Source: a virus
IMG/VR virus record: IMGVR_UViG_3300027906_002394
Location: 1-64,000 of that record
Length of the DNA stretch: 64,000 nt
Reading direction: 5' to 3' (one strand)
Part shown: positions 1-64,000 of the stretch, in pieces
Layout of the letters: each line of letters begins with the position of its first letter
How positions within the stretch are numbered: position 1 is the first letter of the stretch
Translations under genes and position numbers: made by a program
The notes under the pieces: generated by a model
What the model was told of the DNA's origin: nothing
The model's input: the letters and a program-made list of their open reading frames with translations, nothing else
Databases searched by the model: none

Positions 1-366
1 AAATATGTTGCCCAGTTGCTCTATGGTAACAGCGGTGCTGGTGCGGTGGATAATGCCGTTACACTTCTTATTTTATTACTAGTGTTTGTATTTGACCCAT
101 TGGCGATTGTGTTGGTACTTGCTGCTAACCTTAGTTGGAAGGAAAGACAAGGAGAACTCATAACACCAATGACAGTTGATGAAACAGTAGTTGAAGAGCA
201 GATTATACCAGAAGAGGAACCAAAGGGAATGCCTACCGATGATTTACCAGAGATGGAAGATTGGGTTAGGGATAAGTATGGTACTAGTTCTGGAATGGAG
301 AACCTTTCCGATACCGATAAAAAGAAATTGGAATGGTTAATTGATAAGAAAAAATCACAGGAGTAA
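1..366 (+). CDS. C-terminal end of a membrane-anchored phage protein (partial)
   Basis: The reading frame is open to the left window edge, so only the last 121 or so residues are visible. They hold one strong membrane segment (about visible residues 17-43, ending DPLAIVLVLAAN), then an acidic, Glu/Pro-rich soluble tail ending in a Lys-rich stretch. The DPLA..LAAN segment resembles the C-terminal anchor of large transmembrane proteins I associate with T4-like marine phages; this is recollection and not a search result. The stop codon lies one base before the GTG of the next gene, so the two are probably co-transcribed. Function unknown. Confidence 0.7.
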   Translation, partial: KYVAQLLYGNSGAGAVDNAVTLLILLLVFVFDPLAIVLVLAANLSWKERQGELITPMTVDETVVEEQIIPEEEPKGMPTDDLPEMEDWVRDKYGTSSGMENLSDTDKKKLEWLIDKKKSQE

Positions 367-367
367 A

Positions 368-1957
368 GTGAAAAATATAGTAATGATTGCATTGGCGATG
401 TTAAGTTTCGGCGCCATTGCAGATGATGTAGAAGAAACTATAGTAGTAGGTGCTAAAGTATATAATGGATATGCTGACCCACTATATGACGATAACCTTT
501 TAGAGAGTATACAGTACACTAAAAAGTTTATTGCTGGTGGTCTAGGTGGATTTCATGGTATACAATTAAACGGTACTGATACAAAACATACCGCAGTATA
601 TAAAAACGGTGTACCTGTCAATGACCCCAGTTCTGGGTGGTACGATTTTGGTACAGACTTACCAGCACATCAAGACATAACTGTTATATCTGGGCCGAAT
701 AGTGCCAGATTTGGTAGTGGTTCTATGGCTGGTGTCGTATTGATTGAGGATAATTTTGAAAGACAGTTCACGGCGGAAGTTGCTGAAGATATCACAAAAG
801 TAATTGCCAGTTATGAATGGTATCCAGAGTCACAGGAAGTTGGTGTACAAGTTGCCCACTACAATGGTACTACTGGTTCTGCCATGACATATAATGATGA
901 GTTGGATTGGTATAAAAACACCACAGTAAAGTTTGCTTACGCGAATGAGGTAGGTAAGATAAATCTGGAGAGTATCAATTATGATTCTGATTATGACCAA
1001 TGCTGGTGGATGATGCCACCTAATGAGTGGGAAGATTGGATGTGTCATGTTGAGGGTGAGAAAAATACCGCAACGCTGAGGACTAAATATCTGGTTCTAG
1101 GACATACCACAAATAAGGCAAAACATAATACTGGATATGAGATAGAGTCAGAAAGGACTTATGGTAACTTTATCGCATATAAGGATAATGGCCATGAGTT
1201 AGGAGTGACAGCGCAGAATGAGGTTTATAATGAAAAAAGTAGAGACACTTATTCTGCCTATTACCAATGGCAAAATGATTTCATTGGGGTTGGGTACAGA
1301 TTTCAAGAAGGTACTGCTCCCATGTCAGAACAACATATTGCTAGAATTGGTATAGAGTGGGATGGTTTAAGATTCTCACTTGCTAATAGTTATAGACTGC
1401 CTAATTTATATGAGCAGAGAGGTGATGGATGGGTACACGCGAATCCAGACCTACAACCAGAAGAAGGTATTGGCACAGAATTTGGATACAAGGATGTGTC
1501 CATTTACTACTATGAATTTGATGAAGGTATAGATTTTGACTTCAACCAGTACAAATATGTAAATACTGGGGAATATTCTTCACAAGGAATTCGCTATCAA
1601 GACCAATTTTTGCTTGACAATGGGTCTATTTTCGTGTATACTGAGTACACAGAAACAGATAGGATTAGAGTACCTAGATATAGGACTAAATTGAGTTATT
1701 GGACATCTGGTTCATTTGGTGGTATTCAATGGGATACCGCTTTAGAATATCTAGGTGAATTTGAGAAAGGACAGGATTATGATGGAAGAATTATTGATGA
1801 TGTTAGCACCGCTAATTTTAAGTTTGGTGTATATGCTACATCAAATTTGTATATCATGTTAGAGTTAGATGATATTATGAATAATAGATTTGAGGTGTTA
1901 CCCGATTATGCTGCTGGTGGAAGAACAGTACGACTCAGTTTCGACAGAATTTTATAA
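368..1957 (+). CDS. TonB-dependent outer-membrane receptor (BtuB-like)
   Basis: 529 residues. I chose GTG at 368 because CAGGAG lies 6-8 bases upstream and translation then begins with a clean signal peptide (residues 1-18, cut after FGAIA). A TonB-box-like EETIVVGA follows at residues 22-29. Then comes a plug domain with the typical G-P-x-S-A-R-F-G-S-G and A-G-V-V-x-I-E elements (about 30-135), and a barrel of alternating aromatic strands with the TBDT-like YRLPNLYEQ and NPDLQPEE motifs. The last strand ends LSFDRIL. At 529 residues it is short for a TBDT but close to small BtuB-type receptors. It would sit in the host outer membrane and import a siderophore, cobamide or similar ligand via TonB, or mask or replace the host receptor. 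Substrate cannot be read from sequence. Confidence 0.85.
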   Translation: MKNIVMIALAMLSFGAIADDVEETIVVGAKVYNGYADPLYDDNLLESIQYTKKFIAGGLGGFHGIQLNGTDTKHTAVYKNGVPVNDPSSGWYDFGTDLPAHQDITVISGPNSARFGSGSMAGVVLIEDNFERQFTAEVAEDITKVIASYEWYPESQEVGVQVAHYNGTTGSAMTYNDELDWYKNTTVKFAYANEVGKINLESINYDSDYDQCWWMMPPNEWEDWMCHVEGEKNTATLRTKYLVLGHTTNKAKHNTGYEIESERTYGNFIAYKDNGHELGVTAQNEVYNEKSRDTYSAYYQWQNDFIGVGYRFQEGTAPMSEQHIARIGIEWDGLRFSLANSYRLPNLYEQRGDGWVHANPDLQPEEGIGTEFGYKDVSIYYYEFDEGIDFDFNQYKYVNTGEYSSQGIRYQDQFLLDNGSIFVYTEYTETDRIRVPRYRTKLSYWTSGSFGGIQWDTALEYLGEFEKGQDYDGRIIDDVSTANFKFGVYATSNLYIMLELDDIMNNRFEVLPDYAAGGRTVRLSFDRIL

Positions 1958-1967
1958 GGAAAAGTTT

Positions 1968-3014
1968 ATGCCCAAACTTTTAACAAATGGGTGTTCAATA
2001 TCTCTTGGTGCTGAAATGGGTGAAACTACTAGAACAGCAAAAGAGGGATGGACATATCAACATTGTGATACAGACTACAGATATAGAGAAAGGTGGTCTA
2101 CAAAACTCGCTGAGAAAATGGGAATGGAACCCATTAACCTATCTAGAGGTGGTGGTTCTAATTGGCGTATATGGAGAACTACGCAAGATTATTTACTAAC
2201 TAACCCAGTTGATTTTGCAGTTATACAAATGACAGAAGCAAGTCGATGGCAGATGCCTATTAGTTTTGATTTCTTAGACAGGTGGAATCCAACTTCAACA
2301 GTATCTAGTTTTTTTGATTTCACGCATGGTGGCATATACGGACATGCAGATAATGGAAGGGGGTATGAAGAATATTCTAATTGGAATTATGGCGAGTATC
2401 ATCAATTAAGAAGCTTCCAGAATGACCATAGACCAAATGGTGAAATGGTAGATGAGAATCATTATAGTGGTATGAAACAAGAGATAGATGGGTATTTCTT
2501 ATTCAATGACCAGTTTCACAACTATTTCGATTTTCTGAGACATGTTCTTTATTTACACTATATGTTTGAGAGTAACGATGTGCCTCACTTGATTGTTGAT
2601 ATGTTAGAGAGCATTGTCATATGCACATACATGAAAGATGAATTAGAACGAATTACAAAATTACCGCCAAAAGTAATGTTAGAAAAGTACAGGGCGAATC
2701 AATATGAATTGACATATGTTGTAGATGAATATGACCCATCAAAAGATGAGGATTATTTGATATGGTTTGAATATATCAAAAGGTCTAATATGAGTGAAAA
2801 GTTTAATAATCTATACAATAAAGTAATTGGTGCAAAGTGGTTTGATGGCCACCCATACAGAAATTACTTTAGTAGGATTACAAGAGATTGCCCACGCGAG
2901 GGCATGAATAGTATGTACTTAGGGGAGATGCCTAAAGGACATCCCAATGAGGAATGCCATTCCATTTTCGCGGAACGAATGTATAATGAAATAACTAGGA
3001 GAAATTTGTTATGA
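1968..3014 (+). CDS. SGNH/GDSL-hydrolase-like phage protein
   Basis: 348 residues, ATG with AAGGA upstream. The N-terminus carries NGCSISLG (residues 7-14), equivalent to the nucleophile block of SGNH hydrolases. A Gly-rich block LSRGGGSNWRIW follows near residue 58, and GHPNEECHS near the C-terminus fits the HP..xxH catalytic block. No signal peptide is visible, so it acts in the cytoplasm or is delivered otherwise. Three other proteins in this window (8874, 41211, 43984) have the same G-C-S opening. SGNH enzymes remove acyl or acetyl groups from sugars or lipids; the substrate here is unknown. It overlaps the next gene by 4 bases. Confidence 0.6.
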   Translation: MPKLLTNGCSISLGAEMGETTRTAKEGWTYQHCDTDYRYRERWSTKLAEKMGMEPINLSRGGGSNWRIWRTTQDYLLTNPVDFAVIQMTEASRWQMPISFDFLDRWNPTSTVSSFFDFTHGGIYGHADNGRGYEEYSNWNYGEYHQLRSFQNDHRPNGEMVDENHYSGMKQEIDGYFLFNDQFHNYFDFLRHVLYLHYMFESNDVPHLIVDMLESIVICTYMKDELERITKLPPKVMLEKYRANQYELTYVVDEYDPSKDEDYLIWFEYIKRSNMSEKFNNLYNKVIGAKWFDGHPYRNYFSRITRDCPREGMNSMYLGEMPKGHPNEECHSIFAERMYNEITRRNLL

Positions 3015-3289
3015 ATAATGTGAAATATAGTAGGTCACAACTTAGTGACATCTTGGTAGAACAAGAAGCTGTTATTGGGTATACCAAAAAAGATGGTACG
3101 GAAAGGGATGTCCACGCGACATTGATACCTAATCGTATTCCAGAGGTGAAAAACCCAGCACCAGTTAAAGAAACTCATTTGACTGTTTTCGATACAGAAA
3201 AACAGCAATGGAGAACTTTACTGGTTGACCAGATAAGGAATATTACTCTTGAAGTACCTAATTCTGGTGTAAAAGTCGCTTCTGCATAA
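3011..3289 (+). CDS. Small phage protein, DUF2693/SH3-like
   Basis: 92 residues starting at an ATGA overlap with the upstream stop. The pattern is a strand-rich core: IGYTKKDGTERDVHATLIP, then VFDTEKQQWRTLLVDQIRNI. This matches a small family frequent in T4-like phages in which a TKxDGxxR-x-hxxTL motif precedes a WR-x-hxhDxh strand pair. I assign it by memory of that pattern. Function is unknown. The gene is followed by a sigma70-like promoter for the next operon. Confidence 0.6.
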   Translation: MNNVKYSRSQLSDILVEQEAVIGYTKKDGTERDVHATLIPNRIPEVKNPAPVKETHLTVFDTEKQQWRTLLVDQIRNITLEVPNSGVKVASA

Positions 3290-3298
3290 AAATAATGC

Positions 3299-3328
3299 TT
3301 GACACTTGGACTAGACTTGTGTTATTAT
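3299..3328 (+). promoter_or_regulatory. Sigma70-type promoter (P1)
   Basis: TTGACA at 3299-3304, an 18-bp spacer, then TATTAT at 3323-3328. It lies in the gap between the 92-residue gene and the ATG at 3359, so it drives the rightward nuclease operon. It shares the cTTGACA opening with the other promoters in this window. Confidence 0.75.
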
Positions 3329-3358
3329 ACATATTACTATAACACAAGGAGTCCAATA

Positions 3359-3868
3359 ATGGCACGAATTACTAAGGACGATTTTCGTCCAGACAAACCA
3401 AAGCGTAGGCGGCGAAAACCTATGTCTGAGGAACAGAAGGCTGCCGCTGTTGAAAGACTAGCGAAGGCACGAGAAGCGAGGTTGAAAAAGAACCCGCCCA
3501 AATTAAAGCATATCCATCCAGATGTACTGGCATTGCCAGAGGATAATCATTTGTCATATGTAAAAGTCAAGGGGTGGATTAAAGCTAACAAAGAGAAATT
3601 ACCAGAGTTAAAGAGACAAGTGCGGAATAATGTCAAAGGTGCATTAGCACAGCATGAGTCTGTTAGAACTTATATTTCATCTATGGAAAACTATTTGAAG
3701 TCTAGCACATGGACTTCTTTATTTGCTGGGGAAGACCAGACACAAAGAGTAGTTTTTAGGTGTACTACCCTAGCTTATGACAAGGATGGCAATGTGAAGC
3801 GAAGTCGCGGTGTTTTTTACGATGACCTTGGATTTGTCTGGGGGAGTGAACCAGATGATAATAGTTGA
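3359..3868 (+). CDS. Conserved T4-like phage protein, basic N-terminus
   Basis: 169 residues. ATG at 3359 is preceded by CAAGGAGT. The first 50 residues are strongly basic (PKRRRRKPMSEEQ, then AKAREARLKKN), with a helical segment rich in Ala and Arg. A KVKGWIKANKEKL motif follows, and the C-terminal half is mixed with an R-x-R-GVFYDDLG ending. I recognise the overall arrangement (SEEQKAAAVERLAKARE, then LPEDNHLS-VKVKGWI) from cyanophage and other marine T4-like genomes, where it is a conserved hypothetical encoded near replication genes. The basic N-terminus suggests nucleic-acid contact. The gene overlaps the following nuclease gene by 14 bases. Confidence 0.65.
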   Translation: MARITKDDFRPDKPKRRRRKPMSEEQKAAAVERLAKAREARLKKNPPKLKHIHPDVLALPEDNHLSYVKVKGWIKANKEKLPELKRQVRNNVKGALAQHESVRTYISSMENYLKSSTWTSLFAGEDQTQRVVFRCTTLAYDKDGNVKRSRGVFYDDLGFVWGSEPDDNS

Positions 3869-4739
3869 TTATAACCAAATTAGTATCAGTAATCTCATGG
3901 CGGAACTTAACGGTTCCAAAGATTCTGATATTAACATAGACCTAGTTCGTCATATGATTCTCAACACATTGAGAAGTTATAAGACAAGGTGGGGTGATGA
4001 GTATGGCGATTTAGTAATTGCTTGTGACAATAGGCGATATTGGAGAAGAACTGTATTCCCACAATACAAGGCGAGTCGTAAAAAGACACGCGAAGATAGT
4101 GGATATGATTGGACATCTATTTTTGAGGGTCTATCTCTGGTAAGGAATGAGTTACAACAACACATGCCGTATCCAGTTGTAGATGTTGATGGTGCTGAGG
4201 CAGATGATGTAATTGGTACATTGGTAGAGTGGAGTCAGAAAAATGATTTGGTACAGGAAGGATTGTTTGAATCACCTAGACCATTGTTAATTATATCTGG
4301 TGACCATGATTTCCAACAGTTACAAAAATATGAGAATGTTGTACAGTATTCGCCTCTTAGAAAGAGATTTGTAAAGATTAAGGAATCAGCAGACGCCGTA
4401 TTACGCGAACACATTATACGCGGTGATAAGGGAGATGGGGTTCCAAACATTCTTAGTGACGATGATTCTTTTGTAGAGGGTAAAAGACAGAGACCAATAC
4501 GAAAGGCGCTAGTTGCTGAGTGGAAAACCCAGAAACCCGAAGAATGGGTAACAGGTGAAATGGCAGCTGGGTATATCCGAAATAAAACTATGGTGGATTT
4601 ATCACAAACACCAGAGGAAATTAAAGAACAGATTGTGTTTCAGTATACAGCACAGTTAGATAAGTCTGCTGAGGACATGTATAAATACTTCATGAACTTT
4701 GGTCTTGACAGACTTATTGAAGTGATTGATGAATTTTAA
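3855..4739 (+). CDS. rnh: RNase H / 5'-3' FEN-type exonuclease (T4 Rnh-like)
   Basis: 294 residues, close to the 305 of T4 RNase H. Metal-binding carboxylates of the FEN superfamily are visible: VDYN at residue 4, CDNRRYWRR near 55, VDVDGAEADDVIGT near 110-125, and ISGDHDFQQ near 150, followed by a helix-hairpin-helix-like GDKGDGVPNIL near 190. The enzyme removes RNA primers and trims 5' flaps during lagging-strand synthesis. The ATG at 3855 lies inside the end of the upstream gene, which implies translational coupling. Confidence 0.9.
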   Translation: MIIVDYNQISISNLMAELNGSKDSDINIDLVRHMILNTLRSYKTRWGDEYGDLVIACDNRRYWRRTVFPQYKASRKKTREDSGYDWTSIFEGLSLVRNELQQHMPYPVVDVDGAEADDVIGTLVEWSQKNDLVQEGLFESPRPLLIISGDHDFQQLQKYENVVQYSPLRKRFVKIKESADAVLREHIIRGDKGDGVPNILSDDDSFVEGKRQRPIRKALVAEWKTQKPEEWVTGEMAAGYIRNKTMVDLSQTPEEIKEQIVFQYTAQLDKSAEDMYKYFMNFGLDRLIEVIDEF

Positions 4740-4750
4740 TGAGGTAAAAT

Positions 4751-5251
4751 ATGAGAAAATTTAGACAAATGAATGAGGGTTTCACCTATGTACTTGAAGG
4801 AGAAAACCTAGACGAGCAAGTCACTCGCCTAAAACAATGGGGACAAACCAACCAATGCCTAGTTCCAGTAGTTAGAATAGGAGTTGGTGCGGAGAAACCC
4901 GAATGGGATTTGCCAGAGGGCATGCCCGAAACTACCAAACTAGAAGAGGATACGCCAGATGGATTAGGTGCAACATCTATCCAAATGGAATGGCGTAGAA
5001 TTAAACAGTTTACAGAACCGAATTCCAATATGAAAAATCTGCCTGCATGGAAACAGGAGATGAATTGGTTACAGATTCTTGAGGGTGTACATCCAGAGGA
5101 AGCGAAAATACTTACTTCTGTGAAGGATGGTAAACTTCTTGAACTATACCCGAAGTTGGAAAAACTCATGGCACCATTGGGAATTACTGAGTATAACAAA
5201 CCTAAAAAGAAGAGGGCGCCTCGCAAGAAAAAGGAGAAGACTAATGCCTGA
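4751..5251 (+). CDS. Conserved phage protein with EAxxLxxVKDGKLxxLYP motif
   Basis: 166 residues, ATG with GAGG upstream. The middle is acidic and Pro-rich. The C-terminal half carries a helical module WLQILEGVHPEEAKILTSV followed by KDGKLLELYPKLEKLM, then a basic Lys/Arg tail (KKKRAPRKKKEK). I recall the EA-x-h-L-x-h-x-KD-x-K-L-x-x-x-YP module from a family shared by many marine T4-like phages; its function is not known to me. The position inside the replication operon and the basic tail suggest interaction with nucleic acid. It overlaps the next start by 8 bases. Confidence 0.55.
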   Translation: MRKFRQMNEGFTYVLEGENLDEQVTRLKQWGQTNQCLVPVVRIGVGAEKPEWDLPEGMPETTKLEEDTPDGLGATSIQMEWRRIKQFTEPNSNMKNLPAWKQEMNWLQILEGVHPEEAKILTSVKDGKLLELYPKLEKLMAPLGITEYNKPKKKRAPRKKKEKTNA

Positions 5252-5498
5252 TTTCACACCACAGTTAACAAAAACTTTACGATATTATTTCGACAGTCAG
5301 ATAGGCAAACACAAAATTAATGTACAAGTCTTGATGCAAAAGGGAGTTGGTGTTGCTGAACACCCAGACATAATGCAGACTATTGAGGATGAACTTGGTA
5401 AGATAGCAGAGTACAAAGATAAACTAGCAGCTCTGAGAGATGTAGAACTCGAAGACAGTTTGTCGGATGAAGCTCAACTGAGTTTCTTATCTGAATAG
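5244..5498 (+). CDS. Small acidic helical phage protein
   Basis: 84 residues. ATG at 5244 overlaps the upstream stop and is preceded by AAGGAGAAG. The protein is predicted helical with an acidic C-terminus (DVELEDSLSDEAQLSF) and lacks cysteine and membrane segments. I do not recognise it. Similar short acidic proteins follow replication genes in other T4-like phages. It lies between the EAxxL-KDGKL protein and a methyltransferase-like gene in one co-directional operon. Confidence 0.6.
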   Translation: MPDFTPQLTKTLRYYFDSQIGKHKINVQVLMQKGVGVAEHPDIMQTIEDELGKIAEYKDKLAALRDVELEDSLSDEAQLSFLSE

Positions 5499-5499
5499 A

Positions 5500-6081
5500 A
5501 TGGGTGATATATACAAATTAAGCGAAAAACATTACCCTAAGAATCCCCCCGCCGCTGCCATTATAGTTGAAATTGGTAGCGATAACTTAGAAGGTTCAAC
5601 AGCGTATTTTTCTAGACTCGCAGAAGCTAAACATACAATGTTGGTGTCAGTAGACATTAGTCCTTTGCCATCACAAAGATTAGCACATTTACGAAATACC
5701 GAATGGGTAGTAAAGAAGGGTTCAGATTACACTAGAAATTTTAAGTGGGAACATGGTATCGCTTGTTTGTATTTGGATAATTTTGATTATATCTTTGATA
5801 TTCACAATATGCCAGATTGGGTGATAGAACAAAAGCAGATGTATAAAAGAGAGTGGAATATAGATTTGGACAATCAGAGTTGCCAAGTTGAACATATGAA
5901 ACAGATGATAGATTTAATGCCGAATATGATTTCTGAAGGAATAGTGGTTTGTGATGATACATACCGACATAATAATTGTTGGACTGGCAAGGCAGGCCCT
6001 GCTGTGACATATTTACTCGCTAATGACTATAAGATAGTGGAAGGTGACTATCCCAATGGCGTAATTTTGAGGGCGCCATGA
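5500..6081 (+). CDS. Class I SAM-methyltransferase-like protein
   Basis: 193 residues, starting one base after the upstream stop. The core reads IIVEIGSDNLEGSTAYFSRLA (residues 21-41), then LVSVDISPLPSQRL, then WVVKKGSDYTRNF, and a later GIVVCDDTYRHNNCW. This order (glycine-containing motif I, acidic end of strand 2, then a DD after strand 4) fits a Rossmann-fold methyltransferase, although motif I is degenerate (EIGSDN). The acceptor is unknown. It ends with an ATGA overlap onto the NUMOD gene. Confidence 0.5.
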   Translation: MGDIYKLSEKHYPKNPPAAAIIVEIGSDNLEGSTAYFSRLAEAKHTMLVSVDISPLPSQRLAHLRNTEWVVKKGSDYTRNFKWEHGIACLYLDNFDYIFDIHNMPDWVIEQKQMYKREWNIDLDNQSCQVEHMKQMIDLMPNMISEGIVVCDDTYRHNNCWTGKAGPAVTYLLANDYKIVEGDYPNGVILRAP

Positions 6082-6611
6082 ATACTCGTGCATCTAGGTT
6101 TTTCTTGTTTAAGTGTGGTGGGTGGAAAAACGAATATTGGATTGTAGATGAGAAGAGTCTACAGGAAGTACCAAAACCACGCGAGATGATAATCAAATTC
6201 TCTAATATAGAACAGATTAGAGAGTACGCAATTACCCAGAATCCACAAGACCTACCAATAGTCGATAGGTGCAGAGACCGTACCGCTTGGCACACGCCAG
6301 AGGGTCGAGAACGCATCAAACAGGCGAAACTGGGTCAGAGTAACCCCAATTCAAAGGGGTTGACAGAAGCGCATAGGGCGAAGATATCGCAGACTATGAC
6401 AGGCACTAGGAGAGGGGAATTCAATCCCATGTATGGACGCACACATAAAGCGAAAACCATAGAACTAATCAGACAGAAGGCATATGCCCGCCCAAAAATG
6501 AGGTGGTGTGTAGAACCTACTGGAAAGTCCCATTTGGTGCGGGCTGACGGTGAGATACCAGAATCTTGGCAATGGGGACGATATTACGACAAATATAGAC
6601 CAAATGAGTGA
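6078..6611 (+). CDS. Stand-alone NUMOD3-type DNA-binding protein
   Basis: 177 residues. The centre holds tandem NUMOD3-like modules: HTPEGRERIKQAKLGQ, then LTEAHRAKISQTMTGT, then GEFNPMYGRTHKAKT. Such modules form the DNA-binding tail of GIY-YIG and HNH homing endonucleases. The N-terminal 75 residues (LFKCGGWKNEYWIVDEKSLQE...) contain no recognisable GIY-YIG or HNH catalytic motif, so this looks like a homing-endonuclease remnant or a DNA-binding protein built from the module. The C-terminal WCVEPTGKSHLVRADGEIP resembles the distal domain seen in such enzymes. A 130-bp gap with a promoter follows. Confidence 0.7.
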   Translation: MNTRASRFFLFKCGGWKNEYWIVDEKSLQEVPKPREMIIKFSNIEQIREYAITQNPQDLPIVDRCRDRTAWHTPEGRERIKQAKLGQSNPNSKGLTEAHRAKISQTMTGTRRGEFNPMYGRTHKAKTIELIRQKAYARPKMRWCVEPTGKSHLVRADGEIPESWQWGRYYDKYRPNE

Positions 6612-6684
6612 ATTTTTTTATCAATTTTTTTGCTTTTCTCAGTTAAATCAATGACTTAGAGAGGCGGATTTATCGCTATTTTGC

Positions 6685-6713
6685 TTGACTTTTGCCCTAA
6701 ATTATGGGATCAT
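6685..6713 (+). promoter_or_regulatory. Promoter P2 with GATCAT as -10 box
   Basis: TTGACT at 6685-6690, exactly 17 bp, then GATCAT at 6708-6713. Positions 2, 3, 5 and 6 of TATAAT are kept. The stretch between the boxes contains an imperfect inverted repeat (CCC-TAAATTAT-GGG). It stands 31 bases before the ATG at 6744, in a non-coding gap, so it probably starts the 6.7-10.4 kb operon. Confidence 0.7.
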
Positions 6714-6743
6714 ATACATGTAATTAGGAAAGTGAGAGATAAT

Positions 6744-6989
6744 ATGAAAACAAACAAAATTGATTATTTAAACGCAGAGAATGGTGGTCTTCTATTTACT
6801 TTGGAGAACACTAGGGAATCGTTTTTTGGTGGTACACTTGAAGAGTGTGCTTTGATTATTGCGAAACATGGAGTGGCGTCTAGTGTGATGGGTTCTTCTT
6901 CAATGGATTTCGCTAGTGAATATGGTTTTGAAAACGATGGTGATGCTTTGACTATGTATCAGTATGCCATCAAATTAAGTGGAGTGTAA
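6744..6989 (+). CDS. Small hypothetical protein
   Basis: 81 residues. The ATG at 6744 is preceded by GTGAGAG and by promoter P2, making this the first gene of its operon. It has no membrane segment and few cysteines (one). The pattern LLFTLENTRESFFGGTLEECALII suggests a small alpha/beta fold. I do not recognise it. As the promoter-proximal gene it is likely to be expressed early and strongly. Confidence 0.65.
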   Translation: MKTNKIDYLNAENGGLLFTLENTRESFFGGTLEECALIIAKHGVASSVMGSSSMDFASEYGFENDGDALTMYQYAIKLSGV

Positions 6990-6990
6990 T

Positions 6991-7221
6991 ATGACAGGAT
7001 TAGTTGAAACAGAATTAACTTTGACTCTCAATCAGATTATTGAGAAAATGGGTGCCCCAAAAGGTACGACTTATGACCAGTTAGACGAAGGTCAACAGGC
7101 ACATGTGGATGCCTACTGTGAACAGTTTGATGATGATGGAATTGACCACGCTGGTGGGCAATGTTATTGTGGTGAGTACAATTGTCCAGAAGAGTATGTT
7201 CATGCAACGAGTGGATGGTGA
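6991..7221 (+). CDS. Small protein with C-terminal Cys/His cluster
   Basis: 76 residues, ATG one base after the upstream stop codon ends. The N-terminal half is helical (LTLTLNQIIEKMG). The C-terminal half carries HAGGQCYCGEYNC and a final H, giving C-x-C-x4-C with nearby histidines, which could bind zinc. The function is unknown. The TGA stop overlaps a possible ATG of the following HAD gene. Confidence 0.6.
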   Translation: MTGLVETELTLTLNQIIEKMGAPKGTTYDQLDEGQQAHVDAYCEQFDDDGIDHAGGQCYCGEYNCPEEYVHATSGW

Positions 7222-7826
7222 TGGTAGTAGATAAGTCAAAAATAATTTTAACCGATTGTGATGGAGTCTGCCTAGATTGGGAGACTGCATTTTTCACATG
7301 GATGGCTCACAATGGAATGAACCCTGTGGGCGAAGATTGGAAACTCAAATATAAAGTTTCCCAGAGATTTGGAGTCTCACCAAAAGAAGGTCAGAGATTG
7401 ACCAACCAATTTAACAGTAGTGCTGCTATTGGATTTTTGCCCCCTCTTAGGGACGCTCAGTACTACATCAAGAAACTTGCTGAAAAACATGGGTACAGAT
7501 TCGTTGCTGTGACTAGTTTGCATAGTGACCCATATGCCCAAGAGTTGAGAACGCAAAACCTTAAAAAGTTATTTGGAGAGGACACATTCATCGAGTATCA
7601 CTATTTGGATTGTGGTGCGGATAAAGATGAGATTCTATGGCAATTAGCACAGAAGTATGAAGGTGCGCCTTGGATTGAGGATAAATATGTCAATGTTGAA
7701 GTTGGCATGGAGTGTGGGTTTGAAGGATTTTTAATAGAACACGGGCATAACCTAAACTATAAAGGTGATGCCACTATCGTCAAAAACTGGGAGCAAATAT
7801 ATGACGCGCTTGCTAAGAGAAATTGA
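7215..7826 (+). CDS. HAD-superfamily phosphatase-like protein
   Basis: About 203 residues (ATG 7215; ATG 7221, overlapping the upstream TGA, is equally possible). HAD motif I is ILTDCDGVCLDW (Asp nucleophile plus DG), motif II is AVTSLHS, and a later ENTIRE-style acidic pair appears in APWIEDKYVN. A helical cap lies between (WETAFFTWMAHNG...LRDAQYYIKKLAEKHG). HAD proteins of this size in phages are usually nucleotidases or related phosphatases acting on nucleotides. The C-terminus overlaps the next gene by 26 bases. Confidence 0.7.
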   Translation: MVMVVDKSKIILTDCDGVCLDWETAFFTWMAHNGMNPVGEDWKLKYKVSQRFGVSPKEGQRLTNQFNSSAAIGFLPPLRDAQYYIKKLAEKHGYRFVAVTSLHSDPYAQELRTQNLKKLFGEDTFIEYHYLDCGADKDEILWQLAQKYEGAPWIEDKYVNVEVGMECGFEGFLIEHGHNLNYKGDATIVKNWEQIYDALAKRN

Positions 7827-7995
7827 TAACGATGATTTTGATGGTTTTGTCCATCGAATGTATCATGACAATTGTGCTGAACGCGAGGGTATGAATATGC
7901 CCTTGTACACATTCGATGAGTACTTAACAAAAAACGAAACCTATCTCATAGAAAAATGGGATGACAGGCATCGCTATAAACCAAGGAGTCTTTAA
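7801..7995 (+). CDS. Small hypothetical protein
   Basis: 64 residues, beginning inside the end of the HAD gene and ending with a TAATG overlap onto the next start. It is charged and soluble (DNDDFDGFVHRMYHDNCAE). I do not recognise it. The tight overlaps on both sides argue for a genuinely translated gene. Confidence 0.5.
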   Translation: MTRLLREIDNDDFDGFVHRMYHDNCAEREGMNMPLYTFDEYLTKNETYLIEKWDDRHRYKPRSL

Positions 7996-8225
7996 TGGGA
8001 ATCGAATTATACGCCGCTTTGTTCGGCGTTTCTTTGTATGTTGCATATAATTTAGGGTTCAGAAAAGGAACCGCTACATCAGCAACAGCTACGATGTGGA
8101 TTATGCGAGAATTTCTTAATGAGAAACAGGGCGCAGATTGGACAGACATCACTTTAGGCAAAAACTTTAATCGAGTACATAGATGGATGTCAGAGATGGA
8201 AGATGGCGAAGAAGGTCAGTCTTAA
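7995..8225 (+). CDS. Small membrane-anchored protein
   Basis: 76 residues with an N-terminal hydrophobic segment (residues 2-20, ELYAALFGVSLYVAYNLGF) followed by a soluble acidic tail (MSEMEDGEEGQS). The start overlaps the upstream TAA. Function unknown. It belongs to a series of tiny proteins in this early region, several of them membrane-anchored, that could alter the host membrane or its proteins during early infection; that role is inference. Confidence 0.55.
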   Translation: MGIELYAALFGVSLYVAYNLGFRKGTATSATATMWIMREFLNEKQGADWTDITLGKNFNRVHRWMSEMEDGEEGQS

Positions 8226-8538
8226 ACAATATGAAAAACAATTAAAGGAACATAACTTTAATTGGTTTGGTGATATTGAAATGTCTACAGGTAGTGAAAT
8301 ACCCGCTGAGACCAAAGCCCGATATGAAAAGATTGAGGACAGTATTGTAGAGAATTCTTTAATCTCTAGGATGCACTCAGAATTATATGACGCATATTTA
8401 GTATACGCTACAATGGATGGGCCAAAACCAAAACTGGTGGAGGCGGGAAAAGAAAACGGAAAAATCGTCTATAAGATAATTCACGATAATAAAGACGGTT
8501 TAATATTCGATTGGAGAAAACAACATGTACGAGTATAA
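8203..8538 (+). CDS. Hypothetical soluble protein
   Basis: 111 residues. ATG at 8203 lies 23 bases inside the end of the preceding gene. The protein is highly charged (KKVSLKQYEKQLKEHNFNWFGD) and predicted mixed helix/strand, without cysteine or membrane segments. I do not recognise it. It overlaps the nuclease gene that follows by 14 bases, so all three are probably translated from one message. Confidence 0.6.
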   Translation: MAKKVSLKQYEKQLKEHNFNWFGDIEMSTGSEIPAETKARYEKIEDSIVENSLISRMHSELYDAYLVYATMDGPKPKLVEAGKENGKIVYKIIHDNKDGLIFDWRKQHVRV

Positions 8539-8890
8539 TGTAGTAATACAGAGATGGGTAGATGGCGATACAGTAGATGTCGATATAGACCTAGGCTTTG
8601 GAGTATGGTTAAATGACCAGCGTGTAAGATTAGCGGGTATCAACGCCCCAGAGAGCAGAACGCGAGACTTAGAAGAGAAGAAACTAGGACTGGCAGCGAA
8701 AGAGTTTTGTAAGGATTTTGCGAAAGAAGGACAATACGCTAAATTGGTATGTAAGAAATACGATGCCAAGGGCAAATTTGGAAGGATTTTAGGTGAGATT
8801 TGGAGCGTAACGAATTACGCAGATAAGTCTCTCAATGAATATTTACTTGATAAGGGACACGCTACAGAATATCATGGCGGCAAAAGGTAG
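8525..8890 (+). CDS. Staphylococcal nuclease-like (thermonuclease) protein
   Basis: 121 residues, the size of a bare SNase domain. Key elements are VDGDTVDVDID (catalytic and calcium-binding Asp residues near 13-22), RVRLAGINAPESR (Arg and Glu of the active site near 33-45), KFGRILGEI (second Arg near 88) and the C-terminal LNEYLLDKGHA. These are the expected TNase positions, so it is likely an active Ca-dependent nuclease. There is no signal peptide, so it would act inside the cell, perhaps on host nucleic acid. Confidence 0.88.
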   Translation: MYEYNVVIQRWVDGDTVDVDIDLGFGVWLNDQRVRLAGINAPESRTRDLEEKKLGLAAKEFCKDFAKEGQYAKLVCKKYDAKGKFGRILGEIWSVTNYADKSLNEYLLDKGHATEYHGGKR

Positions 8891-9854
8891 ACTATCCAGA
8901 AATCTTATAATAGGTGGTTGTTCATTTAGTGCCCATCAAACGCGAGAGACTTTAGCGTGGGCAGAACAATTAACTGAAGATTTTGATAATGTGATTAACA
9001 CGGCAGAGATGGCTTCTGGTAATCAGATTATCTGTGACAGGATATGCTACGAATTAAGCAAACCAGAAGTAACGAGTGAAAACACAATGGTCGCTGTCAT
9101 GTGGTCATCGCCCTTTAGAAAAGAATTCCTATTCTCATATGATGACCCAGACTATATGGAAATCCAGCATCTCTTTCCTAGAGGCAAGCCAGGATTCAGC
9201 AACTATATTCTAACAGATAAACAACACGAGAAACACCCAACATCTAACTGGCTCATCGTAGGGGGCGGATATGGCATCTGGAATTACGAAGTAACGCCGC
9301 TGGACGCTAGATTGAAGAATTATTTTAGAGACATATACAACCCAGAAGAAGCATATGTGAGCACTCTGAGGGCCATGATTACTGTACAAGCATTATGTGA
9401 AGCGAAAAGAATACCGCTGTTAAACATGTGTTGGCAGAATATCTTTCATGATTTAGGTGCAAAAGATTTCGAGAGTAGTGAGAGTTTTTGGAAGAAGGAT
9501 ATAGTCAGCACGACAGGATGGTTATATACGCGCCTGAGAACAGCATTTAGCAACAGTCTTAGAGACAATGGCGAATTGAATGAGCAGGAAATGAAATCCG
9601 ATATGCATAACAAAAGAATTGATAGATTATATCCCAATACAAAACATTGGTTTGAGCTTATCGATTGGGGTACATGGCATTTCTATGAGAACGAATTAAT
9701 ACAGAAAGGTGGACTACAGGAGTTTGCCCATTATGAATGTGATGTAAAAAGTGAAGAATTAAAGAATCACCCTACTACCGCTACACAGCGAGAGTGGAAA
9801 ATTAGAATAATGAAAGTAATGAAGGATAGATATGAAATGGAAATCAATAGTTGA
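8874..9854 (+). CDS. SGNH-like phage protein
   Basis: 326 residues; ATG at 8874 overlaps the nuclease stop. It opens with RNLIIGGCSFSAHQTRETLAW, matching the G-C-S-F nucleophile block, followed by ASGNQIICDRI where SGNH proteins have a conserved Gly/Asn. A central MVAVMWSSPFRKEF corresponds to the strand with the oxyanion Asn, here degenerate. A C-terminal NHPTTATQREW is a plausible His block. It is one of four paralogue-like proteins in this window. Whether it is an active esterase is unclear. Confidence 0.5.
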   Translation: MAAKGRLSRNLIIGGCSFSAHQTRETLAWAEQLTEDFDNVINTAEMASGNQIICDRICYELSKPEVTSENTMVAVMWSSPFRKEFLFSYDDPDYMEIQHLFPRGKPGFSNYILTDKQHEKHPTSNWLIVGGGYGIWNYEVTPLDARLKNYFRDIYNPEEAYVSTLRAMITVQALCEAKRIPLLNMCWQNIFHDLGAKDFESSESFWKKDIVSTTGWLYTRLRTAFSNSLRDNGELNEQEMKSDMHNKRIDRLYPNTKHWFELIDWGTWHFYENELIQKGGLQEFAHYECDVKSEELKNHPTTATQREWKIRIMKVMKDRYEMEINS

Positions 9855-10035
9855 TACGCTATGGAGTAGTCCAGAAGAGACAAAAGCAGAAAGGGACGCT
9901 GACCCAGATGATTTATCAGTAGAGAACGCATATAAAACAAGATGGATATGGTATCACACTATATTAGGATTATTGATGCTAGTCGCAGATGTTTTATTGA
10001 TAGGAATATTAATCGTATTAGCAATTAAGTTATGA
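9832..10035 (+). CDS. Small C-terminally anchored membrane protein
   Basis: 67 residues. The first 40 are soluble and acidic (SSPEETKAERDADPDDLSVE), and residues 41-65 form one hydrophobic segment (TILGLLMLVADVLLIGILIVLAI). It overlaps the upstream SGNH gene by 23 bases and the next start by an ATGA. A tail-anchored topology is likely. Function unknown. Confidence 0.6.
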   Translation: MKWKSIVDTLWSSPEETKAERDADPDDLSVENAYKTRWIWYHTILGLLMLVADVLLIGILIVLAIKL

Positions 10036-10154
10036 GGGAAAAAAGGTACTATATGACATCATTTATAGAACGAATATTGTGGTTCGCTTTGGGATATTGG
10101 GTAGCTGTAGGTGCGCCAATGCCAGAATGTATATTAGGGTATTGTGCATCATGA
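10032..10154 (+). CDS. Tiny membrane protein
   Basis: 40 residues from the ATG that overlaps the upstream stop (ATGA); a second in-frame ATG lies at 10053 with GAGGGAAAAAAGG ahead of it, giving 33 residues. The hydrophobic stretch is IERILWFALGYWVAVGAPM. It ends in an ATGA overlap with the next gene. Too short for recognition, but the nested start/stop chain supports translation. Confidence 0.45.
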   Translation: MREKRYYMTSFIERILWFALGYWVAVGAPMPECILGYCAS

Positions 10155-10285
10155 AAAAACATGGTGAAAAAGTTCGTATAGTGAGTGCGCTGAGTCGCAA
10201 AATAAAGAAGCATAATAAACGCCTTAGTAATAAGACAATACGACAGGGGGGAAAAACGCAATGTTTGAATACGCAATCGCCATAG
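10151..10285 (+). CDS. Tiny very basic protein
   Basis: 44 residues starting at an ATGA overlap. It is rich in Lys and Arg (KKHGEKVRIVSALSRKIKK, then KRLSNKTIRQGGK), so it is a candidate nucleic-acid or RNA-polymerase binding peptide. It overlaps the next small gene by 25 bases. I do not recognise it. Confidence 0.4.
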   Translation: MKKHGEKVRIVSALSRKIKKHNKRLSNKTIRQGGKTQCLNTQSP

Positions 10286-10386
10286 GAGTTGGGTTCATAT
10301 GGGGGTATCTGGTAGGTATCTCTAGTGGGCGCAGACAGGTGTTTAGTTCTGTACTTGAACTGTGGAAGGAAAAAAGTGGGAAATAG
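10261..10386 (+). CDS. Tiny membrane protein
   Basis: 41 residues, ATG at 10261 with AGGGGGGAAAAA upstream. Residues 4-21 (YAIAIGVGFIWGYLVGIS) form a single membrane span with small-residue GxxxG-like packing, followed by a soluble tail rich in charged residues. It has a good ribosome binding site for its size. Function unknown. Confidence 0.5.
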   Translation: MFEYAIAIGVGFIWGYLVGISSGRRQVFSSVLELWKEKSGK

Positions 10387-10552
10387 TGGTAATCTAAATC
10401 CGCGTGAGAGCAGGAGTGAGCGCCGCTGCCCGACAGAAAAATCAGACACCGCTGCCGCTAGAAAGCGGGATTTAAAGAGATCATACCACAAAGCGGCACA
10501 CATGTCAAGCACTTTCCGCCAGTATGGGGCGCTCTGGTCAGATTGGTTATGA
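10376..10552 (+). CDS. Possible small Arg-rich protein (GTG start)
   Basis: 58 residues if GTG at 10376, preceded by AAGGA, is used. The product is Arg/Ser-rich (ESRSERRCPTEKSDTAAARK) with a WSDW ending. Base composition is more G+C-rich than neighbouring genes, so the stretch could instead be non-coding RNA. The start overlaps the upstream stop, which mildly supports translation. Confidence 0.35.
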   Translation: MGNSGNLNPRESRSERRCPTEKSDTAAARKRDLKRSYHKAAHMSSTFRQYGALWSDWL

Positions 10553-10594
10553 GGGCCGCTGGGATACCGAATCGAAAATAAACGAAAATAATGC

Positions 10595-10623
10595 TTGACA
10601 ACTGCTGATCTATTGTGTATAAT
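10595..10623 (+). promoter_or_regulatory. Sigma70-type promoter P3 (TTGACA-17-TATAAT)
   Basis: TTGACA at 10595-10600, 17 bp, TATAAT at 10618-10623: a full consensus match. GATC occurs inside the spacer at 10607. It drives a short leader with no clear gene before P4, so its transcript may run into the non-coding RNA downstream. Confidence 0.85.
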
Positions 10624-10645
10624 AGGGTGTCCCCTTTAAGAAGAG

Positions 10646-10691
10646 ATATGGCTGATCGATCTATAGGCGCTACAATCCATATATGGCTGAT
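10646..10691 (+). repeat. Direct repeat ATATGGCTGAT in P3 leader
   Basis: ATATGGCTGAT occurs at 10646-10656 and again at 10681-10691, 35 bp apart. The first copy contains an ATG at 10648 (preceded by AAGAAGAG) that could encode a 19-residue leader peptide. A small hairpin CCCTT-GATATAT-AAGGG follows at about 10734. The arrangement resembles an attenuator leader, but no function can be shown. Confidence 0.5.
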
Positions 10692-10768
10692 AGGGTGCAT
10701 GAATTAACAGATGGCCACAGAGCGTGTAAGCCCTTGATATATAAGGGATTAATAATTAAAGAAAACAC

Positions 10769-10797
10769 TTGACAACTGGTCTCATATGTGAGATCAT
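10769..10797 (+). promoter_or_regulatory. Promoter P4 with GATCAT -10 box, for the non-coding RNA
   Basis: TTGACA at 10769-10774, exactly 17 bp, then GATCAT at 10792-10797. The spacer contains the inverted repeat TCTCA-TATG-TGAGA (10781-10794) that runs into the -10 box, a plausible operator. Transcription would begin near 10804, at the 5' end of the structured RNA. Confidence 0.75.
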
Positions 10798-10803
10798 TAT
10801 ACC

Positions 10804-11252
10804 ATACTGAGAGATGAGGAGATTATATAGTGTTGTGACAATAGTTTAAACCCCAGTTAAACCGCACCATCTCACCTGTGTTGAGGTTCAGAAAGAGTGC
10901 TATCGGGGTCGGACATGGACACAGGGGCCGATGCGAAAGGTGGCATATAGACCACGCTCCGCAAAGGTTAAGGCAGGGGGGACGCAGCCCCATCAAAAGG
11001 CGGAGAGACAACTAAAGGAGAGTCCAGTAGCGAAATTGCAAGCCGGCAAAGATGCGTGAATGGACAGGGCGGATGTCAAAGGGTGAGACCCGGCCGCCAA
11101 CAGGGTTGTGCCTCAATACACACGCGCTCCCCCACGGTTAGGGGAGCATCTTAGATCACGGAGGTGGGGCGGCCTATGCTTTGGGATCAGGAGTGACGCC
11201 CTTGCAAGTGCATCTGGCATCCCCCCATATACTAATTGATTTTATTTTTTTT
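10804..11252 (+). ncRNA. Large structured non-coding RNA, family unknown (RNA-1)
   Basis: A stretch of about 450 bases with no credible reading frame, markedly more G+C-rich than the surrounding genes, starting just after promoter P4 and ending in a T-rich run (11240-11252). Complementary segments are dense: GTTTAA 10844-49 with TTAAAC 10857-62; CCTGTGT 10875-81 with ACACAGG 10919-25; CTCCGC 10957-62 with GCGGAG 11000-05, enclosing GGGG/CCCC; GTCCA 11022-26 with TGGAC 11061-65; GCCGG 11042-46 with CCGGC 11090-94, which crosses the last as a pseudoknot; GGGT-GAG-ACCC 11081-91; GCTCCCC 11126-32 with GGGGAGC 11141-47; GTGGGG 11164-69 with CCCCAT 11223-28. I could not match it to RNase P, tmRNA, 6S or group I introns. 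Confidence 0.8.
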
Positions 11253-11301
11253 CTGAGTAGAGAAAATCGCCCAGAGAATTTTACGCCCCAGAGGTTTTAT
11301 T

Positions 11302-11739
11302 ATGGCAGATATAATATTTGATGTAGATGGCACTCTTATGGATATAGAACATAGGAGGCATTTCGTCACACAGCGTCCCAAGGATTTTGATTCGTTTCGG
11401 GAACATACTAAATTCGATACAAGAAAAGAGGATATCTTTGCCATTGCGGATGCGTTACAGGCACAGGGTCATCGTATTCTTATATCTACAGGACGAATGA
11501 AGAAAGAACATGATATCACCGTTAAACAGATACGAGATGGCGGTATAGACTTTGAACGCATATATATGAGAAGCGATACAGATTATCGTCCCGATGATGA
11601 ACTTAAAGAAGGTTACTTAGAGAAGATGCGTAGAGATGGTTATACACCTACTATGGCATTTGACGATAGACAGCGTGTTGTTGATATGTTTCGTTCTAAA
11701 GGATTAACAGTATTCCAAGTGGCAGAAGGTGATTTCTAG
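11302..11739 (+). CDS. HAD-type phosphatase (polynucleotide-kinase phosphatase-like)
   Basis: 145 residues, ATG at 11302 with AGAGG upstream. HAD motif I is IIFDVDGTLMD (residues 4-14), motif II is ILISTGR (about 59-65), and motif IV is AFDDRQRVVDMF (about 118-129). The arrangement without a large cap, with KEGYLEKMRRDG before motif IV, resembles the 3'-phosphatase domain of T4 polynucleotide kinase. A role in RNA/DNA end repair or nucleotide dephosphorylation is plausible; the kinase half is absent. It lies immediately after RNA-1. Confidence 0.75.
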   Translation: MADIIFDVDGTLMDIEHRRHFVTQRPKDFDSFREHTKFDTRKEDIFAIADALQAQGHRILISTGRMKKEHDITVKQIRDGGIDFERIYMRSDTDYRPDDELKEGYLEKMRRDGYTPTMAFDDRQRVVDMFRSKGLTVFQVAEGDF

Positions 11740-11861
11740 TGTTTGAGAAGTATATGTATCCTTTAATGGGCATCGCTGTCGTTGGTACTGTACTTCTATA
11801 TGAGGTGATATATTGGTCACTTCTTAATTTATGGTGTTGGTTATATGGAATTTTTTATTGA
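11739..11861 (+). CDS. Tiny membrane protein
   Basis: 40 residues from a GTG overlapping the upstream TAG. The hydrophobic segment is PLMGIAVVGTVLLYEVIYW, followed by an aromatic-rich tail. It overlaps the next tiny gene by 17 bases. Support comes only from the overlap chain and hydrophobicity. Confidence 0.4.
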   Translation: MFEKYMYPLMGIAVVGTVLLYEVIYWSLLNLWCWLYGIFY

Positions 11862-11943
11862 TTTCACAAAGGGTGTTCTTATAGGCACCGTTATATATGG
11901 TGGTTGGAAGGCAATACAGTACATCTGGCGTAACTATGTTTGA
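11845..11943 (+). CDS. Tiny protein, possibly membrane-associated
   Basis: 32 residues (MEFFIDFTKGVLIGTVIYGG, then an amphipathic WKAIQYIWRNYV). The ATG lies inside the previous gene, and its stop overlaps the next start (11936). Short and unrecognised, but part of a consistent chain of overlapping small genes. Confidence 0.4.
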   Translation: MEFFIDFTKGVLIGTVIYGGWKAIQYIWRNYV

Positions 11944-12112
11944 ATGGATTGCACAACCGCGTGTCTTTACAGCGGACTTATTCGTTTGCGTGTTCATATT
12001 ATGTCTTGCTTGGTACTTGCGTAAGCATTATAATCAAGATGCATTACTACCCGCTGTTATTGTTACACCAATCTATTTGTTTTTTGCAGTACTGTGGCAA
12101 TTATCTAGATGA
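11936..12112 (+). CDS. Small two-span membrane protein
   Basis: 58 residues with two hydrophobic segments, FTADLFVCVFILCLAWYL and ALLPAVIVTPIYLFFAVLW, separated by a short basic loop (RKHYNQD). This hairpin shape resembles small phage holins or inhibitors, but no family motif is visible and the lysin gene is 36 kb away. It overlaps the following gene by 4 bases. Confidence 0.5.
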   Translation: MFEWIAQPRVFTADLFVCVFILCLAWYLRKHYNQDALLPAVIVTPIYLFFAVLWQLSR

Positions 12113-13146
12113 TTAATATACAAGGATATGACCATTATGAAAGATGTATCGATGGTGGTCGTGGAGAATTTGCAGACAGAATAAAGTCGGGTGAATATAA
12201 AAACAAATCCTTATTAATCTTCAACGCTGGGGAAGCTGAACTCTCTCCATATCTTTCCTATTATGATATAGGGAACCTCGTGGGGCATTATACAGAGATT
12301 ACAGGATGTACTCGTGAAGATGGTCAACCAGATCACTTTGAACCCTATCCGAACAATGTAGAGATTGTGTCGTGGCCATACTATTGGTTAATGAAGGCCG
12401 TGACTACTGTTTTTACGGAAGGGGAAGAAATACGACACGGTATGTTGGAAGAACTCAGCGGCGCAAACGCTCCGCGATCTCTGTATACATGTATGATGCG
12501 CCAACCGAAACCCATGCGTAAGATGTTATTCGATGTTCTGGAAAAGGAAAGTCTATTACCCGATGGCATTGTTACTTGTGCTTGGAAAGGATTATCGATT
12601 GATTTAAAGGAACAACTACCAGAAGATGGCAAATGGTTTCCGAATAGTGGTTGGGAATTAGTTCAACAGACCCATCGATTTCCGCCTTGGTATACGAATT
12701 GCTTAATCGATATTATACCAGAGACCCATTATGATAAGTTGTTCTATACCGAGAAGACATGGAAAGCAATACTAGGTAGGAGAGTGCCTCTAATATGTGG
12801 GGCAAGACGGTCAAATCACGCCCTTGCCGATATGGGATTTAAAACCCCAGAATGGTTGGATGTATATTGGGATGGTGAACACCATGAATATGACCGCGTG
12901 TTAGGTCTAGGAGAAACACTCAAAACCCTACGCGAGACAGGGGGCACAGACCCAGTACACATAAGAGGAGCGTGGTCTGGATGGAAGAAAATGAGCATAG
13001 ATAACCAGATTCATGCCTTGGAAATACTACTGGAATACGGTAAACCCCTACATAATGACCCCAATATCCTTAAAGAATACACCTTTGCAGTCGAAATAAG
13101 CGAGTATTTAATGGATTATTTCTATGCTTTATATGAAAAAAATTGA
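12109..13146 (+). CDS. Glycosyltransferase-like phage protein
   Basis: 345 residues. The diagnostic part is YDKLFYTEKTWKAILGRRVP, then LICGARRSNHALADMGF, near residue 206. This matches a pattern in many T4-like phages: F-x-T-E-K-T-x-K, then P-x-h-h-x-G, then L-x-x-h-G-F, a region related to exostosin/GT47-type C-terminal domains. Two other proteins here (37104 and 38840) share it. The likely role is transfer of a sugar to a phage or host surface molecule; the donor is not evident. A DUF-like N-terminal half starts with IQGYDHYERCIDGGRGEF. Confidence 0.55.
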   Translation: MINIQGYDHYERCIDGGRGEFADRIKSGEYKNKSLLIFNAGEAELSPYLSYYDIGNLVGHYTEITGCTREDGQPDHFEPYPNNVEIVSWPYYWLMKAVTTVFTEGEEIRHGMLEELSGANAPRSLYTCMMRQPKPMRKMLFDVLEKESLLPDGIVTCAWKGLSIDLKEQLPEDGKWFPNSGWELVQQTHRFPPWYTNCLIDIIPETHYDKLFYTEKTWKAILGRRVPLICGARRSNHALADMGFKTPEWLDVYWDGEHHEYDRVLGLGETLKTLRETGGTDPVHIRGAWSGWKKMSIDNQIHALEILLEYGKPLHNDPNILKEYTFAVEISEYLMDYFYALYEKN

Positions 13147-13197
13147 ATTATTTTGCTATTTCGTTATATATCAAGGGCTTACAGAGGCAGCTTTTTC

Positions 13198-13226
13198 TTG
13201 ACATCTGCTTCGATCTATGAGATCAT
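13198..13226 (+). promoter_or_regulatory. Promoter P5 with GATCAT -10 box and internal palindrome
   Basis: TTGACA at 13198-13203, 17 bp, GATCAT at 13221-13226. The spacer contains the perfect inverted repeat GATCT-ATG-AGATC (13212-13224) that overlaps the -10 box, a likely operator. It precedes the ATG at 13261. Confidence 0.75.
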
Positions 13227-13260
13227 ATACTTGTTAAATTAATCAAGAGAGAGAAAAAAC

Positions 13261-13623
13261 ATGGCGTATGTATCACAAGACAAGAAAAAAGAACTCGCGG
13301 TTGGTATCAAAAAGGTGCTTAAAAAGTACAATATGAAAGGTACTATTGCGGTTAACAATCATTCGACTTTGGTTGTGAATTTGAAGTCTGGGCCCATCAA
13401 CTTTAAGGCACAGAATACTCACTATCAAGTTAATCCTTACCATGTCGAGTCACAATGGACTGGCGTTGCTAAGGAGTTTCTGCTTGAGTTGTTGGAATCG
13501 ATGAAAGGTGAAGGTACTGGTTGGTTTGATAAATCAGACATTATGACCGACTACTTCCACACGGCGTGGTACAATGATATCAACATTGGAAAGTGGAATA
13601 AAGAATATGAGGTGACTGCTTAA
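13261..13623 (+). CDS. Conserved phage protein (SDIMTDYF/NIGKWNK family)
   Basis: 120 residues with a strong AGAGAGAG leader. Typical features are MAYVSQDKKKEL at the start, KVLKKYNMKGTIAVNNHSTL (residues 18-37), KSGPINF, and a C-terminal KSDIMTDYFHTAWYNDINIGKWNKEY. I recognise this arrangement from a widely distributed phage and plasmid hypothetical family; its function is not established to my knowledge. First gene after promoter P5. Confidence 0.7.
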   Translation: MAYVSQDKKKELAVGIKKVLKKYNMKGTIAVNNHSTLVVNLKSGPINFKAQNTHYQVNPYHVESQWTGVAKEFLLELLESMKGEGTGWFDKSDIMTDYFHTAWYNDINIGKWNKEYEVTA

Positions 13624-13718
13624 TGGTTACCTTTTTCAAATGGTTATCGGAGGCACGATTTATGCGCCTCCTAGATATTTTTGTAGTTTGCTTTTTACTA
13701 GGGTATTTCTTTTTATGA
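13623..13718 (+). CDS. Tiny membrane protein
   Basis: 31 residues, start overlapping the upstream TAA (TAATG). A basic N-terminal half (FKWLSEARFMRLL) leads into the hydrophobic segment DIFVVCFLLGYFFL, giving a positive-inside anchor. It ends in an overlap with the next tiny gene. Confidence 0.4.
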   Translation: MVTFFKWLSEARFMRLLDIFVVCFLLGYFFL

Positions 13719-13789
13719 TGGATACTTGGTATCTAGCTTTTGTGTTAGTATCCTTTTGGATAATTTTTATTGTGAGTCAATATCAATGA
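13715..13789 (+). CDS. Very small membrane peptide
   Basis: 24 residues (DTWYLAFVLVSFWIIFIVSQ), almost entirely one membrane span. Start and stop overlap the neighbouring genes by 4 bases each. The only evidence is this overlap chain and the hydrophobicity, so it could be a coupling peptide. Confidence 0.35.
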   Translation: MMDTWYLAFVLVSFWIIFIVSQYQ

Positions 13790-14286
13790 GTCTATGCCTT
13801 CGCGTGACAGGTGGAAATAGGTATCAAAAACAATTGGTGTTTGGAACGGTAAGATTTGGTATGAATCGTCTTCTACCGAAAATACGCAAGCTTGATGTGA
13901 ATGTACATATTAGGGATTTCAAGAACGACACTTCAATTGGTTATTGCACAGATGATTCTGCTGAACCCGATGATTATGTCGGCAAGTCCCCTAGACGATT
14001 TCAGATTGAAATATCAAAAGACTTGAACTTGACAGATTTTATTAAATGTGTTTTACATGAATTCATCCATCTCAAGCAGTATGTGTTAGGCGAGATGGTA
14101 GATTTAGAGACAGGTAAGAATGGTCGAACACGGTGGAAGAAAAAAGTGATATCGCGTAAGGTAAAGTATCATGACCAGCCTTGGGAGAAAGAGGCGTATC
14201 GACTAGAAAGTAAATTACTCTGGGACTGCCTAGAGGAACAGGAATTTTTGACAGGTAATATAAACGAACATGGAGTAGCAAAATGA
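13786..14286 (+). CDS. HExxH zinc metallopeptidase-like protein
   Basis: 166 residues, ATG overlapping the stop of the preceding peptide. The zinc motif is CVLHEFIHLKQYV (residues 87-99), and YHDQPWEKEAYRLE further on supplies a downstream Glu as the third ligand. This spacing fits the SprT/ImmA-like short metallopeptidases common in phages. The N-terminus is mixed strand. It could process a host protein or act in DNA-protein crosslink repair as SprT does; neither can be told from sequence. Confidence 0.65.
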   Translation: MSLCLRVTGGNRYQKQLVFGTVRFGMNRLLPKIRKLDVNVHIRDFKNDTSIGYCTDDSAEPDDYVGKSPRRFQIEISKDLNLTDFIKCVLHEFIHLKQYVLGEMVDLETGKNGRTRWKKKVISRKVKYHDQPWEKEAYRLESKLLWDCLEEQEFLTGNINEHGVAK

Positions 14287-14450
14287 TACGATGGTTTATA
14301 GGATTCTTTTTAGTGATAGGTGCCGCTGGTGGTTTAGAGATGGACACTATGACTATAAGTGAAACACTTGCATTTGCCTTTCTAGGATTTGCATTGATGG
14401 CTTGGGCAACCCCCAAGATTGTGAAACAATACGGAGTATATGATGATTAG
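14283..14450 (+). CDS. Small two-span membrane protein
   Basis: 55 residues, ATGA overlap at its start. Segments WFIGFFLVIGAAGGLEM and TLAFAFLGFALMAWATPKIV give two spans with a short acidic loop. It overlaps the next gene by 11 bases. Unrecognised. Confidence 0.5.
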   Translation: MIRWFIGFFLVIGAAGGLEMDTMTISETLAFAFLGFALMAWATPKIVKQYGVYDD

Positions 14451-14703
14451 ATATAAACAAAACGCTAGTGAACGCATTATTGATTTGGATGGCCCAGATG
14501 GTAATGCCTTTAACCTGTTGGCAATTGCAACTAAGTTGCTACGCGAACATGAGAACTTTAACCTTGATGATAAGTCACAACATATGATTATCAAAGAGAT
14601 GAAGTCGAATGACTATAACAATTTGGTTAAGACCTTTAACCAATATTTTGGTAGTATCTTTATTTTGGAAACTACCAATGAGGAGTTGTTGGCTGAATTA
14701 TGA
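14440..14703 (+). CDS. Conserved small phage protein (DLDGPDGNAFNLL family)
   Basis: 87 residues (ATG 14440 or 14443). The signature IIDLDGPDGNAFNLLAIATK followed by helix, then MKSNDYNNLVKTFNQYFGS, is one I associate with a small family present in many phages and some bacteria, of unknown function. It overlaps the upstream membrane protein and the downstream ParB-like gene. Confidence 0.65.
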   Translation: MMIRYKQNASERIIDLDGPDGNAFNLLAIATKLLREHENFNLDDKSQHMIIKEMKSNDYNNLVKTFNQYFGSIFILETTNEELLAEL

Positions 14704-15809
14704 GGATTAATATCAATCAACAAAAAAGGTTCAAACAGAAAGACATCGATGAGGTCAAGAAATCTTTCCCTTTTCACTACTATCCAGAGCGTTATAAAGA
14801 CTTGGATGGTATTGAGGTCAAAGACTACTTGACACTTGTGAACTTTGATGATGTAATTATGCCAGATGATAAGGAAGGTAACTATCAACCGCATCGTTTG
14901 TCTGGACTCAATCCAAAGTATGATGAGATTGCAAGGAGTATTCATACACAAGGATATAAACTTGGAGAAGGTTGCCCTCCTGCTTTGTTTTATTCCAATG
15001 AACTTGCTAAGTTTGAGGTTATAACTGGATTCACGCGAGGCGGTATTCTTAGAAGTAATTATGTAGAGAATTTCCCTGTTACGACATATCGGGCAAAAAA
15101 AGGTGCTTCTGATAAGGAAGTTGCCAGTGCTTTGTCATTATATGGTCAATCATTCCAAGAGCATGACCCATATGGCGAACAGAAAAAGGGAGATATCTAC
15201 AGAGAAGTCTCTCTTGCTATCGATAGGGGATGGATAGAAAACAACTTTGATGCTATACATGATAGGGTCTATTCCCAATGTAAGATGTCTGATACGGTCA
15301 AAGATAGGATAGTCAATTCAGTAAAGAACCAATATGACCCAGATGAAATAGTAATATCATGGGGTAATGCTTCGGACTTAGGTAATAGGAAACCAGAAAC
15401 TTTCTTGGAACAGGTTGTTGGTAAATTAGATGGTGGCACAGATGGTGTCAAGTATCTTCTATACAGCGCCAGTAATCCACCTAAAACCTATGTTTCTATT
15501 TTAGAGAGGTATGACCCAACTAGAGAAAATCGTGTGGTGCTTCATACTGGTACATTAAAATCTTCTGGTAATCTTTTAGAACATTATGAGAACTTGGTGT
15601 ATGGATTCATAGATAGCTTTAGAAAGTATATGCTTCTACACTCACCCTTTTATCAGCACAAGGCTTATAAAAACCAAGGTGTAGGTAATAATCTTTTATT
15701 CGGGCCAATCACACTTTATGCTGTATTGCCCGCGTTATCTAAGTCTCATGATATATCAAGATTAGTTACATTTGATGATAATGGAAAATTATTTCAAGAA
15801 AACGCTTGA
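14700..15809 (+). CDS. ParB/sulfiredoxin-like domain protein
   Basis: 369 residues. The N-terminal third has a ParB-like layout: LSGLNPKYDEIARSIHTQGY (about 68-87), then PPALFYSNELAKFEVITGFTR, then NFPVTTYRA. This resembles the ParB/Srx fold, where a parameter loop precedes GxxR. The rest is helical, unrecognised, and ends TFDDNGKLFQENA. Phage proteins of this kind may be nucleases or NTP-dependent DNA-binding proteins. Its TGA is embedded in the -35 box of promoter P6. Confidence 0.5.
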   Translation: MRININQQKRFKQKDIDEVKKSFPFHYYPERYKDLDGIEVKDYLTLVNFDDVIMPDDKEGNYQPHRLSGLNPKYDEIARSIHTQGYKLGEGCPPALFYSNELAKFEVITGFTRGGILRSNYVENFPVTTYRAKKGASDKEVASALSLYGQSFQEHDPYGEQKKGDIYREVSLAIDRGWIENNFDAIHDRVYSQCKMSDTVKDRIVNSVKNQYDPDEIVISWGNASDLGNRKPETFLEQVVGKLDGGTDGVKYLLYSASNPPKTYVSILERYDPTRENRVVLHTGTLKSSGNLLEHYENLVYGFIDSFRKYMLLHSPFYQHKAYKNQGVGNNLLFGPITLYAVLPALSKSHDISRLVTFDDNGKLFQENA

Positions 15810-15834
15810 CATTTGCAAAAAAGATCAGTATAAT
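15806..15834 (+). promoter_or_regulatory. Sigma70-type promoter P6 for RNA-2
   Basis: TTGACA at 15806-15811, 17 bp, TATAAT at 15829-15834. GATC lies in the spacer just ahead of the -10 box (15823). The upstream gene ends inside the -35 box, and a T4-type late box follows at 15847. Confidence 0.85.
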
Positions 15835-15840
15835 GGTTGA

Positions 15841-16170
15841 AACTTGTATAAATAAACATGCGGTGGACGGTATTCGTACAATCCGTTTCCAACGGACAAG
15901 GTTTGGTGAAACTCCAAGACGCCGCTCCAATTTTTACGGTTGTAGTCCTAGGCATAGACTCCATCCTGTCACACTCAAAACTGCCTCGACTGAACTCACA
16001 AATTTTAGTAGGTCGTTAAATACACAACGAGGCCTGAACAAGCCGCTGGTAGCACACAGACCGAAAAAGGTTCAGTCCATCAGACTAACAGAGAGCAGTG
16101 ATGGTCTCGCATAACTTAGATGGACAAAGAGAGCTGGGCATCTCTCTTCATCCTAAACTGCCCACTTTTA
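15841..16170 (+). ncRNA. Structured non-coding RNA or long 5' leader (RNA-2)
   Basis: About 330 bases between promoter P6 and the small lipoprotein gene. Complementary segments are TCCGT 15882-86 with ACGGA 15892-96; GCCTCG 15983-88 with CGAGGC 16028-33; CTGAAC 16034-39 with GTTCAG 16070-75; CCATC 16077-81 with GATGG 16100-04; AAGAGAG 16127-33 with CTCTCTT 16142-48. The loop of that last hairpin carries TGGGCA (16135-40), which matches TGCCCA (16159-64), making an H-type pseudoknot immediately before the ribosome binding site of the lipoprotein gene. It could be a stand-alone RNA or a riboswitch-like leader. I match it to no known family. Confidence 0.65.
15847..15854 (+). promoter_or_regulatory. 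T4-type late promoter box TATAAATA
   Basis: Exact TATAAATA 13 bases downstream of the P6 -10 box. In T4, late promoters consist essentially of this octamer and need gp55, gp33 and the clamp; a gp33 gene is present in this window. It would let RNA-2 and the lipoprotein be transcribed late as well as early. Confidence 0.6.
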
Positions 16171-16183
16171 GAAGGACAAAACA

Positions 16184-16345
16184 ATGAAATACTTGAGTAT
16201 ATTAGTTGTGTGTATTATGATAACAGCATGTAGCGGTAGAATAAACCTTATCGCCGAATTACCAAAAGACCAAGACTTAGATGTTTCCATTAAAACATCA
16301 ACTTCTGGTAAGCTGCACAATAGTAATACACCAACAGCAGAATGA
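16184..16345 (+). CDS. Small lipoprotein
   Basis: 53 residues, ATG at 16184 with GAAGGA upstream. The N-terminus is a lipoprotein signal: basic-hydrophobic KYLSILVVCIMITAC with the lipobox ITAC-S at residues 14-18. The mature peptide (about 36 residues) is short, Thr/Ser-rich and ends NTPTAE. Such small lipoproteins can be outer spanins or superinfection-exclusion factors; no partner inner spanin is obvious beside it. Its translation may be controlled by the pseudoknot just upstream. Confidence 0.7.
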   Translation: MKYLSILVVCIMITACSGRINLIAELPKDQDLDVSIKTSTSGKLHNSNTPTAE

Positions 16346-16459
16346 AAGGACGAGAAGATTTGCCTTTCATACGCACCGAACTTTTGTTACGATGCGAATA
16401 AATGAATTTGTGGATGGTTAACATTTAAGTTAACTTAATTTGAAAAAACGGAGTATAGT

Positions 16460-16750
16460 ATGAAAAAAACTTCACAAGCAACAAAGGTTATTTCAGCCTT
16501 GCAGAAAACAGACCAAGGTCTGACTGCTAATGAAATGAAAAATAGGTTTGGCGTAACTAATGCTAGAGCATTGGTGACACACCTTCGACAGAACGGTTTC
16601 GCCATTTATTTAAACAAAACCCCAGCGTATACTGACAGGAATGGCAATGTACGAAAAGGTGTCTCTAGATACCGTTTGGGAACACCTTCTAGGGCAATTA
16701 TTGCCGCTGGATATAAAGCTCTCGCAGCTACTAGAGGTTTAGTAGCTTAA
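16460..16750 (+). CDS. Winged-helix/HTH DNA-binding protein
   Basis: 96 residues. The HTH is VISALQKTDQGLTANEMKNR, then FGVTNARALVTHLRQNGFAI (about residues 9-50), followed by a beta-wing (TPAYTDRNGNVRKGVSRYRL) and the ending GTPSRAIIAAGYKALAA. I recognise the GTPSR-h-h-x-A-x-Y ending and the LTA-x-x-h-x-x-x-FGV-x-N-x-RA pattern from T4-like cyanophage proteins of this size. A transcription regulator of phage genes is likely. It is followed by a clear terminator, so it is probably a highly expressed short transcript. Confidence 0.75.
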   Translation: MKKTSQATKVISALQKTDQGLTANEMKNRFGVTNARALVTHLRQNGFAIYLNKTPAYTDRNGNVRKGVSRYRLGTPSRAIIAAGYKALAATRGLVA

Positions 16751-16789
16751 GAGTTTAACCGAAACCGTTAACCAAACACAAATGGATAA

Positions 16790-16818
16790 AGGGGCAGTTT
16801 AAGACTGCCCTTTTTTTT
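16790..16818 (+). terminator. Rho-independent terminator
   Basis: GGGCAGT (16792-16798), loop TTAAG, ACTGCCC (16804-16810), then eight T. It closes the transcript of the HTH gene. Confidence 0.92.
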
Positions 16819-16825
16819 ATAAATA
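16818..16825 (+). promoter_or_regulatory. T4-type late promoter box TATAAATA
   Basis: Exact octamer immediately after the terminator and 25 bases before the ATG at 16851; a typical T4 late promoter position. Confidence 0.65.
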
Positions 16826-16850
16826 AACCGCACCCATATAAGGATAAGTC

Positions 16851-17036
16851 ATGGAAGTTGTTGTAGGGATTATTTTGGTACTCACATTGATATACGAGCC
16901 TGGTAATGTAGAGATTAATAATTATTGTAAGTATGCGGTAGAACAAGAAGAATTTGATTCTCGCGTAGAATGTTGGAATACATACCACGAATTCCGTGAT
17001 GATATTCCAATCATAGACGCAGAGTTTGACCTATAG
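16851..17036 (+). CDS. Small secreted or anchored protein
   Basis: 61 residues with AAGGAT upstream. The first 14 residues (MEVVVGIILVLTLI) form a short hydrophobic N-terminus that lacks a positive charge, followed by a soluble acidic region containing two cysteines (NNYCKYAV and RVECWNTY) that could pair in the periplasm. It converges with the minus-strand gene, overlapping by 6 bases. Unrecognised. Probably a late gene from the preceding octamer. Confidence 0.6.
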   Translation: MEVVVGIILVLTLIYEPGNVEINNYCKYAVEQEEFDSRVECWNTYHEFRDDIPIIDAEFDL

Positions 17037-18344
17037 GTCACATTCTTTCTTTAAGAAGTCTATAAATTTCTTGTTAAGGGTTGCTTGGAATTGGGGTTGG
17101 GGTGTAAAAGACCCTTTATACCTAATCTCTAGGTCTAATAAAGGTAAGTCTCCTTTCTGTAGTGTTAGGAATACTTTAGCACCTTCAGATACTTCAGACT
17201 TCTCTTCATTGATAACAATTTCATACCCTAACCTTTTATTGAGTTCGTCTAGTCGCGTGAGTCCACATAGAGTGGTGCTGAGACCTATGACATCCGACTG
17301 ACCAACGGAAACCTCTTTCCCTCTTACATTACCAACACCTGTTACCAATGCAAAGTCAAACTTCTGTTTGCCTAAGTCCTTAGCTTCCATCTCTTTGAAC
17401 AGTTTTGTTTTTAGTATGATATTTAAAAGAGCATCTGAGAATACAGACACATTATCATTAAGCACTTTCATGAAAGCCGCCCATAGTGGACTACCTTTAT
17501 CCGAGAGTTTATTGTTTACGAATGCTCTCATACTAATATTAATATCATTTGTTTTCTTGAAGTCTTGACCTTCATGTAGAAATAATCTGTCGTCTGATTG
17601 GTTCATGGGGTCATTAACATCTAATATACCATGACCTTTGATATCTATTACTGGTATAGTCTTCTTTGCAGACGGGCCATTGACTGACATTTTAAATAGT
17701 TGTTCATCTGTACCTAGTCTTTGACCTTTGGGTAATATTAAATATGGTTCTTTAGTGCCAGGCCTATTTGTTGTAGTAGCTTCTCTTATAACATTCGCAA
17801 AGAATTCCATTCTGACTTTTGCCAACTTCTCTTTTACTGGGTCAAACTCTCTTCCAGTTAATACAGTATCAAATGCTTTGTTGATAAGTGTTGGTGATTG
17901 GTCTTGTGATTTTCTTTTCTTCTTGAGAGATATTCCATAGTAAGTTTTCTTATCAGCAGTAACCATAACATCAGCAGAGTTATAATCTTCAAACCCAAAT
18001 GCACTTACTTTAAACTTCTGGACTTCCCTAGGCCAAATGTTACCTGTCATATAAGAGGTAACTTCTTTCTGGTCTCCTATTCCCATATATCTTCTGACAG
18101 CTTTTGCTGCTGATATACCACCAGCCATGTCTGCTAATTTGTCAGTCTTGTTTTCATCCATCAATGATACAAACCCTTGTTCGATTCCCTTGTTACCGAA
18201 TTGAACCTTTCTGGGATTCTTGAGAACCTCAGTTTTTGCCTTTATCATAAACTCTTTAAGACTATCCACATCGGCATAGTCAGCCGCCTTGGGTTTACAC
18301 AAGAGAGCGGCTGCAAACATAATTTCCGAGGCTTCATATGCCAT
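17031..18344 (-). CDS. Conserved marine T4-like protein, possible nuclease-like fold
   Basis: 437 residues, last gene of a minus-strand block. A central SAFGFEDYNSADVMVTADKK segment leads into YYGISLKKKRKSQDQSP and TLINKAFD. The D-x(n)-S-L-K arrangement resembles, weakly, a PD-(D/E)XK active site in which the acidic residue is replaced by Ser. The C-terminal half contains strand-rich LVTGVGNVRGKEVSVG and an LxLEIRYKGSFTPQPQFQATL ending. I recall similar proteins in marine myoviruses, annotated as hypothetical. Function not assigned. Confidence 0.55.
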   Translation of the reverse strand: MAYEASEIMFAAALLCKPKAADYADVDSLKEFMIKAKTEVLKNPRKVQFGNKGIEQGFVSLMDENKTDKLADMAGGISAAKAVRRYMGIGDQKEVTSYMTGNIWPREVQKFKVSAFGFEDYNSADVMVTADKKTYYGISLKKKRKSQDQSPTLINKAFDTVLTGREFDPVKEKLAKVRMEFFANVIREATTTNRPGTKEPYLILPKGQRLGTDEQLFKMSVNGPSAKKTIPVIDIKGHGILDVNDPMNQSDDRLFLHEGQDFKKTNDINISMRAFVNNKLSDKGSPLWAAFMKVLNDNVSVFSDALLNIILKTKLFKEMEAKDLGKQKFDFALVTGVGNVRGKEVSVGQSDVIGLSTTLCGLTRLDELNKRLGYEIVINEEKSEVSEGAKVFLTLQKGDLPLLDLEIRYKGSFTPQPQFQATLNKKFIDFLKKECDL

Positions 18345-18347
18345 GTT

Positions 18348-18506
18348 TTATTTCCCTTGGCCCCTGTACTTCTTATAAGACCGTTTTTTGTTCTTGTTCA
18401 TCGATGAAGTAGAAATTTTAACCTTTCTACCTCTTCCACCTATACCTTGAGAGGTACTTTTCTTTACAGGAGTGTGCCTGCTCACTGCTTTCCATAATCT
18501 AGCCAT
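18348..18506 (-). CDS. Small very basic protein
   Basis: 52 residues, ATG at 18506 with GGAG upstream on the minus strand. It is dominated by Lys, Arg, Ser and Gly (SRHTPVKKSTSQGIGGRGRK, ending KKRSYKKYRGQGK). It may bind nucleic acid. It lies three bases from the start of the 437-residue gene. Length and composition resemble small DNA-binding or ribosome-associated proteins; no family assigned. Confidence 0.55.
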   Translation of the reverse strand: MARLWKAVSRHTPVKKSTSQGIGGRGRKVKISTSSMNKNKKRSYKKYRGQGK

Positions 18507-18517
18507 TCATTTCTCCA

Positions 18518-18937
18518 TTATTGCGTGTTAGATAACGGATTTTCAAGCGCCTCTTCAATCTGTGTTCGTATAGATTTTCTGATTTCAATAAGTTCCTTAC
18601 TAGTATCTCTTTCAAGTTCATATAGTCTCTTATCGGACGCTCTAACATCCGAGAACAGAGATTGCATATCTCCGTCTATTCTATTTATAGACTCTTTAGA
18701 CATGTCTGTTACAAGGACTGTTGACCCCATTCTCTCTTCAAGAACTGATAATCTTTCTTCTATACCCGACAAATCTGGTGCCTCATAGGTAGAAATCGCG
18801 GCTTGCATGTCTTGATAGGTCTTGTAGACCTCAAACGCACCATAAAGTCCACCAATTAGTGTACCAAGCGCAGTAAAGACAAGAAAAAGCCTTCCACCTT
18901 TGATTTTAATTCCACCAACATCTATTTCTGTACTCAT
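18518..18937 (-). CDS. Membrane-anchored coiled-coil protein
   Basis: 139 residues. The N-terminus (IDVGGIKIKGGRLFLVFTAL) leads into one membrane span (about 17-40) and a conserved-looking APDLSGIEERLSVLEERMGS, followed by a long heptad-patterned coiled coil to the C-terminus. I recall the G-I-K-I-K-G-G then GGLYGAFEVYKTY pattern from cyanophage-like T4 relatives. It would sit in the inner membrane with the coil outside or inside; function unknown. It overlaps the 708-residue gene by 4 bases. Confidence 0.65.
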   Translation of the reverse strand: MSTEIDVGGIKIKGGRLFLVFTALGTLIGGLYGAFEVYKTYQDMQAAISTYEAPDLSGIEERLSVLEERMGSTVLVTDMSKESINRIDGDMQSLFSDVRASDKRLYELERDTSKELIEIRKSIRTQIEEALENPLSNTQ

Positions 18938-21060
18938 TCGTATTGACTCCTAATCATTTTTCGGATAGTCCCATGATTACTTTTAGACAGATTATATATT
19001 AACCTCGCGTTATCGTCAAGTTTATTATCATAGACAATGTAATTGACATTATAAAAGTCTCCATCTGTTAAATTTGATTCGTAATATGAACCTAAATCTA
19101 CCGAATTTTGAAGTGAAGCTATTGCTGCCGTCTGTCCAGAAGCAACTTTATTGGAACTTTCCATTTTTTGTTGTGCCACTCTTTCTGAAATAACCTCGGC
19201 AAGAGATTTTCGTGGCGCTTCTTGCTCTGGTTGTACCGTCATTACCTCAACTGGAATAATAGTAACACCAGTAACAGGTGTTCCAGATGAGATTAAATTA
19301 TTTTCAATTTCCATTTGCATTTGTTCTACTTGCAAATCCATTTTCATTTCATTCATTTCTGCATTATTTTCCAAGGTTTCGACTGAAACCCCACTCAAAT
19401 TTGAAAAAATTTGCGTGTCTGCACTAAAAAATTGGTTCGAGACACCCATTACACTAGAATTTCCCATACTTTGAGCGGTATTCTGTTGATTTTGAGCACT
19501 TTGAGTGATTTGATTAACCGTTGATCCCGATCCACCAGTTGCTCCTTGCCCAGATTCTTGGTTTTGTTGTTCTTCAGCCTGTTGACTACTATCATTATCA
19601 CCTTTTGATGACTCTTGACTCATTGTAACCGCACTTGCACTAATTTTTAATGCATTTTTAGTTTGTGCTAATGCGATTCTTGTTGCGAGAGGTGAAGTTT
19701 TTGGTTCGTTTACTGTTTCGGATGTTTCTTCGATTGGGTCTTCCTCTATTATAACCTCTTCAAACTCTTCCTCAACGATATCTTCTTCAAGAGTTTCTTC
19801 TAGTGTTTCTAATTCTTCTAATAATTCTTCTTCAAACATCTCTTCAAACAATTCTTCAGTTTCTTCATCAAACAATTCTTCAAGATACTCTTCAACTTCC
19901 TCTACATTTTCTTCAATTGCTTCCAACGCATCGGTACGAAATTCTTCCTCGATAATTTCTGGGAGTTCATCAATGGGCATGGTGAGAAAGTCTTGTTCTC
20001 CGATAAGTATTGGTTCAATATCGGATGAGGCAAAAAGGTCGATCCCTTCTTCCTCCATAAAGAACTCTTCTGGAAGTCCTGTGAAGAACTCATCGTCTTC
20101 TGCGATTCCTGTAAACTCTTCATCGTCTTCGATGATTCCGTACATTGCTCCTGTTTCTTCATCTGTCATCCACTCCTCTTCTTCTTCCATCATTTCTTCT
20201 AGTTGGTCTTCTATTAATGCTTCGTAATATCCATCACATGTATCATTATATAATGGGTCTAGGTCGCATTGTAAGTCATCGTAAGCATCTTGATACCCAT
20301 CACACTCAGTAGAATAGAAAGAATCACTATCACATTGTTGTGTTAGGAACGCGGCTGCGTAACCATCACAGTCTTGACTAGACAATGGGTCATATGCACA
20401 AGCTAATCCTTCACTTTCATATGATTTAGTCCCAGCATTTCCCGCCGCTGTACCATAGATGTAGTTAGCTTGTTGATTTGCAAAATATTCGTGTTGTACA
20501 TACTCATCTTCTGATATATCACCCATCACACCTATGAATATACTGTGATTGTTAATTTTTAAGTCGCCATACTCCATCGCGTAATCACCAGTTGGGAGTA
20601 TTTCTAAACTAAATGTGTTTTCGTGGTTCTTGTTGTATTCTTCTATTCTCACCCACCAGTACTTTGTTCCATCGGCACTAGTCTTAGAATAGAATCCCCC
20701 ATCATTATCTCTTTGTATTAGGTCTGTCCAGAAAGGAGCTATTGCATAACTAAACTTGTCTTGTTTGTTTGCTGCTATGTTTGCAACTTCTAATCCGTTA
20801 CAACACCAACCCTTGTCTGGCCAACTCTGAAAACCAAAGGTAGTTGGATTTCTAAACATGACAACACCGTTTGCCATCATCCAAGAGTTAGTATAATTTT
20901 CTCCATAGAAAGGAAATGTATGTCCTAGTGGTACATTCGCGTAACAGTCATCACATATAGTGTGGGATGTTGCATCTGAGGGAGGCGCAGTATATTGCCC
21001 AGCAGCTGGAGCTGCCAGAAATAATAATAACCCAACTAGTAATGTTTTTATCTTACCCAT
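18934..21060 (-). CDS. Large secreted, repeat-containing NIDO-like protein
   Basis: 708 residues. A signal peptide (1-21, KTLLVGLLLFLAAPAAG) is followed by a NIDO-like domain: PFYGENYTNSWMMANGVVMF, then YAIAPFWTDLIQRDNDGGFY, then WWVRIEEYN and NTFSLEILPTGDYAMEYG. Three short Cys repeats of the form C-x-DPLY-x-CDGY-x-A come next (about 215-280), then a very acidic Glu-rich stretch to about 440, then a Gln/Asn/Ser-rich low-complexity region and a final domain ending RKMIRSQYE. It is exported. I recall similar architecture in marine phages, with unknown role; adhesion or envelope remodelling is a guess. Confidence 0.65.
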   Translation of the reverse strand: MGKIKTLLVGLLLFLAAPAAGQYTAPPSDATSHTICDDCYANVPLGHTFPFYGENYTNSWMMANGVVMFRNPTTFGFQSWPDKGWCCNGLEVANIAANKQDKFSYAIAPFWTDLIQRDNDGGFYSKTSADGTKYWWVRIEEYNKNHENTFSLEILPTGDYAMEYGDLKINNHSIFIGVMGDISEDEYVQHEYFANQQANYIYGTAAGNAGTKSYESEGLACAYDPLSSQDCDGYAAAFLTQQCDSDSFYSTECDGYQDAYDDLQCDLDPLYNDTCDGYYEALIEDQLEEMMEEEEEWMTDEETGAMYGIIEDDEEFTGIAEDDEFFTGLPEEFFMEEEGIDLFASSDIEPILIGEQDFLTMPIDELPEIIEEEFRTDALEAIEENVEEVEEYLEELFDEETEELFEEMFEEELLEELETLEETLEEDIVEEEFEEVIIEEDPIEETSETVNEPKTSPLATRIALAQTKNALKISASAVTMSQESSKGDNDSSQQAEEQQNQESGQGATGGSGSTVNQITQSAQNQQNTAQSMGNSSVMGVSNQFFSADTQIFSNLSGVSVETLENNAEMNEMKMDLQVEQMQMEIENNLISSGTPVTGVTIIPVEVMTVQPEQEAPRKSLAEVISERVAQQKMESSNKVASGQTAAIASLQNSVDLGSYYESNLTDGDFYNVNYIVYDNKLDDNARLIYNLSKSNHGTIRKMIRSQYE

Positions 21061-21521
21061 ATTGATAATACAGCGAAACAGATTGCGAAAACTACAAGTA
21101 CACCTCCACCAGCAATTGCTATAATCTGCATAGTTTCCATTATTTCTGCTTTCTTCTTTCTCCTTTCTCTTGCGAGTCTTTTTTCTTCTTCTTGTTCTTC
21201 ACGGATTCTATCTGCCCTCAACTTTAATATTTCTTGCCAAGTTCCAAACCCGAATCTCATGTCAATCATGTTTTTCATTTCTTCAATTTGTTCGTTGGCT
21301 AACTTCGCATCAATTACAGCATGGGCGGCACTTTTATGTGAACCAATTAAGGTCTTGTTTCCCCATCTCTCTTTATTGATTTGTTGTTGACCATCTAACG
21401 CATTGTCAACCATATCAAAAATTTGTCTTATGTCTTGAACGGTATTAATATTCTTTTTAATAAATTCAACACTTTGTTGTACTAGAGCAATTCCCGCCAA
21501 TGCGGTTGATACTGGTTCCAT
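21048..21521 (-). CDS. Tail-anchored helical membrane protein
   Basis: 157 residues. The N-terminal MEPVSTALAGIALVQQSVEF and DAKLANEQIEEMKNMIDMRFG segments are helical. They are followed by a highly charged EEQEEEKRLARERRKKKAEI helix and one C-terminal span (about 132-155). The arrangement matches a conserved T4-like marine phage protein of the same size. It overlaps the next minus-strand gene by 13 bases. Function unknown; probably acts with the neighbouring coiled-coil and secreted proteins. Confidence 0.65.
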   Translation of the reverse strand: MEPVSTALAGIALVQQSVEFIKKNINTVQDIRQIFDMVDNALDGQQQINKERWGNKTLIGSHKSAAHAVIDAKLANEQIEEMKNMIDMRFGFGTWQEILKLRADRIREEQEEEKRLARERRKKKAEIMETMQIIAIAGGGVLVVFAICFAVLSIWVR

Positions 21522-21532
21522 AGTGGATATCC

Positions 21533-22651
21533 TTATTCGTCAATTGTACACACCTCTTCATCGGGGTAGTCTTCACAGAAATCCTTTTTATCCCATACTT
21601 TATACTCTACCTTTTCGTTACCATCTTTAAAAAACCGAATTTCCTTCTCGATGAGAGCATCCTCTGGAGCAAAGTCTGGGTTTCTTTCCCAATGACCCAA
21701 AGCTTCTTCTCCAATTTTACCACGATACGGGCACGGCGTGCCGGCCATTAGCATCGCATTGAAAACGCGAGCATCTTGGCACATCAAAGATACAGCAGCT
21801 ACCTTCATCCCCATATCATATAAACCACGGCTTAATTTAATCCTTTCACAGTTTTCATCTCGAACTGTTTTACCAGCACTAATACCAAACACCTGTGTTT
21901 GTACCGCACCACCAACACCAGTAGTACATAAGTCTTGTGAATAAGACCCACCTATTGCCGGCGCAATAGCACTCGGAGGCGGCGACTTGACTTCTTGTTC
22001 TATTTTCTGTGTTGTTTCATTCCTGTTTATGTTCTCGTTTCTATTATTCGATGTAACATTGGAATCACTTGTACTATTAGATTGGTTGATATTAGTATTC
22101 GTATTGCTATTGGTGTTATTCGTAGTTGTGTTATTAGTAATGTTACTGTTGTTATTACTTGTGCTGTTTGAGGTAACATTACTAGTATTGTTATTCGTAT
22201 TATTCTGGTTTACTGTCTGATTAATAGTACTATTATTAGTATTAGTATTATTATTGGTATTGTTACTAGTGCTGTTAATAGTATTATTATTAGTATTGAA
22301 ATTAGTATTTGTACTTGTTCCAGTATAAGTCGTATTGTTGTTATTGTTATTGGTATTCGTACTCGTACCATTATAAGTTGTAGTGTTCACATTGTTATTA
22401 TTATTGGTATTGGTATTCGTGCCAGTATAAGTTGTAGTGTTCACATTGGTGTTATTATTGGTATTTGTTTGCGTACCTGTTGTAGTAGTAGTATTATTAT
22501 TAGTATTGTTGTTGGTATTGGTATTATTCGTAGTGCTGTTAACTGTGCTATTTGTAGTTGTGTTAACAGTACTGGTCGTGTTATTAGCCAGAGCTGGCCC
22601 TGCTATCAACAGCATGCCAATAATAAGACATATCTGCTTCCTAAGTTTCAT
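21533..22651 (-). CDS. Secreted Asn/Thr-rich repeat protein
   Basis: 372 residues from the ATG at 22651, chosen because a signal peptide follows (MKLRKQICLIIGMLLIAGPALA) and AGGAG is upstream. Residues 24-210 are almost only Asn, Thr and Ser in short repeats (for example NNTNTNNN and YTGTSTNTN). The C-terminal 150 residues are a normal domain: SYSQDLCTTGVGGAVQTQVF, then GKTVRDENCERIKLSRGLYD, then MAGTPCPYRGKIGEEAL. I recall that C-terminal domain from marine T4-like phages. It has six cysteines and is probably disulfide-bonded and exported. Function unknown. Confidence 0.7.
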   Translation of the reverse strand: MKLRKQICLIIGMLLIAGPALANNTTSTVNTTTNSTVNSTTNNTNTNNNTNNNTTTTTGTQTNTNNNTNVNTTTYTGTNTNTNNNNNVNTTTYNGTSTNTNNNNNNTTYTGTSTNTNFNTNNNTINSTSNNTNNNTNTNNSTINQTVNQNNTNNNTSNVTSNSTSNNNSNITNNTTTNNTNSNTNTNINQSNSTSDSNVTSNNRNENINRNETTQKIEQEVKSPPPSAIAPAIGGSYSQDLCTTGVGGAVQTQVFGISAGKTVRDENCERIKLSRGLYDMGMKVAAVSLMCQDARVFNAMLMAGTPCPYRGKIGEEALGHWERNPDFAPEDALIEKEIRFFKDGNEKVEYKVWDKKDFCEDYPDEEVCTIDE

Positions 22652-22706
22652 TTTTCTCCTCTGTTGGAATATGTTATACAAATTCATTCCAAATTAGGAA
22701 TTCTGC

Positions 22707-22735
22707 TTGACTTCCTCTCTCACTTGTGGTATAGT
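22707..22735 (+). promoter_or_regulatory. Sigma70-type promoter P7
   Basis: TTGACT at 22707-22712, 17 bp, TATAGT at 22730-22735. It faces right in the divergent gap and is the only strong sigma70-type promoter seen ahead of the 23-kb plus-strand operon that starts with the desaturase. Confidence 0.75.
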
Positions 22736-22751
22736 ATAGTACTATAATCCC

Positions 22752-22759
22752 TATTTATA
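22752..22759 (-). promoter_or_regulatory. T4-type late promoter box (minus strand)
   Basis: TATTTATA on the plus strand is TATAAATA on the minus strand, about 100 bases upstream of the Asn/Thr-rich protein start at 22651. It would drive the minus-strand secreted-protein block late in infection. Confidence 0.6.
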
Positions 22760-22780
22760 ATTAAGCGGGCCTGAAGTCGA

Positions 22781-22788
22781 TATAAATA
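22781..22788 (+). promoter_or_regulatory. T4-type late promoter box
   Basis: Exact TATAAATA 27 bases before the desaturase ATG at 22816, downstream of P7. With the minus-strand box at 22752 it makes a divergent late-promoter pair. Confidence 0.6.
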
Positions 22789-22815
22789 TTGATACTAAAT
22801 TATTTCGGAAAAATT

Positions 22816-23520
22816 ATGAAACCTACACCGCTTACCTTATTGATAGGACAAACGATTGCTCAACTTTCAGTCATACCCATGTTTTTCATTGGTACGCCTG
22901 TAACTTGGGCTATCTGTGCTTTTATGTATTTTGGAATTATGACTTTTGGTATCACTATGGGATATCATCGATACTGGAGTCATTACAGTTTTAAATGTTC
23001 TAAATGGTTAGAATATGTTATGATGTTTTTTGCCCATATTATGATGGTCGGGCCCGCGTTGGCTTGGGTAGCACAACATAGAGAACATCATGACCACGCG
23101 GATACGGAGAAAGACCCTCACTCACCAGAGTATCAAGGATTCATTCGTTGTTATTACTCTCAAGTGATGTCTTTACCTAAAATGTGGTACATAAAAAAAG
23201 ACTTGATGAAAAATGATTTATGTAAGGCTCAACACAGATACTATTGGCACTTTCTGGGTATTTTCGGGTTGATACTTGCATTGATAGACCCATATGCATT
23301 GATATACGCATGGTTAGCTCCAGCAGGATTTGCTAAGTTAATAGGGTCAATAGTTTTTGTTCACTCACATAGAGGTGGAACGCCTAGGAGTGATTATTGG
23401 TTGGGAATGGTTACATTTGGTGAAGGGTTTCACGCGAAACATCACGATGAACCTTGGAGTTGGAATTTTCATCCTTGGGATATAGGTGGAAAAATTATTC
23501 GGTTATTAAAACATGCTTAG
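22816..23520 (+). CDS. Fatty-acid desaturase (acyl-lipid/acyl-CoA type)
   Basis: 234 residues. All three His boxes of type 1 desaturases are present: HRYWSH (51-56), HREHH (88-92), and HAKHHDEPW near residue 210. Four hydrophobic segments flank them. At 234 residues it is compact compared with bacterial delta-9 enzymes (about 280-300). It would introduce a double bond into membrane lipid acyl chains at the inner membrane, using a di-iron centre and host electron donors. Desaturases are known in cyanophages as auxiliary metabolic genes. It is the first gene of the long operon. Confidence 0.88.
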   Translation: MKPTPLTLLIGQTIAQLSVIPMFFIGTPVTWAICAFMYFGIMTFGITMGYHRYWSHYSFKCSKWLEYVMMFFAHIMMVGPALAWVAQHREHHDHADTEKDPHSPEYQGFIRCYYSQVMSLPKMWYIKKDLMKNDLCKAQHRYYWHFLGIFGLILALIDPYALIYAWLAPAGFAKLIGSIVFVHSHRGGTPRSDYWLGMVTFGEGFHAKHHDEPWSWNFHPWDIGGKIIRLLKHA

Positions 23521-24211
23521 AAAAAGAGATTTACCCACAGTTGCAAAACTGGATATAGAATTTGATATTGACAAAATAAAACATTACATAGACTCACTAG
23601 ACCAAGGTGGTTGGGGTGATGTTTATGAATCAAATGAAGGTATTACAAATTTCGCTAACGCGGATTTTATAAGAGGACTTGAATATAACGACTTTAAGGA
23701 ATATCCATGTCAATACCTTAGACCAGAATACTGGGAAGAAATGAAGAACCCCAGTTTAAATTTGGGTAAGAGTAAAACAGAAGTATACAGAAACAAACAC
23801 GAGAGAACAGATAAACTCTCTCCAGTTGGTAATGAACATATGTGGGATTTTGATATGCCCCATTATAGAGGTAGTTATATACAAAAACATATAACAGAAA
23901 ACTTCAAGGCGGAGTCTTGTAGGACTAGAATACATTGGTTACCAAAAGGAAAACAGATACAACCGCATATTGATTATGATGCTTCATATGCAGTTAGAAT
24001 TGTAGTACCTATATCGGGTACGGATAATGTTATAAACGCCTTCTGGCCAAAGAACCAGAGGGAAGAATATAATTTGAAAGCAGATGGTTCAGCTTATTTT
24101 ATAAACATCGGTTACAAACATGCCGTTGAACATAATGGAAGTGAAGATAGAATTGCTTTGTTATTTACATTGAAGAGCCAAGAAGATGTGGAAGATTACG
24201 CCATACAATAA
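23513..24211 (+). CDS. 2OG-Fe(II) dioxygenase, aspartyl/asparaginyl hydroxylase-like
   Basis: 232 residues, 8-base overlap with the desaturase. The iron facial triad is visible as QPHIDYDASYAVRIVVPI (His-x-Asp) and GYKHAVEHNGSEDRIALLF (distal His, then the Arg that binds 2-oxoglutarate). The spacing of about 45 residues fits the cupin-like double-stranded beta-helix. It would hydroxylate a peptide side chain or small molecule, coupled to 2-oxoglutarate decarboxylation. A second 2OG protein lies at 43446. Confidence 0.75.
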   Translation: MLRKRDLPTVAKLDIEFDIDKIKHYIDSLDQGGWGDVYESNEGITNFANADFIRGLEYNDFKEYPCQYLRPEYWEEMKNPSLNLGKSKTEVYRNKHERTDKLSPVGNEHMWDFDMPHYRGSYIQKHITENFKAESCRTRIHWLPKGKQIQPHIDYDASYAVRIVVPISGTDNVINAFWPKNQREEYNLKADGSAYFINIGYKHAVEHNGSEDRIALLFTLKSQEDVEDYAIQ

Positions 24212-24764
24212 GAAGTATAAAAAACAATGGGAAGAATTTAGAGAACAGGCACTCGCGGAAGACAACGATTCTCTTATAGAAGAAAAACTAGACCCAGAAA
24301 CCCTTGACGGAGTATTTCATCTTTTATTTGAAGATGATGTATTAGCATCTGTTCAAGCAGCTGAGATTGACCATTATACTGGTAATCCTACAGCGATAAG
24401 AATGTGTAGATTACATACTCTTAGAAAATACAGAAGGACATCCTATGGTATGCCTTTATGTAGATACCAGATAGAGTGGTCTAGGGATATGGGATATGAA
24501 CATGTGTGGTGGTCGGTTGATGTTAATAGAACAGGATATAACGCGATACACCAAGGAACGCGGAGGTCACCAAACTATGAAGATTGGAAAGAAGATTTTG
24601 ATGGTTGGTGGAAAGATATTGTCTTTAACCAAAAGTATTTGTTTAAAGTTGACCCTGTAGCAGAATATTATCAATATATTTATGTTATTAATTTAGTAGA
24701 TAAGGAATTCATTCCTCAAAAGAATGTGGTTCCTTTTGATTTGGAGATAAGAAATGAACATTGA
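24186..24764 (+). CDS. GNAT-acetyltransferase-like protein
   Basis: 192 residues, 26-base overlap with the upstream gene. The segment VLASVQAAEIDHYTGNPTAI then MCRLHTLRKYRRTSYGMPL then YQIEWSRDMGYEHVWWSVDV has the order of a GNAT core (strand 4, R-x-x-x-x-G acetyl-CoA loop degenerate as RRTSYG, then helix and strand). The C-terminal half is specific. It would transfer an acyl group to an amine or sugar. The match is by pattern only. Confidence 0.45.
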   Translation: MWKITPYNKKYKKQWEEFREQALAEDNDSLIEEKLDPETLDGVFHLLFEDDVLASVQAAEIDHYTGNPTAIRMCRLHTLRKYRRTSYGMPLCRYQIEWSRDMGYEHVWWSVDVNRTGYNAIHQGTRRSPNYEDWKEDFDGWWKDIVFNQKYLFKVDPVAEYYQYIYVINLVDKEFIPQKNVVPFDLEIRNEH

Positions 24765-25344
24765 ACATGAAACAGTAGCACGATGGTTTAATTATGTTAG
24801 AGAAAAATCGAACCCTCGATTCACGGAATGCTTTTGGGATACACAGTTAAAATCCAAGGCAGAAATCATAGACAACCTACCACAAGACGAACACGGAAAC
24901 TATTTTGTTTTCGGTGGGTGGTTTGGTGTCCTCGCACATTTACTTGATGACAATATAATATCGAATGAAATCTATAGTGTGGATATTGACCCACAATGTA
25001 AAGAAGTTGGTGACATATATTTTCTTAGAGAAAATATCACTTATGTAACAGCAGATATGTGTGGTTATCAGTATTCTAAGAACCCACATGTTGTTATTAA
25101 TACCAGTACTGAACATTTACACCAGTACAAGTATGATGAATGGTGGAATGGTATTCCAGAAGGTACATTTTATGTTGTACAAGGAAATGACCTTAAAATA
25201 CCAGAACATGTTCGTACATTTTCCTCTTTAGAGTATTTTAAAGAGTGGAACAGATGTACTAAGATTACTTATGAGTCAGGCATGGAATTGCCAGGCCCAA
25301 ACAATTCCACTTACACTAGATACACGGTTATGGGATACAAATAA
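24754..25344 (+). CDS. SAM-methyltransferase-like protein
   Basis: 196 residues. The motif FVFGGWFGVLAHLLDDNI, then YSVDIDPQCKEVG, then YVTADMCGYQYSKNPHVVI gives a Rossmann-type motif I with an acidic strand-2 end (VDIDP) and a motif III-like Asp, as in class I methyltransferases. It begins 11 bases before the preceding stop, and its own stop abuts the next ATG. The substrate is unknown; the neighbours suggest a sugar or lipid intermediate. Confidence 0.5.
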   Translation: MNIEHETVARWFNYVREKSNPRFTECFWDTQLKSKAEIIDNLPQDEHGNYFVFGGWFGVLAHLLDDNIISNEIYSVDIDPQCKEVGDIYFLRENITYVTADMCGYQYSKNPHVVINTSTEHLHQYKYDEWWNGIPEGTFYVVQGNDLKIPEHVRTFSSLEYFKEWNRCTKITYESGMELPGPNNSTYTRYTVMGYK

Positions 25345-26096
25345 TGAATGTAGCAATTATTGGTTATGGGTTTTGTGGTAAAGCAACCGAGAGAATTCTA
25401 AAAAAGGTTGCCGGAATAAAAAGAATTCAAATTCAAGACCCCAAGTATAATAAAAAAATATCTCCAGATGAGTGGGATATGATTAGGTATGCTTTTGTAT
25501 GTGTGCCTACCCCCTTAACCAAAAACATGAGTATTATGGATCATTGGTATGAAGGTGATTTGTTTGATATGTCCATTATAGAAGAAGCAATATCTACTAT
25601 ACCGAACAATGTAATAACAGTTATTCGTAGTACCATTGGCCCAGAATCTATAAAGAAAAATTGGGTTCATTGGCCAGAGTTCTTGCGAGAAAGTCATTGG
25701 GAAGAAGACGCGGATGATAAGTCTATCCCTATTATTATTGGTGATGGAAACCAAGAGATGTCAGATTGGTTCCCAGACCGACATACAATTTTTACTACTG
25801 CTAAAACAGCAGCGATGTATAAGTTGTCTAGGAACGCGATGTTAGCTGCTAAAGTAACTCTCGCCAACTACATTCAGAGAGTTTGTCAAGAGTATGATAC
25901 CGATTATATTGATGTAGCACAGTTGTTAAAGGAACACGCGAATCTTGGAACCTCTCATTGGGAGGTGCCAGGCCCAGATGGTGATTATGGGTTTGGTGGT
26001 TCTTGTTTTCCCAAAGATACAACCCATCTTGCTTCGCTAACAGGTGGACACAATATATTTGATTATGTTTTGAGGTGTAATGAACGAGATCGCTAA
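25344..26096 (+). CDS. Truncated nucleotide-sugar dehydrogenase (UDP-Glc/GDP-Man family)
   Basis: 250 residues. N-terminal NAD site MNVAIIGYGFCGKATE, VCVPTPLTKN, STIGP, then the mid-domain, and the active-site loop GFGGSCFPKDTTHLASL, whose Cys is the catalytic thiol of UDP-glucose and GDP-mannose dehydrogenases. The family is normally about 400-450 residues with a C-terminal nucleotide-sugar domain, which is missing here, so this is an NAD and central domain only. A longer relative lies at 39886. It may oxidise an unusual sugar substrate or need a partner. Confidence 0.75.
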   Translation: MNVAIIGYGFCGKATERILKKVAGIKRIQIQDPKYNKKISPDEWDMIRYAFVCVPTPLTKNMSIMDHWYEGDLFDMSIIEEAISTIPNNVITVIRSTIGPESIKKNWVHWPEFLRESHWEEDADDKSIPIIIGDGNQEMSDWFPDRHTIFTTAKTAAMYKLSRNAMLAAKVTLANYIQRVCQEYDTDYIDVAQLLKEHANLGTSHWEVPGPDGDYGFGGSCFPKDTTHLASLTGGHNIFDYVLRCNERDR

Positions 26097-27357
26097 ATAC
26101 TTAGACGATATAACCAGAAGAAACAATGCAATAGGTAAAGGTTTCTGTGTATTGAAGTGGTGGCACTTAGAAATGCACTTAGGTACAGGTAACTATCATT
26201 CCTGTTTTCATTGTCCCCAACAAAATCTTAAACTTGATGAAGATATGCACAACACTCTTCACAAGATGCAACAAAGAAAGACCATGTTAGAAGGTGGTAG
26301 ACCAGATGAGTGTTCTTATTGTTGGAAGGCGGAAGATAGTGGCGCTGTAAGTCCTAGAACAACATTGTCTTCCATATACACTCACATGGAAGAGGATATT
26401 ATAGAAACAACTGCTAAATTGGATTGGGATGATTATGTATATCCAAAATATTTGGAAATGAGTTTTTCTAATACATGTCAAATGAAATGTTCTTATTGCG
26501 CTCCCTCTTTGAGTTCTACCTTATTACAGGAAATCAAAAAGGAAGGGGCATACCCATTATCAGACCCAGAGAATCGCGGTCAATACGAATTAAATGGTAC
26601 TGAAGAACTTTATAAGGATGATGATAACCCTCTTCTGGATAAGTTCTGGGATTGGTTTGATGAAGCGAGAAAACATCTTGATACATTGAGAATTACAGGC
26701 GGAGAACCTTTATTACACAAGAGTACTTTCGAGATGATGGATAGATTGCGTGGGGAGAGTATTAACTTCCATGTAAACAGCAATCTATCAGTTTCTAATA
26801 GAAGAGTGACAGAAGCATGTAACTTATTACCAGCGAAGTCTAAGATATATGCTAGTGTTGATACATTTGGACAACAGGCTGAGTGGATTAGACATGGACT
26901 TAATTGGGACTTGTTTGACCAAAATGTTCTTACTGTTATTAATCATAAAATCCCATTGAGTTTTATGACAACATTTTGTTTATTAAGTATACCAAGATTT
27001 AAAGACTTTTTGTATTATGTTATACAGTTAAAAGATATTGGGGATGTTTTGATTGATACACCATTTATGACTAATCCCCCACACCTGTCTTGTCTTATAA
27101 TGGATGATGATATGAGGGAAACATTAGAAGATAGTTACCAGTTTATGTCATATAATAAAGAATTCAATCACGCGGAAGTTGTAAAGTTTGAAAGATTACT
27201 TAAATGGGTAGATGCAAATAGGTTTACTGGAGAACGCCTAAATAGTCATAGAAAAGATTTTAAAACATTTGTCGATGAACATGACAAACGCAGAGGCACG
27301 GATTGGCACAAAGCGTTTCCAGAGTTGACATATTTTTATGAGTTATGTGATGTCTAA
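26080..27357 (+). CDS. Radical SAM protein 1 of 7 (twitch/SPASM-like)
   Basis: 425 residues, 17-base overlap with the upstream gene. The radical SAM motif is CQMKCSYC (Cys 133, 137, 140) in LEMSFSNTCQMKCSYCAP, followed by RITGGEPLL (the GGEP strand). An N-terminal cysteine set (23, 42, 45, 78, 81, including DECSYCWKAED) probably holds an auxiliary cluster. The C-terminus ends RRGTDWHKAFPELTYF. It would cleave SAM to a 5'-deoxyadenosyl radical. The substrate is unknown. It belongs to group A (with radical SAM 2 and 3), sharing a C-x-x-C-W motif. Confidence 0.85.
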   Translation: MNEIAKYLDDITRRNNAIGKGFCVLKWWHLEMHLGTGNYHSCFHCPQQNLKLDEDMHNTLHKMQQRKTMLEGGRPDECSYCWKAEDSGAVSPRTTLSSIYTHMEEDIIETTAKLDWDDYVYPKYLEMSFSNTCQMKCSYCAPSLSSTLLQEIKKEGAYPLSDPENRGQYELNGTEELYKDDDNPLLDKFWDWFDEARKHLDTLRITGGEPLLHKSTFEMMDRLRGESINFHVNSNLSVSNRRVTEACNLLPAKSKIYASVDTFGQQAEWIRHGLNWDLFDQNVLTVINHKIPLSFMTTFCLLSIPRFKDFLYYVIQLKDIGDVLIDTPFMTNPPHLSCLIMDDDMRETLEDSYQFMSYNKEFNHAEVVKFERLLKWVDANRFTGERLNSHRKDFKTFVDEHDKRRGTDWHKAFPELTYFYELCDV

Positions 27358-28732
27358 ACCTAATGAATTCTGGATTGAACAACTAAAACAGAAAAGAGAA
27401 AAGATTAATCAAATTAGTCCTTCTTTTTGTTCTGCTAAGTGGTTACAGACTACTCTGTATTTGCAGAATGGTTATAATCACTCATGTCACCATCCTTCAC
27501 CACATAAAATACCTGTGGAAGAAGTATTAGAGAATCCAGCAGCTCTTCATAATAGTAAGTATAAGAAACAACAAAGAATTAAGATGCTCAATGGTGAGAG
27601 ACCTAGTGAGTGTGATTACTGTTGGAGAATAGAAGACCAAGGTAAGGGACACTTCTCTGACCGTCATTATAAGACTGCTGATTGGTGGTCATGGGATAAG
27701 GTTGATGTTATTGCAACCGACAACCCAAGTAAAGATGTGTATCCAACATATCTAGAAGTATCGTTCTCAAACGCATGTAATTTCGCGTGTGCTTATTGTT
27801 CACCAGAGATAAGTTCTGAGTGGATGAAAGATATAGAAAAGAATGGTGACTATCCTGTGGAGTTTGGTTCTGGTAATTTAGACTATTTAAAGTCTGTGGA
27901 AAAGTTTCCATATAAACACTCTGACCCGAACCCATATGTTGATGCATTTTGGAAATGGTTTCCAGAAGCACTTCCTCATCTAAGAGTATTTCGTATTACT
28001 GGTGGTGAACCCACTATGAGTAAAGATGTGTGGAAAGTAATAGATTACATATATGATAATGCACAACCAGAACTGTCTATTGCAATTAATAGTAATCTTG
28101 GTACAGACCCAAGACTTATACAGAGACTTGTTGACGCATGTAACAAATTAAAAGACAAAGTTAAACAAATTGAGATATATACAAGCTGTGAAGCAACTGG
28201 AGAACAAGCAGAATATATTAGAGATGGATTAGACTATGATTACTGGCGTGGTAATGTAGAGAAGGTTTTATCAGAGACAGATGCTAATGTAGCAATGATG
28301 ACTACATTAAACATATTGAGTATGACTACATTTGAGAACTTCATTGAAGACATAATGCAGTTAAGAATCAAATATAATAAAGATTTAGCAAATAACAGAA
28401 TACCGTTAAGTATAAACTATTTAAGATTCCCGCCTCATTTACAATGTACTCTATTGGATAGAAATACTAGAATATCCTATGCATCTGACTATGAGTTAAC
28501 CGCGAAGATTTGGTTGAAATATAATTCACCAGACAAGTTCGCAAGAATTTATTTGGAAGAGTATGACCAGATACAGAGGTTCTGCGAATACCTTAGGCAA
28601 GAACATAAAGGTGCTGAAAAATATAGAGCAGACTTTGTAAATTATATAAAAGCCTACGATATCAGAAGGTCGAAAAACTTTAGCAAAACTTTTCCAGAAT
28701 ATAAACATTTATTGGAGTGGTGGGATGCCTAA
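27350..28732 (+). CDS. Radical SAM protein 2 of 7
   Basis: About 460 residues (ATG 27350; 27338 is an alternative). The cluster-binding motif is CNFACAYC (Cys 143, 147, 150) after LEVSFSNA. N-terminal CHHPSPHKIP at 46-55 and ECDYCWRIED at 88-97 are shared with radical SAM 3 and, in part, 1. FRITGGEPTMS is the GGEP strand. It ends RRSKNFSKTFPEYKHLLEWW. Paralogy with its neighbours is clear, yet the sequences are too different for a recent duplication. Overlaps the small gene that follows by 8 bases. Confidence 0.85.
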   Translation: MSKPNEFWIEQLKQKREKINQISPSFCSAKWLQTTLYLQNGYNHSCHHPSPHKIPVEEVLENPAALHNSKYKKQQRIKMLNGERPSECDYCWRIEDQGKGHFSDRHYKTADWWSWDKVDVIATDNPSKDVYPTYLEVSFSNACNFACAYCSPEISSEWMKDIEKNGDYPVEFGSGNLDYLKSVEKFPYKHSDPNPYVDAFWKWFPEALPHLRVFRITGGEPTMSKDVWKVIDYIYDNAQPELSIAINSNLGTDPRLIQRLVDACNKLKDKVKQIEIYTSCEATGEQAEYIRDGLDYDYWRGNVEKVLSETDANVAMMTTLNILSMTTFENFIEDIMQLRIKYNKDLANNRIPLSINYLRFPPHLQCTLLDRNTRISYASDYELTAKIWLKYNSPDKFARIYLEEYDQIQRFCEYLRQEHKGAEKYRADFVNYIKAYDIRRSKNFSKTFPEYKHLLEWWDA

Positions 28733-28952
28733 AAAATATATTCATGTAAACATGCACAAGATTCGTGCTAATAAAAAACACGGAACAAACGAACCTGTTC
28801 TTACAGTAAAAGAAGGAAGAAAAAATACCTATGGACATAGTGTAAAGATACATGGCCCTAGTGAGGTAATATACGGTGGGAATGATAAACCATTGTTACC
28901 CTGTGGTGCGAGAGTTGTTATAATGACAGAAGCGGAGATTGAAATTGAATAA
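28725..28952 (+). CDS. Small conserved phage protein (HVNMHKIRANKKHG)
   Basis: 75 residues between radical SAM 2 and 3. The sequence is basic at the start (IHVNMHKIRANKKHGTNEPV) and strand-rich later (KIHGPSEVIYGGNDKPLLPC). I recall very similar small proteins in cyanophages, away from radical SAM genes, so it is probably not a dedicated peptide substrate, although its position invites that idea. Function unknown. Confidence 0.6.
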   Translation: MPKKYIHVNMHKIRANKKHGTNEPVLTVKEGRKNTYGHSVKIHGPSEVIYGGNDKPLLPCGARVVIMTEAEIEIE

Positions 28953-30447
28953 AGAATATGACTTGATAAAGTATCGTAAAGATATTCTTGATACTAAGTC
29001 AAAGAGTTTTTGTGGTGCGAAGTGGTACAACGCTACTACATGGTTAGGTAGTGGTACTACTGCTAGTTGTCATCACCCCCCAGCACATAAGATTCCGTTA
29101 CACGAGATTGCAGCTGACCCATCCGCTATTCATAACACACAACACAAGAAGGCAATGCGTAAGATGATGCAACGCGGAGAGAGACCGCGTGAGTGTGAGT
29201 ATTGTTGGAAAGTTGAAGATATGAAAGATGAAGCTGTTAGTGACAGAGTTTTTAAATCAATCATATACACCAATGAAGATTTGAAGAAGGCACACGAGGC
29301 AGACTTTAACGATAACACATTATTAAAAACATTCGAGATTGCATTTGACCGAACATGTAACCTTGCTTGTTCTTATTGTAACTCTAGTTTCTCTACCACA
29401 TGGGCTAAGGATATAAAGAAACATGGCCCATATCAAAATATGGTATCAGATGGTGCAGCTGCCTTTCAACACGATGGTGCGTGGGCAGACCCATATGGTA
29501 AAAAGGAAGAGAACCCATATGTGACTGCTTTCTGGGATTGGTGGGAAGATGGACTATCAGAAAGTCTTGAGGAATTGAGAGTTACAGGTGGTGAACCGTT
29601 GATGTCTGACCAAGTATGGAAGTTGTTTGATTGGTTTGAAGATAATCCATCTGATATGAGATTCGCAGTAAACTCTAACCTTATTGCGAAGAAAAGTATC
29701 GTTGATAGACTAATAGAAAAATCAAAAGGTGTTAAGAAGTTTCATCTTTATACTAGTTGTGAAGCAACAGGTAAACAAGCTGAGTATATAAGGGACGGAC
29801 TTGACTATGAACTCTGGACTAACAATATAACGCGATTCATTAAAGAAGGTAACTATGAAGGCATCAATATAATGATGACTATTAATAGTTTATGTTTGTT
29901 TAGTATAACAGACTTCTTAGATGATGTATTTAAACTAAAAGAATTAACAAAAAGTAAGACACCTGTCTTTAGTGTTAACTTATTACGATTCCCTAGTTTC
30001 CAAAGTCCTCTTGCACTACCAGACCACATTAAAGACTATCTTAGAGAGAATCTATCTAGTTGGTATGAAGAAAATAAAGACAGACCATATTGGCATGACT
30101 TTGAAAAAGCAAGTGTTGAAAGGTTAATAGATTATCTGGTTATTGTTGATGCACCACATAGAAGAACAAGTGACAAGATGACCCTGTGGAGAGACTTCAA
30201 GACCTTTTATGGTCAATATGATAAACGAAGAGATAAAAGCATTTCTGTATTCCCAGAGATTCTTACAGATTGGATAGACACTCTTCCAGATACAGAAACA
30301 AAACCTATAACAGTTATGCCAAGTGGGGATAGTACAGAACAGTACGCGGATGACCCAGACTTGAAGAAGATTGCAGATGAAGAAGGATGGGTATTGAAAC
30401 CAGACAATAAAAACATAGATGAAGCATTGGGGGATTACGACAAATGA
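28945..30447 (+). CDS. Radical SAM protein 3 of 7
   Basis: About 500 residues. TTG at 28945 follows GGAG by 8 bases; TTG 28939 is possible, and no ATG fits. Cluster motif CNLACSYC (138, 142, 145) follows FEIAFDRT. N-terminal CHHPPAHKIP and ECEYCWKVED match radical SAM 2 closely. LRVTGGEPLMS is the GGEP strand. After the core the family tail RRDKSISVFPEILTDW ends near residue 440, and about 60 further acidic residues are unique to this copy. No other start signal is present, which is unusual for this operon. Confidence 0.82.
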   Translation: MNKEYDLIKYRKDILDTKSKSFCGAKWYNATTWLGSGTTASCHHPPAHKIPLHEIAADPSAIHNTQHKKAMRKMMQRGERPRECEYCWKVEDMKDEAVSDRVFKSIIYTNEDLKKAHEADFNDNTLLKTFEIAFDRTCNLACSYCNSSFSTTWAKDIKKHGPYQNMVSDGAAAFQHDGAWADPYGKKEENPYVTAFWDWWEDGLSESLEELRVTGGEPLMSDQVWKLFDWFEDNPSDMRFAVNSNLIAKKSIVDRLIEKSKGVKKFHLYTSCEATGKQAEYIRDGLDYELWTNNITRFIKEGNYEGINIMMTINSLCLFSITDFLDDVFKLKELTKSKTPVFSVNLLRFPSFQSPLALPDHIKDYLRENLSSWYEENKDRPYWHDFEKASVERLIDYLVIVDAPHRRTSDKMTLWRDFKTFYGQYDKRRDKSISVFPEILTDWIDTLPDTETKPITVMPSGDSTEQYADDPDLKKIADEEGWVLKPDNKNIDEALGDYDK

Positions 30448-30881
30448 AAATATTGATATGTGGATTGCCTGGCTCTGGGAAAACTACTCTTGGAAGAGAG
30501 TTGTCATATTATTTTGATATCCCTCTTATAAACGCAGATGTCCAAAGAGAATTTTATGATAATTGGGATTTCTCTGAGACAGGTAGAATGATACAAGCTT
30601 TCCGTATGTCAAAATATGATTTCGGGATATTAGATTTTATTGCACCAATTGAACATTATAGAAAGTTGGTTGCAGCTGATTGTACTATTTTTATGAACAC
30701 GATAGATGAAGGTAGATACGAAGACACAAACAAAATATTTGAACCCCCACTATCGTGTGATTTTGAGGTAAAAGAATGGATAGAACTAAACCAACTACGC
30801 AGCTCCTTGGAAGGTTTCAACCGTGGCATAGAGGGCATACGGAGTTATTTAAAAGAGCAATTTCCAAAACTGGTCAAGTAA
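30444..30881 (+). CDS. APS-kinase-like P-loop kinase (N-terminal half of a split bifunctional enzyme)
   Basis: 145 residues. Walker A is ICGLPGSGKTTLGREL (residues 4-19), followed by PLINADVQREFYDNWDFS, where APS kinases have their D-x-x-R region, and IFMNTIDEGRYEDTNKIF, a lid-like segment. I recall marine phage proteins in which this kinase is fused to a following nucleotidyltransferase. Here the last 35 residues overlap the start of that domain in another frame, so they are probably not part of the kinase fold. It would phosphorylate a small molecule. Confidence 0.65.
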   Translation: MKILICGLPGSGKTTLGRELSYYFDIPLINADVQREFYDNWDFSETGRMIQAFRMSKYDFGILDFIAPIEHYRKLVAADCTIFMNTIDEGRYEDTNKIFEPPLSCDFEVKEWIELNQLRSSLEGFNRGIEGIRSYLKEQFPKLVK

Positions 30882-31126
30882 TAATACAGTTAAGGGAAAC
30901 GCCTTATGATGAGGACAACCCATATAGCCTACAAGAAAGACGGAGTATGATTTCAATTGCACTTAATCAATCTGGATTTGAGTATGGTGTACATTATGAA
31001 ATTATGGGAGTACCTAATGTAACGCATATTACTTATGGTAGAGATGTTGGATATAAAATTGAAAAGGAGTTATTGTTAGAGAATATAGAAGATATTTCTG
31101 CTACAAAAATTCGTAATGAAGAATAG
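30776..31126 (+). CDS. Nucleotidyltransferase, HxGH type (C-terminal half of the split enzyme)
   Basis: 116 residues. The cytidylyltransferase/NMN adenylyltransferase signature is GRFQPWHRGHTELFKRAI (residues 12-29), with a terminal ISATKIR matching the second nucleotide-binding motif. The core GVPNVTHITYGRDVGYKIE is typical of the marine phage version. It overlaps the kinase gene by 106 bases in the -1 relative frame. It activates a small phosphorylated compound with a nucleotide, so kinase plus transferase could build an activated head group or sugar. The start GAATGG has no strong Shine-Dalgarno, consistent with coupling. Confidence 0.7.
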   Translation: MDRTKPTTQLLGRFQPWHRGHTELFKRAISKTGQVIIQLRETPYDEDNPYSLQERRSMISIALNQSGFEYGVHYEIMGVPNVTHITYGRDVGYKIEKELLLENIEDISATKIRNEE

Positions 31127-32417
31127 ACCTTACCTTTGCACCGCGCCATGGACGCATACTTATGTTTCCCCTCAAGGAGAGAGGAGACTGTGTTGTGCTA
31201 GCAGAGAAGAGGCAACATTTCAAAAACAGTATTTAGATAGTGGGACATCGGAAGGTAAATTTGAACCACAGTCTTTAGAAGAACATTGGAATAGTGATTA
31301 TATGAAAGACATTCGTAAAAGAATGTTATCTGGTGAAAAACTGAAACAATGTCAAGTATGCAATGACCAAGTTTTAAACCTACATACATATCGTCAATAT
31401 TTTACAGAGACATTGTTCCCCCACAAAATAGAAGACATTATAGCGACTACGCGAGAAGATGGACATTATGATAAGATGCCAGTCTCGTATGATTATCGTA
31501 TTTCAAATCTATGTAACTTTAAATGTCGGATGTGTGGGGAACAATTGTCTTCAAGCTGGGAGGCAGAGAAGAAAAAACATAATCTCATCAATGTTAAAGA
31601 AGACCCTTGGATGGAACCTACTACTAGAAAGAAGATATCCAATTTCCAAGAGGAAGTGTTAGAAGAGGAATTACAAAAGGCAGTTGATAATAAAACCATA
31701 GAGGAAATATATTGGGTTGGTGGTGAACCTTTGATGTGGGAAAGACATTGGACTATTATGCAACAATTAGTAGACAATGGACACGCGAAGAATGTTACTA
31801 TTCGTTATAATACAAATTTAAGTAGAGTCAAATATAAGGATTATGACTTATGGGAGATGTTACCCCATTTTAAGAATGTTAATATATGTGCCAGTATTGA
31901 TGGTGCGTATGATGTAGGGGAATATATCAGAGATGGACTAGTATGGAGTGAGTGGATAGAAAATTTCAAGTCTGGTATGTTTTTGATAGACCAGTTTGGT
32001 GATGATGCGATGGTCTTTGATGTAACATTAACTACGCCAGGCTTATTTCATCTTGATAAATTGTTTAATGTTGTTAAATCATTAGATGTAAAGTCATACT
32101 TTAAATTTACCTATGCATTTGACCCTAGTGTTGTTATGTCTCCGTTTTGTTTACCTAAAGATGTGCTTTTACCAAAAGTTGACGCATTATTATCACATAT
32201 TGAACCACAACTTACATGGAAGACAAAAGTTTATAAAGATTCTCTGGTTAACCTAATAAATAGAGAGTCATTTGATGAACAATGGCCTGACACTTATAAA
32301 GATGGTTTGAAACGCGGAAAGTCATTTCAAGAATTCCTTGATAATATAAGAAACAGCAAAATGAAGTTTGTAGACACACTTCAAGGTAATGCTGTGGATT
32401 GGTGGGGTAGAATATGA
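31116..32417 (+). CDS. Radical SAM protein 4 of 7
   Basis: 433 residues. Cluster motif CNFKCRMC (133, 137, 140) in RISNLCNFKCRMCGEQ. N-terminal CTAPWTHTYVSPQGERRLCC (8-27) is the group B signature, a C-x3-W-x-H followed by CC. CQVC at 79-82 is the second element. YWVGGEPLM is the GGEP strand. Unlike the other copies it lacks the C-terminal TFPE tail and ends with AVDWWGRI. It overlaps the nucleotidyltransferase by 11 bases. Confidence 0.85.
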   Translation: MKNRPYLCTAPWTHTYVSPQGERRLCCASREEATFQKQYLDSGTSEGKFEPQSLEEHWNSDYMKDIRKRMLSGEKLKQCQVCNDQVLNLHTYRQYFTETLFPHKIEDIIATTREDGHYDKMPVSYDYRISNLCNFKCRMCGEQLSSSWEAEKKKHNLINVKEDPWMEPTTRKKISNFQEEVLEEELQKAVDNKTIEEIYWVGGEPLMWERHWTIMQQLVDNGHAKNVTIRYNTNLSRVKYKDYDLWEMLPHFKNVNICASIDGAYDVGEYIRDGLVWSEWIENFKSGMFLIDQFGDDAMVFDVTLTTPGLFHLDKLFNVVKSLDVKSYFKFTYAFDPSVVMSPFCLPKDVLLPKVDALLSHIEPQLTWKTKVYKDSLVNLINRESFDEQWPDTYKDGLKRGKSFQEFLDNIRNSKMKFVDTLQGNAVDWWGRI

Positions 32418-33646
32418 GTAATACTTTCTGTCCATTACCTTGGAATCATTTAGCAACACATCCACATGGTATGTGTACTCTTTGTTGCGAATCAGAACAG
32501 ACATTGAATAAGTCAGCTGCGAAGAATGACAATGAGTTAGTAACATTACGAAACACTAACTATGAACTTAGTGAAATAACCAATAGTGAAAGTTTCAGTA
32601 AGGTTAGACTACAAATGCTCAATGGCGAAAAACCAACCGAATGTAAAAAGTGTTGGGAAGCGGAAAGTGTTGGCAATAGAAGTAAGAGATATTATGAGTC
32701 ACGCAAACTTCCTATGACTTTGGAAGACGCCAAAAAAATTACGAATGATGATGGAACCTTAAAGGAGGTTAAATATGAGTTCGTGGAACTACGCCTTGGT
32801 AATCATTGTAATGTTATGTGCCGTACTTGCAACCCTTACTCCTCTTCTCGTTGGGTAAAGGAATGGGATGTTATATATCCAGAAGAACCTGTTATAAAGG
32901 ATTACATATCTCAGTATAACATTAACTGGCCATTGGAACAAGATTTCTGGGACAGTCTAATAAATTATTGTGATAATTTGAAGGTGTTATATATTAACGG
33001 TGGTGAACCTTTTCTTATAGACAAACATTTTGCCTTTTTGGAAACTTTGGTTCAAAGAGGAACTTCCAAAGACATTGAAATTGTATATTCTACTAACTGT
33101 ACAATTATTAACCACACATATGAAGACATATGGAAAGAATTTAAATCTGTACAGTTTATGTTATCTATTGATGATATAGGTGAAAGGAACGAGTACATAA
33201 GAACCTATACCAAGTGGCCTAAGGTCTTAGACTTTATTGATTGGATGGATGATATAACTGATAACAATGAAAACTTGAATTATAATATATTACAAACAGT
33301 ATCTACATATAATGTCTATTATCTTCCAGAGTTTTATGACTACTTTGCAGGCAAAGATATAAGTCATAACTTTGTTAAAGACCCTGCTCACTTTGACCCA
33401 TTGATACTACCCCAGACAGTACAGAAAGCTATATTGGAGAGGACTAAAGGTTATCTTTGGCCTCCAGATTTACAACGAGGTTATAATGACCTAAAAAATT
33501 ATTTTAATATAGAAGGCATCTCTTATACTGACCTAGACTCTATGAAAGTTTTCTTTGAGAAGACACGCGCTATGGATGTAACTAGGAAAGATAATTTTGA
33601 AATAACCTTCCCAGAATTTTATGAGTTGATTAAAGATTATGAGTGA
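32414..33646 (+). CDS. Radical SAM protein 5 of 7
   Basis: 410 residues. Cluster motif CNVMCRTC (132, 136, 139) in LRLGNHCNVMCRTCNP. N-terminal CPLPWNHLATHPHGMCTLCC (6-25) and ECKKCWEAES (77-86) define group B. INGGEPFLID is the GGEP strand. The C-terminus is TRKDNFEITFPEFYELIKDY, the family tail. Overlaps radical SAM 4 by 4 bases and radical SAM 6 by 8 bases. Confidence 0.85.
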   Translation: MSNTFCPLPWNHLATHPHGMCTLCCESEQTLNKSAAKNDNELVTLRNTNYELSEITNSESFSKVRLQMLNGEKPTECKKCWEAESVGNRSKRYYESRKLPMTLEDAKKITNDDGTLKEVKYEFVELRLGNHCNVMCRTCNPYSSSRWVKEWDVIYPEEPVIKDYISQYNINWPLEQDFWDSLINYCDNLKVLYINGGEPFLIDKHFAFLETLVQRGTSKDIEIVYSTNCTIINHTYEDIWKEFKSVQFMLSIDDIGERNEYIRTYTKWPKVLDFIDWMDDITDNNENLNYNILQTVSTYNVYYLPEFYDYFAGKDISHNFVKDPAHFDPLILPQTVQKAILERTKGYLWPPDLQRGYNDLKNYFNIEGISYTDLDSMKVFFEKTRAMDVTRKDNFEITFPEFYELIKDYE

Positions 33647-34874
33647 TAAGAAGAATCTTTGTATGTTACCGTGGGTACATTTACACACATGGCCGAATGG
33701 TAATGTGTATCCCTGTTGTATTACACCCATGAAATATATTGCTGGTAATCTAAACAACGAAAGTTTAGAAGATGTCTATAATAGTGACTTGATAAAAGAT
33801 ATCCGTTTGAAGATGTTAAAAGAAGAAAGACATGATGCGTGTGCTAGATGTTATCTACAAGAGGATGCTGGTGGCCACTCTATGAGACATAGGGCAAATA
33901 AGAGTTGGAAACATTATGAGAATTTGATTGAGACAACACAAGATGATGGTACAGTAGAAGAAATGAAACTTCCATATTGGGACTTTAGGTTTTCTAACAT
34001 ATGTAACTTCAAATGCCGTAGTTGTGGCCCTCAGTTGAGTACTGGTTGGTATCCAGATATAAAGAAGATTGCTGTATTAGAAACTGGTGAATCGTTTTTA
34101 CCAGACGATGTTCCAAAAGGTAATACATTTGATTTGTGGGAACAGATAGAACCGCATTTTGAATCAGTAGAAGAAATATATTTCGCTGGTGGTGAACCTC
34201 TTATAATGGAAGAACATTATCGCATATTAAAGAGACTTGATGAGATGGGCAAACATGATGTACTCATTAGATATAACACAAACTTTAGTGAGATGCGATA
34301 TAAAGATTTACATGTATTGGAGTTCTGGCCAAGGTTCAAGAATATAGAGATTGGTGCTAGTATAGATGGTATGAAGGAACAGGGTGAATTCATTCGTAGT
34401 GGTTTTAGTTGGCAACAATTCATCGACAATAGAGAGAAGATGAAAGAGACTTGTCCACACGCGAACTTCTATGTTAACTGTACAATTAGTATACAGAACT
34501 CTTATCACATAGTACCCTTCCATCTTATGTTAGTTGAACTGGGGTTGATAGATGACTATGATGCCTTTAATGTTAATATCGTAACTGAACCGCCTCATCT
34601 TGATGTTAGGATATTACCAGAGAACCATAAAGAAGCTTTATCGAAACTATATGACCTTCATATTGATTATATGTCAAAAAATAGTAAGTGGGTTGCTAAA
34701 CAAGGATTTGAAAGTTTAAAGAATCATTTGCTTACTAAGGATAGAGTATTAGAGGATAATAGGAAAGGATATCTTGCTAGATTTGAATATAAGATGAGAC
34801 AGTTGGATGATATAAGGAACGAGGACTTCCAGAAAACATTCCCAGAACTAGAGGATTTATATAATGCCATTTAA
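33639..34874 (+). CDS. Radical SAM protein 6 of 7
   Basis: 411 residues. Cluster motif CNFKCRSC (122, 126, 129) in FRFSNICNFKCRSCGPQ. N-terminal CMLPWVHLHTWPNGNVYPCC (8-27) and CARCYLQEDAGGHSMR (68-83) belong to group B. YFAGGEPLIMEEH is the GGEP strand. Ends IRNEDFQKTFPELEDLYN. Similar to radical SAM 4 in the ASIDG-x-x-x-x-GE-x-IR segment. Confidence 0.85.
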   Translation: MSDKKNLCMLPWVHLHTWPNGNVYPCCITPMKYIAGNLNNESLEDVYNSDLIKDIRLKMLKEERHDACARCYLQEDAGGHSMRHRANKSWKHYENLIETTQDDGTVEEMKLPYWDFRFSNICNFKCRSCGPQLSTGWYPDIKKIAVLETGESFLPDDVPKGNTFDLWEQIEPHFESVEEIYFAGGEPLIMEEHYRILKRLDEMGKHDVLIRYNTNFSEMRYKDLHVLEFWPRFKNIEIGASIDGMKEQGEFIRSGFSWQQFIDNREKMKETCPHANFYVNCTISIQNSYHIVPFHLMLVELGLIDDYDAFNVNIVTEPPHLDVRILPENHKEALSKLYDLHIDYMSKNSKWVAKQGFESLKNHLLTKDRVLEDNRKGYLARFEYKMRQLDDIRNEDFQKTFPELEDLYNAI

Positions 34875-35988
34875 AGAAAAAGATAGACCCAGAGATGATG
34901 ATTATTTCTTTGCGGAGGATTATGCTGGTGTTAATGAATGTAAGGACGCTATAATAACTCTAAGACTACGCAATAGTAGAGATGATAGTATTGAACCTAT
35001 GGAACTGAATATATCATTAGATGATAATCACGCGGTAGACATTTGGTATCAGAGATTTAAACACGAACTAGAAACCAAAGCTTTCCTAAGAAAAGAACAT
35101 GTCTTTATGGGAGAGAGCACCCTTACTACAGAAGACATGATAGAAAAAGTTAATAATACATTAGACCATATATCCAAGTTTGATTTTGTTGCTGAACAAT
35201 GGACAAGGTGGCCAGACTATGTTAAGGCAGACCAAAGAAATGTTCTTGACCAACCTCTTAGAAATAATCCAGATATATCAGAAAGGTTGAGTATAGAAGA
35301 TTTTAAGGATGGTAATGATAATAAGAAGATGAATGTTATCCATAACTATTTTCCTATGTTGTCTGGCCCAGCAGAAAGAACTACTGCACATTTATATGTT
35401 GCTTCCCCAGATGTCCAAGCAAGTATATGTCGTTTGAACTTAGAAGTTCACGAACTTCATACTACATTGCAGAATGATGAACAGGCAGACTTCAACATGC
35501 ATATTAATGTGTCATGGCAAAGAGCTCCAAAAAAGTTACCAGAACTACCAGATTGTTTTAATGACTTGTTTACAAAATATGCTAAATTCGGTGATGTCTT
35601 ACTTGGGTATCCTCAGATTGGAAAGACACATATAGAAGCATACGCGGAAGACGATGAAGAATTAGAAGATGAACATGTAGAACCAATTAAGTTTTTATCT
35701 GGAGACATGTTAATTAAATTTGCTACAGACCAACATGAGAGTTGGGTAAAGGGGTTTGATGAGTGGTTAGTTGAACAGGGACTAGACCCAGAAGATAAAA
35801 AAGGTAGATATGGATTTGCTAAATTAGGTAGGGTTGTTGATGCTGATTTGGAGTTTGTAGAAAATAATATTTCTGGTAAGTATGATGATATAGATAGAAT
35901 TTCTGTTGATGGTAAACATTATTATTATGACTACAGTAGGTTTGATGATGACTATGAGGAAAGATTTTTAGGATATTTACATGACTGA
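34864..35988 (+). CDS. Protein of unknown function inside the radical SAM array
   Basis: 374 residues with no radical SAM motif and only two cysteines. It is acidic, with an N-terminal FKEKDRPRDDDYFFAEDYAG, a central YFPMLSGPAERTTAHLYVAS (about 157-176), a strand-rich middle, and DYEERFLGYLHD at the end. It overlaps radical SAM 6 by 11 bases and radical SAM 7 by 8 bases, so it is translated with them. I do not recognise it. It could be a partner or carrier for the array, a role suggested only by position. Confidence 0.65.
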   Translation: MPFKEKDRPRDDDYFFAEDYAGVNECKDAIITLRLRNSRDDSIEPMELNISLDDNHAVDIWYQRFKHELETKAFLRKEHVFMGESTLTTEDMIEKVNNTLDHISKFDFVAEQWTRWPDYVKADQRNVLDQPLRNNPDISERLSIEDFKDGNDNKKMNVIHNYFPMLSGPAERTTAHLYVASPDVQASICRLNLEVHELHTTLQNDEQADFNMHINVSWQRAPKKLPELPDCFNDLFTKYAKFGDVLLGYPQIGKTHIEAYAEDDEELEDEHVEPIKFLSGDMLIKFATDQHESWVKGFDEWLVEQGLDPEDKKGRYGFAKLGRVVDADLEFVENNISGKYDDIDRISVDGKHYYYDYSRFDDDYEERFLGYLHD

Positions 35989-37162
35989 TAAACTGTGCGT
36001 ATTACCTTGGGTTCATACAGAGTTCACTACAGATGGAACTGCTAACCCTTGTTGTCTTTATACAGGCGCACCAATGGGAAATCTAAAACAAGATAATTTT
36101 CTTGATGTATGGAACGGAGACACTTATCAAAATTTGAGAAAGGAATTTCTTAATGGCGGACAACCAAAAGGATGTTCTATGTGTTGGGAAGGAGAGGATG
36201 CTGGTTATCAGTCAAAACGATTACAGGATAATAAGAGATTTGAAAAACAACTAGAAGAAATAAAGAAAAATAAAAACTATATTGCTACTGATACACCGAA
36301 ATATCTTGATTTGAAATTTGGTACATTATGTAACTTAAAGTGCCGTACTTGTGGTAGTATTAATAGTTCAAAATGGCAGACAGATGAAAAGAAATTGTAT
36401 GGAAGAATACTAAACAAAAAAGACCCATTGTGGATTGATAAAAATCCTAATATATGGGATGAGTTGTTTGAAATTATGCCTCTGGTAGAACAGATGGACT
36501 TCACAGGTGGTGAACCCTTTATGATAGACCAACACTTTGAATTGTTACGAAAAGTTGTTGAATCTGGTCACGCGGAACACATATCATTACATTATAACAC
36601 AAATGGGTCAATCCGTCCAGATGAAACTATATTTAATATGTGGCAAGAGTTCAAGTCTTGTGAAGTGATGTTTAGTATTGACGGAATATTCAAGAAATTT
36701 GAATATATGAGACACCCAGCTAAATGGGATGAAGTGTGGGGTAATTATAATTACTTTAAGTCACATGATTGGATGCATATACAAGTATGTCATACAGTCA
36801 GTCTTTATAATGTATATTACCTAGATGAGTTTATAGACCTGTTTGGTAGAGACAATATATACCTAAATCTTTTGCATTTCCCTAAACAATATTGTATTAG
36901 GAATATGCCAGATGCATGTAAAAAACAGGTTGAAGAAAAACTTATAAATATTCCAGATGTGAATGATATCATATCCTTCATGAATCAAGAAGCACAATAT
37001 GACAAGCTTGACCTTGGGTTTTTGCCTGTTACAGAAAGATTAGATGGAATAAGAAATGAAAGTTATAGTGAAACCTTTTCGGAATTTTATAGGATATTAA
37101 TAGATGGCGGAATCGGACGAGAACCTTGGAACCCTAAGCAGTACTTTGGAAAGATTAGTTAG
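35981..37162 (+). CDS. Radical SAM protein 7 of 7
   Basis: 393 residues. Cluster motif CNLKCRTC (117, 121, 124) in LKFGTLCNLKCRTCGSI. N-terminal CVLPWVHTEFTTDGTANPCC (6-25) and GCSMCWEGED (64-73) are group B. FTGGEPFMIDQH is the GGEP strand. The tail IRNESYSETFSEFYRIL resembles that of radical SAM 5 and 6. Its last 59 bases overlap the N-terminus of the following large gene, the longest overlap between array neighbours. Confidence 0.85.
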   Translation: MTDKLCVLPWVHTEFTTDGTANPCCLYTGAPMGNLKQDNFLDVWNGDTYQNLRKEFLNGGQPKGCSMCWEGEDAGYQSKRLQDNKRFEKQLEEIKKNKNYIATDTPKYLDLKFGTLCNLKCRTCGSINSSKWQTDEKKLYGRILNKKDPLWIDKNPNIWDELFEIMPLVEQMDFTGGEPFMIDQHFELLRKVVESGHAEHISLHYNTNGSIRPDETIFNMWQEFKSCEVMFSIDGIFKKFEYMRHPAKWDEVWGNYNYFKSHDWMHIQVCHTVSLYNVYYLDEFIDLFGRDNIYLNLLHFPKQYCIRNMPDACKKQVEEKLINIPDVNDIISFMNQEAQYDKLDLGFLPVTERLDGIRNESYSETFSEFYRILIDGGIGREPWNPKQYFGKIS

Positions 37163-38840
37163 TGAAGTAGCTGGTCTTAGAAGTGAACTTGCAGATTTAA
37201 AAAGAATCAACACAAATGTTTTACAGAAACATTTGGTAAGAAAAAGCACCCCCAAAGAAACGCATCATATATGGTGGGATAGAAAGAAACAAAAAGTCAA
37301 TCATGAGGATGTGTTCTCGTGGCCTGCATCTAACTGTTCCGCGACACCAAATGATATCTTTCAGAACAATACCACTATATTATCACATTATCAATCTGTA
37401 GATTGGCCTTATGAGTTGGGTGATATTGATGATTTTGACCCAACTGGAAAACACAAGAATACAAACAATCTTTACTTCTTAGAACCGCAATATGTATTTT
37501 CTGAAGCATGGGCAAATTGTGTCTCATGGATTCCTCAAGAAGTCCAATGCTGGTTGAGAGAAAGGAAAATGGCACTAGTGTTGTGGTTCCCCCATGAAGG
37601 TTTTGCTTATGACCAAGGTTTCCATCAAAAGGGATGGTTACAACAATGGCATTATCAAATGAGAAAACATCAAATGGAAAATGCGATAGTATATTTTGTG
37701 TTTGGTGATTTACAAGCGGAACCAAATTATCAATCTTGGTTGAGAACCAGACAAGGTATGGAAAGAACTTCTTTTGAGTTCCAGAAAGTAATATCGTATG
37801 ACTTTTTTCATGGTTCTTATTGGAAAGAATACGCGGAAAGAACAGGCGTCTATGTACACAGGTTACAGAACCCAAAATACATGCACCAGAACCATTATGG
37901 TGGTTCAGACTTAACTGGAGGGTTTACTGACCATGTTATCATACCATATGAAGACTTTGATTCGGATATATTGAATCATGCTCCAAACGCGATGATACAG
38001 GACTCTTTTAATAGATGTAAACCAGATGAGGTTCTTCTGGGAATACCTACTGCTCAAGATAAGACGAAAGACTTAATATGTCTTAACGCTAGACCAAGGT
38101 CTCATAGAGCTACTTTGGTTGCAGAGTTACATAGGTTAGGATATGATAACAACAATTCTTATATAAGTTTCCTTGGTAGAGAAGATATGCCAGAACAGTT
38201 TGGACATCTTGTTAGTTCAGCTGAACCTCTATGGAAACAACAAATGTTTAGGGGCCATGACATAACACAATTTACAGCAAGAAAAGATAATAACTTTATT
38301 TCATTCTTGTCGCATGATGTTCAAATAGAACATGTATATAAATTTTGGTTAGAAAGAATTCAAGTTATTGCAGACAGACCAACACATGAAGTTCATGGGG
38401 ATGATAGATTAATAACATCTAGTATGTACAAAGATTCTTTCTTTAGTTTAGTATCAGAAACCCTGTTTGGTGATGATAAGGAAAGTCTGTTTATAACAGA
38501 AAAAATATTTAAAGCAATTGCTTATAGAAGTCCATTTATGGTAGTTGGTAGTATGGGTACATTGAGACATATGAGATATCTTGGTTATGAAACTTTCCCA
38601 ATGATGTTTGATGAAAGTTATGACCAAGAATATGACCCGAAAAAAAGATTTTCAGCAATAGTTAGAAATTTAGAAGAATGGCGAAGTCATTCACTAGAAG
38701 AAAAACGGAAAAGATATAATTCCGCGAGAGAGGTATTAAAACATAATTTTGAAGTGTTCAAAAATTCTAGAGGGAGATTTGAAAAGGAGACTGTTGGCGT
38801 ATTAAGTCAACTATCTTCACATAATGTTGAGATTCACTAA
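37104..38840 (+). CDS. Glycosyltransferase-like protein with coiled-coil N-terminus
   Basis: 578 residues. The first 40 residues form a short coiled coil (LERLVSEVAGLRSELADLKR) encoded inside the end of radical SAM 7. The C-terminal third has the phage exostosin/GT-like pattern: MYKDSFFSLVSETLF, then ESLFITEKIFKAIAYRSPFM, then VVGSMGTLRHMRYLGYETFP. ICLNARPRSHRATLVAELHR near 330 resembles the acceptor-side segment found in these proteins. It would transfer a sugar to a surface or intracellular glycan. The next gene is shorter and related. Confidence 0.6.
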   Translation: MAESDENLGTLSSTLERLVSEVAGLRSELADLKRINTNVLQKHLVRKSTPKETHHIWWDRKKQKVNHEDVFSWPASNCSATPNDIFQNNTTILSHYQSVDWPYELGDIDDFDPTGKHKNTNNLYFLEPQYVFSEAWANCVSWIPQEVQCWLRERKMALVLWFPHEGFAYDQGFHQKGWLQQWHYQMRKHQMENAIVYFVFGDLQAEPNYQSWLRTRQGMERTSFEFQKVISYDFFHGSYWKEYAERTGVYVHRLQNPKYMHQNHYGGSDLTGGFTDHVIIPYEDFDSDILNHAPNAMIQDSFNRCKPDEVLLGIPTAQDKTKDLICLNARPRSHRATLVAELHRLGYDNNNSYISFLGREDMPEQFGHLVSSAEPLWKQQMFRGHDITQFTARKDNNFISFLSHDVQIEHVYKFWLERIQVIADRPTHEVHGDDRLITSSMYKDSFFSLVSETLFGDDKESLFITEKIFKAIAYRSPFMVVGSMGTLRHMRYLGYETFPMMFDESYDQEYDPKKRFSAIVRNLEEWRSHSLEEKRKRYNSAREVLKHNFEVFKNSRGRFEKETVGVLSQLSSHNVEIH

Positions 38841-39889
38841 TGTATGCATATTGGTCTAAAGGTGCAGATGTAGAAAGTGGTAGTTACCATATTACGGAGT
38901 TTGAAAGGGACTTTGTTAAAAAACTAAAATCAAATACTCCATCTGACTGTATTTTAATTAACTCCACATGGTTTTCAAAACCAGAGAATGTTGATGATTT
39001 AAAACAATGGTTTGATGCTAGTCAATTCAAGGCTGGAGAAACCCCTAGAATATTATTGTACTCTGGTATGGATTGGGAAAATTCTACATGTACAGAATCC
39101 ACGCGAGAAGCACATAGGTTTCTTAATGATAATTGGGAAGTTATTAATATAGGGAATACTGGTGATGGACATTATTTTAATTTTTGGTTAGCTTTTATTC
39201 ATGAACACATGAGTACATTTTTTGACGACTGTTACACCGAAAAACCAAATATAAAAAAACATTTCATGTGCTTAAACCATCAACCACATGAACATAGAAT
39301 TCAATTATTAAATACTTTACATGAAGTTGGAATGTTTAATCATGGTATTGTATCTGCTATTGTACCACATGAAGATTATGAGTTTGAGAACCCTGTTATT
39401 CTTAGAGAAAAAAGAGACCCTCATATCATGTTTAATTCCCATGAGTGGGAAAGAGTAAACGAATACCATTTAGCAAATGATATAATATCTTTAGGAGACC
39501 CAGTATACTGGAATAAACATTTTTGTACTGTTGTTACTGAAAGCGTTATGCATAGTGATGTGTTTTTAAGTGAAAAGACTTTTAAACCAATGATAGGACT
39601 CAGACCGTTTATTATTTTGGGTGATGTAAATGTATATAAGAAATTAAAGGAATATGGATTTGACACTTTTGAAGATTTGTTCCCCAGAGTCCATATTGAG
39701 GAGAAGGATAAATACTGGAGAACAGATAATGTTATAAAAGACCTCTGTAATCTACAAAGGAGTTATGGATTAGATGGATTAAATCAACTTTACCGTGAAT
39801 TGGAAACTAGATTGATCTATAATAGAAAGAGAGTCTTGGAAGTGATAAATGATAATTACAACGATATAATGGAGATAAGAAACTTATGA
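38840..39889 (+). CDS. Glycosyltransferase-like protein
   Basis: 349 residues, starting at the last base of the preceding stop. Diagnostic segments are MCLNHQPHEHRIQLLNTL (about 148-165), then FCTVVTESVMHSDVFLSEKT, then FKPMIGLRPFIILGD, and VYKKLKEYGFDTFEDLFP. This is the same block order as in the 37104 gene and the 12109 gene. It is shorter and has no coiled coil. A tandem pair of such genes suggests sequential sugar additions. Confidence 0.6.
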   Translation: MYAYWSKGADVESGSYHITEFERDFVKKLKSNTPSDCILINSTWFSKPENVDDLKQWFDASQFKAGETPRILLYSGMDWENSTCTESTREAHRFLNDNWEVINIGNTGDGHYFNFWLAFIHEHMSTFFDDCYTEKPNIKKHFMCLNHQPHEHRIQLLNTLHEVGMFNHGIVSAIVPHEDYEFENPVILREKRDPHIMFNSHEWERVNEYHLANDIISLGDPVYWNKHFCTVVTESVMHSDVFLSEKTFKPMIGLRPFIILGDVNVYKKLKEYGFDTFEDLFPRVHIEEKDKYWRTDNVIKDLCNLQRSYGLDGLNQLYRELETRLIYNRKRVLEVINDNYNDIMEIRNL

Positions 39890-41121
39890 CAAATGTTGCA
39901 TTTATAGGATTTGGTAAATTAGGAAAACCCTGTGCTGAGGTTATTGCACAAAAAGGACATGATGTTAGTGTATATGACCCACGCGAGGTGGAGAGTGAAT
40001 ACTGTAACATTAAGGACACGATAGAAGAGGCGGTTAAGGATAGAGTATTTGTATTTGTCGCAGTACCAACACCACATGACCCTTTATATGATGGTTCAGA
40101 ACCCACATACCATTTACCCCCTAAAGATTTTAATTACGATACTGTAAAGGAAGTAATTGCAGAAGCTAATAAACATATGACTGAGAATCAGATATTGGTT
40201 CTTATTAGTACCGTATTGCCTGGCACCGTAAGAAAAGAAGTTGTGCCTATTATAACCAATCCTAAATTTGTTTATAATCCATACTTGATTGCTATGGGTA
40301 CAGTCGCATGGGATATGGTAAACCCAGAGATGATAATGATAGGAACAGAGAATGGAGAAGAGTCAATAGAAGCACATAGTCTTATTCATTTCTACAACGA
40401 GATAATGGAAAATAACCCCCGATATGAAGTTGGTACTTGGGATGAGTGTGAATGTATTAAGGTGTTCTATAATACCTTTATTAGTGCTAAGATTGGTCTT
40501 GTAAACATGATACAGGATGTTGCTGAGAAACAGGGTAATATTAATGTTGATGTGGTTGCAAATGCCTTGCGAGATAGTACACAGAGAATCATGGGCCCAA
40601 CCTATATGAAGCCTGGGATGGGAGATGGTGGTGCATGTCATCCAAGAGATAATATCGCACTTAGATACATGGCGCAAGACTTGGATTTGGGTTATGACTT
40701 GTTTGCTGAAATAATGAAGGCACGAGATATACAAGCAGAGAATATGGCAAATGCCATTCTTAAACACGGAAATAAAGTCGCGTTTACATCTGATTCATAT
40801 AAACCAAATGTACCATATACGAATGGTAGTTACAGTCTACTAGTCCAACACTATGTGAAAAGATATGGATTTATTGTACCTGTAGATGAAAACCCACATG
40901 TCATCGTAAAGGTACATGAGTCAGATTTGATACCTACCGATTATGAGGGAGTTGTGTTTGACCCTTGGAGAAGTCATGTGGGAATAAATGTTGTACACTA
41001 CGGAGATACAAGAAATGAAAAAAAGGACGAAAGAGAAACTACACAAATTCATGAAAGCAGGGGAACTTACCAGAGTAATCAGGAAGGTGTTGTTGGAGGT
41101 CTCGGAGAAGACCGACTCTAA
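39886..41121 (+). CDS. Nucleotide-sugar dehydrogenase (UDP-glucose 6-dehydrogenase family)
   Basis: 411 residues, 4-base overlap with the upstream gene. The NAD site is VAFIGFGKLGKPCAEVIAQK, with VAVPTPHDPLYDGSEP and LISTVLPGTVRKE. The active-site loop GMGDGGACHPRDNIALRY holds the catalytic Cys. C-terminal IKVHESDLIPT-like segments suggest part of the nucleotide-binding domain. The last 35 residues (after HYGDTRN) are charged low-complexity, encoded over the start of another gene in a different frame, so the true domain probably ends earlier. The product would be a uronic acid or related sugar for surface glycans. Confidence 0.75.
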   Translation: MTNVAFIGFGKLGKPCAEVIAQKGHDVSVYDPREVESEYCNIKDTIEEAVKDRVFVFVAVPTPHDPLYDGSEPTYHLPPKDFNYDTVKEVIAEANKHMTENQILVLISTVLPGTVRKEVVPIITNPKFVYNPYLIAMGTVAWDMVNPEMIMIGTENGEESIEAHSLIHFYNEIMENNPRYEVGTWDECECIKVFYNTFISAKIGLVNMIQDVAEKQGNINVDVVANALRDSTQRIMGPTYMKPGMGDGGACHPRDNIALRYMAQDLDLGYDLFAEIMKARDIQAENMANAILKHGNKVAFTSDSYKPNVPYTNGSYSLLVQHYVKRYGFIVPVDENPHVIVKVHESDLIPTDYEGVVFDPWRSHVGINVVHYGDTRNEKKDERETTQIHESRGTYQSNQEGVVGGLGEDRL

Positions 41122-41218
41122 ACTCGATGAGATAGAACAAAAAGAAAAAGAAAAACAAGAACACTTAGAAAAGAAACTTAAAAAGATGAGAGAACGAGAC
41201 CCTTTTATCTATGACTAG
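41015..41218 (+). CDS. Small charged helical protein
   Basis: 67 residues, ATG at 41015 with GGAG upstream, nested in the end of the dehydrogenase gene (107-base overlap, different frame). It is almost entirely one Lys/Glu-rich coiled coil (KLDEIEQKEKEKQEHLEKKL). It could be an assembly or scaffold helix. The good ribosome binding site supports it; the overlap means one of the two C-terminal/N-terminal stretches is incidental. Confidence 0.5.
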   Translation: MKKRTKEKLHKFMKAGELTRVIRKVLLEVSEKTDSKLDEIEQKEKEKQEHLEKKLKKMRERDPFIYD

Positions 41219-42062
41219 ATTAGTTGCATATGGATGTTCACATACTGGCGGTAATGAGTTAGCTGACCACATTGTTCTTAAACAACCAAGAGAAAAAGTT
41301 GACATAGTAAAATCTAGCTATGGTCAAGGAAATTGGGATAAGATTTTTGATTATTTTGGTTTTGATTCTGACCCAATGGATGAGATGGAGTTTGATATTT
41401 TTCGGTATATTGATATTACCAGAATTGAAGAACTTCATTGTGGTGAGGATTTAAATCGCTCTTTGAGTTGGGTTAGATATCTTGCTGAAATGCGTGGGTT
41501 TTCTCATTATAAGAATAGAGGGTATGGTGGTGCTTCATTAGAACATTGTCTTTTTTTCTTAGAAAATGATTTGATGAATAGAGAAGTAAGTTTAGATTTA
41601 GACGAAATCATTGTTCAAGTGCCACACCCATATAGATGGTTATCATTTAAACATGATGGAGAATTTACTACATGGAGTCCAAACCAAGTATTCACTCTTC
41701 CTATAGGTTCCGATGGAACTACATATGGAACAAAACCAGATATTGATTCCTTCCGAACACATGAGTTAAATATCTATAATATTACTTGGAGATATTACAA
41801 GTCAATGAAACAACTTAAACAACTTGGTGCCAACTTTTTCTTTATAGAAAAGACTCCAGAAAACATAAAAAATGATTTATATCTTGACTGTGATGAAATC
41901 CCTAGTTTTGAATGGGTAGAATATTGTTGGAATTGGATTATTAAAAATTGTATTAAAATTGAAGGTTGTTATGATACCGATGATAAACATGGTTGGGGTC
42001 ACTATGGAACAGATGTACACTATGATATTGCGAGAGATTTAAATGATAAGTTGGGGAATTAG
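41211..42062 (+). CDS. SGNH-like phage protein
   Basis: 283 residues. Opens with TRLVAYGCSHTGGNELADHI, the G-C-S-H nucleophile block with a GG following. YGGASLEHCLFFLENDL is the second block, and IVQVPHPYRW the third (the residue after VQVP is His instead of the usual Asn). A C-terminal HGWGHYGTDVHYDIARDL supplies the catalytic His region. Its end overlaps the carbamoyltransferase start. With the other SGNH members it may act on acylated or carbamoylated sugars made by this operon; that link is inference. Confidence 0.55.
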   Translation: MTRLVAYGCSHTGGNELADHIVLKQPREKVDIVKSSYGQGNWDKIFDYFGFDSDPMDEMEFDIFRYIDITRIEELHCGEDLNRSLSWVRYLAEMRGFSHYKNRGYGGASLEHCLFFLENDLMNREVSLDLDEIIVQVPHPYRWLSFKHDGEFTTWSPNQVFTLPIGSDGTTYGTKPDIDSFRTHELNIYNITWRYYKSMKQLKQLGANFFFIEKTPENIKNDLYLDCDEIPSFEWVEYCWNWIIKNCIKIEGCYDTDDKHGWGHYGTDVHYDIARDLNDKLGN

Positions 42063-43458
42063 TGCTTGTACACATGACGCTTCTTTAGCGGTTGTTAGAG
42101 ATGATGAGATATTGTTTGCCTCTCATAGTGAGAGATTTAGCGGATATAAAAATGATGCTTTTCTGAATCCAGAGATTATCATGGAAGCGAAAAAGTATGG
42201 TGAACCCGATTATGTTTATTGGTATGAAAATCCTTGGTTAAAATGGACAAGGAAGAAATACGCAAAACAACAAAGACCTTGGTTAAGTCCTAGAAAATAT
42301 TTAAAACACTTTGGAATCAAGGCACCCTATTATACTACGCACCATAAAGCACATGCAGCTGCTGGGTATTATACTTCACCCTTTGATAGTTCCGCGATAT
42401 TAGTCATTGATGCTATTGGAGAATGGACTACCACATCTATATGGAAGGACATGAAATGTATCTGGACTTCTAAGTATCCAGACTCATTAGGGTTGTTCTA
42501 TTCCGCGATGACAGATAGAATTGGATTGAAAGCAAATGAAGATGAGTACATCCTTATGGGTATGTCTGCTTATGGTGACCCCGATAGATTTTATGATGAC
42601 ATTAAACCATTACTAAAACAGAACCTACATAGAGGATGTAAGTGGTGGAACCCAGATTTAAAAGAAGAAGATTACTTTGATGTCGCAGCTGCTACACAGA
42701 AAGTCTATGAAGAACAATTTGGAAAACTGCTATTTACAACTGCGAGATTAACAGACCAAACCAATCTGGTTTTTATGGGTGGGTGTGCTTTAAATTGTTT
42801 GGCGAATAGAATTATACCACAGTATTTTGCTAATCATTGGATTATGCCAAATCCAGGCGATGCTGGTTCTTCTATTGGTGCGATTGCAGCTAGGGAACAT
42901 AAAAAGTTGAAATGGAAAACACCGTATCTTGGATATAATATAGAAGGCGGATATCCAACTAGTGATATACTAGCAAATCTTGTCGCATTGAAGATATGTG
43001 GTGTCGCAAATGGTAGGGCGGAGTTTGGGCCGAGAGCTTTGGGTAATAGAAGTTTACTCGCAGACCCAAAAGGTTCTCAAATGAAAGATGTCGTTAATAA
43101 GATTAAAAAGAGACAGGAGTTTAGACCCTTTGCACCAGTTATATTAGAATCCGAAGTACACAAGTATTTTGATGTACCAGAAGGATTTCAATCACCGTAT
43201 ATGCAACATGTCGTTAGATGTAAAGAACCAGAACTGTTTCCTGCTATAGTACATAAGGATGGAACCAGTAGAGTTCAGACTGTCAATGATGAACAACATA
43301 GTGGGTTGACGCGGTTGTTACAAAGATGGAAAACATATAGTGGTCATCCCATCCTTCTAAATACGAGTTTGAATATTAAAGGCGAACCAATAGTCAATGA
43401 TGAAAAAGATGCAGCTAGGTTTGAGAAGAAGTATGGAGTTAAGGTGTGTGTAAGATAG
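42043..43458 (+). CDS. Carbamoyltransferase, NodU/TobZ family
   Basis: 471 residues, below the usual 550-600. N-terminal WGISACTHDASLAVV and HHKAHAAAGYYTSPF are the Kae1-like domain that binds the adenylated carbamate and metal. LVFMGGCALNCLANRII, GRAEFGPRALGNRSLLADP and RPFAPVILES are the C-terminal YrdC-like region, with LLNTSLNIKGEPIV near the end. It would transfer a carbamoyl group from carbamoyl phosphate to a hydroxyl of a sugar (Nod factor, aminoglycoside precursor, surface glycan). Related proteins occur in cyanophages. Confidence 0.85.
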   Translation: MISWGISACTHDASLAVVRDDEILFASHSERFSGYKNDAFLNPEIIMEAKKYGEPDYVYWYENPWLKWTRKKYAKQQRPWLSPRKYLKHFGIKAPYYTTHHKAHAAAGYYTSPFDSSAILVIDAIGEWTTTSIWKDMKCIWTSKYPDSLGLFYSAMTDRIGLKANEDEYILMGMSAYGDPDRFYDDIKPLLKQNLHRGCKWWNPDLKEEDYFDVAAATQKVYEEQFGKLLFTTARLTDQTNLVFMGGCALNCLANRIIPQYFANHWIMPNPGDAGSSIGAIAAREHKKLKWKTPYLGYNIEGGYPTSDILANLVALKICGVANGRAEFGPRALGNRSLLADPKGSQMKDVVNKIKKRQEFRPFAPVILESEVHKYFDVPEGFQSPYMQHVVRCKEPELFPAIVHKDGTSRVQTVNDEQHSGLTRLLQRWKTYSGHPILLNTSLNIKGEPIVNDEKDAARFEKKYGVKVCVR

Positions 43459-43991
43459 AACAAGTTAGACCTTTGATATGGGAATTAACAGAATTAGATT
43501 TACCACCAATACCACCCCAAGACCAATGGCGCACGGCTGGACTATTTACTGAAGGTGAAATATCTAATGCACCGTTGCGTGAAATATATCACTTTCCTGT
43601 TTTAAAAGAATCATGGGGTATTATATCAGATAAGGTACTTCACTTAATAAGAAATCTTGATTTAAATGAATTGTGGCAGGGATATAATGTAAATCTAAAA
43701 CCTTTTGATACTATAGGATTATGTATTCATAAAGATTTACCAAATTTCAATATGTATGGTCATTATGATAACCGTAGAGTTATTGGTGCAATAATAGTGA
43801 ACTTAGTGGATAATAAAGACCCTACAACCTTTTTAAATTATACTAGTCCCACAGAAAGGAATACTGGTATTTTCTTTTTGAATGATTATACTACAAGACA
43901 CGCGGTAAGAAATACAAGTGACCGAGATAGAATAACAGCATATCAAAATATATTCATTGACTCTTTTTTTAAGGGAACATCAAATGCGTGA
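43446..43991 (+). CDS. 2OG-Fe(II) dioxygenase-like protein (prolyl-hydroxylase fold)
   Basis: 181 residues, GTG at 43446, inside the end of the carbamoyltransferase. MYGHYDNRRVIGAIIVNL contains the His-x-Asp pair, TRHAVRNTSDRDRITAYQ contains the distal His and a 2OG-binding Arg. Compared with the 23513 gene it is shorter at the N-terminus. It would hydroxylate a metabolite or a peptide. Its last 8 bases overlap the next SGNH gene. Confidence 0.6.
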   Translation: MCKIEQVRPLIWELTELDLPPIPPQDQWRTAGLFTEGEISNAPLREIYHFPVLKESWGIISDKVLHLIRNLDLNELWQGYNVNLKPFDTIGLCIHKDLPNFNMYGHYDNRRVIGAIIVNLVDNKDPTTFLNYTSPTERNTGIFFLNDYTTRHAVRNTSDRDRITAYQNIFIDSFFKGTSNA

Positions 43992-44847
43992 GATAAGATA
44001 TCATAATGACGAAATCATAAAGGTAGATGGACTTCATTTCTATGGATGTTCTTATGTTGCTGGACAGGAACTTTTGGACAAAGAACTTCCAGACCCAATG
44101 GCTATTGACCCAAAAAAGATGGCGAAACAGGAGGGCGAACCACAAGATGAATATTATCGCAGAAGATTATCAAGAGAACTTCTTTGGAAGAAAAAAATAA
44201 AACTTGAAAAACAACTCGCGTGGCCACAACACATGTGTAGTTTATTAAAGGTTAGATGTTATAATCATGGACAACACGGTTCATCTATGACCCAGATGAA
44301 GGGGAACATAGTTCAACATATTATAGATGGATTATATGAACCCAATGAAGCTATAGTTGTCGGGTTGACAGGATTTGCTAGAGAAATGGTTTTTGCAGAA
44401 GATGAAACTCTTCTCTATCATCTTAGAAAACATGGCGCTGCTGTAAGTATGGTTATTGCATCTGACTACGAAAGAAGAGGTGATAAAGAGTTCGCGTTGA
44501 AGTATATGAACTTAAAAGGAACCTATACTTACCTGTGGTTTTTCTTACATGAAATATGGAATATCATGAATATTTGCGTGACAAACAATGTAAAACTCTA
44601 CATTATTCCTATGTTAGACCCATTTAACCTTAAATGGTACAGAAAACAGTACGATATTGACTATAAAACCAATGAATTTAATACACAATTGAAATTTCTA
44701 ATGTCTGAAATAGATAAGTATATGATAAAGGGAATGAAGATTGACCCACTAGGGGCCAACATTATAGAAAGATTACCAAGGGGCCATCCTTGTGCCAAGA
44801 GTCATGAAAAGTTTGGTATAAAGGTTGGTGAGAAGTTATTAATATGA
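43984..44847 (+). CDS. SGNH-like phage protein
   Basis: 287 residues from ATG 43984. GLHFYGCSYVAGQELLDKEL is the nucleophile block, HGQHGSSMTQMKGNI the second, IVVGLTGFAREMV the third, and LPRGHPCAKSHEKFGIKV the HP-x(4)-H end. Compared with 41211 it is closer to the 1968 protein in the HP..H region. Ends with a 4-base overlap. Enzymatic activity not established. Confidence 0.6.
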   Translation: MREIRYHNDEIIKVDGLHFYGCSYVAGQELLDKELPDPMAIDPKKMAKQEGEPQDEYYRRRLSRELLWKKKIKLEKQLAWPQHMCSLLKVRCYNHGQHGSSMTQMKGNIVQHIIDGLYEPNEAIVVGLTGFAREMVFAEDETLLYHLRKHGAAVSMVIASDYERRGDKEFALKYMNLKGTYTYLWFFLHEIWNIMNICVTNNVKLYIIPMLDPFNLKWYRKQYDIDYKTNEFNTQLKFLMSEIDKYMIKGMKIDPLGANIIERLPRGHPCAKSHEKFGIKVGEKLLI

Positions 44848-45140
44848 GTAACATATTAAAGTTCCCAACCAAACGCAAATGGGAACCTACAGGATACAGA
44901 ATTAATCTATACACGGAAGAGGATATCTATCTCGTTCTCTTGTGTCTCAATATATCCGATGATTTAGATGACCCCAAACGCTGGGTCAGAAAAGACCTTC
45001 GCACTTTAGAACCAGAATTCGTCATAGACAAACTTAATGAATGTCTAGACAATCAAGCGTTATCTGAGAAAACATATAAAAACATTCGTAGGATAATGAA
45101 TTCAATAGAAGTTGTGCCATTATCGGCACTTTATAATTAG
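44844..45140 (+). CDS. Small hypothetical protein
   Basis: 98 residues. No membrane segment; mixed helix with a KFPTKRKWEPTG start and a TYKNIRRIMNSIEVV end. I do not recognise it. It ends 8 bases before the TorF porin gene. Confidence 0.6.
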   Translation: MSNILKFPTKRKWEPTGYRINLYTEEDIYLVLLCLNISDDLDDPKRWVRKDLRTLEPEFVIDKLNECLDNQALSEKTYKNIRRIMNSIEVVPLSALYN

Positions 45141-45148
45141 GAGAAAAA

Positions 45149-45754
45149 ATGAAATATTTAATAATGATATTAGCAATGGTGGCATCATTTGGTGCTCACG
45201 CGGAAATAAATTCTTCTGCCAATGTAGCGTTGAGTAGTGAATATATTTTTAGGGGTCAAACCCAAACTTTAGGAGACCCAGCTGTCTCTGGTGGATTTGA
45301 TGTTGGGTATGAAGGAGCCTTTATCGGAATGTGGGCATCTGAAGTAGATTACGGAGATGGACTTGCAAATTTAGAGGTTGACCTTTATGCTGGATATGGT
45401 TTGGGATGGAAAGACTTTTCTGCTTCTTACACATATGTAGACTATAACTATAACGGAGACTCATCTTTAGATGGAGTTGAACATCAAATAGCACTAGGAT
45501 GGAAAGATGTAAGTCTTTTACATGTAGTTGGTGCAGAGGGGTTTGTTGATTATAGTGAAGTCTCTTACACTTTACCTATAGTTGCATTTGATGTTTCATG
45601 GGGAACATGGGATACAATAGGTGACAATTGGTCAGTTGGGAAAAGCTTTGACTTGGGCCCAGTTGACGGAACAATTCAGTATATAGAATTTCATGGTGAT
45701 GCTGATATTTCAAACGAAAGGAATATAGTATTAACAATAAGCAAAGAAATATAA
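45149..45754 (+). CDS. TorF-family putative outer-membrane porin
   Basis: 201 residues, TAGGAG upstream. Signal peptide residues 1-18 (cut after SFGAHA). The mature part starts EINSSANVALSSEYIFRGQT, the characteristic opening of the TorF/TIGR02001 family, then GDPAVSGGFDVGYEGAFIGM and regularly spaced aromatic strands. The C-terminus (FHGDADISNERNIVLTISKEI) makes the last strand end in Ile, not Phe. The product would be an 8- to 10-stranded barrel in the outer membrane. Porins are rare in phage genomes; this one closes the long surface-chemistry operon. Confidence 0.8.
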   Translation: MKYLIMILAMVASFGAHAEINSSANVALSSEYIFRGQTQTLGDPAVSGGFDVGYEGAFIGMWASEVDYGDGLANLEVDLYAGYGLGWKDFSASYTYVDYNYNGDSSLDGVEHQIALGWKDVSLLHVVGAEGFVDYSEVSYTLPIVAFDVSWGTWDTIGDNWSVGKSFDLGPVDGTIQYIEFHGDADISNERNIVLTISKEI

Positions 45755-45772
45755 CAAGATACATTTTAAATC

Positions 45773-45824
45773 GAGGAGAGATTATGTAAAAACAGTCTTT
45801 ATGATGGATAGCAAATTAATTTAA
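45773..45824 (+). other. Strong Shine-Dalgarno with start-stop and 7-codon mini-ORFs
   Basis: GAGGAGAG (45773-45780) is followed at normal spacing by ATG immediately followed by TAA (45784-45789), and then by a 7-codon ORF (45801-45824) before the phoH gene. Minimal ORFs of this kind can trap ribosomes or regulate downstream translation. It may also be a decayed gene start. Confidence 0.35.
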
Positions 45825-45847
45825 CCAACCATCTGGAGAGATACCAC

Positions 45848-46609
45848 ATGCCAAGACGCAATACAAACCTACAAGTAATTGAGAATTTAAATTCTGATGT
45901 ACAGAAGGTGAAAAGAAAATCAACTTTAAAAATGCGTATTGAGGATTTAATTACAATTGATGCACTCACAGAAACCCAAGGACATTTTTTCGCAGAGTAC
46001 AAAAAAGATTGTAGAGCAATGTTATTACATGGATGCGCTGGTACAGGAAAAACATTTATTGCCCTGTACCGAGCATTAGAACAGGTTTTACAGAGAGGAA
46101 ACCCATATAAGAAAGTAGTCGTTATAAGGTCAGCAGTCCCATCAAGAGAAATAGGACATTTGCCAGGCGATGAAACTGAGAAGACTGCGGTGTACATGCA
46201 ACCATATATTGATATGTGTACTGCATTGTTCCCCCAAAAACAACAGGCATTCCAGAGACTAATCGAACAGAAATATGTAGAATGGATGATTACATCATTT
46301 GTAAGAGGAATTACATTGGATAATTCCATTATTATCGTGGATGAGTGTCAAAATATGAATGACATGGAGATTAATTCCATTATAACTCGCGTAGGACATA
46401 ATAGTAAGATTATATTCTGTGGAGACTTCCGTCAAACTGACCTATATAAGAAAGGCGATTTAAGTGGATTGCAGAAATTCATGGTAATTGCTGAAAATAT
46501 GCCTTCTTTTAGGACTTTTGAGTTTAGTGAGGACGATATTGTCCGTTCTGACCTTGTAAAAGAGTATTTAATCTCAAGAATCCGCTATGAAGAGCAATAT
46601 AGGACTTGA
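45848..46609 (+). CDS. phoH: PhoH-like ATPase
   Basis: 253 residues. Walker A is MLLHGCAGTGKTFIAL (about 59-74), Walker B IIIVDECQNMNDMEI (about 161-175), motif GRVGHNSKIIFCGDFRQTD near 185-200 as ITRVGHNSKIIFCGDFRQTD. It has the core of E. coli PhoH without the extra N-terminal domain, as in other marine phages. It is an ATPase/helicase-like protein linked to RNA metabolism in some bacteria, and a common marine phage gene. Confidence 0.92.
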   Translation: MPRRNTNLQVIENLNSDVQKVKRKSTLKMRIEDLITIDALTETQGHFFAEYKKDCRAMLLHGCAGTGKTFIALYRALEQVLQRGNPYKKVVVIRSAVPSREIGHLPGDETEKTAVYMQPYIDMCTALFPQKQQAFQRLIEQKYVEWMITSFVRGITLDNSIIIVDECQNMNDMEINSIITRVGHNSKIIFCGDFRQTDLYKKGDLSGLQKFMVIAENMPSFRTFEFSEDDIVRSDLVKEYLISRIRYEEQYRT

Positions 46610-46634
46610 CATTTGCTCTGAAGGCTAGTATAAT
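46606..46634 (+). promoter_or_regulatory. Sigma70-type promoter P8
   Basis: TTGACA at 46606-46611, 17 bp, TATAAT at 46629-46634, a full consensus. The stop of phoH overlaps the -35 box. It drives the nuclease gene at 46661. Confidence 0.85.
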
Positions 46635-46660
46635 GGTCACATAATTATAGGATTTTTGTA

Positions 46661-47320
46661 ATGTTTACACATATTGACGAAAAACACGATTTTCCCCAGT
46701 TAATGAGGGAGAATTTTGAAGGAAAAAGGACATATGTAACGGAAAATGGTGATAGATACCCTTCTATCACCACCGTTCTTGGATATAAGATAAAACCCGC
46801 TATAAAAGCATGGAGAAAAAAGGTAGGAGAACAGACCGCGAACAAAATATCGCGTCAATCGTCTGTTCGGGGAACCAAAATTCATGGTGTTTGCGAGGAT
46901 TATCTTAATAATAAGGAACTTGATACTGAAATGTTGTCCTTTGTAGAGGAAGATATGTTTGATAACATGCGCCTTTACCTTGATAAAATAGACAACATTC
47001 ACGCGATTGAACAATTTTTGTACAGCGACCATTTAAGGTTGGCTGGTCAAGCGGATTGTATCGCGGAATTTGAGGGAAAATTGTCTATTATTGACTTTAA
47101 AACCTCTGCTAAAAGGAAAACCAAGTCATATATAAAGAATTATTTCGCTCAATGTGCTGGTTATGCCATCATGTTTGAGGAAAGAACAGGAATACCTATC
47201 ACAAATTCAGTAATTATCATTGGTGTAGCGAATGAAGAACCACAATTATTCATTGAACATCGTGATAATTATACAGAATACTTGTTAGAATGTCGAGATT
47301 TATACGAAAATAACGCTTGA
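46661..47320 (+). CDS. PD-(D/E)XK exonuclease (RecB-like)
   Basis: 219 residues. Core motifs are RGTKIHGVCEDYLN (helix with the conserved Glu), LAGQADCIAEFEGKLSIIDFK followed by TS (Asp of GQAD and Asp-x-Lys of the active site), and YFAQCAGYAIMFEER (Gln-x-x-x-Y). This is the complete RecB-type set. Similar nucleases are found in cyanophages. It would degrade host or damaged DNA. The tag-like end YENNA is the last residue set before P9. Confidence 0.85.
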   Translation: MFTHIDEKHDFPQLMRENFEGKRTYVTENGDRYPSITTVLGYKIKPAIKAWRKKVGEQTANKISRQSSVRGTKIHGVCEDYLNNKELDTEMLSFVEEDMFDNMRLYLDKIDNIHAIEQFLYSDHLRLAGQADCIAEFEGKLSIIDFKTSAKRKTKSYIKNYFAQCAGYAIMFEERTGIPITNSVIIIGVANEEPQLFIEHRDNYTEYLLECRDLYENNA

Positions 47321-47345
47321 CTTCTGGCCCATCTTATACTATAAT
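47317..47345 (+). promoter_or_regulatory. Sigma70-type promoter P9 for the tmRNA
   Basis: TTGACT at 47317-47322, 17 bp, TATAAT at 47340-47345. The nuclease stop overlaps it. Transcription would start near 47352, immediately at the tmRNA precursor. Confidence 0.85.
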
Positions 47346-47352
47346 ATAAATA
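47345..47352 (+). promoter_or_regulatory. T4-type late box overlapping P9
   Basis: TATAAATA begins at the last base of the P9 -10 box, giving TATAATATAAATA. Early and late transcription of the tmRNA would then start within a few bases of each other. Confidence 0.55.
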
Positions 47353-47590
47353 TAACTTGACTCTATGAAACGAATTGAAAGGTTGACAGGACGGGGGTGC
47401 GATTCCCCCCGCCTCCACCAATTTATCCTTATAGACCCGACTAAGGGGGCGAATAGGATCGACTGGGACTTATTAGAGGAGTGGAGAGTTCGGAGAGGAA
47501 GCTGCCGTAAGTGCAACGCAACCATAAACGCAGAAGATAATACTGCTTATGAGGACTACGCTTTAGCGGCGTAGAATCGCTCGGGGTTTT
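47353..47590 (+). ncRNA. ssrA: Circularly permuted two-piece tmRNA
   Basis: The acceptor piece comes first, ending at 47420 in a T-arm (GGGGGTGCGATTCCCCC) and GCCTCCACCA. A 24-base spacer (47421-47444) follows, then the coding piece opens with GGGGGCGAATAGGATCGAC at 47445, the usual tmRNA 5' sequence. GGGGGC pairs with GCCTCC and gives a G-U pair at the third position, the alanine identity element. The tag frame ends at TAG 47572-47574 and reads AEDNTAYEDYALAA if the resume codon is GCA 47530. An in-frame GCA at 47518 would lengthen it by four residues. Two-piece tmRNAs are known in alphaproteobacteria and some cyanobacteria. It would rescue stalled ribosomes and tag the nascent chains for degradation. 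Confidence 0.93.
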
Positions 47591-47591
47591 G

Positions 47592-47628
47592 GAGACAGTT
47601 CCTAGCACCAGAATACTGTCTCGTTTTT
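47592..47628 (+). terminator. Rho-independent terminator after tmRNA
   Basis: GAGACAGT (47592-47599) and ACTGTCTC (47615-47622) form a perfect 8-bp stem with a 15-base loop, followed by G and five T. Confidence 0.88.
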
Positions 47629-47653
47629 ATCTCATAAAGAGAAGGAGGAAGAT

Positions 47654-47764
47654 ATGTGGTTAATTACAGGACTCGTAATAGGAGTTGTAGTTGGTGCATG
47701 GATTAAAGACCGAAAAGGTTGGTTGGATTTTCTTGACACATTATTTGACAAGATACCATTCTAA
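47654..47764 (+). CDS. Tiny membrane protein
   Basis: 36 residues, ATG at 47654 preceded by GAAGGAGGAAG, an excellent ribosome binding site. Residues 2-15 (WLITGLVIGVVVGAW) form one membrane span, followed by IKDRKGWLDFLDTLFDKIPF. It lies just before the lysin gene and could be a holin-like or pinholin-like peptide; single-span and short, so this is only a suggestion. Confidence 0.6.
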   Translation: MWLITGLVIGVVVGAWIKDRKGWLDFLDTLFDKIPF

Positions 47765-47775
47765 TCTAGTACACT

Positions 47776-48330
47776 ATGTACAGTTGGTTTTTAACTGCCA
47801 TCTCAGCGGTTACATTAGTATTGTTCCCGCTAAGCGCTGACAACCACTTTGTTAACGACAAGAATTTCCTAGAATATGAACAGGAATTAATTCATAATCA
47901 AGAAGAAATTGCTTGTCTTGCCGTTAACATTTACCACGAAGCGAGGGGCGAAAGTGAAGAAGGAAAACTTGCAGTAGCTTTCGTAACTCTCAATCGTGTT
48001 AAGAGTGACGCATATCCAGATACAGTTTGTGGAGTTGTTTATCAAGGAAAACACAAACGGTCTTGGAGAGATAATGAAACGCTGGTTCCAGTAAGACATG
48101 GATGCCAATTCAGTTGGTACTGTGACGGTAAATCCGACATGGTACAAGATTTCGACTCATATGAGGAAATCGTTGAATTGTCAATGAATGTCTGGTATGG
48201 AAGGTTTGAAGATAACACAGATGGAAGTTTGTTTTATCACGCAGATTATGTAGACCCAGCATGGGCGCAACACATGGCAATGACAAAAAGGATAGATAAT
48301 CACATTTTTTACACGATGTCGAGTTATTAA
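47776..48330 (+). CDS. SleB-type cell-wall hydrolase (endolysin)
   Basis: 184 residues. N-terminal hydrophobic segment (about 4-20, WFLTAISAVTLVLFPLS) acts as a signal or anchor. The hydrolase_2 (SleB) core is CLAVNIYHEARGESEEGKLA, with the catalytic Glu in HEARGE, then VAFVTLNRVKS, then GCQFSWYCDG and YHADYVDPAW. It cleaves peptidoglycan as a lytic transglycosylase-type enzyme and is the likely phage endolysin. The signal-like N-terminus suggests export without a classical holin, or a signal-anchor-release mechanism. Confidence 0.88.
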   Translation: MYSWFLTAISAVTLVLFPLSADNHFVNDKNFLEYEQELIHNQEEIACLAVNIYHEARGESEEGKLAVAFVTLNRVKSDAYPDTVCGVVYQGKHKRSWRDNETLVPVRHGCQFSWYCDGKSDMVQDFDSYEEIVELSMNVWYGRFEDNTDGSLFYHADYVDPAWAQHMAMTKRIDNHIFYTMSSY

Positions 48331-48332
48331 TT

Positions 48333-49253
48333 ATGTCTGATAAGGTTCACAATTTTATTGTTACAGGCGGATGTGGATTTATAGGTTCACATTTAGTAGA
48401 AGCATTAGTTCTTCACGGGCAGAATGTTCTTGTAATTGATGATATGAGAACTGGCAGTTTTAAACTCGATAGTAAACATGTGAAGTATCTACATCAAGAT
48501 GTTGCATCAGCAATCCCAGTTGGGAAGTTTGACGCAATATTTCACCTAGCCGCCACGCCTAGAATTAGGTTATCACAGAAAGACCCCTTTGGTACTATCA
48601 CAAATAACCTTAATTCAACAATGGTAGTTTCTGAATACGCGAGAAGAGAACGAATTCCTTTGTTTTTCGCTGCCTCTTCTAGTACTCAGTTTCTTCATCA
48701 TCACGATAATCCTTATACATTTTCTAAGTGTGTAAGTGAAGAAATCTTAGAACTTTACCACAAACAATTTAACTTGGAATATCATATGTTATATTTCTAT
48801 AATGTATATGGCCCAAGGGAAGCTGACTATGGAGAATATAGTACGGTAATAAGAGCATTTAAGAAATGCATCCAAAAGAATGAACCTCTTAGGATATTTG
48901 GTAGTGGTAAAAAAGAAAGAGATTTCACTCACATCCATGATGTAATCGATGGTATTCTAAAGTTGTTAACTACAAAGAGAAAACCAAAACATGTACATCT
49001 TGGTTCTGGTAATCCAGTTAGTATAATGGAAATAGCAAACGCATTTAATCATCATGCTGTTCACGAATTCGATAAGAAGGGTGAAGCAGAAGTGACCGAA
49101 TGTGAAAATCCTTATATAGAACCTCAATACGATGTTATTGGATATATCAAAAAATGGAAGAGTGATTATGAGGAAGAAGCTATTTTAAGAAAAATAAACA
49201 AAGATTTTCGTAATGTGGAAGAAAAATATGCCAAAATTGATAGTGGACAATGA
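48333..49253 (+). CDS. NAD-dependent nucleotide-sugar epimerase/dehydratase (SDR)
   Basis: 306 residues. The NAD site is VTGGCGFIGSHLVEAL (residues 10-25), DDM near 45 binds the ribose, AASSSTQFLHHHDNPYTFSK holds the Ser and the Y-x-x-x-K pair, and IFGSGKKERDFTHIHDVIDG is the conserved extended-SDR segment. It would epimerise or dehydrate a UDP- or GDP-sugar. The substrate could be made by the dehydrogenases at 25344 or 39886. Confidence 0.85.
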   Translation: MSDKVHNFIVTGGCGFIGSHLVEALVLHGQNVLVIDDMRTGSFKLDSKHVKYLHQDVASAIPVGKFDAIFHLAATPRIRLSQKDPFGTITNNLNSTMVVSEYARRERIPLFFAASSSTQFLHHHDNPYTFSKCVSEEILELYHKQFNLEYHMLYFYNVYGPREADYGEYSTVIRAFKKCIQKNEPLRIFGSGKKERDFTHIHDVIDGILKLLTTKRKPKHVHLGSGNPVSIMEIANAFNHHAVHEFDKKGEAEVTECENPYIEPQYDVIGYIKKWKSDYEEEAILRKINKDFRNVEEKYAKIDSGQ

Positions 49254-49521
49254 CGAGAAAAAAGAAGAGAAGATTAGTGATGTTGCTTTGGTTACAAAGT
49301 CAGAATTTCAAACATCATCTGAATTCTCTCAGCATATAGAAAAGAAGGCTGTTTCTGCTGGAAACTATATCGATGTATTAGTCGAGTATTGTACCAAAAA
49401 TGACATAGAGATTGAGAGTGTTAAAAAATTATTAACCGCATCTCTAAAAGAAAAGATAAAAGCAGAAGCAATTGGACTTAACTTAGTTAAGGGACAAAAG
49501 TCTTGTAAGTTACCTATATGA
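49228..49521 (+). CDS. 33: Late-transcription co-activator gp33
   Basis: 97 residues from ATG 49228 (49213 possible). It has the gp33 pattern: KKAVSAGNYIDVLVEYCTKN, then IEIESVKKLLTASLKEKI, then AEAIGLNLVKGQKSCKLPI. In T4, gp33 bridges the host RNA polymerase beta flap and the sliding clamp to activate late promoters. It lies in the T4 order 33-59-32. The upstream epimerase gene overlaps it by 26 bases. Confidence 0.85.
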   Translation: MPKLIVDNDEKKEEKISDVALVTKSEFQTSSEFSQHIEKKAVSAGNYIDVLVEYCTKNDIEIESVKKLLTASLKEKIKAEAIGLNLVKGQKSCKLPI

Positions 49522-50090
49522 TTGAACCCTATGAAGTTTATAAGTTATATCTAGCAATTAAACTTCATTTTACTACTAAGTCATATGATGTAGTAAAATA
49601 TAAGGGTAAAGTTAGAGTAAAACCAGAGACCTTTCGTAAAAGAAAGGACATGGTATCTATAAAGAAACTTGCTAGAGATTATAAACGCGAGGAAATAATA
49701 GATTTTTTAGTCGCAAATTTTGTATCTGGAGAACGATGGGGTGGTTTGTTTGATATACAGGCATCCAAAAGATACGAGGATTGGAAGGCAAAGAAGAATC
49801 AGAGAGAATATCTCTTTCAAAGGGATGTCTCAAAAATACTACTAGAGATGGAAAAGCAAAAAGTTGGCGCTTTTTTTGAAAAAAATGGAAAACAGGGCTT
49901 GACTTTTCGTCTGTACTTTGGTAGAATGATCGAAATTGAAACTCTTGTTATATTAGATAAGATTTTCGATTTTGTAGAAGAAACGGATGATATCTTATTA
50001 GAAGATGTTGTACTACTAGTGAAAAAGTATCGCCCGTTTGTTAAGGTGACTGACTCTATGAGAGAAGTCGCTAAAACACTTACTCAATAA
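49518..50090 (+). CDS. 59: Helicase loader gp59
   Basis: 190 residues (T4 gp59 has 217). The N-terminal YEVYKLYLAIKLHFTTKSYD then VVKYKGKVRVKPETFRKRKD, and the LVANFVSGERWGGLFD segment, match the helicase-loader family. It loads the replicative helicase gp41 onto fork DNA coated with gp32. The adjoining gp33 and gp32 genes confirm the assignment. Promoter P10 is inside this gene. Confidence 0.9.
   Translation: MIEPYEVYKLYLAIKLHFTTKSYDVVKYKGKVRVKPETFRKRKDMVSIKKLARDYKREEIIDFLVANFVSGERWGGLFDIQASKRYEDWKAKKNQREYLFQRDVSKILLEMEKQKVGAFFEKNGKQGLTFRLYFGRMIEIETLVILDKIFDFVEETDDILLEDVVLLVKKYRPFVKVTDSMREVAKTLTQ
49899..49927 (+). promoter_or_regulatory. Sigma70-type promoter P10 inside gp59
   Basis: TTGACT at 49899-49904, 17 bp, TAGAAT at 49922-49927, followed directly by GATC. 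It lies about 400 bases upstream of gene 32, which could then be expressed separately from gp59. Confidence 0.6.
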
Positions 50091-50094
50091 CCTG

Positions 50095-50102
50095 TATAAA
50101 TA
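50095..50102 (+). promoter_or_regulatory. T4-type late promoter box before gene 32
   Basis: Exact TATAAATA between gp59 and the 60-residue gene, overlapping its AGGAGT by one base. It may feed gene 32, about 210 bases downstream, since a transcript starting here would lack the ribosome binding site of the small gene. Confidence 0.5.
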
Positions 50103-50114
50103 GGAGTGTACATA

Positions 50115-50297
50115 ATGAGTAGGAAACTACGCCCTCATGATGAAGAGAAGCGTATGAGAAGAGTACCTAGTGAAGATAAAACTAGACTTGACAAATACCA
50201 ACATCTCTTGTATAATGAGGATATGTATGAGTCCAATGAGTTCTTGAATGATTTGGATAAAAAAAGTAAAATACAACGCAAACATAAACCAATATAA
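50115..50297 (+). CDS. Small highly charged protein
   Basis: 60 residues from ATG 50115, with AGGAGT 8-10 bases upstream. It is Lys/Arg/Asp-rich (MSRKLRPHDEEKRMRRVPSE), without a membrane segment. I do not recognise it. It sits between gp59 and gp32. Confidence 0.55.
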   Translation: MSRKLRPHDEEKRMRRVPSEDKTRLDKYQHLLYNEDMYESNEFLNDLDKKSKIQRKHKPI

Positions 50298-50314
50298 CGC
50301 ACAAGGAGAAATAT

Positions 50315-51220
50315 ATGTCGTTTAATACTATAGAAGAGCTACGCAAGTCGCGTGGCAACTTTGACACCCTTCTTAACCAAGTTGAGAAGATGTCTACAAC
50401 TACCACCGAGTCTAATGACGATGGTAGGGAATGGAAACCAACTGTTGACCAAGCTGGAAATGGTTATGCAGTAATCCGATTTTTGCCCCCAGCAAAAGGT
50501 GAAGACCAATATTGGGCAAGACTCTGGACACATGGATTCCAAGGGCCTACTGGGAAGTGGTACATCGAGAATTCTCTCACAACTCTAGGACAACAAGACC
50601 CTGTTTCTGAATTGAACAGCGAATTGTGGAATAGCGGAGTTGAGTCTAACAAAGACATTGCTCGCAAACAAAAGCGTAGGCAGTCTTTTTATTCCAACAT
50701 TATTGTTGTGAAAGACCCATCAAATCCAGAAAGTGAAGGTAATGTATACCTTTATCGTTATGGTAAAAAAATCTTCGACAAAATTCAAGACTTGTTAAAG
50801 CCAGAATTTGAAGATGAAACTCCAGTAAATCCTTTTGATTTCTGGGAAGGCAGAAACTTCAAACTGAAGATTCGTCAAGTTGAGGGATTCCGAAACTATG
50901 ACAAGTCGGAGTTTGAGTCTGCTCCATCACCAGTAGCTGCTGATGATGAAATTGAGGCGATTTGGGCGAAACAACACTCTCTTGCAGAGATTGTAGACCC
51001 ATCTAACTTCAAGTCTTATGAAGACCTTAAATCCAAATTGGATATGGTTCTTCAAGGTGCAAGCAAGGTTCCCACTGCTTCAACTGTTGCAGCCCAGACA
51101 GGCGACATTGAAGATGACTTGTTTGTTAACAAAAACTCTGAAGCAAAGGTAGTCTCCAATGGTTCAGATAGTGATGACGATGCAATGTCGTACTTTGCAA
51201 AACTGGCTGACGATAGTTAA
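50315..51220 (+). CDS. 32: Single-stranded DNA-binding protein gp32
   Basis: 301 residues, the length of T4 gp32. Basic N-terminus (LRKSRGNF) for cooperative binding, an OB-fold core including VIRFLPPAKGEDQYWARLWT, SFYSNIIVVKDPSNP and GKKIFDKIQDLLKPEFED, then an acidic C-terminal tail (DSDDDAMSYFAKLADDS) for protein contacts. The zinc-binding Cys of T4 gp32 are absent: the protein contains no cysteine at all. Strong AAGGAG upstream, terminator downstream, as for an abundant protein. Confidence 0.92.
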   Translation: MSFNTIEELRKSRGNFDTLLNQVEKMSTTTTESNDDGREWKPTVDQAGNGYAVIRFLPPAKGEDQYWARLWTHGFQGPTGKWYIENSLTTLGQQDPVSELNSELWNSGVESNKDIARKQKRRQSFYSNIIVVKDPSNPESEGNVYLYRYGKKIFDKIQDLLKPEFEDETPVNPFDFWEGRNFKLKIRQVEGFRNYDKSEFESAPSPVAADDEIEAIWAKQHSLAEIVDPSNFKSYEDLKSKLDMVLQGASKVPTASTVAAQTGDIEDDLFVNKNSEAKVVSNGSDSDDDAMSYFAKLADDS

Positions 51221-51240
51221 TATCTCAGATTAGTTATGCG

Positions 51241-51273
51241 AGGGGCGGCATAAATAGTGTCGCCCCTTTTTTT
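51241..51273 (+). terminator. Rho-independent terminator after gene 32
   Basis: AGGGGCG (51241-51247) and CGCCCCT (51261-51267) form a perfect stem with a 13-base loop, running into seven T. It ends the gp32 message; the next ATG follows at once at 51274. Confidence 0.92.
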
Positions 51274-52812
51274 ATGGCAGAAATTATGGATGGAATTATA
51301 TTTGGTGGACAACTAGAAGACCTTGGTGGGTCAATTCATAAAGAAGATTCAAGAAACATATCAATAAGGCGCTCGTCTGGTGGACATAAAATTGCCACCT
51401 TTTTGAGGCAGAATGGTTATGATATTGATGTAGTAGATTATGTTCATCGTTGGACACTAGAACAATTAAAAGAATATATTAGACCAATAGCACAGGATTG
51501 TAAGTTCTTTGGGTTTGGTTCTACTTTCTTTTTAGATAGCCCAGTTGTTAAAGAACTGGTAAACTGGTTAAAGGTTCATTACCCACAAATACCGCGTGTC
51601 GCTGGTAGTCAAAATGATAGTATGCGTAGTTTAGATATGGATTGGTATGTCTATGGTTACGGTGAAAATGCTATGTTAGAACTAATGAAACATTTTGATG
51701 GTGGCCCAGAACCGAAACATGTTGATAATATAATTAATGCCTATGTTAATTACAAATCCTTCCCTAGAGATGATTTAACAGTCTCATATCAAGAAAATGA
51801 TTTTATGAACCCAAGAGAAATACTTCTTTTGGAGTTTGCTCGTGGATGTAAGTTTAAATGCAAGTTCTGTAGTTTCCCGATACTAGGTGTCAAGGGTGAT
51901 TACTCTCGTACAGCAGAAAGTGTCTATGATGAGATGTTAGAGAATTATGATAAATGGGGAACAGAACATTATATTGTCTTAGACGAAACATTCAATGATA
52001 GTCCACAGAAGATTGAGAAGTTTGCTAATGTAATAGAGAAACTTCCATTCCAACCAAAGATGACTGCCTATATTCGTGGTGATTTAATCGCTTCGCGTCC
52101 TAAAGATTGGGATAACCTAATCAAGATGGGAATTACATCTCATTTCTATGGTATTGAAAGTATGAACCACAAGGCAGCTAAATCTGTTGGTAAGGGGATG
52201 AATACTGGTAGAATACAGGATGGACTATTAGAAGTTAAAGAATACTTTCTGAAGAATGCTGGATTTTATAAAGGTCATATATCATTAATAGCTGGACTTC
52301 CATATGAAACCATTGATAGTCTACGCGATACAGTAGATTGGTGTTCAGAATACTGGTCTGACCAGAGTTATCATATGAATATATTGATGTTTAAGAACCT
52401 TTATAAACCTTCACTCAATCATAACTCAGAATTCGATTTACATTGGCGAGAATACGGTTATAAGAAGACCAAATTCCCAAAAGATGATATAAAGTGGGAC
52501 TTGAGTATCAATCCTTACTATAAAGTCCTCTACGACTACATGGCGACCTCTGAGGACTATATACAATGGAAGAATGACTATACTACCATGTATGATTGTT
52601 TTAAGTTCTGCGTGGAAGAGTTTAGTCAGGCAAAATTGAAGAATGTACTAGACCCATTCATGTATGATAAGTTCTTTATTGACCCTAGTGTAAGTTGGGA
52701 TGATTTTCAGACACAAAATCATATGGAAAGAAGAGAATCCCATATATTAGAACATGTAGATAATTATATTAAAAAGAAAATATTATCTACCACTACCAAT
52801 ATTCATTTTTAG
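51274..52812 (+). CDS. B12-binding-type radical SAM protein
   Basis: 512 residues (ATG 51274, or 51286). The N-terminal 150 residues have a cobalamin-binding-like Rossmann layout (GHKIATFLRQNGYDIDVVDY, then FFGFGSTFFLDSPVVKELV), without the canonical DxHxxG. The radical SAM motif CKFKCKFC (192, 196, 199) follows in LEFARGCKFKCKFCSFP. Later segments include GHISLIAGLPYETIDSLRD, typical of class B methyltransferase-type radical SAM proteins. It is unrelated in architecture to the seven twitch-type paralogues. Substrate unknown. Converges on the tape-measure-like gene, overlapping by 30 bases. Confidence 0.78.
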   Translation: MAEIMDGIIFGGQLEDLGGSIHKEDSRNISIRRSSGGHKIATFLRQNGYDIDVVDYVHRWTLEQLKEYIRPIAQDCKFFGFGSTFFLDSPVVKELVNWLKVHYPQIPRVAGSQNDSMRSLDMDWYVYGYGENAMLELMKHFDGGPEPKHVDNIINAYVNYKSFPRDDLTVSYQENDFMNPREILLLEFARGCKFKCKFCSFPILGVKGDYSRTAESVYDEMLENYDKWGTEHYIVLDETFNDSPQKIEKFANVIEKLPFQPKMTAYIRGDLIASRPKDWDNLIKMGITSHFYGIESMNHKAAKSVGKGMNTGRIQDGLLEVKEYFLKNAGFYKGHISLIAGLPYETIDSLRDTVDWCSEYWSDQSYHMNILMFKNLYKPSLNHNSEFDLHWREYGYKKTKFPKDDIKWDLSINPYYKVLYDYMATSEDYIQWKNDYTTMYDCFKFCVEEFSQAKLKNVLDPFMYDKFFIDPSVSWDDFQTQNHMERRESHILEHVDNYIKKKILSTTTNIHF

Positions 52813-54591
52813 TTTACTGTCTGGATTTAGAGTACTGTCATCTACCTTAATCACTCCAATATATTGGGTTGACCCGCCAGGCGGAGTTCCAGTTGATGTT
52901 TGCATGGAAGTCATAGCAGATGCAAGTTCTTGATTTGCTTTTATTTGTTTATCAACAACTCTTTGGTCTCTTTTTACAACTTCATTTTGGGCGGTTGTAG
53001 TTGCAGTTTCTAGTGTCATAGAATCTGTATCAACTATTGGTTCTGCACTTTCAAGGTCTGAAGCAAGAGAAGCTTCTAGTTTTTGTTGTTTTGATACTTT
53101 TGGAGTGCCATCTGCTTTAAAGTCTTTACCGTATTTTTCATCCCATGCTTCTTGTTCTTTAGCAAGTCTTTCCTTAGTTGTGTCACTTGCGAACATTGGA
53201 ATTTCTGGTCTCTTTTCAACATTGCCTGCTTCATCAGCATCTTCATTAAGTCCCTCTTGGAGTTCTTTCAATTTCTTCACAATATAATCTTTAATAGCTC
53301 CGTATCTACCTTTGAATCTATCTGGCATATTCACCATGTCAGCATCATGAGGGAATTTTTCTTCTGTTGAGTCGCCGTCTGGGTTACCATACATGTCATT
53401 GTACATGTCTCTCGCAAGAAGACCTAAGTCTACTGTTAAACCACCAGCTACACTTGGAATTGCAACACCAGCTCCTTCAATAGCAGCACCTGCTATATCA
53501 CCTTGGAATAGTCTCCATAATGCCATTCCTGCCCCAGCAACTGCACCAACAACAGGGATTTGTTTTAATCCATATTTCCCCATATTTTTCAGTAGTGATT
53601 TTGCCATTACAGCTTTATCTGCTAATTTGGCAGCATCGTCTACCTTGCTTGTTAGGGTAACCTTCCCTCCTTCTGCTAAGTCTGCTGGATTAACTTTTTT
53701 GGTGGTCAACTTATCATCAATTTTCGATACCTCTCTCAAGTTGCCTTTTTTATCTACTCCAACTTGTGTTCCGTCCTTGGTGATACCAACATTACCTTCC
53801 TTTACGCTAACATCTACTGTTTTGGGAGTTTTTAGTTTATCTTGTTCACCCAGTACACTTTTTACATTGGGGTCTTTACCTTTAAAGAATTTTCCTACAT
53901 CTAGATTTTTTGCTACACCACCTAGTTCTGTTATTTTACCCATCCACTTGGTTGTGAGTTGACTCATTTTCGCAGTTAAAGTAGTACCCCAATCTTCCAT
54001 TCCTTCTTCAACCGCGTCTATATCTTGTTGTTGTTTTTCTCCTTCACCAGCTAACATAGCGCCAAGAGCAGCTCCACCTAATCCAGCAGCTAAGGAAGCA
54101 GAAGTGCCGGCACCTCCTCCGCCGCCTTTGCCTCCACCAAACATTCCCCTTATAGCATTTTCGTCTGGTGGTGGTTTTGCACCTCCAGTACCACTAAAAC
54201 CAGCAGATATTAATGATGTATCTTGGTGAATTTTAACTAGAACTCTTTCTATGTCTTGAAGCTGGTTTATCATAGGGTCATTACCAGCATAGTCTTGTAC
54301 CATCGATGTAGCAGCTTCAGCTGACGAACTTCCGCCAGCGCCTCCACCACCGCCTGAACCTCTACCTATTGGTATGACATTACCACCAGCTCCTGCTCCC
54401 ATGGCGCCATCGCCACCACCCATTTGACCAGATAAATCATTTCCGCCTAGAAAACTTGCTGCTCCATATCCAGTAGCTGCTGCCCCTGCTTTACTGCCGG
54501 GAGCTTTTGTAACTTTGTTTTTACCACCGCCCCTTCTAAATAGGTTTTTTGCACCCGAAGCTATTCTTGCTCCTGCTAACCACCAAGCCAT
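52783..54591 (-). CDS. Probable tape-measure / hub protein (gp29-like)
   Basis: 602 residues, close to T4 gp29 (590). It is Gly/Ala-rich at the N-terminus (GGGGAGGSSS-type stretches, residues 60-100), has a hydrophobic stretch KQIPVVGAVAGAGMALWRLF (about 338-358) and long helical regions toward the C-terminus. Its position after the gp26-like genes fits the T4 order 26-51-27-28-29. It would set tail length and thread the tube. The identity rests on size and context, since low-complexity sequence obscures homology. Confidence 0.5.
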   Translation of the reverse strand: MAWWLAGARIASGAKNLFRRGGGKNKVTKAPGSKAGAAATGYGAASFLGGNDLSGQMGGGDGAMGAGAGGNVIPIGRGSGGGGGAGGSSSAEAATSMVQDYAGNDPMINQLQDIERVLVKIHQDTSLISAGFSGTGGAKPPPDENAIRGMFGGGKGGGGGAGTSASLAAGLGGAALGAMLAGEGEKQQQDIDAVEEGMEDWGTTLTAKMSQLTTKWMGKITELGGVAKNLDVGKFFKGKDPNVKSVLGEQDKLKTPKTVDVSVKEGNVGITKDGTQVGVDKKGNLREVSKIDDKLTTKKVNPADLAEGGKVTLTSKVDDAAKLADKAVMAKSLLKNMGKYGLKQIPVVGAVAGAGMALWRLFQGDIAGAAIEGAGVAIPSVAGGLTVDLGLLARDMYNDMYGNPDGDSTEEKFPHDADMVNMPDRFKGRYGAIKDYIVKKLKELQEGLNEDADEAGNVEKRPEIPMFASDTTKERLAKEQEAWDEKYGKDFKADGTPKVSKQQKLEASLASDLESAEPIVDTDSMTLETATTTAQNEVVKRDQRVVDKQIKANQELASAMTSMQTSTGTPPGGSTQYIGVIKVDDSTLNPDSKLKMNIGSGR

Positions 54592-54780
54592 TTATTGTCT
54601 CCATTTATCCGATTTAGCATCTTCTCTCTTTTTCTTTAAATGTTGGATTAACATTGAAATGTATACTTGCCTTTCCCACGGAACCCAACTCTCTATTTCT
54701 GTTAAACTATATTTATGTTCTTGCATAAGTAGAAAGTTAGTTTTAAAATAATTTTCTAAATTCTCATGAAAAAGGCTCAT
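54592..54780 (-). CDS. Small tail/baseplate assembly protein (WVPWER motif)
   Basis: 62 residues. The motif ESWVPWERQVYISMLIQHLK is the hallmark of a small protein encoded right after gp26-like genes in many myoviruses. It may be a chaperone for the tape-measure or hub. I do not firmly know whether it corresponds to gp51. It sits between the gp26-like and tape-measure-like genes with 4-base and 0-base spacing. Confidence 0.6.
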   Translation of the reverse strand: MSLFHENLENYFKTNFLLMQEHKYSLTEIESWVPWERQVYISMLIQHLKKKREDAKSDKWRQ

Positions 54781-55472
54781 ACGAAAAAATCGTAGTACCC
54801 ATTCAAGTAAGCGGTATTCTTTTTCTCACATTTTGGACAGTCATAATCCACATAATTCTCAATTACTGGCATTGTCTCAAAAAACTTTTTAATATGAGAG
54901 AATTGTTCTGTGGTTAAGTTGTCTATAAACTCCGCCCTGTCCGATTCAGTTAAATCTTCGTAGATTGCCTCCCCTTGGAAAATTTTCTCGATACACACTT
55001 CAGCGACTTTAAACAAATCCTGTTCTGTTTCTGATTTACCTATTTCTATCATCTCACTAGCATTTGGGTATCTCATTTCAAGTGACATCTCATTTCCAAG
55101 TTGTACTGTTTTATCGTGACCTTCAGTCTCATATAATTTAAAAGTATCCAATGATATTTCTATATCAATTGGTGCTTCACAATGACCGCAAAGAAGTCTC
55201 GCGTCTATTTTATCTGATATTGAAACCTTTCTCAGTTCCAAGAAAATTTGTTGCATATCAAAAATGGGTATCTTTTCCCCATCAACCTTACCGAAAGAAC
55301 AATTGGTTACCACTTGTTGAGTGGCTTTTATCATTTCTTCTTCCTCTTTGGTTTCATTTGCTAATACAAGTAATTTTTCCTCTTTTACTAGGAAAGGCCT
55401 GAATTTCACTTTCTTACCTAGAGAGTGAACATGAACATCTATCAGAGGATGTTCAGTTATTGGTAGTGCCAT
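54777..55472 (-). CDS. 26: gp26-like baseplate hub protein, copy B
   Basis: 231 residues from the ATG at 55472, preceded by GGAGGA. Shares with copy A the start LP-x-x-E-x-PL-x-D and the segments VKFRPFLVKEEKLL, CSFGKVDGEKIPIFDMQQIF and FFETMPVIENYVDYDCPKCE. Two C-x-x-C pairs (CGHC and CPKC) probably bind zinc. In T4, gp26 is a minor hub component required for hub assembly. Two tandem copies are present. Confidence 0.8.
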   Translation of the reverse strand: MALPITEHPLIDVHVHSLGKKVKFRPFLVKEEKLLVLANETKEEEEMIKATQQVVTNCSFGKVDGEKIPIFDMQQIFLELRKVSISDKIDARLLCGHCEAPIDIEISLDTFKLYETEGHDKTVQLGNEMSLEMRYPNASEMIEIGKSETEQDLFKVAEVCIEKIFQGEAIYEDLTESDRAEFIDNLTTEQFSHIKKFFETMPVIENYVDYDCPKCEKKNTAYLNGYYDFFV

Positions 55473-55473
55473 A

Positions 55474-56181
55474 TTATCCTCCAAACCTATCGTTATGGAA
55501 ACCAAAATATCCATTCATAATTTCGATATTTTCTGCTTCACAATGCGAACAATTAAACTCTATTATATTTCTAACCACTGGCATGGTTTCAAAAAATAAC
55601 TTTATAATATTAAACTCTTGTCTTGTCAACGAATCGACAAACTCTATTTTATCTTCAGATGGAATATCATTCCACACAGCAGTATCTTGTTCTATTTCTT
55701 CAATACACAAACCTGCTAAATCATAAAATTCCGCGTATTCTTTTCCTTCTGTCATCTCAAATAATTCTTTTGCTGTTGGGTATCTCATAGTTACAACTAA
55801 GTTATCTCTTATTGGAAATACTGGTTTATGTCTTTCATCATATACCGTTTCAAAATTATCTATTTGAATATCAACTATATTTCCTTCTCCACATTCATCA
55901 CATAATATCAGCCACTCTGGCATCTCTATACCAGAAATTTTTGTTAATTGAATCCATATGTTTTGTAGGTCAAAGATGGGTAAAGTAAATCCATCCACTT
56001 TACCCAAAGAACAATTAGTAATACATTTGCTTAATGTTTCTATTGATTCAGAACGACTCTGTTCTTTTAAGTTTTCAAATAGTTTTTCCTCTTTAACCAG
56101 AAATGGTCTAAAAGGAATTTTTTTATCTAGTTGAAAAACATATATGTCCGTCAACGGATATTCCGCTTTTGGCAGCGTCAT
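55474..56181 (-). CDS. 26: gp26-like baseplate hub protein, copy A
   Basis: 235 residues, immediately upstream (transcriptionally) of copy B. It shares the segments IPFRPFLVKEEKLFENL, CSLGKVDGFTLPIFDLQNIW and FFETMPVVRNIIEFNCSHCE. The Cys pairs are CDEC and CSHC. It extends slightly at the C-terminus (GYFGFHNDRFGG). The divergence between the copies suggests specialisation, perhaps a heteromeric hub piece. Confidence 0.8.
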   Translation of the reverse strand: MTLPKAEYPLTDIYVFQLDKKIPFRPFLVKEEKLFENLKEQSRSESIETLSKCITNCSLGKVDGFTLPIFDLQNIWIQLTKISGIEMPEWLILCDECGEGNIVDIQIDNFETVYDERHKPVFPIRDNLVVTMRYPTAKELFEMTEGKEYAEFYDLAGLCIEEIEQDTAVWNDIPSEDKIEFVDSLTRQEFNIIKLFFETMPVVRNIIEFNCSHCEAENIEIMNGYFGFHNDRFGG

Positions 56182-56198
56182 AACAAACCTCCAATAAT

Positions 56199-56831
56199 TT
56201 AATCAACCCAATCATTAATGTTATCTGCAATCTTACTTTTAATTGCATTTTTGAAACTATTCTTACGGAAATTGAGTAATCCAAATAATTTTTCTGAATC
56301 TCTCGAATCAACCGCACGAGAAGACCACCTTCTAAAAGCAAAAGTACAATTGACTCTGACAATGCCTTCAGCACTTTGCCCCATTGGTAAAATATTCATG
56401 AGTCTTGGAAACGCATCATATAATTTCCATCCTGTTACCCTATTGTCTTCTCTATCTAAGGCAAAAACTTCAACCTGTCCAACATGTTCATCTGGAAAAC
56501 TTACTTCTTTTGATATTGGATTCGCAATAATGGTCATCCAGTTTTCAAAGTAAGACCTAACATCCCAATTATCATCACAGAAAAATGTAAATGCTGCTGT
56601 GTCTCCAAAGTATTCTACACCATGAGCTCTTTGTTCCGTCCAATGACTTATCATAGTTGGTGTCCATTTTATTTGCAGGCCTGGAATTTGAGCTTCCTCG
56701 CATAGCAATGATACTTCTCTATCATCTGTAAATTTTTGGGGACTGCTAATTACAATTTCAAATCTATTAGACCTAGCAAGGTCATTCTTTCTAACCTTAC
56801 TAATGAAATCTCTTGTTTTAAAATAAGCCAT
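56199..56831 (-). CDS. Tail-tube-fold protein (gp54/gp19-like)
   Basis: 210 residues. The segment FEIVISSPQKF, then EEAQIPGLQIKWTPTMISHW, then FGDTAAFTFFCDDNWDVRSY, then FENWMTIIANPISKE, and YDAFPRLMNILPMGQSAEGI follow the order of the gp19 tail-tube family. Such folds occur in gp19 (tube, 163 residues) and gp54 (tube initiator, about 320). Its place beside hub genes and away from gp18 argues for the initiator gp54; length is intermediate. It acts in the tail at the baseplate-tube junction. Confidence 0.6.
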   Translation of the reverse strand: MAYFKTRDFISKVRKNDLARSNRFEIVISSPQKFTDDREVSLLCEEAQIPGLQIKWTPTMISHWTEQRAHGVEYFGDTAAFTFFCDDNWDVRSYFENWMTIIANPISKEVSFPDEHVGQVEVFALDREDNRVTGWKLYDAFPRLMNILPMGQSAEGIVRVNCTFAFRRWSSRAVDSRDSEKLFGLLNFRKNSFKNAIKSKIADNINDWVD

Positions 56832-57439
56832 TAAATCATTCTCCTAGACTTTTGGAATACGGTGTTCTTACTAACATTAAAGTCTTCTACTGGCAAAAAT
56901 ATAGCACCTTTCCAATCTTGTGGATTGATTTCATAAAATCTAGACCTTAGTTGTTTTGTTAAATATCTTTTTACGCATGGTTTTACTTCTGGAAACTGGG
57001 CAACATTGTTCAATAAACTCCAGTTAAATTTCATTCTACTTTCATCTTCAATTGCTTGGTCATCTAATGTTTCCATTAATTTGCCTAATAACTGAGCTCT
57101 CATCATGTAAGGTAGATAATGTAAATTCAATCCCCAGAAACCATCTGCGGTTGGTTCAAATGGAAGACATAAAGGAAAAGCATCGAAATACGGTAATTTG
57201 TCTTTCCATTTCGCGTCATACCTAAACAGATACATTGAACCTATAGTAAATTTACCAACTGGTTGACCTATATCAGATGATATAGCGCTGGATGGACTGT
57301 TTACGCCACGCATGACTTGTCTTACTTGGTTCATGTACCAATTAAATGACTTTCTTCCAGAATCGGAGTTCGGTCTAATTTGTAAAAATGGATTTGCCAT
57401 GAGACTATTTATAACAGTTTGAAAGCCACCCATGTTCAT
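56831..57439 (-). CDS. Conserved T4-like structural protein (LPYFDAFPL family)
   Basis: 202 residues (ATG 57439 or 57433). Signature segments are YLFRYDAKWKDKLPYFDAFP, then GFWGLNLHYLPYMMRAQLLG, then CVKRYLTKQLRSRFYEINPQ and WKGAIFLPVEDF. This set is conserved in T4-like marine phages. I do not remember with certainty whether the T4 counterpart is gp2 (DNA end protector) or gp3 (tail completion), so it is left unnamed. It is the first gene of the minus-strand tail operon. Confidence 0.65.
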   Translation of the reverse strand: MNMGGFQTVINSLMANPFLQIRPNSDSGRKSFNWYMNQVRQVMRGVNSPSSAISSDIGQPVGKFTIGSMYLFRYDAKWKDKLPYFDAFPLCLPFEPTADGFWGLNLHYLPYMMRAQLLGKLMETLDDQAIEDESRMKFNWSLLNNVAQFPEVKPCVKRYLTKQLRSRFYEINPQDWKGAIFLPVEDFNVSKNTVFQKSRRMI

Positions 57440-57502
57440 TAAAATTTAATCAAATCTTAATCAAATTGTAACACAAAAGCGCACGGCAAAGATATAGGTA
57501 TC

Positions 57503-57510
57503 AATAAATA
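57503..57510 (+). promoter_or_regulatory. Late-promoter-like octamer AATAAATA
   Basis: Seven of eight bases match TATAAATA, 44 bases before the ATG at 57554. It would allow late expression of the small barrel protein and the following transporter. Confidence 0.4.
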
Positions 57511-57553
57511 TTTTACATATAATATTAATTCATCTACTTAATGAGGTAAAGGA

Positions 57554-57886
57554 ATGAAACTCAAGTTCGTTCTCTTAGTTGTTTTATTAACAACACCATT
57601 TGCAACCCCCTACGCTAATCCATATTTAGAACTCAAGAACACAGTTCCCTTCAAAGATTACCACTCTGAAACATCTACAAGTCATTTAAGACTAGGATAT
57701 AAGTTCGACAACAATTTTTATGTCGAAGGTGGTGCTATGTCGCATGGTTCTAGTTATGAGGCTGGATACAAATTCAAAAAAGGAAAATGGACTATCAAGG
57801 GAAAGTGGGAAGGTTCAGATTCAAGTAAAAGGGACTATTTTAAATCTAAAATAGAAACAGAACTCAGATATACTTTTGGAGACTAA
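57554..57886 (+). CDS. Small outer-membrane-type protein
   Basis: 110 residues, AAAGGA upstream. Signal peptide (MKLKFVLLVVLLTTPFATPYA, about 21 residues) followed by alternating strands with aromatic belts (HLRLGYKFDNNFYVEGGAMS, then YEAGYKFKKGKWTIKGKW) and a final ELRYTFGD. It resembles a minimal barrel or barrel-like periplasmic protein. It stands between minus-strand tail genes and the transporter gene, one base before it. Confidence 0.6.
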   Translation: MKLKFVLLVVLLTTPFATPYANPYLELKNTVPFKDYHSETSTSHLRLGYKFDNNFYVEGGAMSHGSSYEAGYKFKKGKWTIKGKWEGSDSSKRDYFKSKIETELRYTFGD

Positions 57887-57887
57887 C

Positions 57888-58835
57888 ATGGATGTAATGA
57901 CGCTCTTGTGGACTTGTTTGGGATTTGCTTTTGCTAGTTATACAGTAATCGCAAACGATAGTATTCAAACTCTTGGTACTTGGATTGCATCTAATAAAGA
58001 GAGATTTGATTGGAAGATAATGTGGGCAGCCGCAAGTAGTGTTTTGTTATTTGCTATTTGGTATGGATGGACAGTCAATGCTGGTGATATATCATATGGT
58101 AGATTAGATAGAATACCGTATGTAGAACCACAATGGTATCATGCAATGGCACCAGCAGTATTGTTATTACTTACTAGATTTGGTGTTCCTGTTAGTACAT
58201 CGTTTTTAGTGTTAAGTGCATTTGCGAGTACATTCGTTTTAGAAAAGATGTTAGTCAAATCTTTTGCTGGTTATGGTGTAGCGGCTGTGAGTGCATATGT
58301 CATATGGGCAGTCGTATCAAAATGGTTACAGAATGTAGAATTGCGTGGTAGTGATAGAAACTGGCGAATACTACAATGGATTATTACTGGTTGGTTGTGG
58401 TGGACTTGGTTATCACATGATATGGCAAATATGGCAGTATTCTTACCGCGTGAAATCGATATCGTTCCATTAGTCGCTATTAGTGCATTGTTTGTTGCTG
58501 GTATGGGATGGATGTTTAAAGAACAGGGTGGTAAGATACAACATGTAGTTCAGAGTAAGACAGATACAAACTATGTTAAGAGTGCAACTTTAATTGACTT
58601 CATATATCTCATAATTCTATGGTACTTTAAACAATACAACAATATACCAATGAGTACAACATGGGTATTCATAGGATTGTTAAGTGGTAGAGAACTTGCT
58701 ATTGCAACATTTGATGCTACCAGAACTAAAAACTTCAAAGAGGTATTCCCAATAATCGCTGGTGACTTTGGTAAGTTGATGGTAGGTGTTGCCGCTTCAA
58801 TGGGCATTATTATAGGTATTCATACTTTCGCGTAG
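57888..58835 (+). CDS. PiT-like (inorganic phosphate transporter-type) membrane protein
   Basis: 315 residues, ATG 57888. There are at least seven hydrophobic segments. An N-terminal SYTVIANDSIQTLGTWIASN and a later RFGVPVSTSFLVLSAFAS recall the ND and P-V-S-T-S signatures of the PiT family, each in a divergent form. A possible repeat is in the C-terminal half (LIDFIYLIILWYFKQYN, then FPIIAGDFGKLMVGVAAS). It would sit in the inner membrane and move phosphate or another anion. Family identity is uncertain; I recall similar proteins in marine bacteria. Confidence 0.45.
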   Translation: MDVMTLLWTCLGFAFASYTVIANDSIQTLGTWIASNKERFDWKIMWAAASSVLLFAIWYGWTVNAGDISYGRLDRIPYVEPQWYHAMAPAVLLLLTRFGVPVSTSFLVLSAFASTFVLEKMLVKSFAGYGVAAVSAYVIWAVVSKWLQNVELRGSDRNWRILQWIITGWLWWTWLSHDMANMAVFLPREIDIVPLVAISALFVAGMGWMFKEQGGKIQHVVQSKTDTNYVKSATLIDFIYLIILWYFKQYNNIPMSTTWVFIGLLSGRELAIATFDATRTKNFKEVFPIIAGDFGKLMVGVAASMGIIIGIHTFA

Positions 58836-59263
58836 ATACCTAATTCTTTTTCAGTAATTATTTTAAACTCCCAACCTCGGTCAGCACAGTACTCTCGTGC
58901 TGACTTCCACTTTGCTTCATTGATACCATAGTTAGCAATCTCTTGTAGATACTTTTTTGTTTTCTTTCTAGGTTCTGGTGGTTTAGTGAATCGCTCTGGT
59001 TTAACTTCTATTAGATATGTACCGCCAACTGTCTTGATATAAAAGTCCACATAATAACTGTGTATCCTTCTATCTAAAGGAGACCTATAGGGTATCGCTA
59101 TAGGTTCAGATGCCCACTCTAAAACATCTTGGTTCTTGTCGCACCAATTCATAAATTTTAGTTCGTAAGCTGACCTATAAATAACCTCATTAAGATTACC
59201 GCGATACTTTTTCGCGTTTTTTGGAATAAATTTTCCTTGATGGATATCTTTTCGGTACGGCAT
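58820..59263 (-). CDS. 4: Head completion protein gp4
   Basis: 147 residues (T4 gp4 about 150). The core segment is NLNEVIYRSAYELKFMNWCD, then VLEWASEPIAIPYRSPLDRR, then HSYYVDFYIKTVGGTYLIEV and KPERF. The E-x-x-x-h-x-W-E-P-x-x-I-P-Y and D-F-x(11)-E-V-K pattern is shared with TnsA-like endonucleases. In T4 it closes the head before tail joining. The gene is convergent with the transporter and overlaps it by 16 bases. Confidence 0.88.
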   Translation of the reverse strand: MPYRKDIHQGKFIPKNAKKYRGNLNEVIYRSAYELKFMNWCDKNQDVLEWASEPIAIPYRSPLDRRIHSYYVDFYIKTVGGTYLIEVKPERFTKPPEPRKKTKKYLQEIANYGINEAKWKSAREYCADRGWEFKIITEKELGIYAKV

Positions 59264-59265
59264 GT

Positions 59266-59273
59266 TATAAATA
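59266..59273 (+). promoter_or_regulatory. T4-type late promoter for the gp48-gp53-hub operon
   Basis: Exact TATAAATA 41 bases before the ATG at 59315, in the divergent gap with gp4. Position and sequence are as expected for late structural genes. Confidence 0.7.
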
Positions 59274-59294
59274 GTCCAATAATATCATAATTAC

Positions 59295-59302
59295 TATTTA
59301 TT
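59295..59302 (-). promoter_or_regulatory. Late-promoter-like octamer for gp4
   Basis: On the minus strand the octamer reads AATAAATA (seven of eight to TATAAATA), 31 bases upstream of the gp4 start at 59263. Confidence 0.45.
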
Positions 59303-59314
59303 CGGAGTTTGAGA

Positions 59315-60682
59315 ATGTCCTCAGCAACAGCAGAAGAAAGTCAAAATAAAGTTGAAACCTCTGTTTCGGCAGCCAAGAGCAATCCAGAGGAAGCAGCGGG
59401 TACAACCCCCAACGAGGATGTGGGAACAGCTACTTCAACGGAGAAAGATAAGAATCAACCAAGTGAGGTGCCTGAAAAACCGAAGACTACTTTTCAATCT
59501 CTTTCTTATCCTCAAGGTTTGGATAATACGGACGAATTTCCACATCAAATAATGTTCAATGTTTTGATACGACAAACAGATGCCGAACATGAAGCTAATA
59601 GTCATTTGGGTGAAGGTGGAAAGGGTGAAGACCTTATTAGTCGTAACCCAGACATGACCAATGAAAATGCAAAAAAAGTTTCTAAACAATTAACCAATGC
59701 TGCTATTGGTGGTTCTACTGCTTTGGCAGCATTTGCTAAAGGTGGTTTGCCGGGAATTGGAATAGGACTTGCTGGTGGTGCTGGTTTAGCATTTTTTGGT
59801 GACAGGATGTCTGCCCTTGTTGATGAAAATATAAAGTTATCAAGAAGAAATGTTGCTCGTATAAGAATGGCTATGCCACAATCACCACAAAATAAAATGA
59901 CCGCTGAATGGAGTGTCACGGATTTTGGTTCTATTATGGGAGCTATAATGGAAGGTGCTGGTGATGAAGGTATAATGAATATGATAAAAGACGCGGATAT
60001 GACGGATGAAGCTGGTCAGGCAATGCTTAGAACTGCTGCTGGTGCGTTGAACATAACTAAACAGGCAGGATTAAATATCCCAGCACAAGCAACTATAGAA
60101 TTGATGACTAGGAAAGTTACAAACCCATTTAAAGAAACATTATTCAAAACAATGAACTTTAGGGATTTTCCTTTTGTTTTTAAATTCGCACCGAAAAATG
60201 ACCAAGAATTATTACAGACCTTAAAGATTATTAATGTATTTGAGAGATATATGACTCCACAAAAATCGCCAGGCTCTTTCTTTCTGGAATATCCTGCCGA
60301 GTTTGAGATAGTATATCAATATAAAAATAAAGAGAATAGGTATTTTACTAACTTCTTTAATGATACTGCTTTAGTTAGTTTTCAAGTGGATTATGGAAAT
60401 GGTGGAGTATATACTGCATTTCAAGGAACAGAAGGTGCGCCTTCAGAGATAACTATGTCTTTGCAGTTTAAAGAACTTACTCTTCTTGACAGAGATTCTA
60501 TTGTTGATATAACTGGACAATCAACACCTATGGGTGGGTTTACTGGAGAAAACTCAGTACAAGGACAAGAACCCCCCGCTGAGGAACAACCAGATGAAAA
60601 GAACGCAGACGGTACAGATAAAAATATAAATGAAACAGATAGTTCCCCAGATGCAGCTGTTAACGAAGGAGAGGATGGATAA
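59315..60682 (+). CDS. 48: Tail-tube cap protein gp48
   Basis: 455 residues from ATG 59315 (GGAGT upstream), longer than T4 gp48 (364) by a Ser/Thr/Glu-rich N-terminal extension and an acidic C-terminal tail. The core NPFKETLFKTMNFRDFPFVF, then KFAPKNDQELLQTLKIINVF, then GSFFLEYPAEFEIVYQYKNK is the gp48 family. A Gly/Ala-rich hydrophobic patch lies near residue 150. The protein caps the baseplate where the tail tube starts. Confidence 0.85.
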   Translation: MSSATAEESQNKVETSVSAAKSNPEEAAGTTPNEDVGTATSTEKDKNQPSEVPEKPKTTFQSLSYPQGLDNTDEFPHQIMFNVLIRQTDAEHEANSHLGEGGKGEDLISRNPDMTNENAKKVSKQLTNAAIGGSTALAAFAKGGLPGIGIGLAGGAGLAFFGDRMSALVDENIKLSRRNVARIRMAMPQSPQNKMTAEWSVTDFGSIMGAIMEGAGDEGIMNMIKDADMTDEAGQAMLRTAAGALNITKQAGLNIPAQATIELMTRKVTNPFKETLFKTMNFRDFPFVFKFAPKNDQELLQTLKIINVFERYMTPQKSPGSFFLEYPAEFEIVYQYKNKENRYFTNFFNDTALVSFQVDYGNGGVYTAFQGTEGAPSEITMSLQFKELTLLDRDSIVDITGQSTPMGGFTGENSVQGQEPPAEEQPDEKNADGTDKNINETDSSPDAAVNEGEDG

Positions 60683-61194
60683 TGGCATTTTTTAGACAAT
60701 TTCCTAGAACCGCGTATGTAGTTGATGGCAACTTAATTAATATCCCAGATATTTTCCGCCGTGTAGGTAAAAAAGATATTGCAGACAACCTAGCATTCAT
60801 GCAAGAATACGAGATACAAGAGGGAGAGAGAGTGGAACACATTTCTCATAACCTTTATCGTACAACTGATTACTACTGGGTAATTTTATTAGTTAATAAT
60901 ATAATAGACCCATATCATGACTGGCCAAAGACTAAGACAGAATTGGTGGCATTTACTGAACAACGATATGGTTCTGGTAATCTACATAAAGTACATCATT
61001 ATGCTAATACATCTAATCAAAATATAAGAGTTGATTATGACGAATCAAAATTTAATGCTGGTACTATCAAAGCGATAACTAATATTGAACATGAGGAAAA
61101 TGTCAATGAAGATAAAAGAAAGATTAAATTACCGAGGAAGGAATTTGTAGGGGAAATAGCAGGACAATTTAAGAGATTGATTAGAGGAAGATAA
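60682..61194 (+). CDS. 53: Baseplate wedge protein gp53
   Basis: 170 residues (T4 gp53 has 196). Key segments: FRQFPRTAYVVDGNLINIPD, EYEIQEGERVEHISHNLYRT with TDYYWVILLVNNIIDPYHDW, and PKTKTELVAFTEQRYGSGNL. The LysM-like IQEGERVEHISHNLYRTTDYYW stretch is typical. It starts at the last base of the gp48 stop. Confidence 0.88.
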   Translation: MAFFRQFPRTAYVVDGNLINIPDIFRRVGKKDIADNLAFMQEYEIQEGERVEHISHNLYRTTDYYWVILLVNNIIDPYHDWPKTKTELVAFTEQRYGSGNLHKVHHYANTSNQNIRVDYDESKFNAGTIKAITNIEHEENVNEDKRKIKLPRKEFVGEIAGQFKRLIRGR

Positions 61195-61200
61195 TTTATT

Positions 61201-62664
61201 ATGAGTACAATTTCAACGCCAGGCTCGTTTGATTTAGACAAGTCAGAAATATGGTTACTACCATCTGAAGAAGCTGGTGGTGGTAAACCCATTGACATAC
61301 TCAAAACTGGGTTTGTTGGTGACTTAACCATAAGAGAAAATTTAGAAAACAACTTCATTGGTGTTGACATGTCTGTGGGTGATGCAAGAAATGTAATAGG
61401 TAATATGCCTATCATTGGTGGTGAAGTAATAACTATTAAATTGGTATCCACGCATTTAGACGAAAATAATCCCAAACATGTCATAGAACAATCTTTTCGT
61501 ATTGATGAGATAATAAACAGAAACTATATTGATGATAGAGAACAGACTTATATAATAAGAGCTGTATCACCAGAAGCATATAAAAATAATACTCAAATAA
61601 TAAGTGAAAGATTTACTGGTAAACCACAAGAAATATTTGAAGACATCTATGAAAGATTCATAAAAGAACCAAAAGTTATTTCAGATGGAAAAAACAAAAA
61701 GGATGGATTTCCTTTAGAATTCTGTGATATATCTGGAGGACAAGTTTTCAAGAGAGAGAATTTTACTTTCGTTGCTAATTATTGGACTCCATATCAATGT
61801 ATGAATTTTCTGGCATCTAAAGTTGCACCAGCTGACGCGGGCGGAAAAGAATTGATGCCGAATGTTAAGTATTTTCAGACTACAAAGGCACATTATGTAG
61901 CTAGTCTTTCTAGGTTACAAGCTTTTTATAAAGAACAGAACTCGATTTATGATGAGTTTTGGTATGTCCCTACAGGTTCAGACCCCTTTATGTTAGATGA
62001 GAAAAGAAAAACTAGGGGTGGATATGGTTTTATTTCACCATTTGTTTCCAATCAATATTCAACTATGTCTGGTTTATCCATTCCTCTTATGACTCAAGAC
62101 CTTGGAGACCAAATATCTGGATATCAAGGAAATGCAACAATAGGTTTTGATATGACAACGAGACTACCTTATCATATGGAATTTGATTATTCTCCATTAC
62201 AACCTATTAGAATATCAGATAATAAAAGAGTGATACCATCACAATTCAAAGATTTTTATCATCTTGCAGACCAGACACCAATGAGACAACTTCCAAATGT
62301 AAATCCTAAATCATCATTGAATGTTAGGATAGGTTCTTCACAAATATGGACTGACCAAAAGTTTGGATACGATTGGAGATTCTTATTGGATACAGCTTAT
62401 AGAGATACTGCTACGGAAGAATTGAAAAGATTGAGAGTTAAATTTGATGTGCCAGGCCGAACGGATATTGATTTGGGTATGTTGGTATATTTAAATTTTC
62501 CAAACACAGATGAAAAGGGTGACGGTGCGTCTGAAGAAGAATTGTTTGATGCAAGGATGTCTGGTATCTATAGTGTTATTGGTATTAAACACATGTTTTC
62601 TATCGCAAAACAACATCACACTATGACAATAGATGTTGTTAGAGATAGTATGGGAGATTTTTAA
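61201..62664 (+). CDS. 27: Baseplate hub protein gp27-like
   Basis: 487 residues. Begins with SFDLDKSEIWLLPSEEAGGG, then DILKTGFVGDLTIRENLENN, a beta-rich hub domain; later AVSPEAYKNNTQIISERFTG, then VFKRENFTFVANYWTPYQCM and the C-terminal VKFDVPGRTDIDLGMLVYLN. The order and the following gp5 gene match the T4 hub (gp27-gp5), where a gp27 trimer surrounds the gp5 needle. It is longer than T4 gp27 (391). Confidence 0.75.
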   Translation: MSTISTPGSFDLDKSEIWLLPSEEAGGGKPIDILKTGFVGDLTIRENLENNFIGVDMSVGDARNVIGNMPIIGGEVITIKLVSTHLDENNPKHVIEQSFRIDEIINRNYIDDREQTYIIRAVSPEAYKNNTQIISERFTGKPQEIFEDIYERFIKEPKVISDGKNKKDGFPLEFCDISGGQVFKRENFTFVANYWTPYQCMNFLASKVAPADAGGKELMPNVKYFQTTKAHYVASLSRLQAFYKEQNSIYDEFWYVPTGSDPFMLDEKRKTRGGYGFISPFVSNQYSTMSGLSIPLMTQDLGDQISGYQGNATIGFDMTTRLPYHMEFDYSPLQPIRISDNKRVIPSQFKDFYHLADQTPMRQLPNVNPKSSLNVRIGSSQIWTDQKFGYDWRFLLDTAYRDTATEELKRLRVKFDVPGRTDIDLGMLVYLNFPNTDEKGDGASEEELFDARMSGIYSVIGIKHMFSIAKQHHTMTIDVVRDSMGDF

Positions 62665-64000
62665 TGGAAAGATATCCAAATTTTGCTTGGTGGCAAGGAG
62701 TTGTAGAGGACAGGAATGACCCAGAAAAATTCGGACGATATAGAGTTCGTATCATAGGGTATCATACACTAGATAAAGCAATATTGCCTACTGAGTCTTT
62801 ACCGTGGGCGATTCCTATGCAATCAGTTACCTCTGCTGCTATATCTGGTGTTGGTGTATCGCCTACTGGATTGGTTGAAGGTTCAGCTGTAATCGGATTC
62901 TTTGTTGATGGCGAGGAAGGACAAATCCCAGTTGTTATGGGTTCATTTGGTGTGGAAGATAATGTACCAACCCCAGCTGGGAAACCAGAATCACCAGAAG
63001 TACTAGCAGAGAGAGGGTTTTATGACCCTACTGGAACTTACCCACGCAGAAAAGAATTAAGAATATCAGAGGACGAAGGTTTTGCAGATGCAGTTAAAGG
63101 AATGGTTAGTGATGGACTTGGTGGTGTATTAGATGCTGATGGTAATAAACTTACAGGTGATGCTGAAGGTGTTGATGAAGTTGATGTTGGTAAGAATATC
63201 TTAGAAGAAGCATCATCTTCTAGACTTTCTAGGACACCAGAAAAACATTACTCATTAAAAGCAAAAAGAGATTCAAGAATAACAAAGATACCACGCGGAT
63301 ATGCAAGTAAAATATCTGGATGGAATAATAAAGAATTACCATTTGAACATGATAATGGTGATGAGAAAGTTAAAGTAAATCCCGGCACATATGAACCAAC
63401 TTATTGGGACGAACCGCATCCCCAAGGTGTAGAGGAAAGTGTATCTAAGTACCCATATAACCATGTTAGAGAATCAGAAAGTGGACATGTCTTTGAGGTT
63501 GACGATACGCCAGGCGCAGAAAGAATTCATGAGTTTCATACTGCTGGTACATTCAGAGAAATCCAACCAGATGGAACTAAAGTAGAAAAAATAGTTGGTG
63601 ATGATTATATTATTGACTTAAAAAATAAACACATGTATGTTGGTGGTAATTTTGACCTTACTGTAGAAGGTGATTACAATATTAATGTTAAAGGAAACAA
63701 ATACGAACATGTAAGTGGTCACTCATACAATACTGTAATGGGTAATAGATTGAATAAAATGCAAGGACACGAATTAATTGATACAGAAAGTACATATCAT
63801 TTAATAACGGTGGGGAACTTCAATTGTCAAGTTGGAAGTACAGATAAAGAAAAGAAACAATTTAGTAACTATAAACTGAGGGTAAGTGGAGATACTAATA
63901 CTACTCACCAAGGCCCACATCGAGTAATGAATGCTTCTGCTTATGATAATGTTACAGATGGAGATATTAACTTTACGGTTAAGGAAAGACTTGGTATAAA
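62664..64000 (+). CDS. 5: Baseplate needle protein gp5 (partial)
   Basis: At least 445 residues, open to the right edge. It starts with an OB-like domain (FAWWQGVVEDRNDPEKFGRY, then VRIIGYHTLD, SLPWAIPMQSVTSAAISGVG). There is no T4-lysozyme domain: the linker at about 130-230 lacks lysozyme motifs. A later VEKIVGDDYIIDLKNKHMYV then GGNFDLTVEGDYNINVKGNK is the VxG-type triple beta-helix. The protein pierces the outer membrane; a needle without lysozyme is what I recall from marine T4-like phages. Confidence 0.82.
   Translation, partial: MERYPNFAWWQGVVEDRNDPEKFGRYRVRIIGYHTLDKAILPTESLPWAIPMQSVTSAAISGVGVSPTGLVEGSAVIGFFVDGEEGQIPVVMGSFGVEDNVPTPAGKPESPEVLAERGFYDPTGTYPRRKELRISEDEGFADAVKGMVSDGLGGVLDADGNKLTGDAEGVDEVDVGKNILEEASSSRLSRTPEKHYSLKAKRDSRITKIPRGYASKISGWNNKELPFEHDNGDEKVKVNPGTYEPTYWDEPHPQGVEESVSKYPYNHVRESESGHVFEVDDTPGAERIHEFHTAGTFREIQPDGTKVEKIVGDDYIIDLKNKHMYVGGNFDLTVEGDYNINVKGNKYEHVSGHSYNTVMGNRLNKMQGHELIDTESTYHLITVGNFNCQVGSTDKEKKQFSNYKLRVSGDTNTTHQGPHRVMNASAYDNVTDGDINFTVKERLGI

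What the first reader, a model, noticed from the sequence alone, without database searches (positions are those of the whole stretch)
10769..11252. Orphan 450-base structured RNA with its own promoter
The DNA is abruptly G+C-rich compared with the genes, lacks reading frames, starts right at promoter P4 and ends in a T-rich run. It contains at least eight complementary segments, two of them crossing (GTCCA/TGGAC with GCCGG/CCGGC), and a 7-bp perfect hairpin. Size and complexity recall large phage RNAs such as GOLLD or ROOL, but I could not match any. Adjacent to a phosphatase with a polynucleotide-kinase-like fold.
Basis: partly seen in the sequence, partly recalled or inferred. Interest (0 to 1): 0.85.

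Follow-up and report, generated by a model that had tools for sequence, protein, structure and literature searches.

The report
New structured RNA in marine phages
A marine T4-like phage carries a roughly 440-base folded RNA that matches no catalogued family; its tail end is a two-hairpin RNA motif that recurs in front of genes in at least seven further related ocean phage lineages, so it is probably a real, undescribed control element.

Summary
In detail: window ~10804-11236 is the most G+C-rich stretch of the window, non-coding, behind a promoter, and a real structured RNA. The evidence is comparative, not energetic: single-sequence folding is no better than shuffles, but four syntenic homologues show compensatory changes in the tested helices (8 of 24 pairs, 0/500 shuffles; 7 covarying stems against 0 in a parallel-strand control). 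Rfam finds nothing. The RNA is composite. The 5' two-thirds (10811-11098) were found only in G000-G003. The 3' third starts with a ~46-nt motif (11103-11149): hairpin with loop CCNNAAUA, CG linker, hairpin with loop ACGGUUA. A model built only from three other phage contigs finds it in the window at E=5e-11 and in eight more records. All 11 pairs covary. Elsewhere the motif sits before gp33, a small gene or an IscU-like gene, in four records just behind a phage tmRNA. I rank a cis-acting leader/boundary element of the downstream early operon (HAD phosphatase here) slightly above a free-standing trans RNA. GOLLD/ROOL membership is not supported; the GCCGG/CCGGC crossing pair is not conserved; the T-run is not a recognisable terminator.

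The parts
10769..10797 (+). Promoter (TTGACA-17-GATCAT, TG before -10) with a palindrome TGGTCTCATATGTGAGATCA overlapping spacer and -10
   Evidence: palindrome in the RNAalifold table (columns 16-35)
10595..10623 (+). Upstream consensus promoter P1 (12/12), leader of about 130 nt before the second promoter
10804..11236 (+). Predicted RNA body: transcript start inferred about 7 nt after the -10; sequence conservation ends near CCCCCCATAT
   Evidence: start site inferred, not measured
10811..10873 (+). Helix GAGATG(10811-16)/CATCTC(10868-73), invariant; beside an SD-like GAGGAGAT followed by a two-codon open frame (GTG TTG TGA; ATG GCA TGA in L006)
10875..10925 (+). Helix CCTGTGTT/GACACAGG, three pairs with compensatory changes (L007 CCGTGGTT/AATCACGG)
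10926..10969 (+). Helix GGCC-GA-TGCG / CGCA-AA-GGTT enclosing hairpin GTGG/CCAC; three pairs with compensatory changes
10976..10991 (+). Hairpin GGGG/CCCC (GGCA/TGCC in L007), two compensatory pairs
11012..11021 (+). Conserved segment TAAAGGAGAG, unpaired in the hand model; AAAGGAG is in all four RNAs and is the Shine-Dalgarno complement of 16S rRNA, with no start codon behind it
   Evidence: presence in all four; anti-SD complementarity from general knowledge
11022..11065 (+). Helix GTCC/GGAC (GCCC/GGGC in L006) with a variable insert that shrinks to a 4-nt loop in L006
11069..11098 (+). Hairpin GCGG..GGG/CCC..CCGC (GCAG../CTGC with AGT/ACT in L006)
   Evidence: hand-corrected alignment
11103..11149 (+). 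Two-hairpin motif shared with other marine T4-like phages: TGTG-CCTCAATA-CACA, CGC, GCTCCCC-CACGGTTA-GGGGAGC
11170..11223 (+). Third 3' hairpin GCC-U-ATGC-TTTG / CAAG-x-GCAT-CT-GGC, invariant in five genomes
11302..11739 (+). HAD phosphatase, PNKP phosphatase-domain type; no + strand promoter-like site between the RNA and this gene

Best explanation
Shown: 10804-11236 encodes a conserved structured RNA made of a genus-specific 5' domain and a 3' domain that begins with a two-hairpin motif found in other marine T4-like phages. Inferred: the early operon is transcribed by host RNA polymerase from the promoter at 10769 (and 10595), and the RNA is made as the first 450 nt of a transcript that runs on into the HAD phosphatase and the small genes behind it. 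The two-hairpin motif, whose loops (CC of the first, GG of the second) can kiss, then works in cis as a leader/boundary element that sets expression of what follows (processing, termination or access to the ribosome), as its position in front of gp33, an IscU-like gene and a small gene in other phages suggests. The 5' domain is an additional module that this genus has put in front of the motif and that relative G004 lacks, having a protein gene in its place.
For: Motif upstream of a same-strand gene in every lineage examined: gp33 directly or within the operon in Melnitz, G059, G077, G082, G083, G084, G088, G092 and G093; a small MSxKNPFE gene in G036, G059, G062; an IscU-like ORF in G092; HAD in G000-G004. 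All 11 motif pairs covary, 38 cells changed on both sides, 0/500 shuffles, slid controls 3-5 pairs. G004 keeps motif and HAD while the 5' two-thirds are replaced by a 142-aa ORF. No promoter between RNA and HAD and no + strand terminator at the RNA end; the next strong + strand promoter is at 13198.
Against: The 5' domain has its own covarying helices, more than a simple leader needs. In the window the motif ends 152 nt before the start codon with another hairpin and a T-run between, against roughly 20-100 nt elsewhere. Closest HAD relatives outside the genus (L009, L011, 77% and 58%) have no such RNA. No transcript data.
Confidence: 0.45

Rival explanations
1. Free-standing trans-acting phage RNA: an early ~440-nt non-coding RNA ending near the T-rich run, acting on host machinery; the 3' motif is a domain shared with other phage RNAs.
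For: Own promoter with an operator-like palindrome; covarying helices in the 5' part; conservation stops near 11236, before the gene; in G036 and G082 the motif also abuts a stable RNA, the tmRNA.
Against: No recognisable terminator; the motif elsewhere lies in front of genes; the 5' domain is absent in G004 while the motif stays.
Confidence: 0.35
2. Ribosome- or 30S-binding decoy: the SD-like stretches (GAGGAGAT at the 5' end, AAAGGAG in a junction, neither leading a real gene) capture initiating ribosomes, helping host translation shut-off.
For: AAAGGAG present in all four RNAs; two-codon start-stop frame kept with changed codons in L006; GOLLD, another large phage RNA, is bound by ribosomes in pull-downs (PMC12286853).
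Against: A 7-nt purine match is weak evidence: the window has 8 copies on the + strand and 2 on the - strand; the 5' SD lies beside an invariant helix that may mask it.
Confidence: 0.12
3. Chance folding or a decayed gene without an RNA function.
For: Single-sequence folding energy equals shuffles (z -0.22); only a few distinct homologues of the 5' domain.
Against: Compensatory changes beyond shuffled, slid and parallel-strand controls.
Confidence: 0.03

Closest known systems
GOLLD and ROOL large phage RNAs (Rfam)
   Same: Large structured phage RNA of unknown function with several helices; GOLLD also has a more conserved 3' part (PMC12286853).
   Different: No Rfam match; ~440 nt against more than 800 nt for many GOLLD and 659 nt for a studied ROOL; no tRNA genes in the window.
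Glutamine riboswitch and permuted tmRNA of pelagi-/methylophages (Melnitz, PMC9004378)
   Same: Same phage group; the new motif lies 3' of them in Melnitz and G084, and the window phage also has a permuted tmRNA at 47.3 kb.
   Different: The motif lies outside both Rfam matches and matches no Rfam family; in the window genus it lies 36 kb from the tmRNA.
Purine riboswitch architecture (from general knowledge)
   Same: In the gp33 group the motif can be drawn as a three-way junction (closing stem GGGUG/CACCC, two hairpins) with CC/GG complementary loops.
   Different: Different sequence, no Rfam match, closing stem missing in several members including the window; ligand binding is untested.
Phage put-type antiterminator RNAs (HK022; from general knowledge)
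   Same: Two adjacent hairpins early in a phage transcript.
   Different: No sequence relation tested; not tied to a known terminator here.

Membership tests
GOLLD / ROOL / OLE | Match to the Rfam covariance model | tested here: not met
   No gathering-score match in the window; nothing but two unrelated weak matches at E up to 10 for 10350-11320
GOLLD / ROOL | Often near tRNA islands (PMC12286853) | tested here: not met
   ARAGORN finds no tRNA in 64 kb, only a tmRNA
GOLLD / ROOL / OLE | RNA-only oligomer or nanocage | not testable with these tools
   needs cryo-EM
tmRNA | tRNA-like domain and tag reading frame | tested here: not met
   Rfam and ARAGORN find the phage tmRNA only at 47.3 kb, not here
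Two-hairpin motif of marine T4-like phages (this work, unnamed) | Score of the 46-nt model R2 built without the window's sequence | tested here: met
   window 11103-11149, 39.2 bits, E 4.6e-11
Two-hairpin motif of marine T4-like phages (this work, unnamed) | Hairpin A of 4 bp with loop [C/A]CNNAAUA and hairpin B with ACGGUUA-type loop | tested here: met
   hairpin A 4/4 pairs in 13 of 13 rows; window loops CCTCAATA and CACGGTTA
Two-hairpin motif of marine T4-like phages (this work, unnamed) | Closing stem GGGU(G)/(C)ACCC seen in the gp33 group (not universal in the motif family) | tested here: not met
   present in Melnitz, G082, G083, G084, G088, G093 and, as CATCC, G077; no adjacent partner in the window, G036, G059, G062, G092
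Riboswitch (any) | Ligand binding and a switch in expression | not testable with these tools
   no match to Rfam riboswitch families at the motif
Intrinsic terminator at 11240-11252 | G+C-rich stem directly before the U-run | tested here: not met
   no + strand site called there

The most novel reading that the evidence does not exclude
The two-hairpin motif is an undescribed riboswitch or protein-responsive leader class of marine T4-like phages that times gp33 (late-transcription coactivator) and tmRNA-linked operons, and in this genus it has been combined with a second RNA domain into a large composite regulatory RNA.
Probability: 0.2. Interest if true: 0.85.

Novelty: new variant of a known kind. 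Interest (0 to 1): 0.62.

Why it matters
If right, a widespread group of ocean phages carries an uncatalogued, strongly covarying RNA element next to the gene for the late-transcription coactivator and, in one genus, a larger RNA built on it. The motif is in the cultured phage Melnitz (MZ577097 46562-46607), so transcription, processing and any ligand or protein partner can be tested directly.

Tried and rejected
Rfam at gathering and permissive thresholds: nothing at the RNA. blastn against phage records: chance hits only. DNA pattern hits L024, L029-L036, L124-L128 were read and rejected as chance. R2 match at L129:11061-11106 (E 0.004) lies inside a 2365-aa ORF, rejected. Cyanophages P-HM2, S-T4, P-TIM40, ACG-2014h, S-WAM2 and Sf-CH1b, and Pelagibacter phage HTVC008M, gave no convincing motif (P-HM2 and S-T4 weak, E 0.008 and 0.06); nor did the gp33 regions of Mosig, AG-345-F15, AG-345-L05, P-SSM2, S-CAM3 and HTVC008M. 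A second tmRNA, an intron or RNase P RNA: no Rfam match. The 5'-domain model R3 found only G000-G003. Searching bacterial genomes with R2 was not possible; the one genome-contig scan, with a 5'-domain pattern, gave chance hits.

Full report
Observation. The stretch 10769-11252 was read on both strands. It is the most G+C-rich stretch of the window (57% against 37%), has no reading frame beyond chance, follows a -35/extended -10 promoter at 10769-10797, and ends at a T-rich run without a terminator stem. Its folding energy is ordinary (z -0.22), so the claim of structure had to be tested by comparison.

Homologues. The window lies in an 82,960-base virus record. The gene content and the closest named relatives of its gp32-like protein (54.6% to Methylophilales phage Melnitz, 53.1% to Pelagibacter phage HTVC008M) place it among marine T4-like phages. 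Searching the neighbouring HAD phosphatase gave four relatives with the same gene order: G001 (L005), G002 (L006), G003 (L007) and G004 (L008). G001-G003 have the whole RNA; G004 has only the 3' third, the rest being replaced by a 142-aa ORF. Pattern scans of the viral collection aimed at the 5', middle and 3' parts found no further copies.

Structure of the 5' part. On a fixed hand-made structure over 10866-10997, 99% of cells pair and 8 of 24 pairs carry changes on both sides, never reached in 500 shuffles; sliding the partners gives 0 or 1. An unbiased list of stems conserved in all four sequences holds 7 with compensatory changes, 4 of them with two or more, against none among parallel-strand 'stems' of the same alignment. 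RNAalifold energy of the corrected alignment is -101.2 against -82.7 (sd 5.4) for 60 column shuffles that keep gap pattern and variability, none as low. The main helices are CCTGTGTT/GACACAGG, GGCC-TGCG/CGCA-GGTT, GGGG/CCCC, GTCC/GGAC and GCGG/CCGC; L006 trims two of them by whole arms while keeping the pairing. The sample is small: G000 and G001 are nearly identical, so this rests on about three independent sequences.

The 3' motif. A covariance model of 11103-11236 (R1) matched two phage contigs outside the genus: G036 and the cultured phage Melnitz. A third turned up by a pattern drawn from them (G059). A 46-nt model built from those three only (R2) found the window's RNA at E=4.6e-11 and further members G062, G077, G082, G083, G084, G088, G092, G093. 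Over 13 distinct sequences every one of the 11 pairs has changes on both sides (38 cells; shuffled mean 10.1, none of 500 as high). Hairpin A reads GATG/CATC, GACG/CGTC, GGCG/CGCC, AGTG/CACT, TGTG/CACA or CACT/AGTG around the loop CCNNAATA (ACCTAATA in G004 and G062); hairpin B has 5-9 pairs around a loop ACGGTTA in most members, with variants ACGGTAA (G093), ATGGTAA (G084) and ATGGTTA (G092), and a deviant loop in G077. The alignment was fitted to the model structure, which leans in its favour, but the free pairing search gives the same helices. CC of loop A and GG of loop B could kiss in all but G077; this is inference. In seven members a closing stem GGGU(G)/(C)ACCC (CATCC in G077) makes a three-way junction; the window lacks it.

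Context of the motif. In Melnitz, G036, G082 and G084 it follows a permuted tmRNA, within 7-15 nt of the Rfam match in G036 and G082 and behind a glutamine riboswitch and a mini-ORF in Melnitz and G084. Downstream lie gp33, the late-transcription coactivator (Melnitz, G082, G083, G084, G088, G093 and G077), a small gene (G036, G059 with gp33 next, G062) or an IscU-like ORF with gp33 next (G092; IscU identity read by eye). In the window genus it lies before the HAD phosphatase, 36 kb from the phage's tmRNA; the window's gp33 (49.3 kb) has none.

Mechanism. Shown: conserved structure, modular composition, position. Inferred: transcription from 10769 by host polymerase, read-through into the HAD operon, and a cis role for the motif. 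The absence of a promoter between RNA and HAD, the absence of a terminator stem and the placement of the motif before genes in the other phages favour cis; the covarying 5' domain and the end of conservation before the gene keep a trans RNA open.

Known or new. Neither the RNA nor the motif matches any of 4227 Rfam families. The Melnitz paper reports the tmRNA and glutamine riboswitch but holds neither 'noncoding RNA' nor 'ncRNA' as a term. A short literature search found no description of the motif; subscription journals were not covered.

Noticed in passing
window 10508-10350 (- strand): A conserved leftward promoter (TTGACA-17-TATGAT, 11/12) drives a putative ~100-nt antisense or small RNA; mean column identity over promoter and body is 88% in five genomes.
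   Followed up: partly
window 10640-10700: The P1 leader carries a short ORF behind an SD that is MAAAK* in G002-G004 but longer and different in G000/G001.
   Followed up: no
window 10725-10744 and 13164-13183: 20-nt inverted repeat TGTAAGCCCTTGATATATAA, the second copy just before the next early promoter (13198); Melnitz has TGATATATAAGGG just behind its motif.
   Followed up: no
L008:5315-5743: 142-aa ORF of unknown function that replaces the 5' RNA domain in G004; its one relative among phage records is in Phage C48C1 (47%).
   Followed up: partly
window 10780-10799: Palindrome TGGTCTCATATGTGAGATCA within the RNA promoter, kept in G000-G003 and lost in G004: possible operator.
   Followed up: no
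window 25344-37162: A run of several ORFs with CxxxCxxC-like motifs, radical-SAM-like by eye, next to a dehydrogenase-like ORF in this phage.
   Followed up: no
window 341-1957: 538-aa ORF that looks like a TonB-dependent outer-membrane receptor by eye, unusual in a phage.
   Followed up: no

What the first reader, a model, noticed from the sequence alone, without database searches (positions are those of the whole stretch)
15806..16170. Second structured RNA with an H-type pseudoknot before a lipoprotein gene
Between P6 and the 53-residue lipoprotein gene, five helices can be drawn in about 330 bases. The last hairpin (AAGAGAG/CTCTCTT) has TGGGCA in its loop that matches TGCCCA downstream, placing a pseudoknot 7 bases before the Shine-Dalgarno. 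Either a riboswitch-like control of the lipoprotein, or an independent RNA. It has both an early promoter and a T4-type late box.
Basis: partly seen in the sequence, partly recalled or inferred. Interest (0 to 1): 0.72.

Follow-up and report, generated by a model that had tools for sequence, protein, structure and literature searches.

The report
Phage RNA with glycine-tRNA-like head
A marine T4-like phage makes a conserved ~310-base non-coding RNA that begins with a stripped-down imitation of the tRNA for glycine and ends in a real RNA pseudoknot; tRNA search programs and the RNA-family library do not recognise it, and related tRNA imitations occur in other phages.

Summary
The pseudoknot before the lipoprotein exists, and a diverged homolog (L057) keeps it through compensatory changes. 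It keeps every bacterial glycine-identity nucleotide, but has a 3-bp D arm without GG and a T loop with G55 instead of TpsiC. ARAGORN and Rfam tRNA do not see it. Five base pairs covary among four distinct sequences. The RNA follows a perfect sigma-70 promoter and a T4 late box placed 5 nt before G1. It recurs in five other IMG/VR records, one identical here. In L057 the lipoprotein gene is absent, so the RNA is not a lipoprotein riboswitch. Distant TLS copies without this 3' domain occur in other phage contigs; five of those carry a canonical tRNA-Gly(UCC) as well. Best explanation: an independent phage RNA whose head is charged by host glycyl-tRNA synthetase and used outside normal decoding (donor, decoy or processing signal), carrying a separately conserved pseudoknotted 3' domain. 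Structure and conservation are shown; charging and use are inferred.

The parts
15806..15834 (+). sigma-70 promoter TTGACA-17-TATAAT (12/12)
   Evidence: identical in L036, L037, L024
15847..15854 (+). T4-type late box TATAAATA, 5 nt before G1 of the tRNA-like domain
   Evidence: conserved in L036, L037, L024 and L057, also before L142 and L141 TLS
15860..15929 (+). tRNA-Gly-like structure (TLS): acceptor GCGGUG/CGCCGC, D arm ACG[GUAUU]CGU, anticodon arm UCCG[UUUCCAA]CGGA (UCC), T arm UUUGG[UGAAACU]CCAAG, U73, CCA
   Evidence: alignment A4, model R1, covariation counts; nine-member comparison
15944..15960 (+). 3' domain hairpin P1 AGUC/GACU, loop AGGCA (15950-15954) pairs with UGCCU (15982-15986) = pseudoknot PK1
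   Evidence: L057 has AGACA/UGUCU
15987..16015 (+). hairpin P2 CGAC/GUCG with length-variable loop
   Evidence: CGCC/GGCG in L057
16034..16075 (+). helix P3 CUGAAC/GUUCAG
   Evidence: CUGAGC/GCUCAG in L036, L037, L024; not found in L057
16077..16104 (+). hairpin CCAUC/GAUGG
   Evidence: invariant in the four close sequences, no counterpart seen in L057
   Evidence: compensatory changes in L057
16184..16345 (+). 53-aa lipoprotein gene; downstream neighbour, not part of the conserved RNA unit (absent in L057)
16460..16750 (+). 96-aa winged-helix protein (HTH_39, phrog_4973), constant downstream neighbour
16788..16814 (+). intrinsic-terminator-like site, end of the likely transcription unit

Best explanation
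15860 to about 16165 is an independent phage non-coding RNA made early (sigma-70) and late (T4-type). Its head is a minimal tRNA-Gly mimic. The late transcript would start at or within a nucleotide or two of G1, so no RNase P cleavage would be needed, and an AU-rich stretch follows CCA where 3' processing could free the head. The head keeps the glycine identity set and is most likely glycylated by the host synthetase. Having lost the D-loop/T-loop elbow, it most likely acts outside ordinary decoding: as a glycine carrier, a decoy for enzymes or toxins that act on (Gly-)tRNA-Gly, or a processing and stability tag. The pseudoknotted 3' domain is a second conserved module. Shown: structure, conservation, promoter motifs, independence from the lipoprotein. 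Inferred: transcription, processing, charging, use.
For: Covariation: 97.4% of cells paired, 5 pairs with double changes, 0/500 shuffles reach the covariation score, and slid controls pair only 32-47%. All nine TLS compared keep GCGG/CCGC, U73, CCA and CC in the anticodon loop, which is the bacterial Gly set U73, G1-C72, C2-G71, G3-C70, C35, C36 (PMC9976931). All nine have a 3-bp D stem and a 7-nt T loop with G as second base. Not called by ARAGORN or RF00005. Five contigs with family-B TLS also encode a canonical tRNA-Gly(UCC), and those TLS have 5-nt 'anticodon' loops (UACCC) in 7-8-bp stems, so decoding is not the shared function. L057 lacks the lipoprotein. The window tmRNA has a comparable promoter arrangement: TTGACT and TATAAT, then a late box just upstream of the RNA.
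Against: No transcript or charging data. The window's own TLS has a decoding-competent UUUCCAA loop and no other tRNA-Gly was found in the family-A records (which are fragments), so it could still be a working, odd tRNA. tRNA-Pyl also lacks GG18-19 and TpsiC yet serves translation (PMC7609411). The family-A to family-B link rests on architecture and a short shared motif (cross-model scores 17-29 bits), within the range that canonical tRNA-Gly also reaches (33 bits). Some TLS copies (L147 first copy, L145 second copy) have no promoter directly upstream.
Confidence: 0.55

Rival explanations
1. The head is a functional but non-canonical tRNA-Gly(UCC) that decodes GGA/GGG codons during infection, tRNA-Pyl-like in its reduced core.
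For: UUUCCAA/G loop has U33, UCC and A37 in all family-A members; no other tRNA-Gly in the family-A records searched; GGA+GGG are 282 of 683 Gly codons in 26 window genes; tRNA-Pyl precedent.
Against: Related TLS have loops that cannot decode and coexist with canonical tRNA-Gly(UCC); it does not explain the conserved 3' domain; scores below detection with RF00005.
Confidence: 0.22
2. The tRNA-like head is only a processing or stability element of a long 5' leader for the lipoprotein/HTH_39 operon, cut like a tRNA to give the 3' RNA or the mRNA a defined 5' end.
For: No terminator between the RNA and the genes, terminator after the 96-aa gene; conserved order RNA then HTH_39 gene in all six records.
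Against: Conserved C35/C36 and U73 are not expected for processing alone; TLS without this downstream module exist (L142, L145, L149).
Confidence: 0.15
3. Riboswitch or translational control element of the lipoprotein through the terminal pseudoknot.
For: PK2 ends about 6 nt before the Shine-Dalgarno in the window and three other distinct relatives.
Against: L057 keeps PK2 with compensatory changes but has no lipoprotein gene, and the next ribosome-binding site is roughly 60 nt further on; no Rfam riboswitch match.
Confidence: 0.06
4. Decayed pseudo-tRNA with no function.
For: Looks like tRNA-Gly with lost D and T loop motifs.
Against: Compensatory changes in D, anticodon and T stems, invariant loops, intact CCA and perfect promoter.
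Confidence: 0.02

Closest known systems
Canonical bacterial/phage tRNA-Gly(UCC)
   Same: Acceptor GCGG..CCGC-U-CCA, C35 C36, three-arm layout, 7-nt anticodon loop in family A; D/anticodon motif AGUACGAUUC..GAAU also in a canonical phage tRNA-Gly (L146)
   Different: 3-bp D arm without GG18-19, T loop UGAAACU with G55, not detected by ARAGORN or RF00005, attached to a pseudoknotted 3' RNA
Staphylococcus aureus non-proteinogenic tRNA-Gly for peptidoglycan
   Same: Glycine identity kept while GG18-19 is lost (PMC4052509)
   Different: Those keep a normal D arm (own knowledge); no Fem-type transferase was looked for or seen here; phage-borne
tRNA-Pyl and metazoan mitochondrial tRNAs
   Same: Small D loop without GG and T loop without TpsiC (PMC7609411)
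   Different: Glycine identity; family B has non-decoding loops; phage-borne
Viral 3' tRNA-like structures of plant RNA viruses
   Same: tRNA mimicry with aminoacylation determinants
   Different: DNA phage, located at the 5' end of an RNA, real cloverleaf without acceptor pseudoknot, glycine identity
Permuted alpha-type tmRNA (present in this phage at 47325)
   Same: tRNA-like part, comparable sigma-70 plus late box arrangement, T loop UGCGAUU also has G55
   Different: No tag reading frame found; full anticodon arm; Gly not Ala identity

Membership tests
Canonical tRNA | Match to Rfam RF00005 / ARAGORN | tested here: not met
Canonical tRNA | GG18-19 in D loop and TpsiC (UUCRANU) T loop | tested here: not met
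Canonical tRNA | Cloverleaf with CCA end | tested here: met
   covariation
Glycine acceptor RNA (bacterial GlyRS substrate) | U73, G1-C72, C2-G71, G3-C70, C35, C36 | tested here: met
Glycine acceptor RNA (bacterial GlyRS substrate) | Actual glycylation | not testable with these tools
   needs biochemistry
Known riboswitches (SAM-II, SAM-V, preQ1 and others) | Covariance-model match | tested here: not met
tmRNA | tmRNA model match with tag frame | tested here: not met
   only the separate tmRNA at 47325 matches
Lipoprotein leader / cis-regulator | Always upstream of the regulated gene | tested here: not met
   absent lipoprotein in L057
H-type pseudoknot | Two interleaved helices conserved by compensation | tested here: met
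   one diverged sequence

The most novel reading that the evidence does not exclude
A new class of phage RNA: an elbow-less, glycylatable tRNA mimic that does not decode, used by T4-like marine and other phages as a decoy or glycine donor (for example against host toxins or nucleases that act on tRNA-Gly), here fused to a new pseudoknotted effector domain.
Probability: 0.35. Interest if true: 0.85.

Novelty: new variant of a known kind. Interest (0 to 1): 0.66.

Why it matters
Phage tRNAs are usually counted with tRNA detectors; this family escapes them while keeping every glycine-charging determinant. If charged but not decoding, it would be a viral RNA that diverts or mimics glycyl-tRNA in abundant aquatic bacteria, directly testable in vitro with one synthetase and a short transcript. 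It also gives two covariance models (R1, R2) for finding more.

Tried and rejected
Thermodynamic folding: no better than shuffles. Rfam at gathering and at relaxed E-values: nothing relevant. BLAST of the region in 50,697 phage records: no meaningful match. P6 protein as bait: no relatives; P6 itself is a variable upstream gene absent in L036, L037 and L050. Genome-collection scans: first 0; second returned only canonical tRNA-Gly and chance hits, R2 finds nothing in them. HTVC008M, Melnitz-2, pf16 and S-SRM01 lack family-B TLS apart from a chance-level pf16 hit (R1 was not run on them). R1 hits in L069, L139 and L140 are ordinary tRNAs. Sinorhizobium phage Phosso hit lies inside a coding gene, judged chance. 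Protein-coding reading of the region: no frame is open in all relatives.

Full report
Setting. The window is part of an 82,960-base virus record with T4-type late boxes, a tail-tube gene and gp32-type genes, and a permuted alpha-type tmRNA at 47325-47665. It is a T4-like phage; its tail-tube homologs in named phages are below 60% identity.

Checking the observation. The sigma-70 promoter at 15806 is a perfect match with a 17-nt spacer, one of four such in the window. TATAAATA lies at 15847-15854. The terminal pseudoknot is S1 AAGAGAG/CUCUCUU with S2 UGGGCA/UGCCCA, a classical H-type with loops of 1, 1 and 10 nt. Minimum-energy folding gives no support beyond shuffles (z 0.05), so I looked for relatives.

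Relatives. Tail-tube and pattern searches brought in IMG/VR records with the same RNA: G011/L036 (137 kb, 88%), L037 (87%), G016/L024 (161 kb, 83%) and L038 (identical). The downstream HTH_39 protein as bait brought in L057, a diverged sixth record. Coding genes upstream differ between records: P6 (14700-15809) is missing in L036, L037 and L050, and G016 carries a tRNA-Arg there. In L057 the lipoprotein gene is missing and the RNA is followed by the HTH_39 gene. The constant unit is promoter, RNA, HTH_39 gene.

The head is a tRNA-Gly mimic. 15860-15929 reads GCGGUG..CGCCGC-U-CCA with a 3-bp D arm, an anticodon arm with UUUCCAA (UCC), and a 5-bp T arm with loop UGAAACU. On five sequences (four distinct) 97.4% of cells pair, five pairs change on both sides, and 0 of 500 shuffles reach the covariation score; sliding the partner by 1-3 columns drops pairing to 32-47%. 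The D loop has no GG, the T loop has G at position 55, and RF00005 and ARAGORN do not report it. The glycine identity set of bacteria (U73, G1-C72, C2-G71, G3-C70, C35, C36; PMC9976931 Table 1) is complete.

A wider family. Pattern scans for the late box plus GCGG..CCGCUCCA, and for AGUACGAUUC..GAAU..CCGCUCCA, found distant TLS in L142, L145, L147, L148, L149 and L150, and a degenerate one in L141. Model R2 found extra copies in L147/L150 and L145. All nine TLS compared keep the acceptor, U-CCA, CC in the anticodon loop, a 3-bp D stem and a 7-nt T loop with G second. Five of these contigs (L145, L147, L148, L149, L150) also carry canonical tRNA-Gly(UCC), and several of the loops (UACCC in a 7-8-bp stem) cannot decode. 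L142 shares two neighbour genes with the window (38-45% identity). That family A (window type) and family B are one lineage is likely but not proven: cross-model scores are modest (17-29 bits), and canonical tRNA-Gly scores as well against R1 (33 bits), so independent derivation from tRNA-Gly is possible.

The 3' domain. After an AU-rich linker come P1 AGUC/GACU, PK1 AGGCA/UGCCU, P2 CGAC/GUCG, P3 CUGAAC/GUUCAG and PK2. Compensatory changes: PK1 (AGACA/UGUCU), P2 (CGCC/GGCG) and both PK2 helices in L057; P3 (CUGAGC/GCUCAG) in the closer relatives. PK1 was read by eye from the aligned sequences (my regular expression missed it); the others were counted. The evidence from L057 is one lineage. P3 and the CCAUC/GAUGG hairpin have no counterpart that I could see in L057. 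No reading frame is open in all relatives.

How it most likely works. The late box is 5 nt before G1 (4 in L057, 7 in L142 and L141). T4 late promoters are generally taken to start transcription about six bases after the box (own knowledge), so G1 is probably near the first base of the late transcript and RNase P, which normally uses the elbow, would not be needed. The early transcript would start about 18 nt upstream. The window tmRNA has a comparable TTGACT/TATAAT plus late box. Charging by host GlyRS follows from the identity set. Loss of the elbow, non-decoding loops in relatives and coexistence with canonical tRNA-Gly point away from decoding as the shared function; donor, decoy and processing roles remain open. 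S. aureus non-proteinogenic tRNA-Gly also loses GG18-19 (PMC4052509), whereas tRNA-Pyl shows that such loss does not forbid translation (PMC7609411).

Novelty. Rfam has no match, named phage records have none, and the paper searches found no description (open-licence papers only). I call it a new variant of a known kind (tRNA-like RNA), with a real chance of being a new class.

Noticed in passing
L147 4843-5058, L150 2659-2874, L148 and L145 (minus strand): A ~200-215-nt RNA-like element closed by CAUUAUUGAGAAU/AUUCUCAAUAAUG with a possible loop pseudoknot ACUGUU/AACAGU follows the TLS in L147, L148 and L150 but a canonical tRNA-Gly in L145; no Rfam match.
   Followed up: partly
window 47345-47425: The phage tmRNA acceptor piece has T loop UGCGAUU with G55, the same unusual base as in the TLS family.
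   Followed up: no
window 14700-15809: P6 (369 aa) has no relatives in the libraries searched, is absent upstream of the RNA in L036, L037 and L050, a relative-looking frame lies upstream of the RNA in L057, and its stop codon lies inside the -35 box of the RNA promoter.
   Followed up: partly
window 46606: Another perfect sigma-70 promoter, TTGACATTTGC..TATAAT, shares its first 11 bases with the RNA promoter; it lies upstream of an exonuclease gene.
   Followed up: no
L037 7283-7346 (minus): Glutamine riboswitch match (RF01739, 60 bits) near the RNA locus in a relative.
   Followed up: no
window 26080-37162: A run of several proteins with repeated Cys motifs, radical-SAM-like by eye, not tested.
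   Followed up: no
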